The notes under the pieces were generated by a model. It was given only the letters and a program-made list of their open reading frames with translations, ran no database searches and was not told where the DNA came from. 41,628 bases of DNA from a virus: positions 1 through 41,628 of the IMG/VR virus record IMGVR_UViG_3300028837_001410; one strand, written 5' to 3'. Both the position numbers and the translations under genes were made by a program. The stretch's first letter is position 1. Each line of letters starts with the position of its first letter. Positions 1 to 41,628 of this stretch are shown here, piece after piece.

Positions 1-103
1 TCTCTCGCGGGTCGTCGGTCAGAGTCAGAAGCACCAGCAAAGCGACAACCAGAGCCACGATCAGCGTCCCCGCCACGGCCCTGCCACCCGAGCCCCACTT
101 CAT
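1..103 (-). CDS. Small membrane protein, cut by the window edge
   Basis: The reading frame starts with ATG at 103 and runs off the left edge after 34 codons. A good ribosome binding site (CCAGGAGGTGG) sits just upstream. The visible peptide starts MKWGSGG and then holds about 20 hydrophobic residues rich in Val, Leu and Ala, followed by TDDPRE. This looks like a single N-terminal membrane span or signal anchor. Its start overlaps the stop of the gene above by ATGA, so it is the last visible gene of the leftward operon. Function is unknown. Confidence 0.6.
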   Translation of the reverse strand, partial: MKWGSGGRAVAGTLIVALVVALLVLLTLTDDPRE

Positions 104-324
104 CCCACCACCTCCTGGGGATCTATGACCTCGACGCAGTTAGAGCAGTAGGCTCGCGCGGCGATTTGCCAGTGGGGCGCTGCATCGGGTCGAAGGATGC
201 GCCCACAGCGGGCGCAGAAGAAGGTGTGACCAGGGCGGGGAGTGAAGCGGCCTGCGACACGATCACTACTGAGGATGTAGCGGCCTGGGGTGACGGTCTT
301 GTAGACGCGGATGGGTGCGGTCAT
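100..324 (-). CDS. Small zinc-ribbon protein
   Basis: This 74-residue protein has two CxxC knuckles (CARC near residue 37 and CSNC near residue 60), as expected for one zinc-ribbon fold. The first half is basic and the C-terminus is short and acidic. An AAAGGAG ribosome binding site precedes the ATG at 324. The start overlaps the upstream stop, and the stop overlaps the downstream ATG, so translation is probably coupled on both sides. Phage early operons often carry such small zinc proteins as host-takeover or nucleic-acid-binding factors, but no specific family is recognised here. Confidence 0.7.
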   Translation of the reverse strand: MTAPIRVYKTVTPGRYILSSDRVAGRFTPRPGHTFFCARCGRILRPDAAPHWQIAARAYCSNCVEVIDPQEVVG

Positions 325-500
325 GCTGTCTCCTTTTGTAGCTGGACGATGAGAGAACGCGCACGCTCGGCGTCCTCGGAGATGGCGTCAAAGGTGGAGG
401 AAGGACCGTCGCCGTGCCGCAGCTTTCCTTCGTCGGCGAGGAGAGAGATGTCGCAAATGAGGGCTTTCAGCTTGAGAAAGCGTCTGGCGCGTGCGGTCAT
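321..500 (-). CDS. Hypothetical 59-residue early protein
   Basis: ATG at 500, TGA at 321-323. The peptide starts MTARARRFLK and is mostly charged and helical. Both ends overlap neighbours by ATGA, which is the main support that it is real. No cysteine cluster, membrane segment or known motif is visible beyond a basic N-terminus. It fills the gap between two other coupled genes exactly. Function unknown. Confidence 0.6.
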   Translation of the reverse strand: MTARARRFLKLKALICDISLLADEGKLRHGDGPSSTFDAISEDAERARSLIVQLQKETA

Positions 501-679
501 GGCGCGCTCCCTTCGGGCCAGGTGATGCGCACAGACAAGGTGCGGTAGCCCAGATAGATATGGAGTGACGTACCCTCGTGGCCGATTAGATCATGGCAGA
601 CGTAAAACCCAAAGCCAGGTTCAGCGGCATCCCGGTCTGAAGAGAACTTGACTCGCGGAAGCGGGCTAGACCATTTCAT
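497..679 (-). CDS. Hypothetical 60-residue early protein
   Basis: The preferred start is ATG at 679 (MKWSSPLPRV), because this ATG overlaps the TGA of the upstream gene in an ATGA; a longer frame from 715 would lie deep inside that gene. The protein has alternating hydrophobic and polar residues in its second half (IYLGYRTLSVRITW), suggesting a small beta-sheet domain. Its stop overlaps the next start. No family is recognised. Confidence 0.6.
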   Translation of the reverse strand: MKWSSPLPRVKFSSDRDAAEPGFGFYVCHDLIGHEGTSLHIYLGYRTLSVRITWPEGSAP

Positions 680-963
680 GGCTCTACTCCGTCTAGCTCG
701 AAACGCTGTCGCCAACAGATCGCATCTTCGCGGAGAGCGGCGTATTCGGCCTGGGAAAGCTCGCGCAACTGGACAAAGGTAGCGTCTGCGTCATCAAAAA
801 GCGCGGCGGCGTGATTGGCCTCCCCGGAGGTCGGGAGAAGGTTGATGGCGCCAGAGAGTTGACCGAGCTGGATATCGAGTGTATTGATGAGGGTGAGAAG
901 ATCAGGGGTCTCGCAGTCCACCGTGAGACCGCTCGCCATCGTGTAGCCCTCTTCAGCCGCCAT
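676..963 (-). CDS. Hypothetical early protein, helical
   Basis: The start chosen is ATG at 963 (MAAEEGYTM), which has AAGGAGAAGG just upstream; ATG at 939 is a weaker alternative. The 95-residue product is predicted to be mainly helical, with a Leu-rich stretch (LLTLINTLDIQLGQL) and an acidic middle. It overlaps the upstream gene by 11 bases and the downstream gene by ATGA. No catalytic motif is seen. Role unknown; its place in the coupled operon suggests an early accessory function. Confidence 0.6.
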   Translation of the reverse strand: MAAEEGYTMASGLTVDCETPDLLTLINTLDIQLGQLSGAINLLPTSGEANHAAALFDDADATFVQLRELSQAEYAALREDAICWRQRFELDGVEP

Positions 964-1228
964 TGTCCTTCTCCTTCCGCCGGTGGGGATACTGCATTGC
1001 GTCAGCGTACGCCTGCTGCCACAGCTCCAGGGTTTCCATGCCCCGCTTGATCTGCATGCTTGCCCTCTCCACGACCTCGATTCCACTTTGAATCTCCGCC
1101 ATGACCTGCAGGACGGCTGCCTCCAAGACCTGGATTCCGCTCTGAATCTGCGCCGTGGCCATCCCCGCCTGAAACACGGGCACCTCGGTCAGCGCCAGCA
1201 TCTCCTCTCTCGCTGCTCTCACTGACAT
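953..1228 (-). CDS. Small coiled-coil protein with internal repeat
   Basis: This 91-residue protein starts at ATG 1228 with GGGGAAGG upstream. Its centre repeats a unit of the form IQSGIxVLE/IQSGIEVVE and then a related IKRGMETLE, giving amphipathic helices likely to form a coiled coil or helical hairpin. The C-terminus is basic (PHRRKEK). It lies in the leftward early operon and overlaps the next gene by 11 bases. No family is recognised; a small oligomerising factor is a guess from the heptad-like pattern. Confidence 0.6.
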   Translation of the reverse strand: MSVRAAREEMLALTEVPVFQAGMATAQIQSGIQVLEAAVLQVMAEIQSGIEVVERASMQIKRGMETLELWQQAYADAMQYPHRRKEKDNGG

Positions 1229-1273
1229 CGCCGCCTTCCCCTTTCATTCGCCCCTACCATGGCTTGGGCCTGC

Positions 1274-1435
1274 TCAGATCAGCTCCTCCACCATCTCGCC
1301 CGCCTCTTGCTTCTCGCCTACTGACTCGGGCCGGTACTTGGGATACAGACGCATGAGCTTTGTCAGTACCTCGACGATCCGGTCATGGCTCGGGCCGTTA
1401 GCACCGTCGCCGCTCAGTGCTGTCTCGCGGGTCAT
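1274..1435 (-). CDS. Hypothetical 53-residue early protein
   Basis: ATG at 1435 overlaps the stop of the HTH gene above (ATGA) and has GAGGTT upstream; TGA is at 1274-1276. The peptide starts MTRETALSGD and holds a probable helix (RIVEVLTKLMRLYPKY) and an acidic C-terminus ending VEELI. There is no known motif. It is supported by coupling, ribosome site and the absence of any other gene in this stretch. Confidence 0.55.
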   Translation of the reverse strand: MTRETALSGDGANGPSHDRIVEVLTKLMRLYPKYRPESVGEKQEAGEMVEELI

Positions 1436-1683
1436 GGGGCAACCTCACGCTCAGGGGTGCTCGCTGTAGCTCGCTCGTGCCCGTTCTCGGCCAAAAAAAC
1501 AGTCATGATCTCTTCGCGCTTCTCAGGGAATCTCTTCGCTAAGCGGCGCAAGACGAGCCGTCCGGCCCGCCGTTCTCCGCCGTACATGGCTGTCATCATT
1601 CGCATGCTGATGCCCAAGCACTCCGCAAAGGCACTCTTCGTCATATCCCCCCGGCAATTGTCGAGCAACTCCACTAGAGTCAT
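1432..1683 (-). CDS. Small HTH regulator, first gene of leftward operon
   Basis: This 83-residue protein has the order of a Cro/XRE-type helix-turn-helix: an N-terminal helix (LVELLDNCRG), then MTKSAFAECLGISMRMMTAM as helices 2-3, then further helices. AGGAGG lies upstream of the ATG at 1683. It is the first gene after the strong leftward promoter and faces the XRE repressor across a shared operator region, which is the usual position of a Cro-like protein. The Cro role is inferred from position; it could instead be an early activator. Confidence 0.7.
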   Translation of the reverse strand: MTLVELLDNCRGDMTKSAFAECLGISMRMMTAMYGGERRAGRLVLRRLAKRFPEKREEIMTVFLAENGHERATASTPEREVAP

Positions 1684-1715
1684 TCTGGCTGCCTCCTCTC
1701 GTTATCCGCGCACGT

Positions 1716-1735
1716 CTGTGCCTATTGTAGCACAG
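1716..1735. promoter_or_regulatory. Operator O1, CTGTGC-N8-GCACAG
   Basis: A perfect inverted repeat with six-base arms and an 8-base spacer. The spacer and arm edges contain the -10 box of the leftward promoter, so a bound dimer would block it. A second copy with the same arms and spacer length lies at 1771-1789. This is the expected layout for an XRE/C1-type dimeric repressor. Confidence 0.7.
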
Positions 1736-1752
1736 GTGGGCCAAGAAGTCAA
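1724..1752 (-). promoter_or_regulatory. Leftward early promoter, TTGACT-N17-TACAAT
   Basis: On the minus strand a -35 box TTGACT (1752-1747) is separated by 17 bases from a -10 box TACAAT (1729-1724), with TG three bases before the -10. This is the best sigma70-type match in the left part of the window. It should start transcription near 1717 and drive the small-gene operon from 1683 leftward. An operator with arms at 1716-1721 and 1730-1735 brackets the -10 box. Confidence 0.8.
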
Positions 1753-1770
1753 TACCTTTGGAGGGTGAAT

Positions 1771-1797
1771 CTGTGCGAAATACGGCACAATCGTGCC
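1771..1797. promoter_or_regulatory. Operator O2, CTGTGC-N8-GCACA, with overlapping half-site
   Basis: CTGTGC at 1771-1776 and GCACA at 1785-1789 repeat the O1 architecture with a different spacer sequence. A further inverted repeat, GGCAC-N4-GTGCC, overlaps it at 1784-1797. The site covers the position of the -35 box for the rightward repressor promoter, so binding could repress or activate repressor synthesis. Confidence 0.65.
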
Positions 1798-1806
1798 ATG
1801 TTGGGT

Positions 1807-1819
1807 TATAATAGGAGCA
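1807..1819 (+). promoter_or_regulatory. Repressor promoter -10 box with likely leaderless start
   Basis: A consensus TATAAT lies at 1807-1812. The expected transcription start, six to seven bases further on, falls on or next to the A of the ATG at 1819. There is no good -35 box at the proper distance (GGCACA at 1784-1789), and operator O2 sits there instead. The messenger would therefore have no 5' leader. Confidence 0.55.
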
Positions 1820-2187
1820 TGCTAGAGGAGATGAGCTTCGGGGAACGGCTAGATCAGCTGATGGATACGCTTGATCTCAAGGCCAAAGAGTTGGCCCACG
1901 AGTCGGGCGTCTCCCACCGACACATCAACGCGCTTACAAGCGGCGAGCGCAAGGACCCATCATTGAGCATCGCCACCATGCTTGCCCGCGCCCTCGGCGT
2001 CTCCCTCGACTGGCTTGCCGGGCTACCGAAGGGGAATCCGGGGCAGTTGGAGCCGGACGAGAAGCACTTGCTGGACCTGTATAGGAGACTGCCGCCAGAT
2101 GGCCAACGGCTCATGCTTGGCACCATGAGTCTGGCGGCTGAAATCAGGATGGGGAATGAGGAAGGCACTGGCGGAGAAGGACTTTGA
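1819..2187 (+). CDS. XRE-family repressor (C1-like)
   Basis: A 122-residue protein from ATG 1819 with a canonical HTH_3/XRE domain at about residues 8-65: GERLDQLMDTLDL, then AKELAHESGVSHRHINALTSG as helices 2-3, then SLSIATMLARALGVSLDWLAG. The short C-terminal part (LLDLYRRLPPDGQRLMLGTM) resembles the helical tail of SOS-independent phage repressors; there is no LexA-type peptidase domain. It diverges from the small HTH gene and lies upstream of the integrase, as in lysogeny modules. ATG 1831 is an alternative start, but GAGGAG abuts it too closely. Confidence 0.85.
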   Translation: MLEEMSFGERLDQLMDTLDLKAKELAHESGVSHRHINALTSGERKDPSLSIATMLARALGVSLDWLAGLPKGNPGQLEPDEKHLLDLYRRLPPDGQRLMLGTMSLAAEIRMGNEEGTGGEGL

Positions 2188-2336
2188 GCCAGTACCAGAG
2201 CTGGGCTAAGGCGAGGCGAACGCGGTATCCGCGCATGGGCATACAATTCTCGGAGCTTGGAGCCTCACTGCTCCACTATCAATAATACGTCCAGAATCGC
2301 CGATCTTAGTGAAGATTGCGTCAAGAGGCAGGAATC
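2188..2336 (+). other. Intergenic region after the repressor, with a hairpin
   Basis: No gene is visible here. A hairpin TGGAGC-CTCACT-GCTCCA lies at 2258-2275, not followed by a T run, so it is a weak terminator candidate. An A/T-rich patch (AATAATAC, 2281-2288) just downstream could be a poor -10 box for the next gene, with TTGGAG at 2257-2262 as a -35 box. Neither assignment is firm. Confidence 0.3.
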
Positions 2337-2969
2337 ATGCGGCGTATCCTCATGGTAGTTCTGGCACTTCTGCTCATCACGGGTGCCTTCTTGGCTGGTC
2401 AGCTTATGCCCCAGATTGGGCCGGAACTCTGGGATCCCATGGCGACACGTTTTCTTGAGATGCGTGAGGTAACCGTCGTGGTGTACCGCACCGTACAGGT
2501 TCCAGTGATCGTACGTGTGGCTGAGACCGTGGTGGTGCCTCTCGCTATCACTCCAGCACCTGGTGTGGTGGAGTGCCTAGCGATCGGGGCTTACTTGAAA
2601 GCTATGGCCGAAGTCCAGGAAGAGCGCAGCGACATCCTTGAAGATGAATCCCGGTGGCGCGAGAAAAGCAGCGAGCAATCGGCAGAAGTTGTGAAAGAAC
2701 GCTGCACCGAGTTCTGGGAAAGATGGCGTGACCTCTGGGCTGAGAGCGGCAGCGTCTCCCCTCCTGCACTTCTGCGAAAGGCCCATGACGACTTTCAACA
2801 GTCAATGGAACAGAAGCTGCGATCTTTGGAATATCTCCAGGCATATTACCAGACTGGTCTGGAATCCGACAGGGCCAAATCGAATGAAGCACTCACACGA
2901 GCCAATAGGTTCGCCCAGGATTACGGCTACGAGGTGGATCAGGTCATGCGACTCTGCTCTGGGGAATGA
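2337..2969 (+). CDS. Membrane-anchored coiled-coil protein in the lysogeny block
   Basis: The start is ATG 2337 (MRRILMVV) after AGGCAGGA; a TTG at 2316 in the same frame is less likely. Residues 4-25 form one hydrophobic span after two arginines, a signal anchor or uncleaved signal. A Val-rich segment (VTVVVYRTVQVPVIVRV) and a Trp- and Glu-rich helical region with coiled-coil character follow. The 210-residue product would sit mostly outside the membrane if N-in. It lies between repressor and integrase, so expression in the lysogen is plausible; a moron or superinfection-exclusion role is only inferred. Confidence 0.65.
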   Translation: MRRILMVVLALLLITGAFLAGQLMPQIGPELWDPMATRFLEMREVTVVVYRTVQVPVIVRVAETVVVPLAITPAPGVVECLAIGAYLKAMAEVQEERSDILEDESRWREKSSEQSAEVVKERCTEFWERWRDLWAESGSVSPPALLRKAHDDFQQSMEQKLRSLEYLQAYYQTGLESDRAKSNEALTRANRFAQDYGYEVDQVMRLCSGE

Positions 2970-2987
2970 CGCGAAGGAGAAGCCCTG

Positions 2988-3110
2988 ATGCCTCATCCTC
3001 CCGACATTCGCCTCTTCCCCCGCTGGGTCTATCGCGCCTTCTACGCCCTCCACGCTGTCGCCTACCTGATCGGGCTGGTTTCGATCGTGCTTGAGGAGTG
3101 GGGGAAGTAA
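2988..3110 (+). CDS. 40-residue single-span membrane protein
   Basis: ATG at 2988 follows GAAGGAGA at good spacing; TAA is at 3108-3110. The peptide begins MPHPPDIRLFPRWVYRAF and then has a hydrophobic segment (LHAVAYLIGLVSIVL) ending EEWGK. One membrane helix is likely. It begins 18 bases after the preceding membrane-protein gene and is probably cotranscribed with it. No family is known to me. Confidence 0.55.
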   Translation: MPHPPDIRLFPRWVYRAFYALHAVAYLIGLVSIVLEEWGK

Positions 3111-3127
3111 AGTGAAAGGAGGTCAAA

Positions 3128-3289
3128 ATGCCTCGGAGATCGCCCTGGCACTCGGTGAAGCGGGACGTTCATCACAACAACACGAACTGCAACACAGGGA
3201 ACAACATCGAGCCAGAGAACGTCCGGCAGGGTACCGGGGGCAAGCGTCTATGCCACGAATGCGCGGACCTGAACCGAAGGGGCCGCTAG
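3128..3289 (+). CDS. Small Cys/His-rich phage protein
   Basis: ATG 3128 follows a very strong AAAGGAGGTC site. The 53-residue product has VHHNNTNC, CNTGNNIEPENV, GTGGKRLC and CHEC motifs, a set of His and Cys residues suited to binding one zinc. I recognise this motif order from small uncharacterised proteins of phages and actinobacterial-type genomes, but no function is established. Its TAG stop shares a palindromic CTAG with the stop of the convergent gene on the other strand. Confidence 0.6.
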   Translation: MPRRSPWHSVKRDVHHNNTNCNTGNNIEPENVRQGTGGKRLCHECADLNRRGR

Positions 3290-3588
3290 AAGACCAGTTC
3301 CCAAAACGGTCCGGTGGGTTCTCCATCTATGATGTCCCAAACTCGCCGTAAAGCACTCGGACCCAGGCCGTTCTCCGCTGCGACGGCGAAGGCCCTGAAT
3401 CCTTCGACCTGAGTGCCCTCGAAGCGTACAGTCGGTTCAGGATAGGGATGGCCGTCTCCTCCCTGGCAGGAGGCAAAGGTCTCTACGCCAGCCTCTCTCA
3501 GGATGAGTACAGCTCTCTTTATGCCGGGGTCGAGGGGCGGTTCAAAGTCTTTGTCCCTCGTTTTCTCGATCTGTGCAATGGCGTCCAC
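3286..3588 (-). CDS. Conserved phage hypothetical protein (ETFASCQGG type)
   Basis: The product holds motifs PPLDPGIKRAVLILREAG, ETFASCQGG, HPYPEPTVRF and DIIDGEPTGPFWELVF, a pattern I recognise from a widespread phage protein of about 100 residues without known function. The start chosen is GTG 3588, which has TTGGAGACC upstream; ATG 3615 is an alternative that would overlap the integrase ATG in a CATG. It is the only minus-strand gene inside the lysogeny block, convergent with the 53-residue gene and divergent from the integrase. Confidence 0.65.
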   Translation of the reverse strand: MDAIAQIEKTRDKDFEPPLDPGIKRAVLILREAGVETFASCQGGDGHPYPEPTVRFEGTQVEGFRAFAVAAENGLGPSALRRVWDIIDGEPTGPFWELVF

Positions 3589-3589
3589 A
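3551..3589 (+). promoter_or_regulatory. Candidate integrase promoter with operator O3
   Basis: A candidate -35 box TTGTCC (3551-3556) and -10 box TGCAAT (3574-3579) are 17 bases apart, each matching consensus in four of six positions. Overlapping the -10 box is CTGTGC-N8-CCACA (3571-3589), which differs from the O1/O2 operators by one base in the right arm. Transcription would start near 3586, giving a short leader with AAGGA before the integrase ATG. The region also codes for the start of the minus-strand gene. Confidence 0.4.
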
Positions 3590-3613
3590 TTCGGTCTCCA
3601 AGGACAGTATACC

Positions 3614-5044
3614 ATGTTCCGCGTCGTCATCGTAGCGGCCGTCTCAACCACCGCCCAGGCCACTGACCAGAAGGCCAGCATCCCCCAGCAGCTCGAGGCC
3701 TGCCGGGAGGTGTGCGAGGCCCGAGACTGGCGCGTCGCGGCCACCATCGAGATCCCCGGCCACTCGCGGAACTACAACTGGCTCCACGAGATCATCCGCG
3801 ACTGCCCGGGGTATGGTGAGATGGTGGGCCTGGTCGAGTCGGGCCAAGTGGACCTCATCGTGGTTCGGGACTACGACCGCCTCTGGCGCACCGACGCACT
3901 CCGGGCCCAGCTCATGGCTCTCTGCCGCGAGCACCACGTCCAGGTGTACAGCCTCAACCAGCCGGTCGAGCCCGTCTCGCCCGGGCTGATCGCCACACAC
4001 GATACGGGCCAGCTTGCCGAGGTGCTGTTCGGCTTCATCTCGGAGCAGGAGAATCGCACTCGCCAGCGCCGCCGTCGGGTCGGGATGGAGAATCGCATCA
4101 AGCGAGGATTCCACGGCGGGAGCACGCGCCCGTATGGGTACCGGCTATCGGGCCAAGCCGATGTGCCCATGCAGATAGAGGAAGATGAAGCCCGCTGGCT
4201 GCGCTGGATCTTCCAGAGAAGAGCCGAACGGTGGGGTTATGGGCGCATTGTTCGAGAACTGAACAGGCTCGGGGTAGCAGGCCCAACTGACGATCACTGG
4301 CGATACAACACCGTGCGCTACATCCTCAACAATCCCGTGTACGTTGGAACTGTGCAGTGGGGGAAAGCGGTCAACGAGGATGGGCGCCATGAGCGGGTGA
4401 TCAGCGCCGATCTGTGGCAAGCGACGCGTAAAGTCCACGGGTTCAACCTCACACCGCACTTTGCGGCTCGGCACACCCTCTCAGGCTTGACCCGCTGCGG
4501 GTTGTGTGGTTGGGGAATGGTGTACTCTCGACCCTACTTGCGCTGCAATCGTTATATGCACACGAGCGGACGCGAATGCCAGTCAAACGCGATCAGGGCG
4601 GACGTAGTGGAAAAGCACATCTTCGACCGAGTGAGAGAAGTATTGCTCGACCCCGTTGCGTTCGCCGAAGCACGTAGGAATCAATCAGACCGCGAGCCTC
4701 TCGACCAGGAACTGACAGCGGTGAATGGCGAGCTGGCCAAGGCGGAAGCTGCCTGGAGCCGATGGGACCACCTGTTTGAGATAGGCGGTATTACGGCGGA
4801 CGAGATGCTGCGACACCGAGAGCGGCTGCTGGGCCAGGTGGCGCGACTTCAGGAACGGGGCGAAGAACTCAAACAGGAACGCGGCACCCTAGATCGGGCC
4901 CTAGATCAAGTGGTGACCTTGAGTCAAGTCGTGGATACATTGGGAATGATGTCTCCCACTGAGCTGAGAGAACAGGTCTACGGACGGTTGATAGACACAA
5001 TCGAACTCCGTCAAGGCGAGGAACCGCGAATCCTCTGGCTGTAA
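3614..5044 (+). CDS. int: Large serine recombinase (phage integrase)
   Basis: A 476-residue protein from ATG 3614. The N-terminal resolvase domain (about residues 1-150) shows AAVSTTAQ with the catalytic serine (Ser11), SIPQQLEAC, and VVRDYDRLWRTD with the conserved DR..R residues. The recombinase domain follows (GFHGGSTRPYGYRL, RYNTVRYILNNPVYVG), then a zinc ribbon (CGLCGWG and CNRYMHTSGREC) and a long coiled coil typical of these integrases. The usual Arg two residues before the nucleophile is Ala here. It should catalyse phage integration and, with a directionality factor, excision. Candidate attP lies in the flanking intergenic DNA. Confidence 0.9.
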   Translation: MFRVVIVAAVSTTAQATDQKASIPQQLEACREVCEARDWRVAATIEIPGHSRNYNWLHEIIRDCPGYGEMVGLVESGQVDLIVVRDYDRLWRTDALRAQLMALCREHHVQVYSLNQPVEPVSPGLIATHDTGQLAEVLFGFISEQENRTRQRRRRVGMENRIKRGFHGGSTRPYGYRLSGQADVPMQIEEDEARWLRWIFQRRAERWGYGRIVRELNRLGVAGPTDDHWRYNTVRYILNNPVYVGTVQWGKAVNEDGRHERVISADLWQATRKVHGFNLTPHFAARHTLSGLTRCGLCGWGMVYSRPYLRCNRYMHTSGRECQSNAIRADVVEKHIFDRVREVLLDPVAFAEARRNQSDREPLDQELTAVNGELAKAEAAWSRWDHLFEIGGITADEMLRHRERLLGQVARLQERGEELKQERGTLDRALDQVVTLSQVVDTLGMMSPTELREQVYGRLIDTIELRQGEEPRILWL

Positions 5045-5191
5045 CCTATTATCCTCTGTCCTAACGGACTAGCGCAGGTTACACCCCCGTCCTCTCAAGA
5101 GGAGCGCCGAGGGGCGCGGCCGCCCAAACCACGCCCCCCGGCAAAGGTGAATCCCCCAGCGGTAGGTCAGGCCGCCAGGGACGGTAGTGAT
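5045..5191. other. Integrase-holin intergenic region with tandem hairpins, candidate attP
   Basis: No gene is visible. Two hairpins stand side by side: TCCTCT-CA-AGAGGA at 5090-5103 and GCGCC-GAGG-GGCGC at 5104-5117, without T runs. They lie between the convergent ends of the integrase and the late operon, so they could stop both transcripts. The phage attachment site of large serine recombinases is usually next to the gene, so this stretch is the first place to look, but no core can be defined without the host junctions. Confidence 0.35.
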
Positions 5192-5503
5192 CTAGTTCTT
5201 GCGCGGTCCCACGCCCGCCTTGCCCAGCAGGTTTAGGACGCTCTCATATCCATAGACGGCCAAGGTCGCTCCAAAGAAGCCGATCAGAATCGCCACGAAT
5301 AGGCCCTCCGATGTGGGCTTCCATCCACTGGCAATGCACTGTGCCACGACGGCCGCCACCAGCGCAAGGCCGAGTACCAGCAGTGTCGTGTATCGCCAAT
5401 CAGGGAGGTAGCTCTTGAGCCACTGGGCGACCAACGTAGCGAAGACGGCCACGCCGCCCACGGTTAGGATTGCCTGCACGCTGATAGGAAACTCGATTCC
5501 CAT
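5192..5503 (-). CDS. Holin-like protein, three membrane spans
   Basis: Start ATG 5503 (MGIEFPISV) with AAAGGAGAG upstream. The 103-residue protein has three hydrophobic segments at about residues 8-26, 38-57 and 68-88, and a positively charged tail (GVGPRKN). Size, spans and place as the last gene of the lysis cassette fit a holin, which opens the cytoplasmic membrane at the end of infection. The sequence itself does not match a holin family that I can name with certainty. Confidence 0.7.
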   Translation of the reverse strand: MGIEFPISVQAILTVGGVAVFATLVAQWLKSYLPDWRYTTLLVLGLALVAAVVAQCIASGWKPTSEGLFVAILIGFFGATLAVYGYESVLNLLGKAGVGPRKN

Positions 5504-5513
5504 GTCTCTCCTT

Positions 5514-5813
5514 TCATAGTTTGATGCGCGATGCCAACATGGCCGCAATCGCGGCGAAGCCGTCAATCACGCCGATGATGCGCGCCTCCACCTTGCGTGT
5601 CTTGTCGACCTCCGCCAATTCTGAGCGTAGTTGCTTGTCCTGATTGAAGAGCGTCGTGATCTGCTCGCCGTGGCGGGTGAGCGCGTCATGGTCTTCCCGC
5701 TGCCGTTCCAGGGCCTGGCTGACCGTGGTCTCCACCCGGTCGATCTTCTCGCCGAGGAACTTCAGGAGCATGGCGTTGGTCACGGGTCGCTCGTTGCGAC
5801 TAGGCTCGGTCAT
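5514..5813 (-). CDS. XhlA-like coiled-coil membrane protein of the lysis cassette
   Basis: A 99-residue protein with a long charged helical part (residues 15-72, heptad-like, KIDRVETTVSQALERQ) and one C-terminal hydrophobic segment (IIGVIDGFAAIAAMLAS) ending in basic residues. This order, coiled coil then membrane anchor, is that of hemolysin XhlA-type phage proteins which work with holin and endolysin. AAGGGG precedes ATG 5813. It sits between the glycosidase and holin genes. Confidence 0.6.
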   Translation of the reverse strand: MTEPSRNERPVTNAMLLKFLGEKIDRVETTVSQALERQREDHDALTRHGEQITTLFNQDKQLRSELAEVDKTRKVEARIIGVIDGFAAIAAMLASRIKL

Positions 5814-5825
5814 CGCGTTTTCCCC

Positions 5826-7127
5826 TTAGTTCGGTCTGTCGAAATGCCAGGTAGCCCCTCGCCAGCTCGTGCGATTGCCTCTACGGTCGAGAGGAACGAG
5901 ACGCTTCTGACCTTCTTCAATGGCCTCCTCCACTAGAGCGCAAACCACGTGCTGCATGTCGTCGGGCTCCGTGTAGAAGACCTGGCTGAGTGTGAACTTG
6001 GAAGGGGTGTGAATCTCAGGGCTGATACGCTCGCCCAGCCCCTCGTCTCGTGCATATTTGTGGAACCACGCCTCCAGGTTCACTGGGATCACATGTCGCT
6101 GCATCAGGTCGCCCATGTACCTTTCGTAGCTCGCGTCAACAGCGGGCAGCTCCGGCAGGGTAGCTATCAGATCACGCAGTCCGTAGACGACCGGATGTGG
6201 TCGCCCGTCCTTGTACCACAGCCCGTGCCAATGCTCGCCCAGAATCCAGAACGTCAGGCCCCTCACCATCGGATCGCTGGCCAACAACGTCACCCAGTCG
6301 AGCAGAGCTTCGACCGCGATGGCGGTGCCGTCGTGGGTCACTCCGCATTCAGTGATCCAGATGTCCATTGGCTTGGGGAAGTAGCTGGCGTAGGCCAGGT
6401 ATCGCTGACCGCCCCAAAGCTCGTAGACCACCTGCTGGGCCGTCAGGCCGAACATAGGTCTCACGTAGATGTGCGCGTAGTATTCATCTGCCCGCATAAG
6501 CGCGTCCCGGCAGAGGCAGGATGCTATGGCAGCATTGCGATGGATGCCCTTCAAGGCCAGATCGTCAGTGGCCACCTCGGGTCCGTGCATGTAGTAGTGC
6601 TCGCCCTGGGGATCCCCCTTGAAATGCGCATCATGGTTCCCCGGCGTCAGGGGCGTGAACCCGATGTTGAAGGTTGGGTTGTGGGCCTTCAGCACGTCGT
6701 AGCAGAAGCAGAACACCTCGTTGAACTGCCTGATGTCGCTCTCGCGGGGCCCAAACCCCTCCCACTGTGACCATCGAGGCATGTTCTGCTCGTTGAAAAT
6801 CTGCATGTGGCGTTGGCCCATCGGGACGTACTCACAGAGTTCGTCCATCAGCCGCTTGACCTCTTCCAGCCAAGCAGGGACAAAGTCATAGTTCGGATGC
6901 TCCCTGTCCCCGAAGCGCCCCGGATCAACGTAGGGGCGGGGGATAAAGTGGCAGTAGGGATTGATTCTGAGGATTCGCCGCAGCTCATCGGCCCCGATCG
7001 GCTGACTGTGCCAACCGTAGTTGGGCAACCAGGTCACGGCTGTCGGAGGCAGGAGCGCAAGGATCTCCCAGTCCAAGGCCGTGATCTCACCTTCGTTGCC
7101 CAGGTGATGACCTACTATGTCGCGCAT
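5826..7127 (-). CDS. GH-A clan-like glycoside hydrolase, candidate endolysin
   Basis: A 433-residue protein from ATG 7127 (AAAGGGG upstream; ATG 7160 lies inside the next gene and lacks a ribosome site). The sequence reads as a TIM-barrel glycosidase: QIFNEQN with the candidate acid/base Glu113 at the end of strand 4 and DIWITECGV with candidate nucleophile Glu260 at strand 7, plus FWILGEHWHGLWY near strand 8. These are the hallmark positions of clan GH-A enzymes. It lies just upstream of the XhlA-like and holin genes, the usual endolysin slot, so cell-wall or surface-glycan cleavage is inferred. A tail-borne depolymerase is the alternative. No signal peptide is seen. Confidence 0.65.
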   Translation of the reverse strand: MRDIVGHHLGNEGEITALDWEILALLPPTAVTWLPNYGWHSQPIGADELRRILRINPYCHFIPRPYVDPGRFGDREHPNYDFVPAWLEEVKRLMDELCEYVPMGQRHMQIFNEQNMPRWSQWEGFGPRESDIRQFNEVFCFCYDVLKAHNPTFNIGFTPLTPGNHDAHFKGDPQGEHYYMHGPEVATDDLALKGIHRNAAIASCLCRDALMRADEYYAHIYVRPMFGLTAQQVVYELWGGQRYLAYASYFPKPMDIWITECGVTHDGTAIAVEALLDWVTLLASDPMVRGLTFWILGEHWHGLWYKDGRPHPVVYGLRDLIATLPELPAVDASYERYMGDLMQRHVIPVNLEAWFHKYARDEGLGERISPEIHTPSKFTLSQVFYTEPDDMQHVVCALVEEAIEEGQKRLVPLDRRGNRTSWRGATWHFDRPN

Positions 7128-7149
7128 GTGTCCCCTTTCAGGGCGATGC

Positions 7150-8253
7150 TCAGTCCCCATCCAGCGTCATCGCCGTCCTGTTCCCATTCGCGTCCAGGGT
7201 TGCGGTCACTCGTGCCTTGGCATCCGCATAGTCGCGGGCGGTGAAGGTCGTAGTGCCTCCGCCAGAGCTCTTCCCGGCAAGGACTGAGAGCAGAATGCGC
7301 ACGATCTTTCGCAACGTGAGGGTCTCTACTACTTCATCGAGCACCGCATCTCCTACGGCGCCGGCGGCCAAGTCGTTCCAGGCATCCTTCAGGTTGTCCG
7401 TCTTGGCCTTGATCGCGTCAATGAGTAGGTCGAGCCGTCCGCCATTCGCCCAATCCGTCTGAAGCTCGCCGGTGTCGGCCAGGATAGTAGCGAGGTCGTT
7501 CAGCGCCCCGGCATCTGGCAGGTTGTCGGTGACAGCCTTGATAGCCGCAATCTCGGTGTCGAGGTATGCTGCTATGGTAGCCAGTTGCCCGTCAATGTCG
7601 CTGTCATCTGCGGGGTCAGCTGGCAAGTTGTCTGTTTTGGCTTTGATGGCGTCTATGAGCGCGTCCAGCCTGCCGTCGTTGACCCAATCGGTTTGCAGCT
7701 CGTTCGTGTCGGCGAGCACCGTCGCCAGGTTGCCGCCCGCCTCGAGTGCCGCGCCGTCTATCTGATCGCTCAGCGTCTCCAGCGTGTCGCTATCCGCGCC
7801 CACACGGGCAACCTGCGTCGCGCCGGTGTCTCCCGCAGCCAAGGGGAACGCCGTGCTCTCGTCGAACTTGCTCGCCGTGATCGCGTCGTCGGCCAAGCCA
7901 TAGCCCGTCTTGTCGCTGACTACGTTGGCGTCTACCTCGGCCTCGATCTGGAACGTGTGGCTCATCGTCCCCACGTCGGAGTCCACCGTGGCCTGGATGT
8001 AGATGGTGTAGCACTTGCCCTTCTCAAAGCCGCTGGCCGCGGTCAACTGGAGCCGCTCGGTGTAGAAGCCGGTGGTGTTGGCGTCGTCCAACTTGGCCAT
8101 GTCGCCCGTGACGATGGGCGTCCCCGTCTCATCTTCATAGATGCGATAGGCCGGGACCGCATCGGCATCCGTCGCCACCCCCGTGTCCGGGTCGTGCGTG
8201 TTGGCCGGAAAGGTCAAGTAGTCATCGATCTTGAAAGAGCCTAAATAAGCCAT
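7150..8253 (-). CDS. Tail or baseplate protein with duplicated helical segment
   Basis: The 367-residue product begins with a beta-rich domain (about 1-110, SFKIDDYLTFPANTHDP and IYIQATVDSDVGTMSHTFQIE) like the N-terminal part of phage baseplate upper proteins. The middle repeats a segment twice (NELQTDWVNDGRLDALID and GELQTDWANGGRLDLLID, each followed by AIKAKTDNL), a pattern common in environmental phage tail proteins. The C-terminus is helical with GKSSGGGTTTF as a linker. GAGGTGAG precedes ATG 8253. Likely a virion surface or fibre-base protein. Confidence 0.6.
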   Translation of the reverse strand: MAYLGSFKIDDYLTFPANTHDPDTGVATDADAVPAYRIYEDETGTPIVTGDMAKLDDANTTGFYTERLQLTAASGFEKGKCYTIYIQATVDSDVGTMSHTFQIEAEVDANVVSDKTGYGLADDAITASKFDESTAFPLAAGDTGATQVARVGADSDTLETLSDQIDGAALEAGGNLATVLADTNELQTDWVNDGRLDALIDAIKAKTDNLPADPADDSDIDGQLATIAAYLDTEIAAIKAVTDNLPDAGALNDLATILADTGELQTDWANGGRLDLLIDAIKAKTDNLKDAWNDLAAGAVGDAVLDEVVETLTLRKIVRILLSVLAGKSSGGGTTTFTARDYADAKARVTATLDANGNRTAMTLDGD

Positions 8254-8257
8254 GTTC

Positions 8258-9019
8258 TCACCTCACAACTTGCCCGCCGAAGATCAGCGAGTGAATGCCC
8301 TCTTGGGCGAAGATAGGGAGGGCCGCCCCCTCTGCTGGAGGCGTCCCTATCCTCTCATCCGCCGCCTCGATGCTGTCCCAGTAGAGGTCTTTGCCCGCGT
8401 TCTCCACCCAACGAGCCATTGCGCCAGCGGTGAGATATAGGGGGCTAACAGTTCGACTAGCTCCACCGGTCTTGGTGTACTCAGTCCCGTCAACGAAGAC
8501 CGACATCTGGAGGTTCTCACCAGAGACGTCGAACTTGATCTCTATCTCATACCACTGCCCCGTGCTCAGGTCGGCTCCGGTATCCCATTGCAGCCCCTGA
8601 GCAACATTGTCTCGGTACGTTACCCACAGGCTTCCATCCGAACACTTGATGTTGAGCATCATCATGGCGTTGTTTTCGCCACTGACGTTGAGGCCATCCG
8701 CGTCGTTGCTGAAACCAAAGATGACATGCTTTCCGTTGCTCGCCTCTTCGGATGTGCCCAGAGAAACGATATACAGGAACGCTCTGGCGAAGGCAATGTC
8801 CGCTACGGGGAAAGTTATAGCATGTCCTGTATCCGCATAGCTGGCCGCACTTGTGTCGTCCACCTCACAGTGAGCCGACCACGTGGAGCCGCCATAGGCC
8901 TGAGCGTTTGAGGCCGCAACCGCACCATCGCCGTTCGCGCCCGAAGCATCGGCGTCAGTCAGGTCGCCCTCTTCCCAGTCGCGTATGTCAGTTGGTGCGT
9001 TGGTGAGAATCGTGGTCAT
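8258..9019 (-). CDS. Concanavalin A/LamG-like virion protein
   Basis: A 253-residue beta-rich protein with the features of a concanavalin A-like lectin/glucanase jelly roll: WSAHCEVDD, FARAFLYIVSLG, GLQWDTGADLSTGQWYEIEIKFD, MSVFVDGTEY and KDLYWDSIEAAD. The WYxIEIxxD and VFVDG strands are typical of LamG-type domains. It lies among tail genes, which suggests receptor or glycan binding on the virion. The start overlaps the upstream stop (9016-9019). Confidence 0.65.
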   Translation of the reverse strand: MTTILTNAPTDIRDWEEGDLTDADASGANGDGAVAASNAQAYGGSTWSAHCEVDDTSAASYADTGHAITFPVADIAFARAFLYIVSLGTSEEASNGKHVIFGFSNDADGLNVSGENNAMMMLNIKCSDGSLWVTYRDNVAQGLQWDTGADLSTGQWYEIEIKFDVSGENLQMSVFVDGTEYTKTGGASRTVSPLYLTAGAMARWVENAGKDLYWDSIEAADERIGTPPAEGAALPIFAQEGIHSLIFGGQVVR

Positions 9020-9327
9020 CCTGAAAGCTCCGCAGGAGATTCGCGTTCCTCTGGCGGCACGTACTCCTCAAGGGCCGCCTCCCACCAGTCATCGGGCACT
9101 CTAGTTCCATGCCGGTACATGTGAATGCCCACCCACCCCGTGGCTCTATCATAGACGTGAACGTACAAGTCCCACCTGCCCTCGTGGACTTCCTGCGTCT
9201 CCAGGGTGGATTTGACCTCAGCCTCTAGCCCCGCCTCCGACGACAGCGACGTAGAAATGGCCGCCGCGCTGATGGCCTTGTCGTCTACCCGTATGTCATT
9301 CGCTCTAGTGCTGATTAGGCGGGGCAT
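9016..9327 (-). CDS. Hypothetical tail-module protein
   Basis: A 103-residue protein starting MPRLISTRANDI at ATG 9327 with AGGAG upstream. The first part is polar with VDDKAISAAAIS; a central beta segment (RWDLYVHVYDRATGWVGIHMY) and an acidic Pro/Glu-rich tail follow. It is coupled by ATGA to the lectin-like gene and sits among fibre genes. No family recognised. Confidence 0.55.
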   Translation of the reverse strand: MPRLISTRANDIRVDDKAISAAAISTSLSSEAGLEAEVKSTLETQEVHEGRWDLYVHVYDRATGWVGIHMYRHGTRVPDDWWEAALEEYVPPEERESPAELSG

Positions 9328-9431
9328 TCTACTCCTGTTGCCACGCGCTGCGCTCGTCTTGGAAGGGCATCCTAAGCACCAACCCTCTCAAGTCGTCTGC
9401 AATCCGGCGTGCCGTGTGCCATGAAAGCTCC

Positions 9432-9848
9432 CTACGTCTCTATGGTCATCTTATAGCCCGTGATGTCTATGGTGCAGGTGTCTCCTGCTAGCCCACCGGT
9501 GAAGCTCGCCTGAATCTGGTCGCTGCTATCCAGTAGAGTCATTCCGCCCCACACACTCCTCACTCCCGCCCCGAACGCCTGTATCTGCTCGTAGAGCGGG
9601 ACGTTGGTCTCGTCGTGCCGGTTCGAGATCAGGTGCGCCGTCGTCGCCGTGGTTACGTCTCTCGATAGAATCGTGGTTACGATCCAATACTCCCCCCCAG
9701 GCACAGCCGTCGTGCGCAGATAGCCGTCAGCGCCCGATATGGCTCCTGCGTAGTGCTCGGCCAGCACGCCCTTGAGACTGAAGACCTGATCCTCGCCCCT
9801 GACGTGGAGCTTCTCGCACCCCTCCTTGTCGAAGTGGACGACTTTCAT
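9432..9848 (-). CDS. Hypothetical virion protein, beta-rich
   Basis: A 138-residue protein, MKVVHFDKEGCEKLHV at the N-terminus, followed by beta-type segments (YWIVTTILSRDVTT and AGDTCTIDITGYKM). ATG 9848 overlaps the stop of the upstream gene by ATGA. Size and place between fibre-type genes suggest a minor tail or fibre-associated protein. The 104 bases downstream (9328-9431) show no convincing gene. Confidence 0.5.
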   Translation of the reverse strand: MKVVHFDKEGCEKLHVRGEDQVFSLKGVLAEHYAGAISGADGYLRTTAVPGGEYWIVTTILSRDVTTATTAHLISNRHDETNVPLYEQIQAFGAGVRSVWGGMTLLDSSDQIQASFTGGLAGDTCTIDITGYKMTIET

Positions 9849-10321
9849 AGTGATGCTCGCTCCTCTGCCACACCGTCGTAGTCCACCTCGTCGGCGTTGG
9901 TGGCCTTGGCCCGCAGCGTGTCCCCGGGGTTCAGCACCTTGAGATCGGAGAGGAAGATTGACTCATGCGGGGCAAGCGATGCGTAGAGCACCTCGCGCGA
10001 GCTAGAACCCACTCGCCTCACGTAGAGCTGCACGACGTTGGTATTGGCCGCATGGGTGTTGTTGAGGCTCAACTCCCTAACGTAGGAGAGGGCTCCGGCT
10101 GCACCCGTGTAGAGCACGCCCTCGGCGGCTGGAAGCTGCCCCTCTATCGGCTCAAGATGCAGCACGTACCTCTCTCCTTGAGGATCCACGAACACGACCA
10201 GCGGCGTGGCCGTGGGAGGCTCGTACTCCCCGAACTCCGTCCAGTACGGGTACCCCTGGGGCCAGTGGAAATATGTCTGCGGCCAGTAAAAGTAGGTCTG
10301 CGGCCAGTACCCGGTTGCCAT
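9845..10321 (-). CDS. Virion protein with aromatic WPQ repeats at the N-terminus
   Basis: The first 27 residues repeat a short aromatic unit: YWPQTYF, YWPQTYF, HWPQGYP, YW. After this the protein becomes beta-rich (VVFVDPQGERYVLHLEP, VVQLYVRRVGSSSREVLYASL) in a way that recalls small jelly-roll virion proteins. The ribosome site is weak, but the stop overlaps the next ATG and no other frame fits the gap. The aromatic repeat could be a docking tail or glycan-binding patch; that is inference. Confidence 0.55.
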   Translation of the reverse strand: MATGYWPQTYFYWPQTYFHWPQGYPYWTEFGEYEPPTATPLVVFVDPQGERYVLHLEPIEGQLPAAEGVLYTGAAGALSYVRELSLNNTHAANTNVVQLYVRRVGSSSREVLYASLAPHESIFLSDLKVLNPGDTLRAKATNADEVDYDGVAEERASL

Positions 10322-10340
10322 TAGCTGTCATCTCTGCTCA

Positions 10341-11861
10341 TCACTCGGAACCGACAGCCCACCACATGATGTCCGCCACTGCCCCAGCAAAACCATTCAA
10401 GACAATCCCACTCAGATCAAAGCCGGTTGTTGAGACATTGGCCACAAAAACAGTCAATTCTGGATGCGCTACATTCAAGTGGGTGAGGAAGATATTGGGC
10501 GTACCTGTGAATTCCACGGGAAAGGTCACGGGCGTGGCTGTGATGCAGGTCGTCTGAGAGCAGACCCCTATCGTAAGCCGCTTCACGCCCGTCTGCATTC
10601 GTACTGCCGTTGGCGTATAGTCAGTAGTACCTTGCACAGCCCAATTCGTTGCGTGGCCGCCCTGCCTTCGATAGAACTGGGGCACGCGGTTGCCCACCTT
10701 GGTGTCGTCCACGGCGTTCGCGCCAATCTTGGCCGCCGTCACCGCGCCTGTGCCTATCTTGGCGGCCGTAACATTCGCATCCTTGATCTTCGCGGTCTCC
10801 ACTGCGTTCGCTGCGAGGTGTACAGCGTCTATTGAGCCATCGGTGTAGTGCTCGGAGTTGACCGCATCGTTTGCGATCTTGGCTCCGGTGACCGCATCTG
10901 CCCCAAGCTTGGCGTTGGTAACCGCGCCGTTGGCGATCTTGGCCCCCGTTACCTGCGCGCTCCCGATGTGCTCTGTGTTAATCGAGCCCGCTGCGATGTG
11001 CTCGGAGTTGACTGCGTCATCAGCGATCTTGGGGGCTGTAACGGCACCATCCTCCAACCTCCCTGTGGCGACGGCCTGGGCCGCGATGTGGGCCGTGTCT
11101 ATCGAGCCGTCCACGTAGTGCTCGGAATCAATCGCGTCATCAGCGATCTTGGCTCCCGTGACCGCGTCGGCGGCTAGCTTCTCAGTTGTTACTTGCGAGT
11201 TGCCAATATGTGCGGTGTCAATCGAGCCCGCTGCGATGTGCTCGGAGTTGACTGCGTCATCAGCGATCTTGGCACCCGTGACAGCATCAGCACCGAGCTT
11301 GGCGTTCGTGACCTGGCCAGCCCCGAGGTGCGCAGTGTCGATAGCCCCGGCCACGATGTGCTCAGAGTCAACTGCATCGTCTGCGATCTTGGTACCATCC
11401 ACTACGTCGGCTGCCAAGTGCGCCGTGTCAATCGAACCGTCCGTGTAGTGCTCGGAGTCCACTGCGTCGTCTACGATCTTCGCTCCTGTGACCGCGTCCG
11501 CAGCAATCCCCGCCGTAGGTATCTGAGGCCCGTGCCCGGCCACGCCAGTGTGGGTGTGGCTCCCCACGTCCACACCGTCGAACGTCACGCCCGCAACGGC
11601 GGTCACGTTCTTGCCAATGGTCAGGGCCTCTTTGACGATGCTCAGGAGAAGCTCGCCGGCCGCGTTGCGGAAGCGCGCTACCAGAGAGTTGGTCGTGTCC
11701 TTGTTGCGAACGTCCGCGGCGTAGTTATCCGCGTCGTCAACCTCGGTGAGAACAAGGGGATTCCCCTTCCCCTCGTCGCCCTCCCAAGCGTCAATGATCT
11801 GGTTGAGCTGAGCGGATTCAATGTCTTCTGTCGCCACGGCTCTCTTGAAAGGAACCGTCAT
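10341..11861 (-). CDS. Tail fibre with 27 decapeptide repeats and lectin-like tip
   Basis: A 506-residue protein. Residues 1-115 form an N-terminal domain ending GVDVGSHTHTG. Residues 122-391 are 27 consecutive 10-residue units of consensus xAVTxAKIxx (for example DAVTGAKIAD, DAVNSEHIAA, GSIDTAHIGN), expected to form a long beta-type stalk, presumably trimeric. Residues 392-506 form a tip with CSQTTCITATPVTFPVEF and ADIMWWAVG, similar to an H-type lectin-like receptor-binding domain. GGAGGTGA precedes ATG 11861. The same repeat occurs in the capsid decoration protein at 14647-15600. Confidence 0.75.
   Translation of the reverse strand: MTVPFKRAVATEDIESAQLNQIIDAWEGDEGKGNPLVLTEVDDADNYAADVRNKDTTNSLVARFRNAAGELLLSIVKEALTIGKNVTAVAGVTFDGVDVGSHTHTGVAGHGPQIPTAGIAADAVTGAKIVDDAVDSEHYTDGSIDTAHLAADVVDGTKIADDAVDSEHIVAGAIDTAHLGAGQVTNAKLGADAVTGAKIADDAVNSEHIAAGSIDTAHIGNSQVTTEKLAADAVTGAKIADDAIDSEHYVDGSIDTAHIAAQAVATGRLEDGAVTAPKIADDAVNSEHIAAGSINTEHIGSAQVTGAKIANGAVTNAKLGADAVTGAKIANDAVNSEHYTDGSIDAVHLAANAVETAKIKDANVTAAKIGTGAVTAAKIGANAVDDTKVGNRVPQFYRRQGGHATNWAVQGTTDYTPTAVRMQTGVKRLTIGVCSQTTCITATPVTFPVEFTGTPNIFLTHLNVAHPELTVFVANVSTTGFDLSGIVLNGFAGAVADIMWWAVGSE
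10689..11498 (-). repeat. Thirty-base tandem repeats coding the fibre stalk
   Basis: Twenty-seven 30-base units encode the decapeptides. Two stretches of about 50 bases starting at 10981 and 11221, exactly 240 bases (eight units) apart, are identical at every base, while most other units differ at many third positions. This points to recent duplication, gene conversion or selection on the DNA. Confidence 0.7.
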
Positions 11862-11864
11862 TTG

Positions 11865-13784
11865 TCACCTCCACACATCGCCACCATCCCAGGTCGAAGA
11901 GTCCCAAACGCCGAAGCCCGCCTCGGGCAGGTCCGTCTCCTCGACCTCAAACTCGCTCATCCGAATCGTGGCCACGACCTCACGGGGCAGGTCGCCCTCT
12001 TGCTGTACCTCCCCCTCCTGGACGGACGGCCCGACCAGCACCTGCCGATCAGTGCCCAGCACATCCGTGAGCGTGACCGCCCGCTTGCCCTTGGCCAGCG
12101 CCTTCAACTCGCCGAGGATAGTGGCGCCCGACCTGCGGCACTTGCCCATCCTGCCTCGCAGAGGCAAGTCGTCGGCGCAGCGCACCGCAGCGGTGATAAG
12201 CTGGACGGTCTCGGGGCGTTCCACGCCCCTCACGACCAGGCTGCGAACGTTGAGGGGTGCCGCGCTGTTGGGAATCGTGTAGTCCAGGCGCAACTCGATC
12301 TTGCTCCCCGTAACTCCGCCGCTGGGCAAAGCCATGACGTGGCGGAGCGGAATCGCCGCCCTGCCTGCCTTCGTCCAGGCCAGCCCGTCCACCCGGTAGT
12401 ACACGTCCACGTAGCGGGCCGCGCTGAGAAGCTCGCCCATGATCTCGACGGACTTCCAAATCTTCACCGTGGTGGGAGTGCCCCAGGAGTGCGCGGGGAA
12501 GTAGATGCTGCCCGAAAGCTGGTACCGGCAGTTTGAGTCCTGAATCGGGTTATCGCTGTGGCGGGGGAGAACGATGTATCCCACGTCGGCCCCGATGCCC
12601 AGAAACAGCCGGGGATTGGTCCACAGCCCCGAGATGTGAAGACACTCGCACTTCTTGGCCACGATCTTGGCGAGCGGGTGCCAGATCAGCATCCCGTAGG
12701 CTTGCTCCTCCCCTTGCGCCGTGCGCCCCGCCAGGACGTAGGTATCTCCACCTGCCGTGTAGAGCGCGGCGAACAACCACCGATTGTCCCCCGCCAGTGC
12801 CGTGATCTGGCCTCGAATCGGGTTATCCTCGTCCACGTCCTGGCCTGGCGTCGCGGGCGTTACGAGGAAGCCCTGCGCGCCCAGGTTCCGGTAGTTGAGC
12901 AGGCCCCTAATGTGCGGCACCCAGATGCTGCCGTGCCAGCCGGTGGTATTGACGCAGTTCTCAGCGTTCGTGTAGGCCCGCAGTTCAGGAGTGAGGCTTT
13001 GAGCCAAGCCGGACGAACCCAGCGCGTAGAGTCCGTTCGTCTTGCCCACGTAGAGGAGCTCGCCCAGCTCAACCATCGAGGTGATAGCACTGCCGGGGTC
13101 GCCAACAGGATAGACGGCTCCCCAGTTGGCCGCGGTGGTAGGCGTTACAGCAAACGACTGCACCTGGTGTTGGGTGGTCGAGGCCCAGGCCCGGTCCTTG
13201 AAGACCGCTATGTGCCCCATGTAGAGCGCGCTGGCCTGCGACCAGCTTGGCGTGGCCGTGCGCTGCCAGAATGCCACGCTGTAGCCCATCCCCACGTAGA
13301 CCACGTTGTCGAAGATGGCCACGTCCATCGCGGAGGTCCCCGCGCCAAAGTCCTTCTCCAGCGTCACCTCATCGTCGCTGGCGATCTTCTTGCAGTAGCG
13401 CCCCCCAATGCAGAAAAGCTCGCCCTCGTGCTCAAAGAAGCAGTTGACGTTGGCGGAGCCCTCGATGGTCAGGGTCTCGATGTGGGGTCCGGGGATGATC
13501 TGCTCGGGGAATCGCGCGTCGGTGTTCACCGCGTAGCGGTAGCGGCCCTCGCCCCGCTGTATCTCATCGCCGTAGCCGAGGTGAGCCGTCCGCCAGACCA
13601 TAGGAATCTCGACCGTGGGATCCTGGTTTCCGTACAGCATCTCGCCCGGAGTGCGTTGGGCGATGGAAGCGCCTACGGTCTGAACCTGCCAGGCCCGACC
13701 GCCGCGGCCAAGTTGCCCACGGCGGGCAAGCATGTAGCCGAGCTCGTTGAGCGTGAGATCAAAGGCAGGATTGCGTCTCGCCAT
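11865..13784 (-). CDS. Tail protein with beta-propeller-like repeats
   Basis: A 639-residue protein with several blades of beta-propeller type: ETLTIEGSANVNCFFEHEGELFCIGG, then VAIFDNVVYVGMG, HIAVFKDRAWAS, MVELGELLYVGKTNGLYALG and ITALAGDNRWLFAALY are similar strand groups. The C-terminal 200 residues look like a separate beta domain. Large propeller-like proteins next to the adaptor gene occur in podovirus tails (nozzle or tubular-tail proteins). Assignment as tail tube or nozzle is by position and fold impression. Confidence 0.55.
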   Translation of the reverse strand: MARRNPAFDLTLNELGYMLARRGQLGRGGRAWQVQTVGASIAQRTPGEMLYGNQDPTVEIPMVWRTAHLGYGDEIQRGEGRYRYAVNTDARFPEQIIPGPHIETLTIEGSANVNCFFEHEGELFCIGGRYCKKIASDDEVTLEKDFGAGTSAMDVAIFDNVVYVGMGYSVAFWQRTATPSWSQASALYMGHIAVFKDRAWASTTQHQVQSFAVTPTTAANWGAVYPVGDPGSAITSMVELGELLYVGKTNGLYALGSSGLAQSLTPELRAYTNAENCVNTTGWHGSIWVPHIRGLLNYRNLGAQGFLVTPATPGQDVDEDNPIRGQITALAGDNRWLFAALYTAGGDTYVLAGRTAQGEEQAYGMLIWHPLAKIVAKKCECLHISGLWTNPRLFLGIGADVGYIVLPRHSDNPIQDSNCRYQLSGSIYFPAHSWGTPTTVKIWKSVEIMGELLSAARYVDVYYRVDGLAWTKAGRAAIPLRHVMALPSGGVTGSKIELRLDYTIPNSAAPLNVRSLVVRGVERPETVQLITAAVRCADDLPLRGRMGKCRRSGATILGELKALAKGKRAVTLTDVLGTDRQVLVGPSVQEGEVQQEGDLPREVVATIRMSEFEVEETDLPEAGFGVWDSSTWDGGDVWR

Positions 13785-13787
13785 GCC

Positions 13788-14588
13788 TCACCTCATCCGC
13801 TGGACTCGGATCGTTTGGCGGGGTGCGTAGACCCTGCTCTTGGCTGCAAACGCCGCCGCCGCCCGGGCCCACTCCTGCCCGTAGCGAGCGTTGTCCTCCG
13901 CAGGGCCGGGGCGCGCAAGCCAGCGATAGATCTCCATGAGCGCGGCTGCTTTGGCCCATTCCAGGGGGCAGTTGGTCTCCGCGGTATCCGAGGCCAGCGC
14001 CTCATAGGGGCGGAAGGCGAGCAAGACCATCTCGTCGTAGCTGATGGGGTCAATGTGCAGGGTCAGCACGCCCGCATCCTCGGTGACCTCGAACCAGGGG
14101 AGAGAGACGTAGCGCTTCTGCAGGGCCGTGTCGCCCACGACAGCCCGCACGTTCACGACCTGCTCCCTCCTGGTGATCCAGGTGTACTCCGCAAGAGCAT
14201 ACTCGCGCTGGTCGGCGACCACGGTGATGCTCTGCCGGTCGGTGTAGTAGCAGCGCGCCAAGCCGTTGTTGATGAGCCGATCTAGTACCTCCGCGCTCAT
14301 CAGCGAGTGGATCTCGTACTCGTCGCCGACACCTGGCACGTCCGTCAAACTACGCGCCCAGGCGATCCGTCCATCCGCTGGGACATAGCCCTCTGTCGAG
14401 CGGATTCGACGCACCTCGCCGCCCACGACTTTGAGCCAGTTCCCCTCGTACTTGGTGCTCTCCTCGTCCGGGTCCGCGAGCTCGGCGTCGGTGATGCTCG
14501 TCGCAGTGGCAGAGTCCACCGTGCCCACGAAACACTCGCCCAGATCCTCCCCAAGCGCTTGGCGGAGGTCCTTCAGGCTCGTTCCCAT
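13788..14588 (-). CDS. Head-tail adaptor protein
   Basis: A 266-residue protein beginning MGTSLKDLRQALGEDLGE, with a C-terminal helical part (CPLEWAKAAALMEIYRWLARPG) and basic end (QTIRVQRMR). The N-terminal amphipathic helix followed by a small beta barrel (YEGNWLKVVGGEVRRI) and the late helices are like phage adaptor/connector proteins that bind under the portal. It lies between the decoration and propeller-like genes. GGAGG precedes ATG 14588. Family membership is inferred from order and general shape. Confidence 0.5.
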   Translation of the reverse strand: MGTSLKDLRQALGEDLGECFVGTVDSATATSITDAELADPDEESTKYEGNWLKVVGGEVRRIRSTEGYVPADGRIAWARSLTDVPGVGDEYEIHSLMSAEVLDRLINNGLARCYYTDRQSITVVADQREYALAEYTWITRREQVVNVRAVVGDTALQKRYVSLPWFEVTEDAGVLTLHIDPISYDEMVLLAFRPYEALASDTAETNCPLEWAKAAALMEIYRWLARPGPAEDNARYGQEWARAAAAFAAKSRVYAPRQTIRVQRMR

Positions 14589-14599
14589 AGCGAACCTCC

Positions 14600-14621
14600 G
14601 GGGGCGGGCTGCCCCGCCCCC
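14600..14621 (-). promoter_or_regulatory. Strong GC hairpin before the adaptor gene
   Basis: Arms of nine bases (14600-14608 and 14613-14621) pair perfectly around a 4-base loop. On the minus strand the stem ends directly before the GGAGG ribosome site of the adaptor gene, with no U run, so it is not a standard terminator. It may protect the capsid and decoration mRNA or lower adaptor translation. Confidence 0.4.
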
Positions 14622-14646
14622 TGCTATTCAGTTGGTGTCAGTGCTC

Positions 14647-15600
14647 TCAGGCAGTTACGAAGTAGAACAGGTAGACGAAGAAGCGTCCTGCCGTGAAAGC
14701 CTCCTCAGCGATGGTGAAGGTGATCTCCTTGGCCGCCGTGGTCTTCACCTGGCCAGTCCCGGTGCCGTCGGGGATGATGTCGCGTCCCCCTTCGTCCCAA
14801 GGAGTTCCAGTGCCGATGGCGACAGCGGTCACGATGTCGTTGGCACCCTGAACGCTGATAGCGCCAGTGCCTGCATCAGTACCGCTGGTGCAGGTGGTGA
14901 TGACATCCACGCCACCGCCGATAATCACGGCGTTGTCAGGAATCGTCACCCCCAGCCCGATGGCACTGATCTCTCCACCATCCTCTGCAAAGTCGTACTC
15001 TGCGGTCGCGCAACGAAGGGCATTCAGTCCGCCCGACGGGTCGAAGACCGCAAGATGCTCCTCGTCAACGGACCCATCCGTGTAGTGCTCGGAGTCAATC
15101 GCATCGTCTGCGATTAGGGTCGCGTCGATCTGGTCTGCCGCGATGTGCTCCGTGTCGATCGAGCCCGCTACATAGTGCTGCGAGTTGATCGAGTCGTCGG
15201 CGATGTCGGTCGCGGAGAGCGCCAACGGGTTGCGTGGATTCAGGAGCGCGTGGGTCAAGTCGCTAACCCAGCCCACCACTTGCGTGGTAGCGCCAGCCGC
15301 GAGGCCGCTGTCGCCTGCCGTATCGCTGAGATACAGCGGGTCGCCAACTTCCCCGGCAACAGCAGCAAACGCCGCCTCCACCACGGCCATACGGAAGACG
15401 GTGATGGTGTCGCCATCGTCTCCGTCCTGGCCCGCGATGTACATGGCCAGCACCGCTGTAGCAGCGGCCTTGGCCAAAACCCACTCGTTCGAGGCATCAA
15501 TCCCGATGAGGTCACCTTCGAGCACGTCAGCCGCGAGGAGCACCTTGTCCCTTCCCCAGCCCTGAACAACGGAGCGAGGAGTCGTGTCTGTGTATGTCAT
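14647..15600 (-). CDS. Capsid decoration protein with fibre-type decapeptide repeats
   Basis: A 317-residue protein. Residues 1-125 (SVVQGWGRDKVLLAADVLEGD, GDPLYLSDTAG, QVVGWVSD) match the pattern of DUF2190-type decoration or cement proteins that follow the capsid gene. Residues 136-185 are five decapeptide units (for example GSIDTEHIAA and DAIDSEHYTD) of the same type as in the tail fibre. Residues 190-317 form a beta-rich C-terminal domain. The arrangement suggests a capsid-bound base, short stalk and exposed head. GAGAGGAG precedes ATG 15600. Confidence 0.7.
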   Translation of the reverse strand: MTYTDTTPRSVVQGWGRDKVLLAADVLEGDLIGIDASNEWVLAKAAATAVLAMYIAGQDGDDGDTITVFRMAVVEAAFAAVAGEVGDPLYLSDTAGDSGLAAGATTQVVGWVSDLTHALLNPRNPLALSATDIADDSINSQHYVAGSIDTEHIAADQIDATLIADDAIDSEHYTDGSVDEEHLAVFDPSGGLNALRCATAEYDFAEDGGEISAIGLGVTIPDNAVIIGGGVDVITTCTSGTDAGTGAISVQGANDIVTAVAIGTGTPWDEGGRDIIPDGTGTGQVKTTAAKEITFTIAEEAFTAGRFFVYLFYFVTA

Positions 15601-15615
15601 TTCTCTCCTCTCGGC

Positions 15616-16542
15616 CTATGCCATTGCTTCAGCGGTCACGCCGTCCAGCCTGGCCAAAGCCAGAGTCTGGTAGAGGGCCTGACCGCAATACCACTTGATT
15701 CGAGTACGGCTCGCGTCCTTAGTCTCCAATTTCTCGAAGAACTCGGTCTCGACGCCGCCGTTCTGGATGCCGCAAAGTCCGTCGCCTTCTCCCAGACGGA
15801 CAGCAAAGATGGAACTGGTGTCGCCAGTCGTGGGTAGTGCATAGGCGTCGCCGCTGATTGTCTCGGTCTGGAGGAGTTGCTCCGATGCAAGCAGCGGAGT
15901 TTCGTTCCATACCCCGAAGTAGTTGCCGTAGTCGTCGCGTTCGGTTCTGTAAGACGCAACGCCACGCAACTTCTCAGACAACACGCGTCGAACCTCTATG
16001 CTCATCACGATAAAGCTCGGCCTGCCGCCCTTGATCTTGTCGAAAAGCTCATCGAGCTTTGCAATGGTCAAGGCCGCGCCGGTGGTGCCGCTACCCATGT
16101 GAACTTGCTGGTCACTGGTGACTAGCCTGTGGTATCCATCGAAGCCATGAGTCGTGAGCACGCTCCCGTAGATCGACTGATACTCGAACTTGTAGGCCAT
16201 CAGCTTGCTCTTGATGGACATCTGAGTAGCCATCTGGTCGTTCAAGTTGGAGCGGGTCCTCTGAATGAGCGTGGGCACGTCGCAGTCTTCACCCAACGTG
16301 TGAAGGTTGAACGAGACCTGCGTAAACTCGGCTTCACTTGCTACCCATACCCCGTCCACGGGCCGGAAGTTGACACTACCCATCTTGAGTGGGTCTTCCC
16401 GGTTGATCGCCAGCGAGTTGCCGACGATCTCGATGAACGGGTAATGCTGGAGCATAGGCGAGACAGTGAGCATCTCTTCCACAACGCCTGGAGCCAACTT
16501 GTCTTGCGACAGGTTGGCAGACTCCAACAGGCTGACTGCCAT
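15616..16542 (-). CDS. Major capsid protein, HK97-fold type
   Basis: A 308-residue protein, MAVSLLESANLSQDKLAPGVVEEM at the N-terminus, with the mixed alpha/beta pattern of HK97-type capsid proteins without a large N-terminal extension. Segments GRPSFIVMSIEVRRVLSEKL and SIFAVRLGEGDGLCGI correspond to the P-domain spine region and late A-domain in this fold family. It is placed between scaffold and decoration genes, each 14-16 bases away, and has GGAGTAGGAG upstream. This is the standard head-gene order. Confidence 0.75.
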   Translation of the reverse strand: MAVSLLESANLSQDKLAPGVVEEMLTVSPMLQHYPFIEIVGNSLAINREDPLKMGSVNFRPVDGVWVASEAEFTQVSFNLHTLGEDCDVPTLIQRTRSNLNDQMATQMSIKSKLMAYKFEYQSIYGSVLTTHGFDGYHRLVTSDQQVHMGSGTTGAALTIAKLDELFDKIKGGRPSFIVMSIEVRRVLSEKLRGVASYRTERDDYGNYFGVWNETPLLASEQLLQTETISGDAYALPTTGDTSSIFAVRLGEGDGLCGIQNGGVETEFFEKLETKDASRTRIKWYCGQALYQTLALARLDGVTAEAMA

Positions 16543-16558
16543 TGTCTCCTACTCCCTT

Positions 16559-17299
16559 CTATTTCCTGGTCTTGCGCATCTCGGCCAGCTCTGCCGCGAT
16601 GCGCTCCCTTCCGTGCAACTTGGATTTCCCTGCACTGGGAAGGCCCTGGCCCAGTTGGGGAACTAGCTCGCTCGCTTGCTCGCCCATCTGTTCCTTGGTG
16701 ATGAGGTCCCGAAGCTCTTTCTCTCGCTTAGGGGTCTGTGCTGTGCTGCGGCGCTCAAGCTCCACCTCAACGCACGCCCGCATGAACTCCGGTAGGCTGG
16801 GGTACGTGCTCGCCTTCTTCGCCATCTCAGCCCGGAGGGCCTTGTCGCCAATCGTGCTCAAGGCTTGCGTCTGCATGTTGGTCAGCACACGCCCCAAGCT
16901 GTCCTTGGCCAAAGCCTCGACCAGGCCGCTCGTGCGAGACTGCTCGCGCACGTACCGCCCGTACTCCTCATCATCCATCGCGCTCTCGCGTTGCTGCCGG
17001 GCCTCCTCTTCCTCCTGCTGCTGACGCTTGAGCCGTTCTTGGTGAAGCATCTTGTCTTTCAGGCTTTGCGCTTGCCGAAATATGGTCGCCTGCGCTTGCT
17101 TGCTTTGAAGAAGCTCACCAATCTGCTCCGGCGTGAGGCTCGGCTGCTGGCCAACCGTTTGCTCCTGTGCCCCCGGTTCAGTGCTCGCAGAAGCTGGCGT
17201 GGGGGTGGTCGCAGCTTGCGCTATCGTAGCGGGTGCAACGCCACCAGCCGGTTCCTGCGGCTCCTCCCTCTGGGCCTCGGAAGCTGTCTTGCCTGCCAT
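16559..17299 (-). CDS. Scaffolding protein
   Basis: A 246-residue highly charged protein: an N-terminal Ala/Pro/Gln-rich disordered part, a long Gln/Glu/Arg coiled-coil region (about 75-130, LKDKMLHQERLKRQQQ) and a basic helical C-terminus ending ERIAAELAEMRKTRK. This is the typical composition of phage scaffolds that bind capsid through a basic C-terminal helix. It directly precedes the capsid gene. GGAGGAGGAG stands at the right distance from ATG 17299. No protease domain is visible. Confidence 0.75.
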   Translation of the reverse strand: MAGKTASEAQREEPQEPAGGVAPATIAQAATTPTPASASTEPGAQEQTVGQQPSLTPEQIGELLQSKQAQATIFRQAQSLKDKMLHQERLKRQQQEEEEARQQRESAMDDEEYGRYVREQSRTSGLVEALAKDSLGRVLTNMQTQALSTIGDKALRAEMAKKASTYPSLPEFMRACVEVELERRSTAQTPKREKELRDLITKEQMGEQASELVPQLGQGLPSAGKSKLHGRERIAAELAEMRKTRK

Positions 17300-17321
17300 T
17301 TCTCCTCCTCCCCTGCGCGGG

Positions 17322-17352
17322 GAAACAAAAAAACGCCGCTTTTCGGCGGCGT
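17322..17352 (-). terminator. Rho-independent terminator before the scaffold gene
   Basis: On the minus strand, ACGCCGC (17352-17346), loop CGAAAA and GCGGCGT (17339-17333) form a perfect 7-base stem followed by seven U and then GUUU. It stands after the giant gene and its small follower and before the scaffold gene, so some read-through or a separate start must feed the head genes. A second copy of the 5' arm lies upstream at 17373-17385. Confidence 0.8.
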
Positions 17353-17412
17353 TCGCGTTAGCGACTACCGGGGAAAAGCGGCGTTCCTTTACGGACTGCC
17401 CTTATTCAGTTG

Positions 17413-17550
17413 TTACTTGGAGCCTCTCTTGTGCGCCTTGCGTATTTCGCTGGTGGTCGGCTCTATTTTCAGCCAGCGCTCGAGCGCGTCGAGAATCATC
17501 AACAGCCCCTGGCGCAGACCAACCCAGAACTCGCGCTCGTTCACCCTCAT
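17413..17550 (-). CDS. Small 45-residue phage protein
   Basis: ATG at 17550 overlaps the last A of the TAA of the giant gene (TAATG); stop TAA at 17413-17415. The product starts MRVNEREFWVGLRQGLLMI and ends with a basic helix (EIRKAHKRGSK). The pattern of Leu/Ile helix with DALERWLKI and then PTTSEIRKAH is familiar from tiny phage proteins lying in head-gene modules, but their role is unknown to me. Confidence 0.6.
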   Translation of the reverse strand: MRVNEREFWVGLRQGLLMILDALERWLKIEPTTSEIRKAHKRGSK

Positions 17551-20500
17551 TATAGCATACTTTCCAGCCACATTGCAACTGGTGAACCAGCCTGCAAGGG
17601 CGATTGCAGCCCTCCATAACCAACGGCCTGGAGCAGCGGAGTCCGCTGTCTCGCCCTGGCCAAAGCCTCCTCTGCCCAGCGTGCGGGGCCGAACGCTGGC
17701 CCAGCCAGCCCCGGACCCATTGCCCCCAGGCCCAGGAGCATCTGCATCTCTTCCTCGGGGACTCCGCCGAAATAGCGCGAAAGGAGCGGGTAGGCGGCCC
17801 AGAAGCGTCTGCGCAGAGGGTTGGTGCGCCGCGAGATGCCCTGCAACAGATACGCGCCCATCGGGTCTTGCTGCGCGTAGAGGGCTCGCAGCGTAGCCGT
17901 GGGCATGTCCGGGACCACCCTGCCCCAGGCTGTGAGGGTACCCCGCGCCCGGCTGACCGCCGCCGTCTCTTCGGGCGTGAGCCCGATGTACTGCGGAATC
18001 GCCTGGTACTCTTCGTACAACCCGTAGGCGGTGATGAGGTCGGGCATCTCCTCGACGGCCCAAAGCTCGGCGGGCTCTCCTCGCAGGTCCTGAAGCACGA
18101 AGTCTCTGACGTTTCCGCGAATCTTGGTGCGCACCGTGTTGAGCATCCGGTACCTGGCCGCGTCGCTCATGTCAGCGTAAAAGTCTCGACTGATGAGCTC
18201 GCGCCACGCTGTGTCCAGCCGCTCCGTAGACAGCTCCATGATCTCGCTTCGCTGCTCCGGCTCGACCTCCATCGGGGTCCCGTTCACCGTGATAGTCCGT
18301 CCGGGCTCCTGTATGCCCAGGCCAAACCGCTTCACTTCGGGGATTCGGTAGAGCTTGCGGCGGGCCTCCTTGGTGGCCTCTTCCAGATTGCGATAGGCTC
18401 GGCGAACGGGGGCCGTGCCGCGTGTACCCAGGAGCCGCCGAACCACAGGCATCTGGCGCATCTGCTCAAGGGCAGTCAACTCTCGTACCCTGGCCTCACC
18501 GGGTACAATAGGCTTGTAGCCCAAGGCCTCCAGCGCAAGATCGCATCCCCACAGGGCGGCCCGACCAGCGCCCGCCGTGTTGTCAACGATGGCAAAGTCA
18601 ATGTAGCGCGGGCTCACCTTGAACTGCTTGCCCAACGCGATTGCTACCTTGCTCGTCTCGGGCCCGTACTGGTCCTCGGGAGGCCGTCCCTCCTCGCCCT
18701 GGGGCACCAAGTCGCGCTTGGTGAACATATCGCGGTTCAGTGCGATCTGTACGGCGGTGCCAATGACCGGCGGCGTGAGGATGGACAGGCTGGGGTCTAG
18801 CGGGGACTGCTCTAGCAGCCCCTCAAGACTGGCCCCCAAGAGGACCTCGACGACGCTGCGGTCTTCTTGCTCCCAGGCGGTGTTGAGCATCGCTTCCAGC
18901 CCGGCGGTTACAGCCGTTACAATCTCGGCTTTGGGAAGCTTCAGATAGACGGGGTACCTCTCGGCGACACTGCTCGGATAGCGGGGGTCGGGCTTCTCCT
19001 GCCCCTCGCCGAGCATCAGGATGTAGTTGTTTCGCCACTCGTAGTCGGGTATGTCCTTCGAGGACTTGAACCTCTTGTTCCACAGCCAGAAGACGATGGC
19101 TGGAACGGTGAAGAGCGCCGCCCTCGCCAAGGCCGTGCGCGGGTTGCGGCGGGCCATGTCGAACAACTTGTAGGCCGCCTGCGTTCTTGGGTTGATGAAT
19201 GGCGCCGCACCTTCATTCAGGACCCGCATCGCAAACCCGGCTTGGTCGAAGTTGATGGTGGAGTTCGCGCACCGGAAGGCCTGCTCCCGCCCCATCAGGC
19301 CCTCGTCGGCCAACTTCATCCAGGTCGCCAACCTCGTTCCTTGCTCCATCACCTCGTTAAGCCACGCGATCGCGCGCGGCAGCATGAGAGCAATGTCCTT
19401 CACGCTCTTGATCTCGATAGCTGCCCCGATCGGCCTAAGAGCCTCCACCCTCGCCCCGGTGAGTGAGGTTCTCATTATGCCGCCGGTGAAAGCCTGGGCC
19501 TGGGCTGCGTCGTGCCACACGTCCTCGTGGCGGATTGTCTTGATGATGCCCTGCGCCCAGGTCTTGCTGAATGGCACCAGGCCCTCTGTCCACCAGGCCA
19601 TCGCCACATCACGGAAGAGGTTGACCAAGGGGAAGTCCGGGTTGTAGACCACAGCACCCACTCGCAGCGGCCTGGCGATCTTCCTGAGAACGCCGCGAAT
19701 CAGCCCCGTCTGGTAGGCGTCCAAGCTGTTAGCGATTCGGGCGTAGGGCTCCGCTATGGTCACGGTTTCTATCTTGCCGTCCACCCGGTATTTCACCACA
19801 CCCCAGCCCTCGCGTTCGTGGTCTCCCCTCTCCACGAGCTTCTTGTCGAACTTTCTTAGCGCTGGCACAAGGCTCTGCTTGGCCAGGTTTCGGGCTACCC
19901 AGACCTGCTCTCGGATGACGGAACTGAACCACGCCTCCAGCGGGTCTTTCAACTGGCGCAAGCTGCCTTCCTTCAAGATGCGCTCGCTGAACACGCGAGG
20001 AGGCAACGGCTCATCCCCTCTCGATACGCTGGCCCAATCCAAGAGGTCGTCAAACCCTTGGCGGTAGAAGGGGAAGTAGTGCGGGTACCGCAGCCGACAC
20101 AGCGCGGCGTCTGCTGCGCTGATGTGGCCCCCGCGAACGCCCTCTTGAAGCTTCAACTGGTCGTTGATAGCCCAGAATGCGCGGGCCGCCGTCTCAATCT
20201 TGTCCCACAGCTCGGGCGCCAGCGTGGCCTGCATCTCCTCCAAGGCTGCCTCGGGACTCGTCACCCCACCCGGCAGGGCCGCTTCGGGATTGATCTGCTG
20301 AAGGTCCAGCATCCGCCAGGCTTCCATGTAGTCCTTCCACTCCTCTACATGGTCGGCGATAGGTCGCAAGACGGGAACGGCGTGTTGCTTGAGGAGCGAT
20401 TCGGCTCGAATAGCAGCCCCTCCCACCAGGCTGATCTCCTGGTAAACATCCATGCCCGTCTTTCGCTCGACGGCCTTGAGCGGGTCGTAGCGATCCAAGA

Positions 20501-23500
20501 GCTCCAGCGTCGCTTTGGAGAGAGCGCGCCTTATCCTGTCCTTGAGGGGCGGCTTCTTGGCTACCTCATCACGGCTCTTGCGCAGCAAATCCCATTCGCT
20601 GGTGTACTCTGGCACGCCCTCCTCTTCCGGCCACTCTTCGGGCAACTCTTCGGGTGGCGGCGGTGGCGGCTCCTCAGGTGGCGGTGGCACGCCAGGCGGC
20701 GCAGCCACGGGCACAAGCTCCTCCTCCGGCTCTTCGGGAGGTGGCGGCTCTATGAACGTCCCTTCTGGCGGCGGTGGCGGTGGCTGTATCGCCGCCATGC
20801 TTGGCCTGGGGAGTTCAGGGGCAGGTGCCTCGGGCACAACCTCTGGCGCTTCTATCGCCGTCACCGGGACGCCATATCGCTCCTGCAGGAACTGCGCCAG
20901 GGGCTCAACAGCCGCCTCGTGCAAAGCCCCAGGTATAACGAGACCCACAGGTTGCCCGCCTGACCGCACCTCAATCGCCGCTCGCGGCCCATGCTCGTAG
21001 AAAGCCGCGTCGGGATAGTTGCGCGCAAAGTGGGCGTAGTAGCGATCCAACATCAGTATCGGAGTGCCGTCACTGGTCTGGAACACCACATAGTCCTTTG
21101 GCGGCAGGATTCTCTCCAGCCGAGTCCCCTTGCGTTCTGCCGCTTTCGTGACGCCCACCGGCGTGAGCCTGGTGCCTGGCTCCCCAGGTACTATCTGGCC
21201 GAGGTTCATTTCGGTTGACCTCACGCGAACGTCGGCGTACTGCTCGGGCAGATCGGCTCCAATCTCGGCAAGGAAGCCGTCCGACCAGGCTTGCTGCTCG
21301 CCCAACTTGCCAAGCACGATTTCCTCAACGGCTGGCAGGTTCCTCTTTCGCAACACAGCCTTGAGTTCCTTTGTGGAAGGCTCGAATCCCACGGGCGGCC
21401 CGGTCTCTTCAGGTTCCGGCCACTCCGGAGCAGGCTCCGGTGCAACCTCGGGTACAACCTCCGGAGCAGGCGCCACAACCGTAGTCGCCGCCTCGTACCT
21501 CACCTGGATGCGAGGATTCAGCCGGGTCCCGCGATTCCGGATCCCTAGCTTTGGCCCGTCCGGCGTAAGCTGGTACAGCGTCCAACCGTCAACCACGGGG
21601 AGGTTATCCAGCTCTGCCTGTTCCTGCATCTCTTCCCAGGCCCGGAACTCCAGGCTCCGGTCGGCGGAGTTGCTCCACTGCACCGGCTCATACTCCGCCG
21701 CTTGTGCCCTGTCTCGGGCCCGCTCCAGCAGGAGATCGCCAGGGCTTCCCTCAAGAGGCTCGAAGGCTGCCTCCTCATACTGCTCGGGCACCTCCGGCAG
21801 AGCTTCCTCTGGCAGCGGCGCTATTCCGGGCAGTACTGGCTCCTCTCCCACTGCGGGTACAACTGCCGGTGCTATTTCGGGGGCGACGGGCCCCACCGGT
21901 TCCATCGGCTCCACAGGTTCCAGAAGTTCCGCAACAACTGGCGGTTCACTCGGCGGACCCAACGGTGCCTCAGCTTCCGGGGCCACTCCCTCCGTGATCG
22001 CCACGGCCTCTTCGCTTGGTGGAACAACGGGCACCTCCTCTTCGACCTCTGGGGGCACGGGTTCCGCGGCTGGCACCTCGCCACGCAGTATCTGCGCAGC
22101 CTCCTCCAACTTGTCAGCCGCCGCCTCCATCGGCGTCCTCTCGGGGGCCGCTTCTGGGACTACCTCCGGGGGCGCTTCTTCGGGCAGGACCTCGACGGGT
22201 GGTGCCACCGCCTCAGGCACGGCCTCGGCCTCCAGTATCTCCGCTTTGGCCTGGGCAATGGCAGCCTGCTCCGCTTCCAGGGCCTCGGTCAGGTCTGGCA
22301 TCTCGGTCGCGCCTGCTTCGAGCGCGGCCTGAATCAGTCGCACCTCTACCCGCAGCCGGGCCAGATCCCCCGCCTTGGCGAACGGCTGGGCAAGCAACTC
22401 AACCCACTGCTCACGTGCTTTCCCGCCCCGCTCGATCCTTCTCTCAACGACACCGATCTCCTTGGCGATGCCCTTCACTCTGTTGTTGAGCCGTCTCAGC
22501 CATCCCTTCGAGCTGGCGTCATCTTGCACATCGAAACTCTGCGTGCCGTAGTGCGGCACCACACCAGGACGAAGTGGGTTCGTGCTATACAGCGTCAAGT
22601 GAGCCTGCTGAAGAGGCGGACTGTACGCAATCTCCATCTCGAAGCCCTTGAACTCTCCAATCGTCTCGTAGTAGTAGGGCCTTTGCTTGTGCGATGGCAA
22701 CACGGCATTCTTGATCTGCCATTTCCTGCCCCAGGCCTTTTTGTGCGCCTGGATATAGTCCTGGAGGGCTTGGCCAGCACGCTTCTGTTCTGTAACCCGC
22801 TCCTCGCCAAGCGTCAGGGAGAAGCCCGTGGCCTCGGCCTGAGTGAGGTCTTGTCTGAGCTGCGCCAGGGTCTGCTCTCGCCAAGCTTGATCGTCGGCGC
22901 CATCTCTGAGACCTTTCTGCCCGCGAAGCCGCTGGTCGAACCAGCGTCCGTATGCGGCCACCACCTTCACAAGCTGATTAGACCGGACTGCCTCTTCATA
23001 GGCCAGCGGGTTGCCTGTAGCCAGAGACCGCATCTTGGCCGAATCCAGTATGTCGGAGTCGGTGCCTTCTATGGTGCGCTCCAAGACGTTGCGCTTCATC
23101 ATGCTCTTGATGGCCCGCCACTTGGCCTCCACGGTCTGCCAGATAACGCCGTCAAAGGAGCCCTCACAAAGGTACTGGTAGATCTCCACGCCCAGGCCGG
23201 TGTCGGTCACCTTCCCCTCGGCATCGAAGACAGGACCGTACACCTCGTTGCCCATCCGCAGTATGCGGCCCTCTCGCTGCTCAATGTCGCGGGGTCGCCA
23301 GGGTGTGTCGATGTGGTGCAAGGCTCGCACTCGCTCCTGGACGTTCACGCCCACGCCCAGCTTCTGGGTCGAGCCGATGAGCACCCGCACACGGCCACTG
23401 TTGACGCCCTCGAATAGGGCCCCCCGTTCCAGATCCGTCTTGGCGTCGTGGATGAAGGCGATCTCTTTGACTGGGATGCCCTCATGCACCAGGAGGCGCT

Positions 23501-26500
23501 TGAGCTCCCCGTAGGCCGTGGTGAAGTACTTGCCTTCCTCTTTCGTCTCCAGGTCCAACAGGGCCTCGGTCGTCTCCTCATCCAGGTCGAAGGCGTCCTG
23601 CATAGCCCGAGCTATCGCCTCTGCGGACTTCGGGGTGCCCATGTCCGCGAACACCAACTGGGTGCCCTTCTCCTCCATCGTCTCGCGGTAGATGCGCGCA
23701 ATGTTCTGTGAAGCCTTGGCCAGCTTGCCATGCAGCTCGAACTCGGGTGCTGGGACGTTCGCGGCCAACGGGTCTCGGCTGACCACATCCGCCACCATTC
23801 GAGGATCAAGGGCAGCAAGCCTGGCGTGTGTGTACAGCTTCAGATAGTTGTCTTGGGTGAGCGGCACCTTGCCTATGCGCTGGTCGATTCGCGCCACGAT
23901 GTATTCCATCCAGCGATCATGCCACTCAGTCCGGGGGGAGGTTATGGGAATGCGTGCGCCGGTTAGCAGCTTGGGCTTCTTGGCTTCCAGATAGGGCACG
24001 TCCTCGCCGAGCACGATGTCGGTTACCAACTGCCAGACGCGAGAGAGTTCCGGCATATTGGTGAATCGGGAGAACCGCGTAACCTGCCTATACGCGCCCT
24101 GCACTGTGTACTCGAGGTCGTCGCCCTCCTCTGCGTAGGTGGCGGCCCACGAGTCGAAGTGTCGCAACCCTTCCCGATCGAGGATGTCGGGCATCAAGTA
24201 GCGCATCGTGGTCCAGAGCTCGGCGATGGTATTGGCAATCGGCGTGCCGGTGGCAAAGACCAGCCCACGTCCCGCATGTTGCTTCCCCAAGTGCCGTACC
24301 TTCACCAGCATGTCGAAGGCTCGTTGTGAGTCTGTGTTGGAGAGCCCCTTGATGCGTGTCTTCTTCGTGGCGAACTTGAGGTTCTTGTACATATCGGATT
24401 CGTCCACGAAGAGTTGGTCTATCCCCAGCTCGTCCCAGTAGATGTGAACGTCCTGGCGTTCCCGCAGCTCGGCAATCTTGACCTGCAACTTCCCTTCTGC
24501 TGTCGCAACGGCCTTCTCCAGCGCGTTGGCGGTTGTCTCGTCCATACCCTCCTGGCGGAGCTCCTGGGCCGCATCGCGCATCTGCTGAATGAGTTGCCCG
24601 CGGACCTCCCCATACAAGTCCGGACTGGGCTGCAGCTTGGTGAACTGGGACTGGGGCAGAATGACCGCATCCCAGTCGCCAGTCTGGATGCGCGCCAGCA
24701 TCTGAGCCCGCTTGTCCGCAGCGAACTCGCTCTTATCCGGAGCCAAGATGCGAGCGGCCGGGTAGAGTCGCCCGAACTCAGTCACCCATTGCGAGAGCAC
24801 CTGGTTGGGCACGACGTAGAGGTTCTTGCGAGCCAAACCCAGGCGCCGAGCCTCCATGCCAGCCACTATCATCTCGAAGGTCTTGCCGCTGCCCACCTCG
24901 TGGGCCAGCAGCGTGTTTCCCGTTGCGAGGATGCGCCACACAGCGGCCCTTTGGTGAAGCATTAGCTCGATCTCTGGGTTCAGTCCCGCCAAGCTCAGGT
25001 GCGACCCGTCAAACGCTCTGACGACCCACCTGTTGAAAGTGCGATTGTAGATGTCCACTAGCTCTTCGGCCCGAGTCGCGTCCTCCCAGACCCAACGGGT
25101 GAACTCTTCACGCAACGCCTGTGCCTTGGCTTTTGCGGCCGCCGTCTCCTCGGCATCGGTCTGGGTGTGCCCCTGGACGTCCTTGTAGGTTACTTTCACG
25201 TCCCTACTATTAGCGATGGCATCCACCAACCTGTACGAGGGTCTCAGCGCAGTCCCCCAGGTCTCGCTCTCCAGAATGTGGTCGCCCTGCCTGCTCCGCT
25301 TGCGCCCCAAGGGAATGACCCACTGGCCGGTAGACGGAACATACTGGGCGCGTGGCCGTCTCTCGCCCGTTGTCGGCAACCCCGTGACGTGACACAGAAA
25401 GTCCTCCATCACTACGTTGGGCAGCCAGGGGGCACCCAAGCCCACGCTGATCTCGCTCGCTTTCAGGGGCTCGGGTTGCACTCCCTCCAGGGCAGTAACA
25501 TTCACCCTGAACTTGGGATCGCTCTCGGCTGCCTGGCGCGCCGCCGCCAGTTTGGTCACTACGTCTCCGGAGAGGTACTCGTCCGCCGTCAGCAAGGGGC
25601 CGTTCGGGTCGTCGTACACCAACTCACCCAGGGCCTGACGCGCCTGGGCTTCCGTGTTGCCCAGGAGTTCCGCGATACGGGCCAGGTCCGGTCGGCCCAA
25701 CTCGTCCAGGCAGATCAACAATCCGTCCCGAGCGGTCTCGGCGGACTCCGCTCGCTTGGGGGTGCGAATAGTCCGGCGATAGAACACGTCTGCCTTGATG
25801 AGTGCTTGGTCGCTGGCCTTGAGCTTCTTCTTTGGCCGCGTCTTCTGAGCGCCCTCTTTCGTAACCGGCTCCCTCATCGCGTCGGCCATAGCCTCATCCC
25901 ACTTCTCCAGGGCGAGAAGCGGGGCGCGTTGCACGGCCGCCATAGCTCTCCAGTTGACATCCCGGTGTAGAGCCCCGTGCTTGGCGGTGTACTTGTCGTA
26001 CTCCTCGTTCAGCTTGGCCAGGGCCTCCTGGTAGTCTGTCTCGGGCCAGCCCTCGCGCTGCGCCGCGTACACGTCATCCAGCACCTTCAGAATGCGTAGC
26101 TGCCCCCGGATGCGAGGCTTGTTGGTGTTCGGGCTCCTTATCTCGGCCACCACAAACTCGCGGCCAACGCGCTCCAGTATGGTGACGCCGTCTTCCGAGA
26201 GGACGTAGGCTCCGGGCTTCACGCTCAGGTCTATGGGAGCAGGAACCGTGCTGGGGGCAGCCTCCTCGACGGCCCCCGCTGCTGGGTTGAGGGCGTTCTC
26301 GGGCAGGCGCGCCACTGCCTCGGCCAACTGCTCCGCGAGGACCCGGTCAGCCAGGGGCTCCACGGTATACTCACCGCCCCGGTACATGGCGCCGGTCATG
26401 GCCTCTTTGCCCAGGATGTTCTCGGGGTGGTTGTCGTAGTATTCGTTTCGAGCAACTTCCGCTGGCTCGTAGTAGCCCCGCCGGAACTTCCTCTTGGGCG

Positions 26501-29500
26501 ACTTGAGCCACGCCTCGCCGCTGGCAGCTTCCCCCGGCTTCCGCTTCCGCAAGAAGATGATGTCGGTCACGACCTCCGTGCCGGCATTCTTCTTGAACGC
26601 GGTCTTGGGGAGCCGAACGGCCATCAAGAGGTCGGCCTGGTCTGCAAGGTGGGCTCGCAGCTTCTCGGTGCCCGTCGCGTCCATCGTCCCCTTGCTCGTG
26701 ATGAAGGCCACCACGCCGCCCGGCCTGACCAGCTCCATGCTCAGAGCAAAGAACTGGTTGTGAATCTTCTCGCGTCGCAGCCAAGCCTTGCTTCTGTCCG
26801 AGAGCCAGTTCTGCACGATGAGGTTCTCGCCCGCTCCCGTGAAGGAGAAGGTGCCGAAGGGAACGTTGGAGATGACCAGGTCGAAGGAGTTGGGGCCGAG
26901 GCGGGTGTCCTCGAAGCCCTGTATGCGCACGTCGGCGCTCTGGTACAGTTGCTTGAGGAAGCGCCCCGTGAGGGGGTCTAGCTCTACTGCGGTGCGATCA
27001 GCCCGTGCCGCTACGTCCTGGGGCATCAGGCCCAGGAAGTGGCCCGCGCCTGCGGACGGTTCGAGCATCTGGACGCGGCTCAGGTTCTTGAGGCCCAACC
27101 GCTCCAATCCGTCCCACATGCCCTGGATCACTTCGGGCGAGGTGTAGAAGGCGTTCATCCGAGCGCGAGCGGCCCCTATGTACTCTTCCTCTGTAAGCAC
27201 TTCGCGCAGGGCCCTATACTCGTCTCCCCAGTGCTTGCGCTTGGCATCGTCAGCAGCCCAGACGCCTTCCTCGTACCTGTACCCCCAGGGAGTGGTAAAG
27301 TCGCTGCCCGCCCAACCGGTGTACTTGACCAGGACGGCCTGTTCCTCGGGGGTAGCCTTGCGGCCTTCCTCCTCCAAGCGCTTGAGGAGCCTCACTGCCT
27401 CGATGTTGTCCCAGAAGCGGGGCTTGGGCGTGGCCTCACCAACCTGGTCGTCGCCGGTGATGCGGTAGTCTGGAGCAGGGGCAGCGGGTTCGGGGTGGCT
27501 TTGGGCCTGCGGAGTGGGGTTTACACCCGTAGCTGGAGCGCCACGTCCCTCATAGCCTGGGACCACGCGTGGAGCGGGTCGAACCCCTGCTTCCTCAACG
27601 TATCGTGGTAGCGGTGGGTGCGCTGGGCCCTCTCCAGGCTCAAGCTCTGCAACTGGCCGGTACTCACGCCCTCTGCGTACATCTTCGGCGCGTGCTCTTT
27701 CCAGTGCAGCCGTATCTTCAAGGCCAAGTCCTTCACCGGCAAGAGGTGGCGCAACTCCTGGCTCTGGTACAGCTCCTGGCTCTCCTGGTCGGACACTGGG
27801 CACCTCCTCTTCCATTATACCAGTTATCGGCTCGGGACGCAAGGGTTCAGGCCTCAGTTCTGGATAGTCGGCGAGTATGCCAGGGGCAACCTCCATGCCG
27901 GCGTCGAGTGCAGCACGGACAGCCCGCTCCTGCAACCTCTCGCGGTTGACATCTATCTTGCCGATGGGCACGCCACCTACCGCCTGGGGATAGGTCACGC
28001 GATACTCGCTACGCGGCGTGGTAACTGCCTCTCGGAACGCCTCTTGAGTGATGCCAAGCTCTTCCCAGGGCTTCCGGGCCTCGACCTCAGGTACAGGCGC
28101 AGCAGGCTCGACGGCGGCGGGCACCGGTGCCTCTGCTTCCGCTATCTCTGGCCGCCCCATGTCCTGATACAGCTTCGCGTCCTTCATCTCGGTTAGCTTG
28201 GCCTGCTCCGCCTCTATGAGCGCGTCCACCTCCTGCATAGCCCGACCTTCGTCATAGATGGCCATCTCATAGGCAGCGTCGTGGCGCTGCCGAAGCCCAC
28301 GCAGCGTCTTCTCGCCCGTTCTGATAAGCGAGTTGAGGGTTCGTGGCCTAACGCTCAGGTAGCGGTTGCCCGCTCGGAGTCTCTCGAAGAATGCTCGCCG
28401 TCCGGGTGGTTCGGGTGTAGGTGCAGCAGGTGCCGGAACCTCCGCTGGTGGAGGAGGCTCGACAGGGGGCGCGGCAGGCTCAACGAATGTCCCCTTGGGG
28501 CCAACCACACGCCCTTCCAAGTCCTGAAGCTCCTGTATGACCCTGGTCGCATTCGCCTCAAGGGTGGCAACCCTTTCGGGTCTCTGCCCTACAGAGACCT
28601 CATCCCGCGCCTCAACCACAAGCTGAATGGCGGCCTGGATACGCTGAGGGGAATCCCACTCCTCTGGTATCGCAGCCAAGGCCACGTACACTGCTTGATC
28701 ATCCTGCCCTGTTTCGAGGGCTCGTCGTATTCTGCTCTCCCACCCCAGGCCCAACTTAGCCCCTACCTTGGGCTCCTCCTCTGGCGGTACCTCCTCCTCC
28801 GACACTGGCGGCCCAACCGCGCCGCGCTCCTCCACGCGGAGCCCCTTCATCCGCTGCCAGATAGCCTCCAACGCATCGCGGAAGGCGCTCTGGCCGGTGT
28901 GATACTTGGCTACGTCGTCCAGCGTGGGGGATAGAGAGAAGGTGCGCTGGATCGCCTGCCCAACTTCCTCAACGACCTCGGGCGGAACTACCGAAGGCGC
29001 TGGAGGGGGTCCAGCGGGCGGTGCGCCAGGAGGGGGAGGAGCAACCAGCCCCCGCACTGCCTCTGCCGCTGCTTCTGCGGCCGGAGCCGCCTTGGGCGTG
29101 TACCACTTCTCCAGCAAACGCCTCCACCAACTCCCGTTGGGGTCTATCTGGTCAATCGCCGCCATAGCCCCCAGGTTCTGGTAGGTCGCCTGCTGCAATA
29201 TGTCCGCGGTGCCCCGCTCGATCGCCTGGTACGCCTCGGCACTGATAGCCGGAAGCTGCTCGCCGTAGAGGATCGCGTGCGAGGTGGCTCGGATGTCCTC
29301 GGCACTGATGGGCTGCCCCATGCGAGTGAACCGCTTGGACAACTTCTCCGCGTTCTTGCCGATCTCACTGAAGGCCCTATCTCGCGGGTCGTCCCTGGCT
29401 ATCTGGAACCACTTGCGTACCTTCGCAACCTGCGACGCCTTCCCGACCAGCCCAGCAATCCCACGGATGGCACCGTAGGTAACGACCATTGCAGCCAGTT

Positions 29501-30398
29501 CTTCCGGCTCTGCCGTGGCTATCCTGATCCCGTACAGGCTACGGCGCACAGCCGTTACCGCCTTCGCCGCCGGACCTGCCGTGCCCGCAGTCGCTACACC
29601 AAACCAGAGGATCGGGTCGGCCAGAAACCCCGAAGCCACTTGCCACAATACCGGGGACTCCTCCTGCACCTTGTTGTACTTCTCGATGTTCGCCTGTACG
29701 TGGCTGGGAAGGTCCTCGATGTCCTCGAAGGGGTTGATGTAGGCACTGACCAATCCGATAGGGCCTATCGGCTCCTTGCCCGTTAGAATGGCCCAGGTTC
29801 GGCCCAGCACTGGCTTCATGGCACGGTGCCCAGTCAACGCCCCGTATTCCGCCGCCTGCAGCACTCCCTGTGCGGGCACATTCGCCTGAGCCATCTCTGC
29901 GAGCGCCGTTAGTCTCGCGGGCACCTGGGGGTAAGTCGGAGCGGCCAGACCACCATAAGCCGGGATCGGTACTGGCCCTATGGGGGGCTGCGCCCTGGTT
30001 CGCTGAGTCCACTCTGCTAGAAGGTCTTGGGGCCTGCGTTCGCCCGTGACCATCTGCGCACCCATCCCAATGAGACCAAGGGGATACTGCAAGACACGCT
30101 TGGGTGTGAACTGGGCCAAGAGGTCGAAGAACTGCGCGCCCCAACGGGGCCTCGTTGGCTGCACTGCTTGAGGTTGCTGCACAGGCGCTACGGGTTGCGG
30201 GGCAGGCGCTATCGTCGGTTGCGGCGCAGGCCGAGGCGTGAACGGCCTTGGCTGCATGGGAAGCCGGGGAGCCTGTGGCGGCGCCGGCATCTCTGGATGC
30301 CGCGGAGGCGTGGGCGCAGGTGTTGGCACCACCGGCTCCCGCTCGCGGCGCTCATGGAGGTCTCTGTCTTCCCAGAGCCAAAAATCCGTGATAGCCAC
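17550..30398 (-). CDS. Giant polyvalent protein: N6-methyltransferase-like, SNF2-like helicase, LPD-type C-terminus
   Basis: A 4282-residue protein (about 470 kDa) with GTG start 30398 touching the HNH stop (TAGGTG; GAGGG upstream). Order: Pro-rich residues 1-90; hydrophobic stretch near 250-300; more Pro/Glu linkers; the NIEAVRLLKRLEEEGRKATP...GWAG region near 1000-1040; an adenine methyltransferase-like domain with MLEPSAGAGHFLG (about 1115) and NVPFG (about 1178); an SNF2-like helicase with HEVGSGKT (about 1833-1840), FVDESD (about 2000), FATGTPIANT (about 2050) and QREGRILRMGN (about 2378); acidic linkers 2600-3250; and a large C-terminal region with VYNPDFPLVNLFRD (about 3590), like LPD38-type domains. 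This resembles P1 DarB and other phage polyvalent proteins carried in virions. Restriction avoidance is inferred. Confidence 0.85.
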   Translation of the reverse strand: MAITDFWLWEDRDLHERREREPVVPTPAPTPPRHPEMPAPPQAPRLPMQPRPFTPRPAPQPTIAPAPQPVAPVQQPQAVQPTRPRWGAQFFDLLAQFTPKRVLQYPLGLIGMGAQMVTGERRPQDLLAEWTQRTRAQPPIGPVPIPAYGGLAAPTYPQVPARLTALAEMAQANVPAQGVLQAAEYGALTGHRAMKPVLGRTWAILTGKEPIGPIGLVSAYINPFEDIEDLPSHVQANIEKYNKVQEESPVLWQVASGFLADPILWFGVATAGTAGPAAKAVTAVRRSLYGIRIATAEPEELAAMVVTYGAIRGIAGLVGKASQVAKVRKWFQIARDDPRDRAFSEIGKNAEKLSKRFTRMGQPISAEDIRATSHAILYGEQLPAISAEAYQAIERGTADILQQATYQNLGAMAAIDQIDPNGSWWRRLLEKWYTPKAAPAAEAAAEAVRGLVAPPPPGAPPAGPPPAPSVVPPEVVEEVGQAIQRTFSLSPTLDDVAKYHTGQSAFRDALEAIWQRMKGLRVEERGAVGPPVSEEEVPPEEEPKVGAKLGLGWESRIRRALETGQDDQAVYVALAAIPEEWDSPQRIQAAIQLVVEARDEVSVGQRPERVATLEANATRVIQELQDLEGRVVGPKGTFVEPAAPPVEPPPPAEVPAPAAPTPEPPGRRAFFERLRAGNRYLSVRPRTLNSLIRTGEKTLRGLRQRHDAAYEMAIYDEGRAMQEVDALIEAEQAKLTEMKDAKLYQDMGRPEIAEAEAPVPAAVEPAAPVPEVEARKPWEELGITQEAFREAVTTPRSEYRVTYPQAVGGVPIGKIDVNRERLQERAVRAALDAGMEVAPGILADYPELRPEPLRPEPITGIMEEEVPSVRPGEPGAVPEPGVAPPLAGEGLGLEDTAALERARAEDVRRGREYRPVAELEPGEGPAHPPLPRYVEEAGVRPAPRVVPGYEGRGAPATGVNPTPQAQSHPEPAAPAPDYRITGDDQVGEATPKPRFWDNIEAVRLLKRLEEEGRKATPEEQAVLVKYTGWAGSDFTTPWGYRYEEGVWAADDAKRKHWGDEYRALREVLTEEEYIGAARARMNAFYTSPEVIQGMWDGLERLGLKNLSRVQMLEPSAGAGHFLGLMPQDVAARADRTAVELDPLTGRFLKQLYQSADVRIQGFEDTRLGPNSFDLVISNVPFGTFSFTGAGENLIVQNWLSDRSKAWLRREKIHNQFFALSMELVRPGGVVAFITSKGTMDATGTEKLRAHLADQADLLMAVRLPKTAFKKNAGTEVVTDIIFLRKRKPGEAASGEAWLKSPKRKFRRGYYEPAEVARNEYYDNHPENILGKEAMTGAMYRGGEYTVEPLADRVLAEQLAEAVARLPENALNPAAGAVEEAAPSTVPAPIDLSVKPGAYVLSEDGVTILERVGREFVVAEIRSPNTNKPRIRGQLRILKVLDDVYAAQREGWPETDYQEALAKLNEEYDKYTAKHGALHRDVNWRAMAAVQRAPLLALEKWDEAMADAMREPVTKEGAQKTRPKKKLKASDQALIKADVFYRRTIRTPKRAESAETARDGLLICLDELGRPDLARIAELLGNTEAQARQALGELVYDDPNGPLLTADEYLSGDVVTKLAAARQAAESDPKFRVNVTALEGVQPEPLKASEISVGLGAPWLPNVVMEDFLCHVTGLPTTGERRPRAQYVPSTGQWVIPLGRKRSRQGDHILESETWGTALRPSYRLVDAIANSRDVKVTYKDVQGHTQTDAEETAAAKAKAQALREEFTRWVWEDATRAEELVDIYNRTFNRWVVRAFDGSHLSLAGLNPEIELMLHQRAAVWRILATGNTLLAHEVGSGKTFEMIVAGMEARRLGLARKNLYVVPNQVLSQWVTEFGRLYPAARILAPDKSEFAADKRAQMLARIQTGDWDAVILPQSQFTKLQPSPDLYGEVRGQLIQQMRDAAQELRQEGMDETTANALEKAVATAEGKLQVKIAELRERQDVHIYWDELGIDQLFVDESDMYKNLKFATKKTRIKGLSNTDSQRAFDMLVKVRHLGKQHAGRGLVFATGTPIANTIAELWTTMRYLMPDILDREGLRHFDSWAATYAEEGDDLEYTVQGAYRQVTRFSRFTNMPELSRVWQLVTDIVLGEDVPYLEAKKPKLLTGARIPITSPRTEWHDRWMEYIVARIDQRIGKVPLTQDNYLKLYTHARLAALDPRMVADVVSRDPLAANVPAPEFELHGKLAKASQNIARIYRETMEEKGTQLVFADMGTPKSAEAIARAMQDAFDLDEETTEALLDLETKEEGKYFTTAYGELKRLLVHEGIPVKEIAFIHDAKTDLERGALFEGVNSGRVRVLIGSTQKLGVGVNVQERVRALHHIDTPWRPRDIEQREGRILRMGNEVYGPVFDAEGKVTDTGLGVEIYQYLCEGSFDGVIWQTVEAKWRAIKSMMKRNVLERTIEGTDSDILDSAKMRSLATGNPLAYEEAVRSNQLVKVVAAYGRWFDQRLRGQKGLRDGADDQAWREQTLAQLRQDLTQAEATGFSLTLGEERVTEQKRAGQALQDYIQAHKKAWGRKWQIKNAVLPSHKQRPYYYETIGEFKGFEMEIAYSPPLQQAHLTLYSTNPLRPGVVPHYGTQSFDVQDDASSKGWLRRLNNRVKGIAKEIGVVERRIERGGKAREQWVELLAQPFAKAGDLARLRVEVRLIQAALEAGATEMPDLTEALEAEQAAIAQAKAEILEAEAVPEAVAPPVEVLPEEAPPEVVPEAAPERTPMEAAADKLEEAAQILRGEVPAAEPVPPEVEEEVPVVPPSEEAVAITEGVAPEAEAPLGPPSEPPVVAELLEPVEPMEPVGPVAPEIAPAVVPAVGEEPVLPGIAPLPEEALPEVPEQYEEAAFEPLEGSPGDLLLERARDRAQAAEYEPVQWSNSADRSLEFRAWEEMQEQAELDNLPVVDGWTLYQLTPDGPKLGIRNRGTRLNPRIQVRYEAATTVVAPAPEVVPEVAPEPAPEWPEPEETGPPVGFEPSTKELKAVLRKRNLPAVEEIVLGKLGEQQAWSDGFLAEIGADLPEQYADVRVRSTEMNLGQIVPGEPGTRLTPVGVTKAAERKGTRLERILPPKDYVVFQTSDGTPILMLDRYYAHFARNYPDAAFYEHGPRAAIEVRSGGQPVGLVIPGALHEAAVEPLAQFLQERYGVPVTAIEAPEVVPEAPAPELPRPSMAAIQPPPPPPEGTFIEPPPPEEPEEELVPVAAPPGVPPPPEEPPPPPPEELPEEWPEEEGVPEYTSEWDLLRKSRDEVAKKPPLKDRIRRALSKATLELLDRYDPLKAVERKTGMDVYQEISLVGGAAIRAESLLKQHAVPVLRPIADHVEEWKDYMEAWRMLDLQQINPEAALPGGVTSPEAALEEMQATLAPELWDKIETAARAFWAINDQLKLQEGVRGGHISAADAALCRLRYPHYFPFYRQGFDDLLDWASVSRGDEPLPPRVFSERILKEGSLRQLKDPLEAWFSSVIREQVWVARNLAKQSLVPALRKFDKKLVERGDHEREGWGVVKYRVDGKIETVTIAEPYARIANSLDAYQTGLIRGVLRKIARPLRVGAVVYNPDFPLVNLFRDVAMAWWTEGLVPFSKTWAQGIIKTIRHEDVWHDAAQAQAFTGGIMRTSLTGARVEALRPIGAAIEIKSVKDIALMLPRAIAWLNEVMEQGTRLATWMKLADEGLMGREQAFRCANSTINFDQAGFAMRVLNEGAAPFINPRTQAAYKLFDMARRNPRTALARAALFTVPAIVFWLWNKRFKSSKDIPDYEWRNNYILMLGEGQEKPDPRYPSSVAERYPVYLKLPKAEIVTAVTAGLEAMLNTAWEQEDRSVVEVLLGASLEGLLEQSPLDPSLSILTPPVIGTAVQIALNRDMFTKRDLVPQGEEGRPPEDQYGPETSKVAIALGKQFKVSPRYIDFAIVDNTAGAGRAALWGCDLALEALGYKPIVPGEARVRELTALEQMRQMPVVRRLLGTRGTAPVRRAYRNLEEATKEARRKLYRIPEVKRFGLGIQEPGRTITVNGTPMEVEPEQRSEIMELSTERLDTAWRELISRDFYADMSDAARYRMLNTVRTKIRGNVRDFVLQDLRGEPAELWAVEEMPDLITAYGLYEEYQAIPQYIGLTPEETAAVSRARGTLTAWGRVVPDMPTATLRALYAQQDPMGAYLLQGISRRTNPLRRRFWAAYPLLSRYFGGVPEEEMQMLLGLGAMGPGLAGPAFGPARWAEEALARARQRTPLLQAVGYGGLQSPLQAGSPVAMWLESML

Positions 30399-31202
30399 CT
30401 ATACCCTCACGCTTTCTAAGTAACCCCTGATGCTCTCCAACGCCTGCGGCAATACGAACTCTGCGCCACGTCCGGTTGCCCAGTCAACAAGAGTCGCTGC
30501 CCTCTTGCTGCGATTGCAGCGCTTACAAGCAGGAAGAATGTTCTCCACAACATAACCCCCACCCGCACTCACAGGCACAAGATGTTCCTGCTCGAAGAGT
30601 ACGTCGCTTGCACCGCAATAAGCGCATGAGTAGCCAAAGTAGCTTAGCGCCCCTTCCCACTGAGTCTCGGTCAGTGTTGCGGGCAAGCCAGCTTGCAGAG
30701 CCTGGCGTCTTTCCTGGGCGGCCCTCTTCACTGCACGCCCGCGGTCTGACTGGCGATACCTCTGCTCGCGAAGGTACGTCTCTTGCCGATGTTCCTCTGC
30801 ATACCTTTTCTTGTCTAATCGAAGCTCTTCCGCGTGCTTCTGGCGATAGGCCACCATAAGCAGCCGAATCTCTTCTTTGTGCTCTTTGCGATACTGCTTA
30901 GCGTATGCTTTCAGCTCCTCCTGATGTTCTTGACGGTAAGCAACGTTGTAGACTCGGATCTGCTCTCGATGCTCAGAACGCCATTTGCGCGATTTCGCTT
31001 GTATCTCTGCCGCGTGCTCTCGCCGATACTCTCGCATGTGTTCGGGGTGCTCATTGTAGTATCTTCGGGCGCGTGCTCGCTCTTCCTCTCTATGCTCTGC
31101 TGCGTACCTTCGCCCATTGGCTCGCAGTCTTTCTCGATGCCTCTCCCGATACCTACGATCACGCGCTCGCTTCTTCTCTCTAGCGGTGAGATCACTCACC
31201 AC
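30399..31202 (-). CDS. HNH endonuclease with repeated basic N-terminal helix
   Basis: Up to 267 residues; start GTG 31202, or GTG 31199 which overlaps the upstream TGA, with GGAGGT upstream. About nine copies of a 14-residue unit like YRxEHxEEIRxxxx fill residues 10-155, very rich in Arg and Glu, probably long charged helices. Residues 185-235 hold the HNH fold: CAYCG (193-196), EHLVPVS with His207, ENILPACKRCNRSK with Asn221 and the second CxxC (226-229). Related proteins cut or nick DNA. It lies directly before the giant polyvalent gene and is translationally linked to it. Confidence 0.8.
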   Translation of the reverse strand: MVSDLTAREKKRARDRRYRERHRERLRANGRRYAAEHREEERARARRYYNEHPEHMREYRREHAAEIQAKSRKWRSEHREQIRVYNVAYRQEHQEELKAYAKQYRKEHKEEIRLLMVAYRQKHAEELRLDKKRYAEEHRQETYLREQRYRQSDRGRAVKRAAQERRQALQAGLPATLTETQWEGALSYFGYSCAYCGASDVLFEQEHLVPVSAGGGYVVENILPACKRCNRSKRAATLVDWATGRGAEFVLPQALESIRGYLESVRV

Positions 31203-32929
31203 CCACCTCCAAACCAGCTAACGGGCGCGACTTGCCCACCTGTCGGCCCGGCCTTCTGCATCATCTGCATCCAGTCAGGTGCCCAGCCCCCGCCACTCTC
31301 GACTGCACCGAGTAGCATCTCCTTCTCGGCCGGGGTCATGTTGGCCCACTGGTCGGGTCTCACCAACTGGGGCCTGGCCGCAAGCTGCTGGTAGAACGCC
31401 TGCCCCCAAGCCGGTATCGCGGGTGCGTTGCCCAGGGCGATGCCCTCAGCAGGAGGCTGTGCAACGGCAGCGGGTTGTGGAAGCCCAGCTTGCTGGGCAG
31501 GTACAGCAGCCGCGCCTTGGAACGGTGCGACGCCCAACCCTTGCGCAACCTGCTGCGCCCAGCCGGGGAACTGGGTCTGCTGCGCCGCCCTCAACGTGTT
31601 CGCGTACTGCACCCAGTCCCGAGGCCCGCGCAGCGTGGACATGAGCGTGAGATAGTCCATCCCCAACTGGCCCTGGCCGTACTGCTCCGCCCACGATTGT
31701 TCTCGCTCCCATTCTGCGCCGCCGCGCTCGAACTCCGCCGACCACTGTTGGGCCGCACGCTCCGACTCCGTCGTGCTCAGGCCAAACTCCTGCTCCCACT
31801 GCTGCGCCGCCGTCGCCACCTGCTGCTCGGTGAGGGTGAACTCGCGCTCTCTCAATGATTGCTCGATACCCCACTGGCGGATGGCCTCCGTATCAAGACC
31901 CTGCGCCCTGGCAAACTCTGCGTTCCACCGCCGTTTATCTTCCACGTCGAGAGTGGAGAGGCGCCCCTGTTGGATGTTGAACTGCCGAATGGCCTCGTCG
32001 TCCAGACCCTGCGCGCGCATGAACTCCTCGTTCCAACGACGAGTGTCCTCAGCAGCGACGTTTACCTGTTCGTCAAACTCCGCCACCCAGCGGTCTTGAG
32101 CCTGCTCATCAAGCCCCTGCAACCGCAGAAACTCCTTTTGCCACTGGTCCCTAGCGTCCTTAGCCAGCGCCAGGCGATCATCACGTTCGTCTTCCCACTG
32201 CGAATATGCTTGCTCATCCAATCCCTCTGCTCGCGCAAACTCCAGCCCCCATTGCCTGCGCGCTTCGGCGTCGAGACCCACAACCCGGTCATGTTCGGCC
32301 TCCCACCGATCCTGCGCTGCCTGGTCGAGACCCTCGGCACGGAGAAAGTCCAACCCCCACTGGCGATCACCCTCCTCATCCCTTGCCTTCTGATAGGCAA
32401 AGGTGTCCTCCCACTGTTTTATGGTCTGATCGTCGACGCGCTCCGTTCGAGCAAACTCAGCCTCCCAGCGGTCTAGCGAGCTCTCATACATTTCGCGCTC
32501 AAGCGTCGGTTGGGCTTCACCAGCACCAGGGTCGTAGTCTTCTGCGGACGGCGGCGGCGGCTCTATCCAGTTCGCGGCACCAGCATACTGGAGAGGGTCA
32601 ATGGCCCCAGCCTGCTCATAACCCTCGTCGCCAGGACGGATAATGTTGCCGTCAGGCCCCATGCGCTCCTGGGTTATGCTCAGCCAGTTCTCCATGCGCT
32701 GAATAGGCGTGCCCTGCCCCTCTCCCCAGTTCTCGTTGTAGAACTCCTCGATGTCGTACCGGTGAGAGTAGATGGCCTCCATCGCTTCGTCTCGCCCAGG
32801 CCCCGCCTGTGGCGCTGCGGGCTCAATGTAGCCCGTGGCTATCCCGCGCTGTAGCTGGTCGTTCAGGTAGGCCATGAGGCTCTGAAGCTGCTGTTGCGTC
32901 CAGTTGTAGCCACCAAACACGTCTGTCAT
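31196..32929 (-). CDS. Internal-type virion protein with 18-residue Trp repeats
   Basis: A 577-residue protein. From Trp155 to Trp353 an aromatic residue recurs every 18 residues without exception (155, 173, 191, 209, 227, 245, 263, 281, 299, Phe317, 335, 353), in units like RWEAEFARAEGLDEQAxx. After one 25-residue step the pattern resumes at 378 and 396. Eighteen residues equal five turns of alpha helix, so the aromatic residues should line one face of a long helix or helical bundle. The C-terminus is Ala/Gln/Pro-rich and ends VAPVSWFGGGW. Its place between portal and the giant protein suggests an ejection or core protein. The function is inferred. Confidence 0.65.
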   Translation of the reverse strand: MTDVFGGYNWTQQQLQSLMAYLNDQLQRGIATGYIEPAAPQAGPGRDEAMEAIYSHRYDIEEFYNENWGEGQGTPIQRMENWLSITQERMGPDGNIIRPGDEGYEQAGAIDPLQYAGAANWIEPPPPSAEDYDPGAGEAQPTLEREMYESSLDRWEAEFARTERVDDQTIKQWEDTFAYQKARDEEGDRQWGLDFLRAEGLDQAAQDRWEAEHDRVVGLDAEARRQWGLEFARAEGLDEQAYSQWEDERDDRLALAKDARDQWQKEFLRLQGLDEQAQDRWVAEFDEQVNVAAEDTRRWNEEFMRAQGLDDEAIRQFNIQQGRLSTLDVEDKRRWNAEFARAQGLDTEAIRQWGIEQSLREREFTLTEQQVATAAQQWEQEFGLSTTESERAAQQWSAEFERGGAEWEREQSWAEQYGQGQLGMDYLTLMSTLRGPRDWVQYANTLRAAQQTQFPGWAQQVAQGLGVAPFQGAAAVPAQQAGLPQPAAVAQPPAEGIALGNAPAIPAWGQAFYQQLAARPQLVRPDQWANMTPAEKEMLLGAVESGGGWAPDWMQMMQKAGPTGGQVAPVSWFGGGW

Positions 32930-32972
32930 GTCTCACCTCATCCCAGGCGTTACAAATCCAATGTTACAAAGC

Positions 32973-33839
32973 TCAGGGGCCAAACCTCGCCAGGGCCGAC
33001 TGGATCCATTGTTCCATCTGCTCCGCACTCGGCGGGTTGGCCACACCCAACGGCTGCGGCCTGTACTGCAACCCCGCGCTGGCATACATGCCCTGCACAG
33101 GGCCCCCTCGCTCGAACCCCGGCGCGTAGGTCGTGCCCCTGGGCAGCGCGTAGGGCATCCCCTGCCTCCACACCTCGGCCTGCATCGCAGCTACGGCCTG
33201 GCCCAGGCTGGCGGCCATCTCGCGCTGCTGCTGCTCTCTCTGCAAACGGGCCTGCTCCGATTGTTGGGCCAGGCTCGCGGATTGGTACTGCGTCATCTGC
33301 TCGTAGGGGAGCCGCCCCTGGGCTAACTGCGCTTGGCGATAGGCTTGGGTCTGCGACGCCATCTGCTGGCTCAGGGCAAACTCCGCCCAGTCCAGTGGCG
33401 TGTCCTGCGCCCCGGCCGTGGCCCTGGGTAGCAGCCCCGCTCCGATGCGCTCGGCACGCGCCCTCTCCTCCTCAGACAGATACTGGTAGGATTCCCCGGT
33501 GAGGGCCTGCATCATCTGGGACTGGTAAAGGGCGTAGAGTTCATCGTCGTCCATCGCCAGACCCGGCATCTGCTGGCGAAGGGCCTTGATTATCGCGCTT
33601 CTCTCTTCCGCCTCCGCCTCACCAGGCCGATAGCGGGGAAGCTCCCCTGCCCTTGGTCCGGGTGGCATTTGCTGCGTAGGCCCGCCGAACCCAGGCAGGC
33701 CATAGCTGCCTGTGGGCGGAGGCGTGGTGGGGCCGGGGTAGATGGTGGGGTCAATCCCCGCGCCGCCAGCCCCCCCGAGGCGCTGCGCGGCCGGTCTCGG
33801 TCGCATAGCATGCTGGAGCCATCTGTCCATGTACGGCAT
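32973..33839 (-). CDS. Gln-rich internal or ejection-type protein
   Basis: The start is ATG 33839 with AGGAGG six bases upstream; GTG 33842 is also possible. The 288-residue product has a Gly/Pro-rich first part, an acidic helical part (AMDDDELYALYQSQMMQAL), and a long Gln/Ala/Arg-rich helix (LAQQSEQARLQREQQQREM). There is no catalytic motif. Low-complexity, Gln-rich composition and position between portal and the repeat protein fit an internal virion protein, but another structural role is possible. Confidence 0.5.
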   Translation of the reverse strand: MPYMDRWLQHAMRPRPAAQRLGGAGGAGIDPTIYPGPTTPPPTGSYGLPGFGGPTQQMPPGPRAGELPRYRPGEAEAEERSAIIKALRQQMPGLAMDDDELYALYQSQMMQALTGESYQYLSEEERARAERIGAGLLPRATAGAQDTPLDWAEFALSQQMASQTQAYRQAQLAQGRLPYEQMTQYQSASLAQQSEQARLQREQQQREMAASLGQAVAAMQAEVWRQGMPYALPRGTTYAPGFERGGPVQGMYASAGLQYRPQPLGVANPPSAEQMEQWIQSALARFGP

Positions 33840-33842
33840 CAC

Positions 33843-34040
33843 TCACCTCCTGGCGCAGAGCGTAGCTCGCACCCTCATGTCGCACAACCAGCCCTGCCCG
33901 TACTCATCTAGCGCCTCTTGAAGCAAGCGTCTCTCGTTGCGGATAATCACCTCCGGGACCTGTATCTTGATCTCGAGCTTCAGGCGTTCATTCCGCTCCA
34001 CTAGACGGCAGGTGGTGTACCACTCACGCCAGGTTAGCAT
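33843..34040 (-). CDS. Hypothetical 65-residue protein
   Basis: Starts MLTWREWYTTCRLVERN at ATG 34040 inside the end of the upstream gene (17-base overlap). The middle (LKLEIKIQVPEVIIRNERRLL) reads as a beta strand and helix, and the C-terminus is basic. Its stop lies four bases before the ATG of the next gene, so the set is coupled. No family recognised. Confidence 0.5.
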   Translation of the reverse strand: MLTWREWYTTCRLVERNERLKLEIKIQVPEVIIRNERRLLQEALDEYGQGWLCDMRVRATLCARR

Positions 34041-34317
34041 CGCCCACTCCGGTCCCCCCCAACGCGCTCTCCAACCGCTTGTCCATCACTTGCGCGTACT
34101 TGACTGCGGCCCCCCACCCATGCTTCCGAACTCGCTCCTGCCACGCTTGCTCATCGCCGCGCATCAGCGTGTAGTCTCGCATCTGCTCTCGGCGCGACAA
34201 CTTGACCGCCCGGTAGGGAATGGGAGCCTCGGGGAAGGACTCCACCTCGGCCACCAAGCTCTGGGTCAGAACGTCTACCAGTTGCTCGATCTCGTTGGTT
34301 GGCTTAGGCATCTTCAC
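34024..34317 (-). CDS. Hypothetical helical protein in the portal-internal protein gap
   Basis: Starts with GTG 34317 or, two codons on, ATG 34311 (MPKPTNEIEQLVDVLTQSL). The ~95-residue product is helical and charged, with RREQMRDYTLMRGDEQAWQERVRKHG in the centre (basic). It overlaps both neighbours. Small helical proteins of this kind are common between portal and head genes of phages, but no motif gives a role. Confidence 0.55.
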   Translation of the reverse strand: MKMPKPTNEIEQLVDVLTQSLVAEVESFPEAPIPYRAVKLSRREQMRDYTLMRGDEQAWQERVRKHGWGAAVKYAQVMDKRLESALGGTGVGDANLA

Positions 34318-34537
34318 GCGCCATTCTCAGCGCCTCCACGCGGTCTTGCCAGGTTGTCTTTCGCCGCTTCCAACCTGGCACCCACCCACGCATGATAAGA
34401 ATCTCGTTTAGACAGGCCAACACGTACTCCTGATCCTCCCCCAGATCTTCATCAGTTACCTCCTGGATCGGTAGCTGCGAAGCGATCTCGCGTGGCAAGG
34501 TCGCCTCTGGCATCACAAAATCAAGGTAGGGCAACAT
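34304..34537 (-). CDS. Hypothetical 77-residue protein
   Basis: MLPYLDFVMPEATLPREI at the N-terminus, then an acidic helix (VTDEDLGEDQEYVLACLNEIL) and a basic C-terminal part with Trp residues (GWVPGWKRRKTTWQDRVEALRM). TAA at 34304-34306 lies inside the start of the next gene. The ribosome site is not convincing. It is probably real because overlaps on one side and protein-like composition agree. Confidence 0.5.
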   Translation of the reverse strand: MLPYLDFVMPEATLPREIASQLPIQEVTDEDLGEDQEYVLACLNEILIMRGWVPGWKRRKTTWQDRVEALRMAREDA

Positions 34538-34574
34538 CCCATAACCGCAGTAGCCCCCCTTGGGGCCAGCCCGT

Positions 34575-34835
34575 CTAGGCGCCAGTATCCCACCTCAGCA
34601 GCTTCTGCCCAGCTCCGTCTTGAACGAAGCAAGGCGTGATCTCGCTGAGTACGTAGCCGTTCCGAACTGGCCCCACAGGCAGATCATCGTGCTCGACGAC
34701 AAGCAGCAGGTCGTAGGTCACAGGCCAGCGTATCGAAGGCTCCACACTCAGAGCGTGGATCGTGGCATCCTCGGGCAATCCTAGAAGCTCGCGCAGGCAC
34801 TCTGGGGTAACCCTGAACCGCGCAGCCTTGGTCAT
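34575..34835 (-). CDS. Hypothetical 86-residue protein
   Basis: Starts MTKAARFRVTPECLRELLGL and continues with beta-type segments (VTYDLLLVVEHDDLPVG, GYVLSEITPCFV), a compact alpha-beta domain of unknown type. ATG 34835 overlaps the upstream stop by ATGA. It belongs to the coupled set of small genes downstream of the portal gene. No family recognised. Confidence 0.55.
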   Translation of the reverse strand: MTKAARFRVTPECLRELLGLPEDATIHALSVEPSIRWPVTYDLLLVVEHDDLPVGPVRNGYVLSEITPCFVQDGAGQKLLRWDTGA

Positions 34836-35059
34836 GGCTCGCCCTCCTGCCTTGCCAGCACCTCGGTGAGCGTCTCCAGATGCTTTACGAGCTTTGCGAG
34901 GCTGACGCGCCGCCGCAAGCCCTTGAGGATAGGGATATTGTCCCCTGTGCCCGTACCTTCCCTGAGCGTCAACAGCTCCCTGTACTCTTCCTTAGTCAGC
35001 AGCACCAGGAACTCGTCATACATTGTCGTTTCAGGCACCAGAAGGCCTAGAACCTTCAT
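34832..35059 (-). CDS. Hypothetical 75-residue protein
   Basis: The chosen start is ATG 35059 (MKVLGLLVPETTMYDEF), with GGAGGAAGCG upstream and an ATGA overlap with the preceding gene. The C-terminal half is basic and helical (LRRRVSLAKLVKHLETLTEVL). An upstream frame to 35167 exists but would run through the other gene and lacks a ribosome site. Function unknown. Confidence 0.55.
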   Translation of the reverse strand: MKVLGLLVPETTMYDEFLVLLTKEEYRELLTLREGTGTGDNIPILKGLRRRVSLAKLVKHLETLTEVLARQEGEP

Positions 35060-35226
35060 CGCTTCCTCCGCTTCCGCGCCTTGCTCGGATGATGAACGTT
35101 GATTCCCAGCGCCGAGAGGTGCGCCTTCGCCTCTGCCACAGTGCGGTGCGTCTTCTTCAGCACCCACCCGGAGGCGCGCTTCACCTGTACCTGTCGCCGA
35201 TTCTTAGGGTTCAGTCGGAATGGCAT
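35056..35226 (-). CDS. Basic 56-residue protein
   Basis: ATG 35226 has the strong site GAGGAGGT. The product begins MPFRLNPKNRRQVQVKRAS and ends SKARKRRKR. It is very basic (about one third Lys/Arg) with a helix HRTVAEAKAHLSALG. I have seen similar AEAKAHLxAL proteins in phage head modules; DNA or RNA contact is plausible from charge alone. Its TGA overlaps the next ATG. Confidence 0.6.
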   Translation of the reverse strand: MPFRLNPKNRRQVQVKRASGWVLKKTHRTVAEAKAHLSALGINVHHPSKARKRRKR

Positions 35227-35236
35227 GTCTACCTCC

Positions 35237-35458
35237 TCACTCTGCCATCAACCGTCGTCCCTCGTCGCAAGCAGTGTGGGACTCCGCGAGCACATGCCCC
35301 CGATTGGATGCATGATCGCAAGTACACACGCCGACCCGCAGAGCCGCCGAAAACATAGGAGGCACCACACCCTTGTGCTGGTAGGTCTGCACGATTTGCC
35401 ATGCTGGACACTCAGCACAAGTACGTGTCGCACGACCGTCGTACTGAATGGCAGTCAT
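35237..35458 (-). CDS. Small Cys-rich protein after the portal gene
   Basis: A 73-residue protein, ATG 35458 directly after the portal TAG (TAGATG), with GGGGGAG upstream. Cysteines are in CAEC (residues 14-17), CTCDH (near 45-49) and a lone C near 64, which could bind one metal. The middle (WQIVQTYQHKGVVPPMF) is not distinctive. Role unknown. Confidence 0.55.
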   Translation of the reverse strand: MTAIQYDGRATRTCAECPAWQIVQTYQHKGVVPPMFSAALRVGVCTCDHASNRGHVLAESHTACDEGRRLMAE

Positions 35459-37798
35459 CTACTCACTCCCCCTTCGCCGCGTCCCCGGCTCTCGTCCCCC
35501 CGCTACGCCCGAGGGCATAGGCCGTCTACCGACCCTACCAGGCGCAGGCTGTCGTGGTGCGGCTTGCACGCCAGGTGCTGCCATCACGTCCCCAGCCGTT
35601 GGCCCCGGCCTCATACCCAGTTGCCCCGGCTGCCCTCCACCTGGCCCTGCCGGAGGCGGCATCCCACCACCTCCAGGCGGCCCACCCGCACCCATCGCCC
35701 CTTGGATGAGCTCTATCATCGCCTGAATCACCACGGCCAACGGCACTCCCTGCTGCTGCGCGATCTGCAAGAGCTGCTCTACCAGCATCTCAACCGGCAC
35801 GCCGAGCTGCTGGGCGATAGCCTGAACCACGGGCACAAGCTGAGGCGGCACCTGGGCCATCACGCTTTGCCCTGGGATCGCTGGGCCTCCTGGCATCGGT
35901 GGACCTGGCGGCGGCCCCATCATCCCGCCAGGTGGCGGGGCTGCCTGCATAGGCCCCATCGGTGGAGCCGTCGCCGAACCTGTCATCCCTCCAGGAGGTG
36001 GCCCTGCCATAGCCGCAGGCATCGAAGCCCCAGGAGCAGGACCCGCCATCGCGCCAGGAGGAGGTGCTCCCACTGTGGGAGGCGGTGGAGCCGCTGCCTG
36101 TGCCCCTGCCTGCTGCGTCAGCACCTTCACCAACGCGGGCGGCAACGTAGGCAACGCCCGCTCCAGAGCGCCAGCGGATAACCCCTGCTCGGCCAGCTTG
36201 AGCCCTGCTCGCTTGATCGCCTCGGCGGTCAGGAACTGCACCACGTCCGGCTGCTCCTTCCAGCGATCGAGGAGAATCTTGCGCATCTCCTCTTCGGGCT
36301 GCGGAATGCCAATCATCTCCATCGCGCCGTAGCGGGAGCGAATGCCGCCGCCCACCTCGTTCAGAGCCTGGGAGCTCCGCGCATAGGTGTCGGTGGGCAT
36401 CAACGGATTCAGCTTCACCCGTACCTGCCGGTAGCCCTTGAGGTCGTCAGGGCTCAGGCTGATCCAGCCCTTCTGCTTGCCGTGCGCGTAGACGTGGAGA
36501 GTCTGCTTCACCTGGTACTCGATGATGTCGAAGAGCCTCATCACCTGCTGCTCGAGGGCACGCTCCGCGTGTGCGATGATGGGCTTATACCGCATCCGCG
36601 CTGCGGCGATGAGCTGGTTAATGGCGTAGCCAGACTCCCCCGCGGACTGCCCGTACATGCTGTCCGATAGCCCGGCGCGCTCGACCACACCCATCAGAAG
36701 CTGCAACGCCTCGTCAGCATCGGGACCATTTCCCTGCCACGTCAGGAAGCTGAGCTCCTCATCCTGGTACAGGATTACGGGAACTCCAGGATGAATCTCG
36801 ATCTGTCGCAGAGGTAGGTTGGCCCCCTCCTCGGGACTCACACTCTGCCCGACCGCAGTCTGCTTGAACACGGGCGTGGGCCAGCACCACAGGCGCACAG
36901 CGGTGAGCTTTTGGGAGAGGACCCGGTCTCTCGCGGGAATCACGTCTCGAACGGGATAGAGCACGCCGTAGCCGATCTTGCCAGGCTCGTTGATCGCCGC
37001 GCCGAGCCCCAGCGCATAGGCGTAGGGAGGGGAGCCGTACTCGTGCTTCTGGTGATGGACTATGTGGCCCTCGACTGCGTAGGTGAGATACTCGTTCCCC
37101 CAGTACTGCTGGAACTTGACCGAGCCTTCCTTGCCCGCGAGCCTGCTCAACTCGTGCAAGTCAGGCCTGTCTACGTTCCAGCGATCTGTCCGGAGCGTCA
37201 GCACGTCGCGCTCGTCAACCTCCAGGATGCCCTCAAGCCCGAACTCGCCCCACAGCGGGTACACGGTCAGCGGGTCGAGCCAGTTCCAGGCGATGGGGAG
37301 CGGCTTGCCCCGCTTCCATGACTCCGTGCGCTCGTCGTACTCGTCATCAGTCTCCCCCTGCTTGCGTCGGCGTCGGGGGAAGCCATGCCAAAGCTGCCGC
37401 GCGTACAGCATCCTCATACAGCCGTGGCCATCCGCGATCAGGGTCTCCACGAACTTGTCCGAGACGTCCGTGTCAGCCTGCTTCTCAAGCTGGTCGAGCG
37501 CGGTCAGAGCAAATCGCTCCATCAGCGACGCTTGCTCCTCGGCGTCGGCCTTCTCGGAGGCGGGTGGCACGGTGATGGTGAGAGGATCAGCGGTGAGCGT
37601 GCCGGTCATGCGCTCGATGATCTGGTGGCCGTCGGGGATCTGGATGCGCTCCGGCTGCATCGCAGCGGGCACGTCGGGGACGTTCTCCATGAACCGGAGA
37701 GCGCGGAGCTCCTTGATGATGCGGTCGCGCTCGCTCCAGTCGTCCTTGAGCCGCTCTTCGATCTCGGCGATGTTCGGCGCCGGCTTGCTCTCAGCCAT
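35459..37798 (-). CDS. Portal protein
   Basis: A 779-residue protein from ATG 37798 (MAESKPAPNIAEIEERL; GGGAGGAG upstream). Early residues (SERDRIIKELRALRFMENVP), WNWLDPLTVYPLWGEFG, and YAYALGLGAAINEPGKIGYGVLYP, then GQSAGESGYAINQLIAAARM and the long helix KPIIAHAERALEQQVMRLFDII match portal-type architecture with clip, stem and wing. After about residue 560 the chain is a long Pro/Gly/Met/Ala tail with two helices (PQLVPVVQAIAQQLGVPVEM). The size is that of podovirus-type portals. It forms the dodecameric ring for DNA packaging and exit. A terminator lies just upstream. Confidence 0.8.
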   Translation of the reverse strand: MAESKPAPNIAEIEERLKDDWSERDRIIKELRALRFMENVPDVPAAMQPERIQIPDGHQIIERMTGTLTADPLTITVPPASEKADAEEQASLMERFALTALDQLEKQADTDVSDKFVETLIADGHGCMRMLYARQLWHGFPRRRRKQGETDDEYDERTESWKRGKPLPIAWNWLDPLTVYPLWGEFGLEGILEVDERDVLTLRTDRWNVDRPDLHELSRLAGKEGSVKFQQYWGNEYLTYAVEGHIVHHQKHEYGSPPYAYALGLGAAINEPGKIGYGVLYPVRDVIPARDRVLSQKLTAVRLWCWPTPVFKQTAVGQSVSPEEGANLPLRQIEIHPGVPVILYQDEELSFLTWQGNGPDADEALQLLMGVVERAGLSDSMYGQSAGESGYAINQLIAAARMRYKPIIAHAERALEQQVMRLFDIIEYQVKQTLHVYAHGKQKGWISLSPDDLKGYRQVRVKLNPLMPTDTYARSSQALNEVGGGIRSRYGAMEMIGIPQPEEEMRKILLDRWKEQPDVVQFLTAEAIKRAGLKLAEQGLSAGALERALPTLPPALVKVLTQQAGAQAAAPPPPTVGAPPPGAMAGPAPGASMPAAMAGPPPGGMTGSATAPPMGPMQAAPPPGGMMGPPPGPPMPGGPAIPGQSVMAQVPPQLVPVVQAIAQQLGVPVEMLVEQLLQIAQQQGVPLAVVIQAMIELIQGAMGAGGPPGGGGMPPPAGPGGGQPGQLGMRPGPTAGDVMAAPGVQAAPRQPAPGRVGRRPMPSGVAGGREPGTRRRGSE

Positions 37799-37816
37799 CC
37801 CGCGTATCTCCTCCCA

Positions 37817-37844
37817 ACAAAAAAGCCCCACCTTCACGGTGAGG
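37817..37844 (-). terminator. Rho-independent terminator between zinc-ribbon and portal genes
   Basis: On the minus strand, CCTCACC (37844-37838), loop GTGAA and GGTGGGG (37832-37826) pair in seven positions including one U-G, then C and six U. It falls between the gene at 37922-38299 and the portal gene. Read-through or an unseen promoter must supply portal expression. Confidence 0.7.
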
Positions 37845-37921
37845 CCGTTGCCGGCGTGACCGTGGAAATGGGGCCGAGATCAGGTAATCTGATGTGGGCC
37901 GTATGCGGTTGCTACTGCGTG

Positions 37922-38299
37922 CTACGTGATGATGATGCTCTCGTTAGGCCTACGTGACCCAGGTATCCAGATGGCACCACTTGTCGCGCTAGACACGTCG
38001 CGGTCACAATCCGCCGCCCCTTGACGCACCTTCTTCAACCAAGATTCCAATGCGCGAGCCTGACCCATTAGGTGCCGGCGCTGTTCCCCAAGTGCATGAA
38101 TCTGTCCCTTTAGGTGGCGAAGTTGTTCCTGAAGACAAGGAACCTGCTCCTGCCCGCTGTTCGCCTTGTCCATCACGAGAAGCCGCTCCGGCGCTATCTG
38201 GAGAGGGCCATCACACGTAGGACAATACCCAGTTCCTTCCGTAGGATACCAGATGGTACAGTTCGGGCAGAACCAGCGAGGTCTGCATTCGCCACTCAC
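37922..38299 (-). CDS. Zinc-ribbon and coiled-coil protein
   Basis: GTG start 38299 follows the terminase TAG with no gap (TAGGTG) and has AGGAGG seven bases before. The 125-residue product has a zinc ribbon with CPNC (11-14) and CPTC (26-29), then a coiled coil (LQEQLRHLKGQIHALGEQRRH) and a polar tail ending ESIIIT. No known family. Placed between large terminase and portal, it may help packaging or regulate late genes, but this is a guess from position only. Confidence 0.65.
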   Translation of the reverse strand: MSGECRPRWFCPNCTIWYPTEGTGYCPTCDGPLQIAPERLLVMDKANSGQEQVPCLQEQLRHLKGQIHALGEQRRHLMGQARALESWLKKVRQGAADCDRDVSSATSGAIWIPGSRRPNESIIIT

Positions 38300-39631
38300 C
38301 TAGTTCCTCCTGAAGCGAATCGAGACTGGCCGCAGCTTCGCGCGCGGTGCCACGAAGCCGAAGTTGGCCACCAGCCCGTATGCCCAGGCCTTCATGCAGT
38401 GGTTGTCTACGTCCCAGGGCAACTCACGCACTGGTCGGTTCTCCTTGATCTCGTGATACTTGTACTGGCCGTACTCCCAGATGGTCTTGACGCATCGCGG
38501 GTCGTGGTACAGTCGCGGCTTGCCTGTCCCCGGGTCTCGCAGGAACGTCCGGTGGCGGAGTATCCCGTCCGGGATGCCGACCGGCTGAGAGACAACCGGT
38601 AGGCCCGTGAGCCGCTGCCATATCTCCACCTGGCTCTCCATGCCTGGGTGCTGGCGTCCGGCAACGTCTATCACCACCCCGTTCACGTTCTTCCACCAGG
38701 GCCTGGTCTTGCACTCCAGGATAACCTCTTGAACGGTGCGCTGCGTCCAGTACACCTCGTCAATCTGGTAGACCTCATGCGGCTTGTCCTGGGAGAACTG
38801 CACCACCACCACGGCGTAGGCGCCCGCATACCCTGGGTCAATCCACAACTGCACGGGGCGCTTGGCGTCAAACGGACAGCGCTTCACGTGCGTGGCGTGG
38901 GAGAACTCCTTGAACACGAGGGTGGCCGGGGGACACGGCACAGCGCCAAACCGCTCCTGGAACACATCGGGCGGGTACGTGGCCTCTAGCGCCTTGATCT
39001 CGGGATCCTGCCGCCCACCCGGGTAGATGGCTAGATTGCTCCAGGTCGGCACGCTGAACGACGCGCCCCCGTCGTTGTTCGGAGCCTGCCACGCCTGCCA
39101 TACGTCGCTGTACCACGTCGAGCCGTGTTCGAAGGTCCCTATCAGCAGGAGCGGCGCTCGCTTCTCGGCCACACGCCCACGCAGGCGCAGGAAAGCCTCG
39201 TAGGGTTGCTGGGCTGCCTCGGCCATGATAATGCCATCGGGGGCCTCACCCGCCAGAGTGCGCACGTCGCTGGCGGTCCGGGTTAGCACCAGGTGCCCGC
39301 GCGTGGTGATGAGACGGCACGGGCCGTTCCTCGGCATGGAGAGGGCCTTCTGGTCGAGCATGCCACACTTCTCAATGGCGGGAATGAGGTGGCGCATCTC
39401 GGGCCTGGCCTGCTCGTAGTCGGGTCCAACGATCCAGTACAAACCGGGGCCGTCGGCGGGCCGGAGGGCCAGCCAAGTGGCGAGTTCCTCAGCCGCCAGT
39501 CGGCTCTTGCCGGCGCGTTCTCCCCCAGACACGAGGCGTATACGCGCCGCACTATCATGCACCGGCTGCTGGGCAGCAGTAGGCCCGTAGCCGGTGTGAG
39601 ACCACACCAAGCGGTGGGCTTGGCGGGTCAA
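38300..39631 (-). CDS. terL: Terminase large subunit
   Basis: A 443-residue protein with a P-loop SGGERAGKS (35-43), Walker B-type IIMAEA with Glu138, coupling motif GTF near 165, and an RNase H-fold nuclease with Asp265 (LWIDPGYAG), Asp322 (VVIDVAGRQ) and Asp409 (DVDNHCMKAW). All landmarks of the packaging ATPase and nuclease are present. The start appears to be TTG 39631; no ATG or GTG occurs in that frame after the previous stop, and the ribosome site is poor, so translation may depend on coupling with the small subunit. Confidence 0.92.
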   Translation of the reverse strand: MTRQAHRLVWSHTGYGPTAAQQPVHDSAARIRLVSGGERAGKSRLAAEELATWLALRPADGPGLYWIVGPDYEQARPEMRHLIPAIEKCGMLDQKALSMPRNGPCRLITTRGHLVLTRTASDVRTLAGEAPDGIIMAEAAQQPYEAFLRLRGRVAEKRAPLLLIGTFEHGSTWYSDVWQAWQAPNNDGGASFSVPTWSNLAIYPGGRQDPEIKALEATYPPDVFQERFGAVPCPPATLVFKEFSHATHVKRCPFDAKRPVQLWIDPGYAGAYAVVVVQFSQDKPHEVYQIDEVYWTQRTVQEVILECKTRPWWKNVNGVVIDVAGRQHPGMESQVEIWQRLTGLPVVSQPVGIPDGILRHRTFLRDPGTGKPRLYHDPRCVKTIWEYGQYKYHEIKENRPVRELPWDVDNHCMKAWAYGLVANFGFVAPRAKLRPVSIRFRRN

Positions 39632-39635
39632 GGCT

Positions 39636-40013
39636 CTATGTTGACGCAGCGTCGCTTGAGGTGTCGTCGGATTCCTCCTCGCTCATGCTGCGATACAGTT
39701 CGCTCAGTTCAGACAGCAGCTCGCGCTCCCGCGCGTCCATCGCACCCACCTGGATGATCTGGCGCTCGACCGGACGGCCGATGAGATAGTTCGCTAGCCA
39801 CCTCCGCGCCGCTGTGGCCTCAGGTCCAGTGCCCTGCCCATCCTTCACGGCCCGCTCAACTATTTGCTTCCAAGCCTCCTTGTCAACAACGGAGTACATC
39901 GCCTTGAGGTAGCGCAACTCGACAGGCCGCGCCTTACGGCCAGGTCCACCCCGGTTGCCCTTAGCCGCCTGGTTCCCTGGTAGGAAGCGCCCACACGCAT
40001 CTCGTTCCGTCAT
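39636..40013 (-). CDS. terS: Terminase small subunit-like protein
   Basis: ATG 40013 (MTERDACGRFLPGNQAAKGN); the 125-residue product has the CGRFLPGNQAAKGNRGGPGR opening found in DUF5681-type phage proteins, a basic helix (VELRYLKAMYSVVDKEAWKQIVERAV), an Ala/Arg helix (TAARRWLANYLIGRPVE) and an acidic Ser-rich tail. Position directly before the large subunit supports the small terminase role in DNA recognition. The ribosome site is weak; GAGGAG is about 15 bases up. First gene behind the late promoter. Confidence 0.7.
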   Translation of the reverse strand: MTERDACGRFLPGNQAAKGNRGGPGRKARPVELRYLKAMYSVVDKEAWKQIVERAVKDGQGTGPEATAARRWLANYLIGRPVERQIIQVGAMDARERELLSELSELYRSMSEEESDDTSSDAAST

Positions 40014-40146
40014 CACCGTGTCTATACACCACTCCTCACGTCTCACCCACCACAATTCTACCACACTATCTGCGCCAATGCAAGAGTTCCTGCCTGCTTC
40101 CTTGCAAGATACACGGCATCTCGCGTACCTTTCCGCAGTCCCGCAC
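40014..40146 (-). other. Leader and intergenic DNA before the terminase genes
   Basis: No gene is visible. The stretch contains the late promoter (40055-40083) and a leader of about 35 bases to the terS ATG. The DNA upstream to 40146 is ordinary, with a GAAGCAGGCAGGAAC segment and no clear terminator after the nuclease gene. Confidence 0.4.
40055..40083 (-). promoter_or_regulatory. Late promoter candidate, TTGCAT-N17-TAGAAT
   Basis: On the minus strand, -35 TTGCAT (40083-40078), a 17-base spacer and -10 TAGAAT (40060-40055) give a good sigma70-type match. The transcription start would be near 40048, before the small terminase. It faces the whole late region. No alternative phage-specific motif is seen at this site. 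Confidence 0.65.
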
Positions 40147-40419
40147 CTATCGCGTGGCACCGATGACCTCCAGGGCTTCCTCGGCGGAGCGAACCACGAC
40201 AACGAGGCCGGGCCAGCGTTCAGCGAAGCGTCGCTCGGAATCAGTGAGCTTCCCGTCCTTGGTCTTGATTTCGAGCATGTGTATGGTTCCCCGGAACCAG
40301 CAGAAGACGTCGCAAGGGACGTGCAGACGCAGCACGTAGGCTCCCACCGCCTCCAGCGCATCCACGATCTCCTGCTCGTTGGTGTCGCGGCGCTTGCCTG
40401 CCCAGGCAGGGGTCGTCAT
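40147..40419 (-). CDS. VRR-NUC-type nuclease
   Basis: The 90-residue product starts with ATG 40419 (an in-frame GTG stands just before). Motifs are typical of the small VRR-NUC/PD-(D/E)xK fold: NEQEIVDALEAVGAYVLRL, CDVFCWFRGTIHMLEIKTKDG with the Asp and the ExK catalytic pair, and LTDSERRFAERWPGLVVVVRS. Stand-alone VRR-NUC proteins are frequent in phages and act on branched or replicating DNA. It lies between the replication ATPase and the terminase genes. Confidence 0.75.
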   Translation of the reverse strand: MTTPAWAGKRRDTNEQEIVDALEAVGAYVLRLHVPCDVFCWFRGTIHMLEIKTKDGKLTDSERRFAERWPGLVVVVRSAEEALEVIGATR

Positions 40420-40425
40420 CACGCC

Positions 40426-40647
40426 TCACCAACCCTTCCCAGCAGCCTGCTTATCCTCCACTTCCTGCACCATACGCTCAAAGGATTCTAGCGTGAGCAC
40501 ATCCTCTGGGTTGTGCTCGAATCGATCGAAGCCATAGCGCTCCTCTGTCTCGTCTCCTCTCTTCGCCGCGGCACAAAGGGCCAACAGCCAGAACCCGACC
40601 CAGACACCTACTATCCCGGACAGAACCACTGCCCACAGCGGATACAT
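40426..40647 (-). CDS. Small single-span membrane protein
   Basis: ATG 40647 has an excellent AAAAGGAGGAGAT site; upstream residues in the same frame are not needed. Residues 3-26 (LWAVVLSGIVGVWVGFWLLALC) form a membrane helix, then KRGDETEERYGFDRF and an acidic helix (LESFERMVQEVEDK). N-terminal anchor plus cytoplasmic domain is the likely form. Its role in the replication block is not known. Confidence 0.65.
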   Translation of the reverse strand: MYPLWAVVLSGIVGVWVGFWLLALCAAAKRGDETEERYGFDRFEHNPEDVLTLESFERMVQEVEDKQAAGKGW

Positions 40648-40649
40648 TT

Positions 40650-40844
40650 TTATCTCCTCCTTTTGCGATGGTACCTGCACCCCGGATGCTCGACGACCAG
40701 CACATGCCCGTAGTGCTGGCAATCCTCCCGCGAACACCAGCCCATGCCATAGGTGTTCGCAATCCTCCTGTACGAACGACAGTTCTCGCAGCGTTTCGCT
40801 GGCTGCTTTCCCTTTTCCATCTGGGAGGCACGCAGGCTGGTCAT
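40650..40844 (-). CDS. Small zinc-binding protein
   Basis: Start chosen at ATG 40844 (MTSLRASQMEKGKQPAKR), with AAAGGAG nine bases up; ATG 40871 is an alternative without a site. Cysteines form CENC, a spaced GWCSREDC and HPGCRYH at the end, enough for one or two zinc sites (C4 or C3H type). Basic throughout. It is directly upstream of the membrane-protein gene, and just downstream of the GTAAC repeat array. Confidence 0.65.
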   Translation of the reverse strand: MTSLRASQMEKGKQPAKRCENCRSYRRIANTYGMGWCSREDCQHYGHVLVVEHPGCRYHRKRRR

Positions 40845-40863
40845 GGCGTCGGACTCCTTTACC

Positions 40864-40980
40864 CGTAACATGTTACGCTTACAGCCGTAACTGTTATAGA
40901 GGAGAGGGGGTAACGTAACACCCTCTCTTAAGGTGTTACGGTGTTACGGTTCGCACTCGAAACGTCCCCCAACCGTAACA
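40864..40980. repeat. GTAAC/GTTAC repeat array, candidate origin or operator cluster
   Basis: At least eight copies of GTAAC or its complement fall within 117 bases. They include a perfect 14-base palindrome CGTAACATGTTACG (40864-40877), TAAC-T-GTTA (40888-40896), tandem GTAACGTAAC (40910-40919), tandem GGTGTTAC twice (40932-40947), and CCGTAACA (40973-40980). A hairpin with arms GAGAGGG (40902-40908) and CCCTCTC (40921-40927) encloses the tandem pair. The array lies between the replication ATPase and a zinc-protein gene. Confidence 0.65.
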
Positions 40981-40985
40981 TCGAC

Positions 40986-41628
40986 TCAAAATGGGATCGG
41001 TTCTTGCTTGTGAGAAGAGCCGGAATCATCTTCGTCTGACCGCAGCCCCCACGTTTTGGCCCTGCCCTTTTCGCTGACCGGTATCATGTCCTTCATGCGA
41101 TGAATCGTCGTTTTGACGGAACCAGGATTTGCCTGCAGTTCGTCCGCGTATTCTTTATATGTCGCCGCCCCGCCCCTTGCCATGCTACGGATGCGCGTGC
41201 TCAAAGGCATATGCTCGGCCAACTCTGGGACCCCCTCAACCGAGAACTCCGACAATCGCAGGGTCATTTCGCCTTCTTCTCCAAAAGTATACCGGATGCC
41301 CCGTGGCGCGAATCGTCGCCCGAAATTGATTTTCGTCTGGTAGAAAGCGACCTCCAGGAGGTCGTCTGAACCTATCATGGCGCGCCGGGCGAACCATGTG
41401 GCGCGCGCGGTGTTGGTGGTCATCACGCTGCCGAAGGGCCGGGGGAGCCCCTTGCGCTCCGTCTCGGCTTTGGTGATGTGGGAGATGATGAGGGAGGTCA
41501 GGCCCCCCAGCCCCCGTATGGCGTTGAAGAATTGGAGCACTGTTTCCGCCGATTCCGGCTCGCCGCCGCAGGCCGGGATCATGCTGTCCACGACCAGCAA
41601 GCCGACGCCGTGGCGGTCTATCTCCTCC
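40986..41628 (-). CDS. RecA-fold replication ATPase with winged-helix tail, cut at the edge
   Basis: The N-terminus lies outside the window. The visible 213 or so residues hold the Walker B strand LLVVDSMIPACGG, the RepA/AAA_25-type segment SAETVLQFFNAIRGL, TSLIISHITK (sensor-like) and GSVMTTNTARATW. The last ~80 residues form a winged-helix-like domain (TYKEYADELQANPGSVKTTIHRM). This is like the RepA or RecA-like ATPases used by phages and plasmids for replication start. The Walker A region is not in the window. It is upstream of the zinc-protein gene and the GTAAC array. Confidence 0.8.
   Translation of the reverse strand, partial: EEIDRHGVGLLVVDSMIPACGGEPESAETVLQFFNAIRGLGGLTSLIISHITKAETERKGLPRPFGSVMTTNTARATWFARRAMIGSDDLLEVAFYQTKINFGRRFAPRGIRYTFGEEGEMTLRLSEFSVEGVPELAEHMPLSTRIRSMARGGAATYKEYADELQANPGSVKTTIHRMKDMIPVSEKGRAKTWGLRSDEDDSGSSHKQEPIPF

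Follow-up and report, generated by a model that had tools for sequence, protein, structure and literature searches.

The window analysed here is the whole of IMG/VR record IMGVR_UViG_3300028837_001410 (positions 1 to 41,628; 41,628 nucleotides), and on its minus strand it encodes a giant polyvalent protein of 4282 amino acids (17550..30398), hereafter the window giant. The frame opens with a GTG, which lies directly after the TAG stop of an HNH endonuclease gene and is preceded by a GAGGG stretch resembling a ribosome-binding site, and closes with a TAA. An earlier note on this DNA had reported the 4282-residue frame and the motifs read in it. Both are confirmed, and each of the five motifs occurs once: MLEPSAGAGHFLG at aa 1111, NVPFG at 1178, HEVGSGKT at 1833, FVDESD at 1997 and QREGRILRMGN at 2374. 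A motif scan of the translation found none of NPPF, NPPY or DPPY.

The giant gene sits between the portal gene (35459-37837) and the scaffold-like and major capsid genes (16559-17299 and 15616-16542, respectively). The major capsid gene matches the PHROG 212 major head protein (E 1.7e-50), the scaffold-like gene lies near the giant on the capsid-gene side, and the portal, whose match to the P22 portal is sub-threshold, is identified chiefly from its position and synteny. Five syntenic IMG/VR phages (G001, G002, G004, G005 and G008) also have a giant here, following the portal-side genes, and together with the window they form the lineage discussed below; their capsid proteins are about 60% identical. 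G003 was counted as the same phage as G004, its match values in the compared stretch being identical. The last portal search yielded no further members, and no prophage came up when genome_contigs was searched with the MCP and the portal.

Three further minus-strand genes lie upstream of the giant. The first, in frame with it and one stop codon apart, encodes the HNH endonuclease (30399..31202; HNH_5, 4.6e-9); a homologue (47%) is also found just upstream of the giant in G002, and no similar gene was found in the searched stretches of G001, G004, G005 and G008. The second encodes a 577-aa helical-repeat protein (31196..32929), syntenic in all six members and a candidate internal or ejection protein. 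The third product, of 289 aa (32973..33842), is a candidate for co-packaging: it carries the W-motif found in the giant's tail, both at its C terminus (MEQWIQSAL) and at its N terminus (DRWLQHAM), the C-terminal copy being present in five of six family members. Two sites at the other end of the gene, both on the minus strand, are consensus matches only: a promoter-like TTGCAA-18-TG-TATAAT (17549..17578) overlapping the giant's stop codon, in a region that has fewer such sites than its shuffles, and a terminator-like hairpin (17331..17354) after the giant and before the scaffold gene.

Sequence comparison identifies residues 963-2546 as a fusion of a DarB-type adenine-N6 methyltransferase with a SWI2/SNF2 motor. 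The PHROG 10089 profile (‘DarB-like antirestriction’) matches aa 972-2723 with 1426 bits, far beyond chance; the methyltransferase and motor are joined in one chain as in that family, whose profile P1 DarB also matches (4.1e-89). Core identity to the Bcep22-, VvAW1- and PEp14-type giants is 34-38%. As a single-sequence query against viral_contigs the core found nothing, and its relatives there were recovered by alignment-based searches. The methyltransferase part (aa 963-1440; 26079..27512) is predicted to be of the gamma class and TaqI/EcoKI-like. It has the SAM motif I (aa 1111-1123), an N-x-P-[FY] motif IV (NVPF, aa 1178-1181) and, in the alignment, the upstream YT motif; its catalytic columns are invariant and it matches the M.TaqI structure by profile (3.5e-8). 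The Pfam Eco57I methyltransferase model falls just short of its cut-off (21.2 bits vs 25.3). The motor (aa 1800-2460; 23019..25001) passes the Pfam cut-offs for SNF2-rel_dom (3.6e-9) and Helicase_C (5.7e-7), also matches SNF2 structures by profile, and aligns at Walker A (HEVGSGKT), motif II (DESD, in which the fourth position varies) and motif VI (QREGRILRMGN, of the form QxxGRxxRxGN).

The earlier note had proposed that methyltransferase, helicase and LPD-type parts are combined in one protein of the structural module, a relative of P1 DarB. PHROG 10089, Pfam and the alignments bear this out for a late-region protein with an SNF2-type motor, with significant profile matches for SNF2, Helicase_C and LPD38, and with the methyltransferase recognised through PHROG 10089 and M.TaqI. 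The note's reading of NVPFG as an anomaly does not hold, since NVPF is found in P1 DarB itself (at aa 180) and in 37 of the 90 giants with a readable motif IV, where NPPF accounts for 51 and NIPF for two. Other features do set the window giant apart. About 13 extra residues follow motif IV (spacing of 31 vs a mode of 17 in 88 relatives), the GxG[GAS] motif of LPD36, a domain N-terminal to such methyltransferases, is replaced by GEAT (it is GxGG in most relatives where it can be read), and DESD stands in place of the usual DEAH. These changes could affect activity.

The core is followed by a stretch of linkers (aa 2547-3220; 20739..22760), in which a small module at about aa 3017-3156 resembles part of G008, and then by a long C-terminal part that we term class A (aa 3221-4084; 18147..20738). 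The latter contains LPD38 (Pfam PF18857, aa 3781-3955; E 1.4e-16, 61.6 bits vs a cut-off of 27) and a single TM-like helix (aa 3755-3773). It is homologous to the corresponding part of G004 (z 81), and no homology was found to the C-terminal part of G001, G002, G005 or G008 (class B); a relation between the two classes is unsupported, with an hhalign probability of 0.2% and z near 0. An extended LPD38 is present in roughly a quarter of 80 viral giants, and an LPD38 near the C terminus occurs in BcepIL02 and VvAW1 as well. The last residues (aa 4085-4282; 17553..18146) form a tail common to all six lineage giants (z 9.5-26.9 against the five relatives) that ends in W-[AIL]-x-x-A/M motifs (RWAEEAL, MWLESML). 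The long C-terminal region does lie outside DarB, as the earlier note had stated, but it is accounted for by LPD38 and the lineage-specific tail. With a structural model of the C-terminal part (pLDDT 66), no PDB entry was matched at E <= 0.001; the best viral fold matches include many LPD-type polyvalent proteins. Weak Pfam matches in the search to FkbO, TPR_5 and DUF1707 were taken as chance.

At the other end, aa 1-32 (30303..30398) comprise an aromatic and acidic head (TDFWLWEDRDLHERRERE...) followed by a Pro-rich stretch, an arrangement seen in all six lineage members. Head pairs score above shuffles in most comparisons, the exceptions being G002-G004 and G004-G008. We consider the head a candidate capsid-targeting peptide by analogy with the N-terminal 30 residues of P1 DarB, through which that protein is packaged and which direct a reporter into heads (PMC9024508); the two heads show no detectable sequence similarity. 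A helical region follows (aa 86-542; 28773..30143) that is conserved in the lineage, clearly in G002 (z 32.8), G001 (19.8) and G004 (9.1) and more weakly in G005 (4.2) and G008 (3.4, not above the best shuffle), and that has no match in the phages collection. The N-terminal structure model is poor (pLDDT 44) and offers no structural backing for a role of this end in delivery. Pro/Ala/Glu-rich linkers (aa 543-962; 27513..28772) then lead to the core and include a small ‘VAPGILADYPEL’ module, whose motif is present in four of the six lineage giants vs 4 of 142 other long ORFs.

Judged from these comparisons, it is the flanks and not the core that the lineage has conserved here. Against the middles of its relatives the window core gives z values of only -1.0 to 2.3, and among the six giants the methyltransferase-SNF2 profile matches the window giant alone (2063 bits). 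The other middles are ParB-like in G001 and G005 and DdrB-ParB in G004, and those of G002 and G008 have no identifiable cargo. In sequence terms the window giant is a chimera, with an N part like that of G001 and G002, a long C-terminal part like that of G004 and a DarB core like neither. We read the ends as a putative packaging and ejection chassis and the middle as exchangeable cargo.

As regards its core, the finding is a known kind of protein, since giants of 3,600-5,100 aa of this sort have been described and one of them, JC1 gp69, was found in purified virions. With the DarB-like giants of Bcep22-type podophages (BcepIL02 gp70, 4667 aa; JC1 gp69, 4515 aa; VvAW1 gp01, 3640 aa) the window giant shares its core, its size and a virion-gene context. 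Unlike them, it has neither an SLT transglycosylase nor LPD3 by Pfam, although these are not universal in that group, since BcepIL02 has both and VvAW1 shows neither; its gene is found between portal and scaffold, whereas theirs closes the virion operon, and its two ends belong to another lineage. P1 DarB (2255 aa) likewise combines an NVPF methyltransferase with an SNF2 motor, and its gene adjoins the portal gene. However, no LPD38 or lineage tail was detected in it, and its gene runs opposite to prt, unlike the window arrangement. The general, untargeted searches of the window brought up no homologue of Ulx, DdrA, DarA or Hdf. The polyvalent proteins of Iyer et al. 2017 (PMC5512222) offer a third comparison: the methyltransferase, SNF2 motor and LPD38 of the window giant, encoded between portal and capsid genes, fit their description as single late-region polypeptides that combine several activities. 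For Helicobacter prophages, polyvalent orthologues whose domains vary were already noted (PMC5512222). The less expected result concerns the lineage surroundings, in which, unlike in those proteins, the ends are homologous at one syntenic locus and the whole middle is replaced. In the giant N4 virion RNA polymerase gp50, delivery regions also flank an enzyme (PMC5512222). Homology to gp50 was not confirmed: it has no LPD38 by Pfam and no profile match to the window giant, and its fold match to the C-terminal model is weak (Z 4.3 over 188 residues at 5.5 A) and tied with unrelated chains.

Together, these results lead us to favour, with some confidence, a model in which the window giant is a polyvalent effector that the virion delivers and that consists of a chassis and a cargo. 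By analogy with its relatives, it probably enters the host alongside the DNA and serves to evade restriction there. Packaging is plausible, given that JC1 gp69 was detected in CsCl-purified virions with 51 unique peptides (PMC9144972) and that P1 DarB is packaged. The head, the adjoining region and the C-terminal tail would bring the giant into the prohead and let it leave together with the DNA. The cargo is, by homology, DarB-type, and on entry, as deduced from P1 DarB, the motor may move along the entering duplex as the enzyme methylates it, or the pair may coat the duplex; either way, type I restriction enzymes and comparable systems would fail on this DNA in cis. Across the six related phages the ends are retained and the middle is exchanged, which suggests that the cargo evolves separately from the delivery parts. 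More tentatively, a defined chassis of N-terminal signal, helical region and W-motif tail might be enough for the loading and ejection of unrelated cargo of very large size, swapped as a cassette, perhaps with the help of the adjacent HNH endonuclease.

A less likely possibility is that the giant is packaged and injected but covers the incoming DNA physically, its methyltransferase fold serving as a DNA-binding module that does not methylate. P1 Dar acts only in cis in protecting against type I restriction, with occlusion proposed (PMC12707154), and may work by shielding rather than methylation; the changes at LPD36, after motif IV and in the DExH box point the same way. Against this, the motif I glycines and N-x-P-F residues do not vary among 11 aligned giants, and all 90 with a readable motif IV keep the form N-[PVI]-P-F there, suggesting selection on catalysis. 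We regard it as rather unlikely that the giant is mainly an ejection-channel protein, functionally equivalent to T7 gp16 or the P22 ejection proteins, on which the enzymes ride as secondary passengers. Two other helical proteins are encoded upstream, homologues of the LPD38 part occur among virion genes of podoviruses (MW202898, FGH, HTVC010P), and four of the six giants have one TM-like helix each in the N region and the C-terminal part. However, neither gp16 nor N4 gp50 is matched in sequence or clearly in fold, Pfam finds no transglycosylase domain, and the PDB sequence searches gave no match to T7 gp16 or the P22 ejection proteins, which are not among the fold matches listed either. It is improbable that the giant stays out of the particle, being made late and methylating progeny DNA in the cell before packaging: the gene does lie in the late region, and packaging in the window phage is inferred, not directly observed, but a homologue is present in virions (JC1 gp69), P1 DarB is a head protein and a cytosolic enzyme needs no lineage-conserved ends. 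That the cargo difference reflects chimeric assembly is very improbable, for although all six sequences are metagenomic or viral contigs, the window frame runs uninterrupted through 4282 codons, each of the six contigs retains its flanking synteny, with ends that match around different middles, and core followed by LPD38 is the usual order in viral giants.

The delivery-signal part of DarB-type proteins is known, in the literature cited here, only for the N terminus of P1 DarB. In the six syntenic proteins, whose ends are homologous and whose middles are unrelated, evolution alone has set delivery apart from cargo. The delivery signals thereby become directly testable, and the lineage set supplies short candidate motifs in the N-terminal head and the C-terminal W-motif. 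These findings suggest a naturally occurring means by which large proteins are loaded into phage heads.

The 4282 residues of the giant are encoded by an ORF at 17550-30398 on the minus strand, in which each of the five motifs quoted in the earlier note was found exactly once. Its GTG start, preceded by a ribosome-binding-site-like stretch, comes directly after the stop of the gene for an HNH endonuclease (30399-31202, minus strand). The large terminase, the portal and several helical proteins are encoded upstream; downstream, a promoter-like and a terminator-like site are followed by scaffold-like and major capsid genes. Between the giant and the terminator, a small ORF of 43 residues was read by eye (17413-17544, minus strand; VNEREFWVGLRQGLLMILDALERWLKIEP...). 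A 577-residue protein (31196-32929, minus strand) contains helical repeats of about 20 residues, of the type RQWxxEFxRAQGLDxEA, with a D-W-M-like pattern at its C terminus; its position is conserved across the lineage.

The methyltransferase, helicase and LPD-type parts previously proposed were recovered by profiles. Residues 972-2723 match PHROG 10089 ('DarB-like antirestriction') with 1426 bits, and SNF2-rel_dom, Helicase_C and LPD38 score above the Pfam cut-off, while the methyltransferase falls just under that of Eco57I and reaches M.TaqI by profile. The catalytic columns are invariant across 11 aligned giants (ours and ten others, 34-38% identity). NVPFG, earlier regarded as unexplained by DarB alone, proved ordinary: among 90 giants with a readable motif IV, 51 have NPPF, 37 NVPF and 2 NIPF, and P1 DarB itself has NVPF. 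The oddities of this copy lie elsewhere: about 13 extra residues past motif IV (spacing 31, against a mode of 17), GEAT in LPD36 where GxG[GAS] is expected, and DESD instead of the usual DEAH. Judged by these matches, the giant carries a DarB-type enzyme pair.

Searches that used capsid, portal and tail sequences as queries turned up phages sharing the window's gene order. Five related IMG/VR phages were obtained: G001, G002, G004, G005 and G008 (G003 gave the same match values as G004). Capsid proteins are 64% (G001), 61% (G004), 37% (G005) and 45% (G008) identical to that of the window, and portals 54% (G001), 60% (G002), 57% (G004) and 47% (G005). In each, a giant follows the genes downstream of the portal and precedes the scaffold gene wherever that part is covered; the G002 contig ends just past the giant, and the G008 record carries its portal at the far end. 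These giants measure 2380 (G001), 3088 (G002), 3272 (G004), 1956 (G005) and about 1910 (G008) residues, versus 4282. Since relatives reach 58 kb, the window record of 41,628 bases may be incomplete. G002 also has an HNH endonuclease upstream of its giant, with a second similar copy elsewhere; none was found in the searched stretches of G001, G004, G005 and G008, and the gene is possibly mobile. G001 encodes a 1190-residue glycosyltransferase/methyltransferase-like protein between capsid and tail genes (4514-8083 of its stretch L101), a place where the window has none.

Segments of the giants were compared using z-scores computed against window-shuffled controls. Residues 86-542 of the window's giant have homologous counterparts in G002 (z 32.8), G001 (z 19.8) and G004 (z 9.1); the similarity is weaker in G005 (z 4.2) and in G008 (z 3.4), the last failing to exceed the best shuffle. 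The tail, residues 4085-4282, is homologous in all five relatives (z 9.5-26.9), while the long C-terminal part that includes LPD38 (residues 3221-4084) is common to the window and G004 only among the six (z 81). No counterpart of the DarB core was found in any of the five relatives' giants (z -1.0 to 2.3), and a core profile search of the six matched the window alone. In its place, G001 and G005 have ParB-like domains and G004 a DdrB-ParB domain (PF18763, 9.2e-12); no domain was identified in the middle of the G002 or G008 giants. DdrB belongs to the Dar system of P1 (PMC9024508), so two cargo types recall parts of one antirestriction system. Thus, segment by segment, our giant reads as a chimera, its N part resembling G001/G002 and its C part G004, with a DarB core between. 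LPD38, lineage-conserved ends and a replaced middle are all shown at the level of sequence. In a distant relative (L130, 4061-12022), LPD38 and DUF7178 (7.7e-9) occur in a giant of 2654 residues, which may represent a further type of cargo.

The N-terminal structural model was unreliable. The C-terminal one (pLDDT 66) matches LPD-type viral proteins, with no convincing match among solved structures; its predicted fold match to residues 3217-3500 of N4 gp50 (Z 4.3, 188 residues, 5.5 A), tied with unrelated chains, is suggestive, and the likeness found no support at the sequence level. All six N termini have an aromatic-rich then charged head followed by a Pro-rich stretch, most head pairs scoring above shuffles (G002-G004 and G004-G008 do not). 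C termini that end in W-[AILTV]-x-x-[AM] motifs occur in five of the six giants and in as many of the six copies of a neighbouring 289-residue protein (32973-33842, minus strand; in the window the motif stands at both its N and C termini), against two singletons in other surveyed families. Because this pattern was picked with the sequences already in view, and members of one family do not count as independent instances, we treat it as a lead, not a result.

Elsewhere in the window, serine recombinase-like (3503-5044, plus strand) and repressor-like (1765-2187, plus strand) genes, judged from sequence, suggest a temperate phage. The tail region closes with a gene (5826-7160, minus strand) for a 444-residue protein that reads like a glycoside-hydrolase-type protein and has a G004 homologue (40%).

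DarB-type giants are widespread (matches in 119 phage records and at least 588 viral stretches), and those of phages BcepIL02 and VvAW1 end, like ours, in LPD38. JC1 gp69 (4515 residues) yielded 51 unique peptides from CsCl-purified virions (PMC9144972), the first 30 residues of P1 DarB mediate packaging (PMC9024508), and P1 Dar acts in cis only (PMC12707154). The methyltransferase-helicase dyad, LPD38 and the virion context were described by Iyer et al., who also noted orthologous polyvalent proteins with varying domains in Helicobacter prophages (PMC5512222). The giant, as a DarB-type protein, is therefore of a known kind. We favour, with some reserve, a chassis carrying an antirestriction cargo: the ends would mediate packaging, the giant would be ejected together with the phage DNA, and that DNA would be protected in cis, by methylation or shielding. 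Rival readings are that the DNA is shielded without catalysis, that the role is mainly structural, in ejection, or that it is purely intracellular; as they partly overlap our reading, their likelihoods are not meant to sum to one. Both the enzyme and the giant that carries it were already known; what is added here is a syntenic series in which the ends are homologous and the middles wholly replaced.
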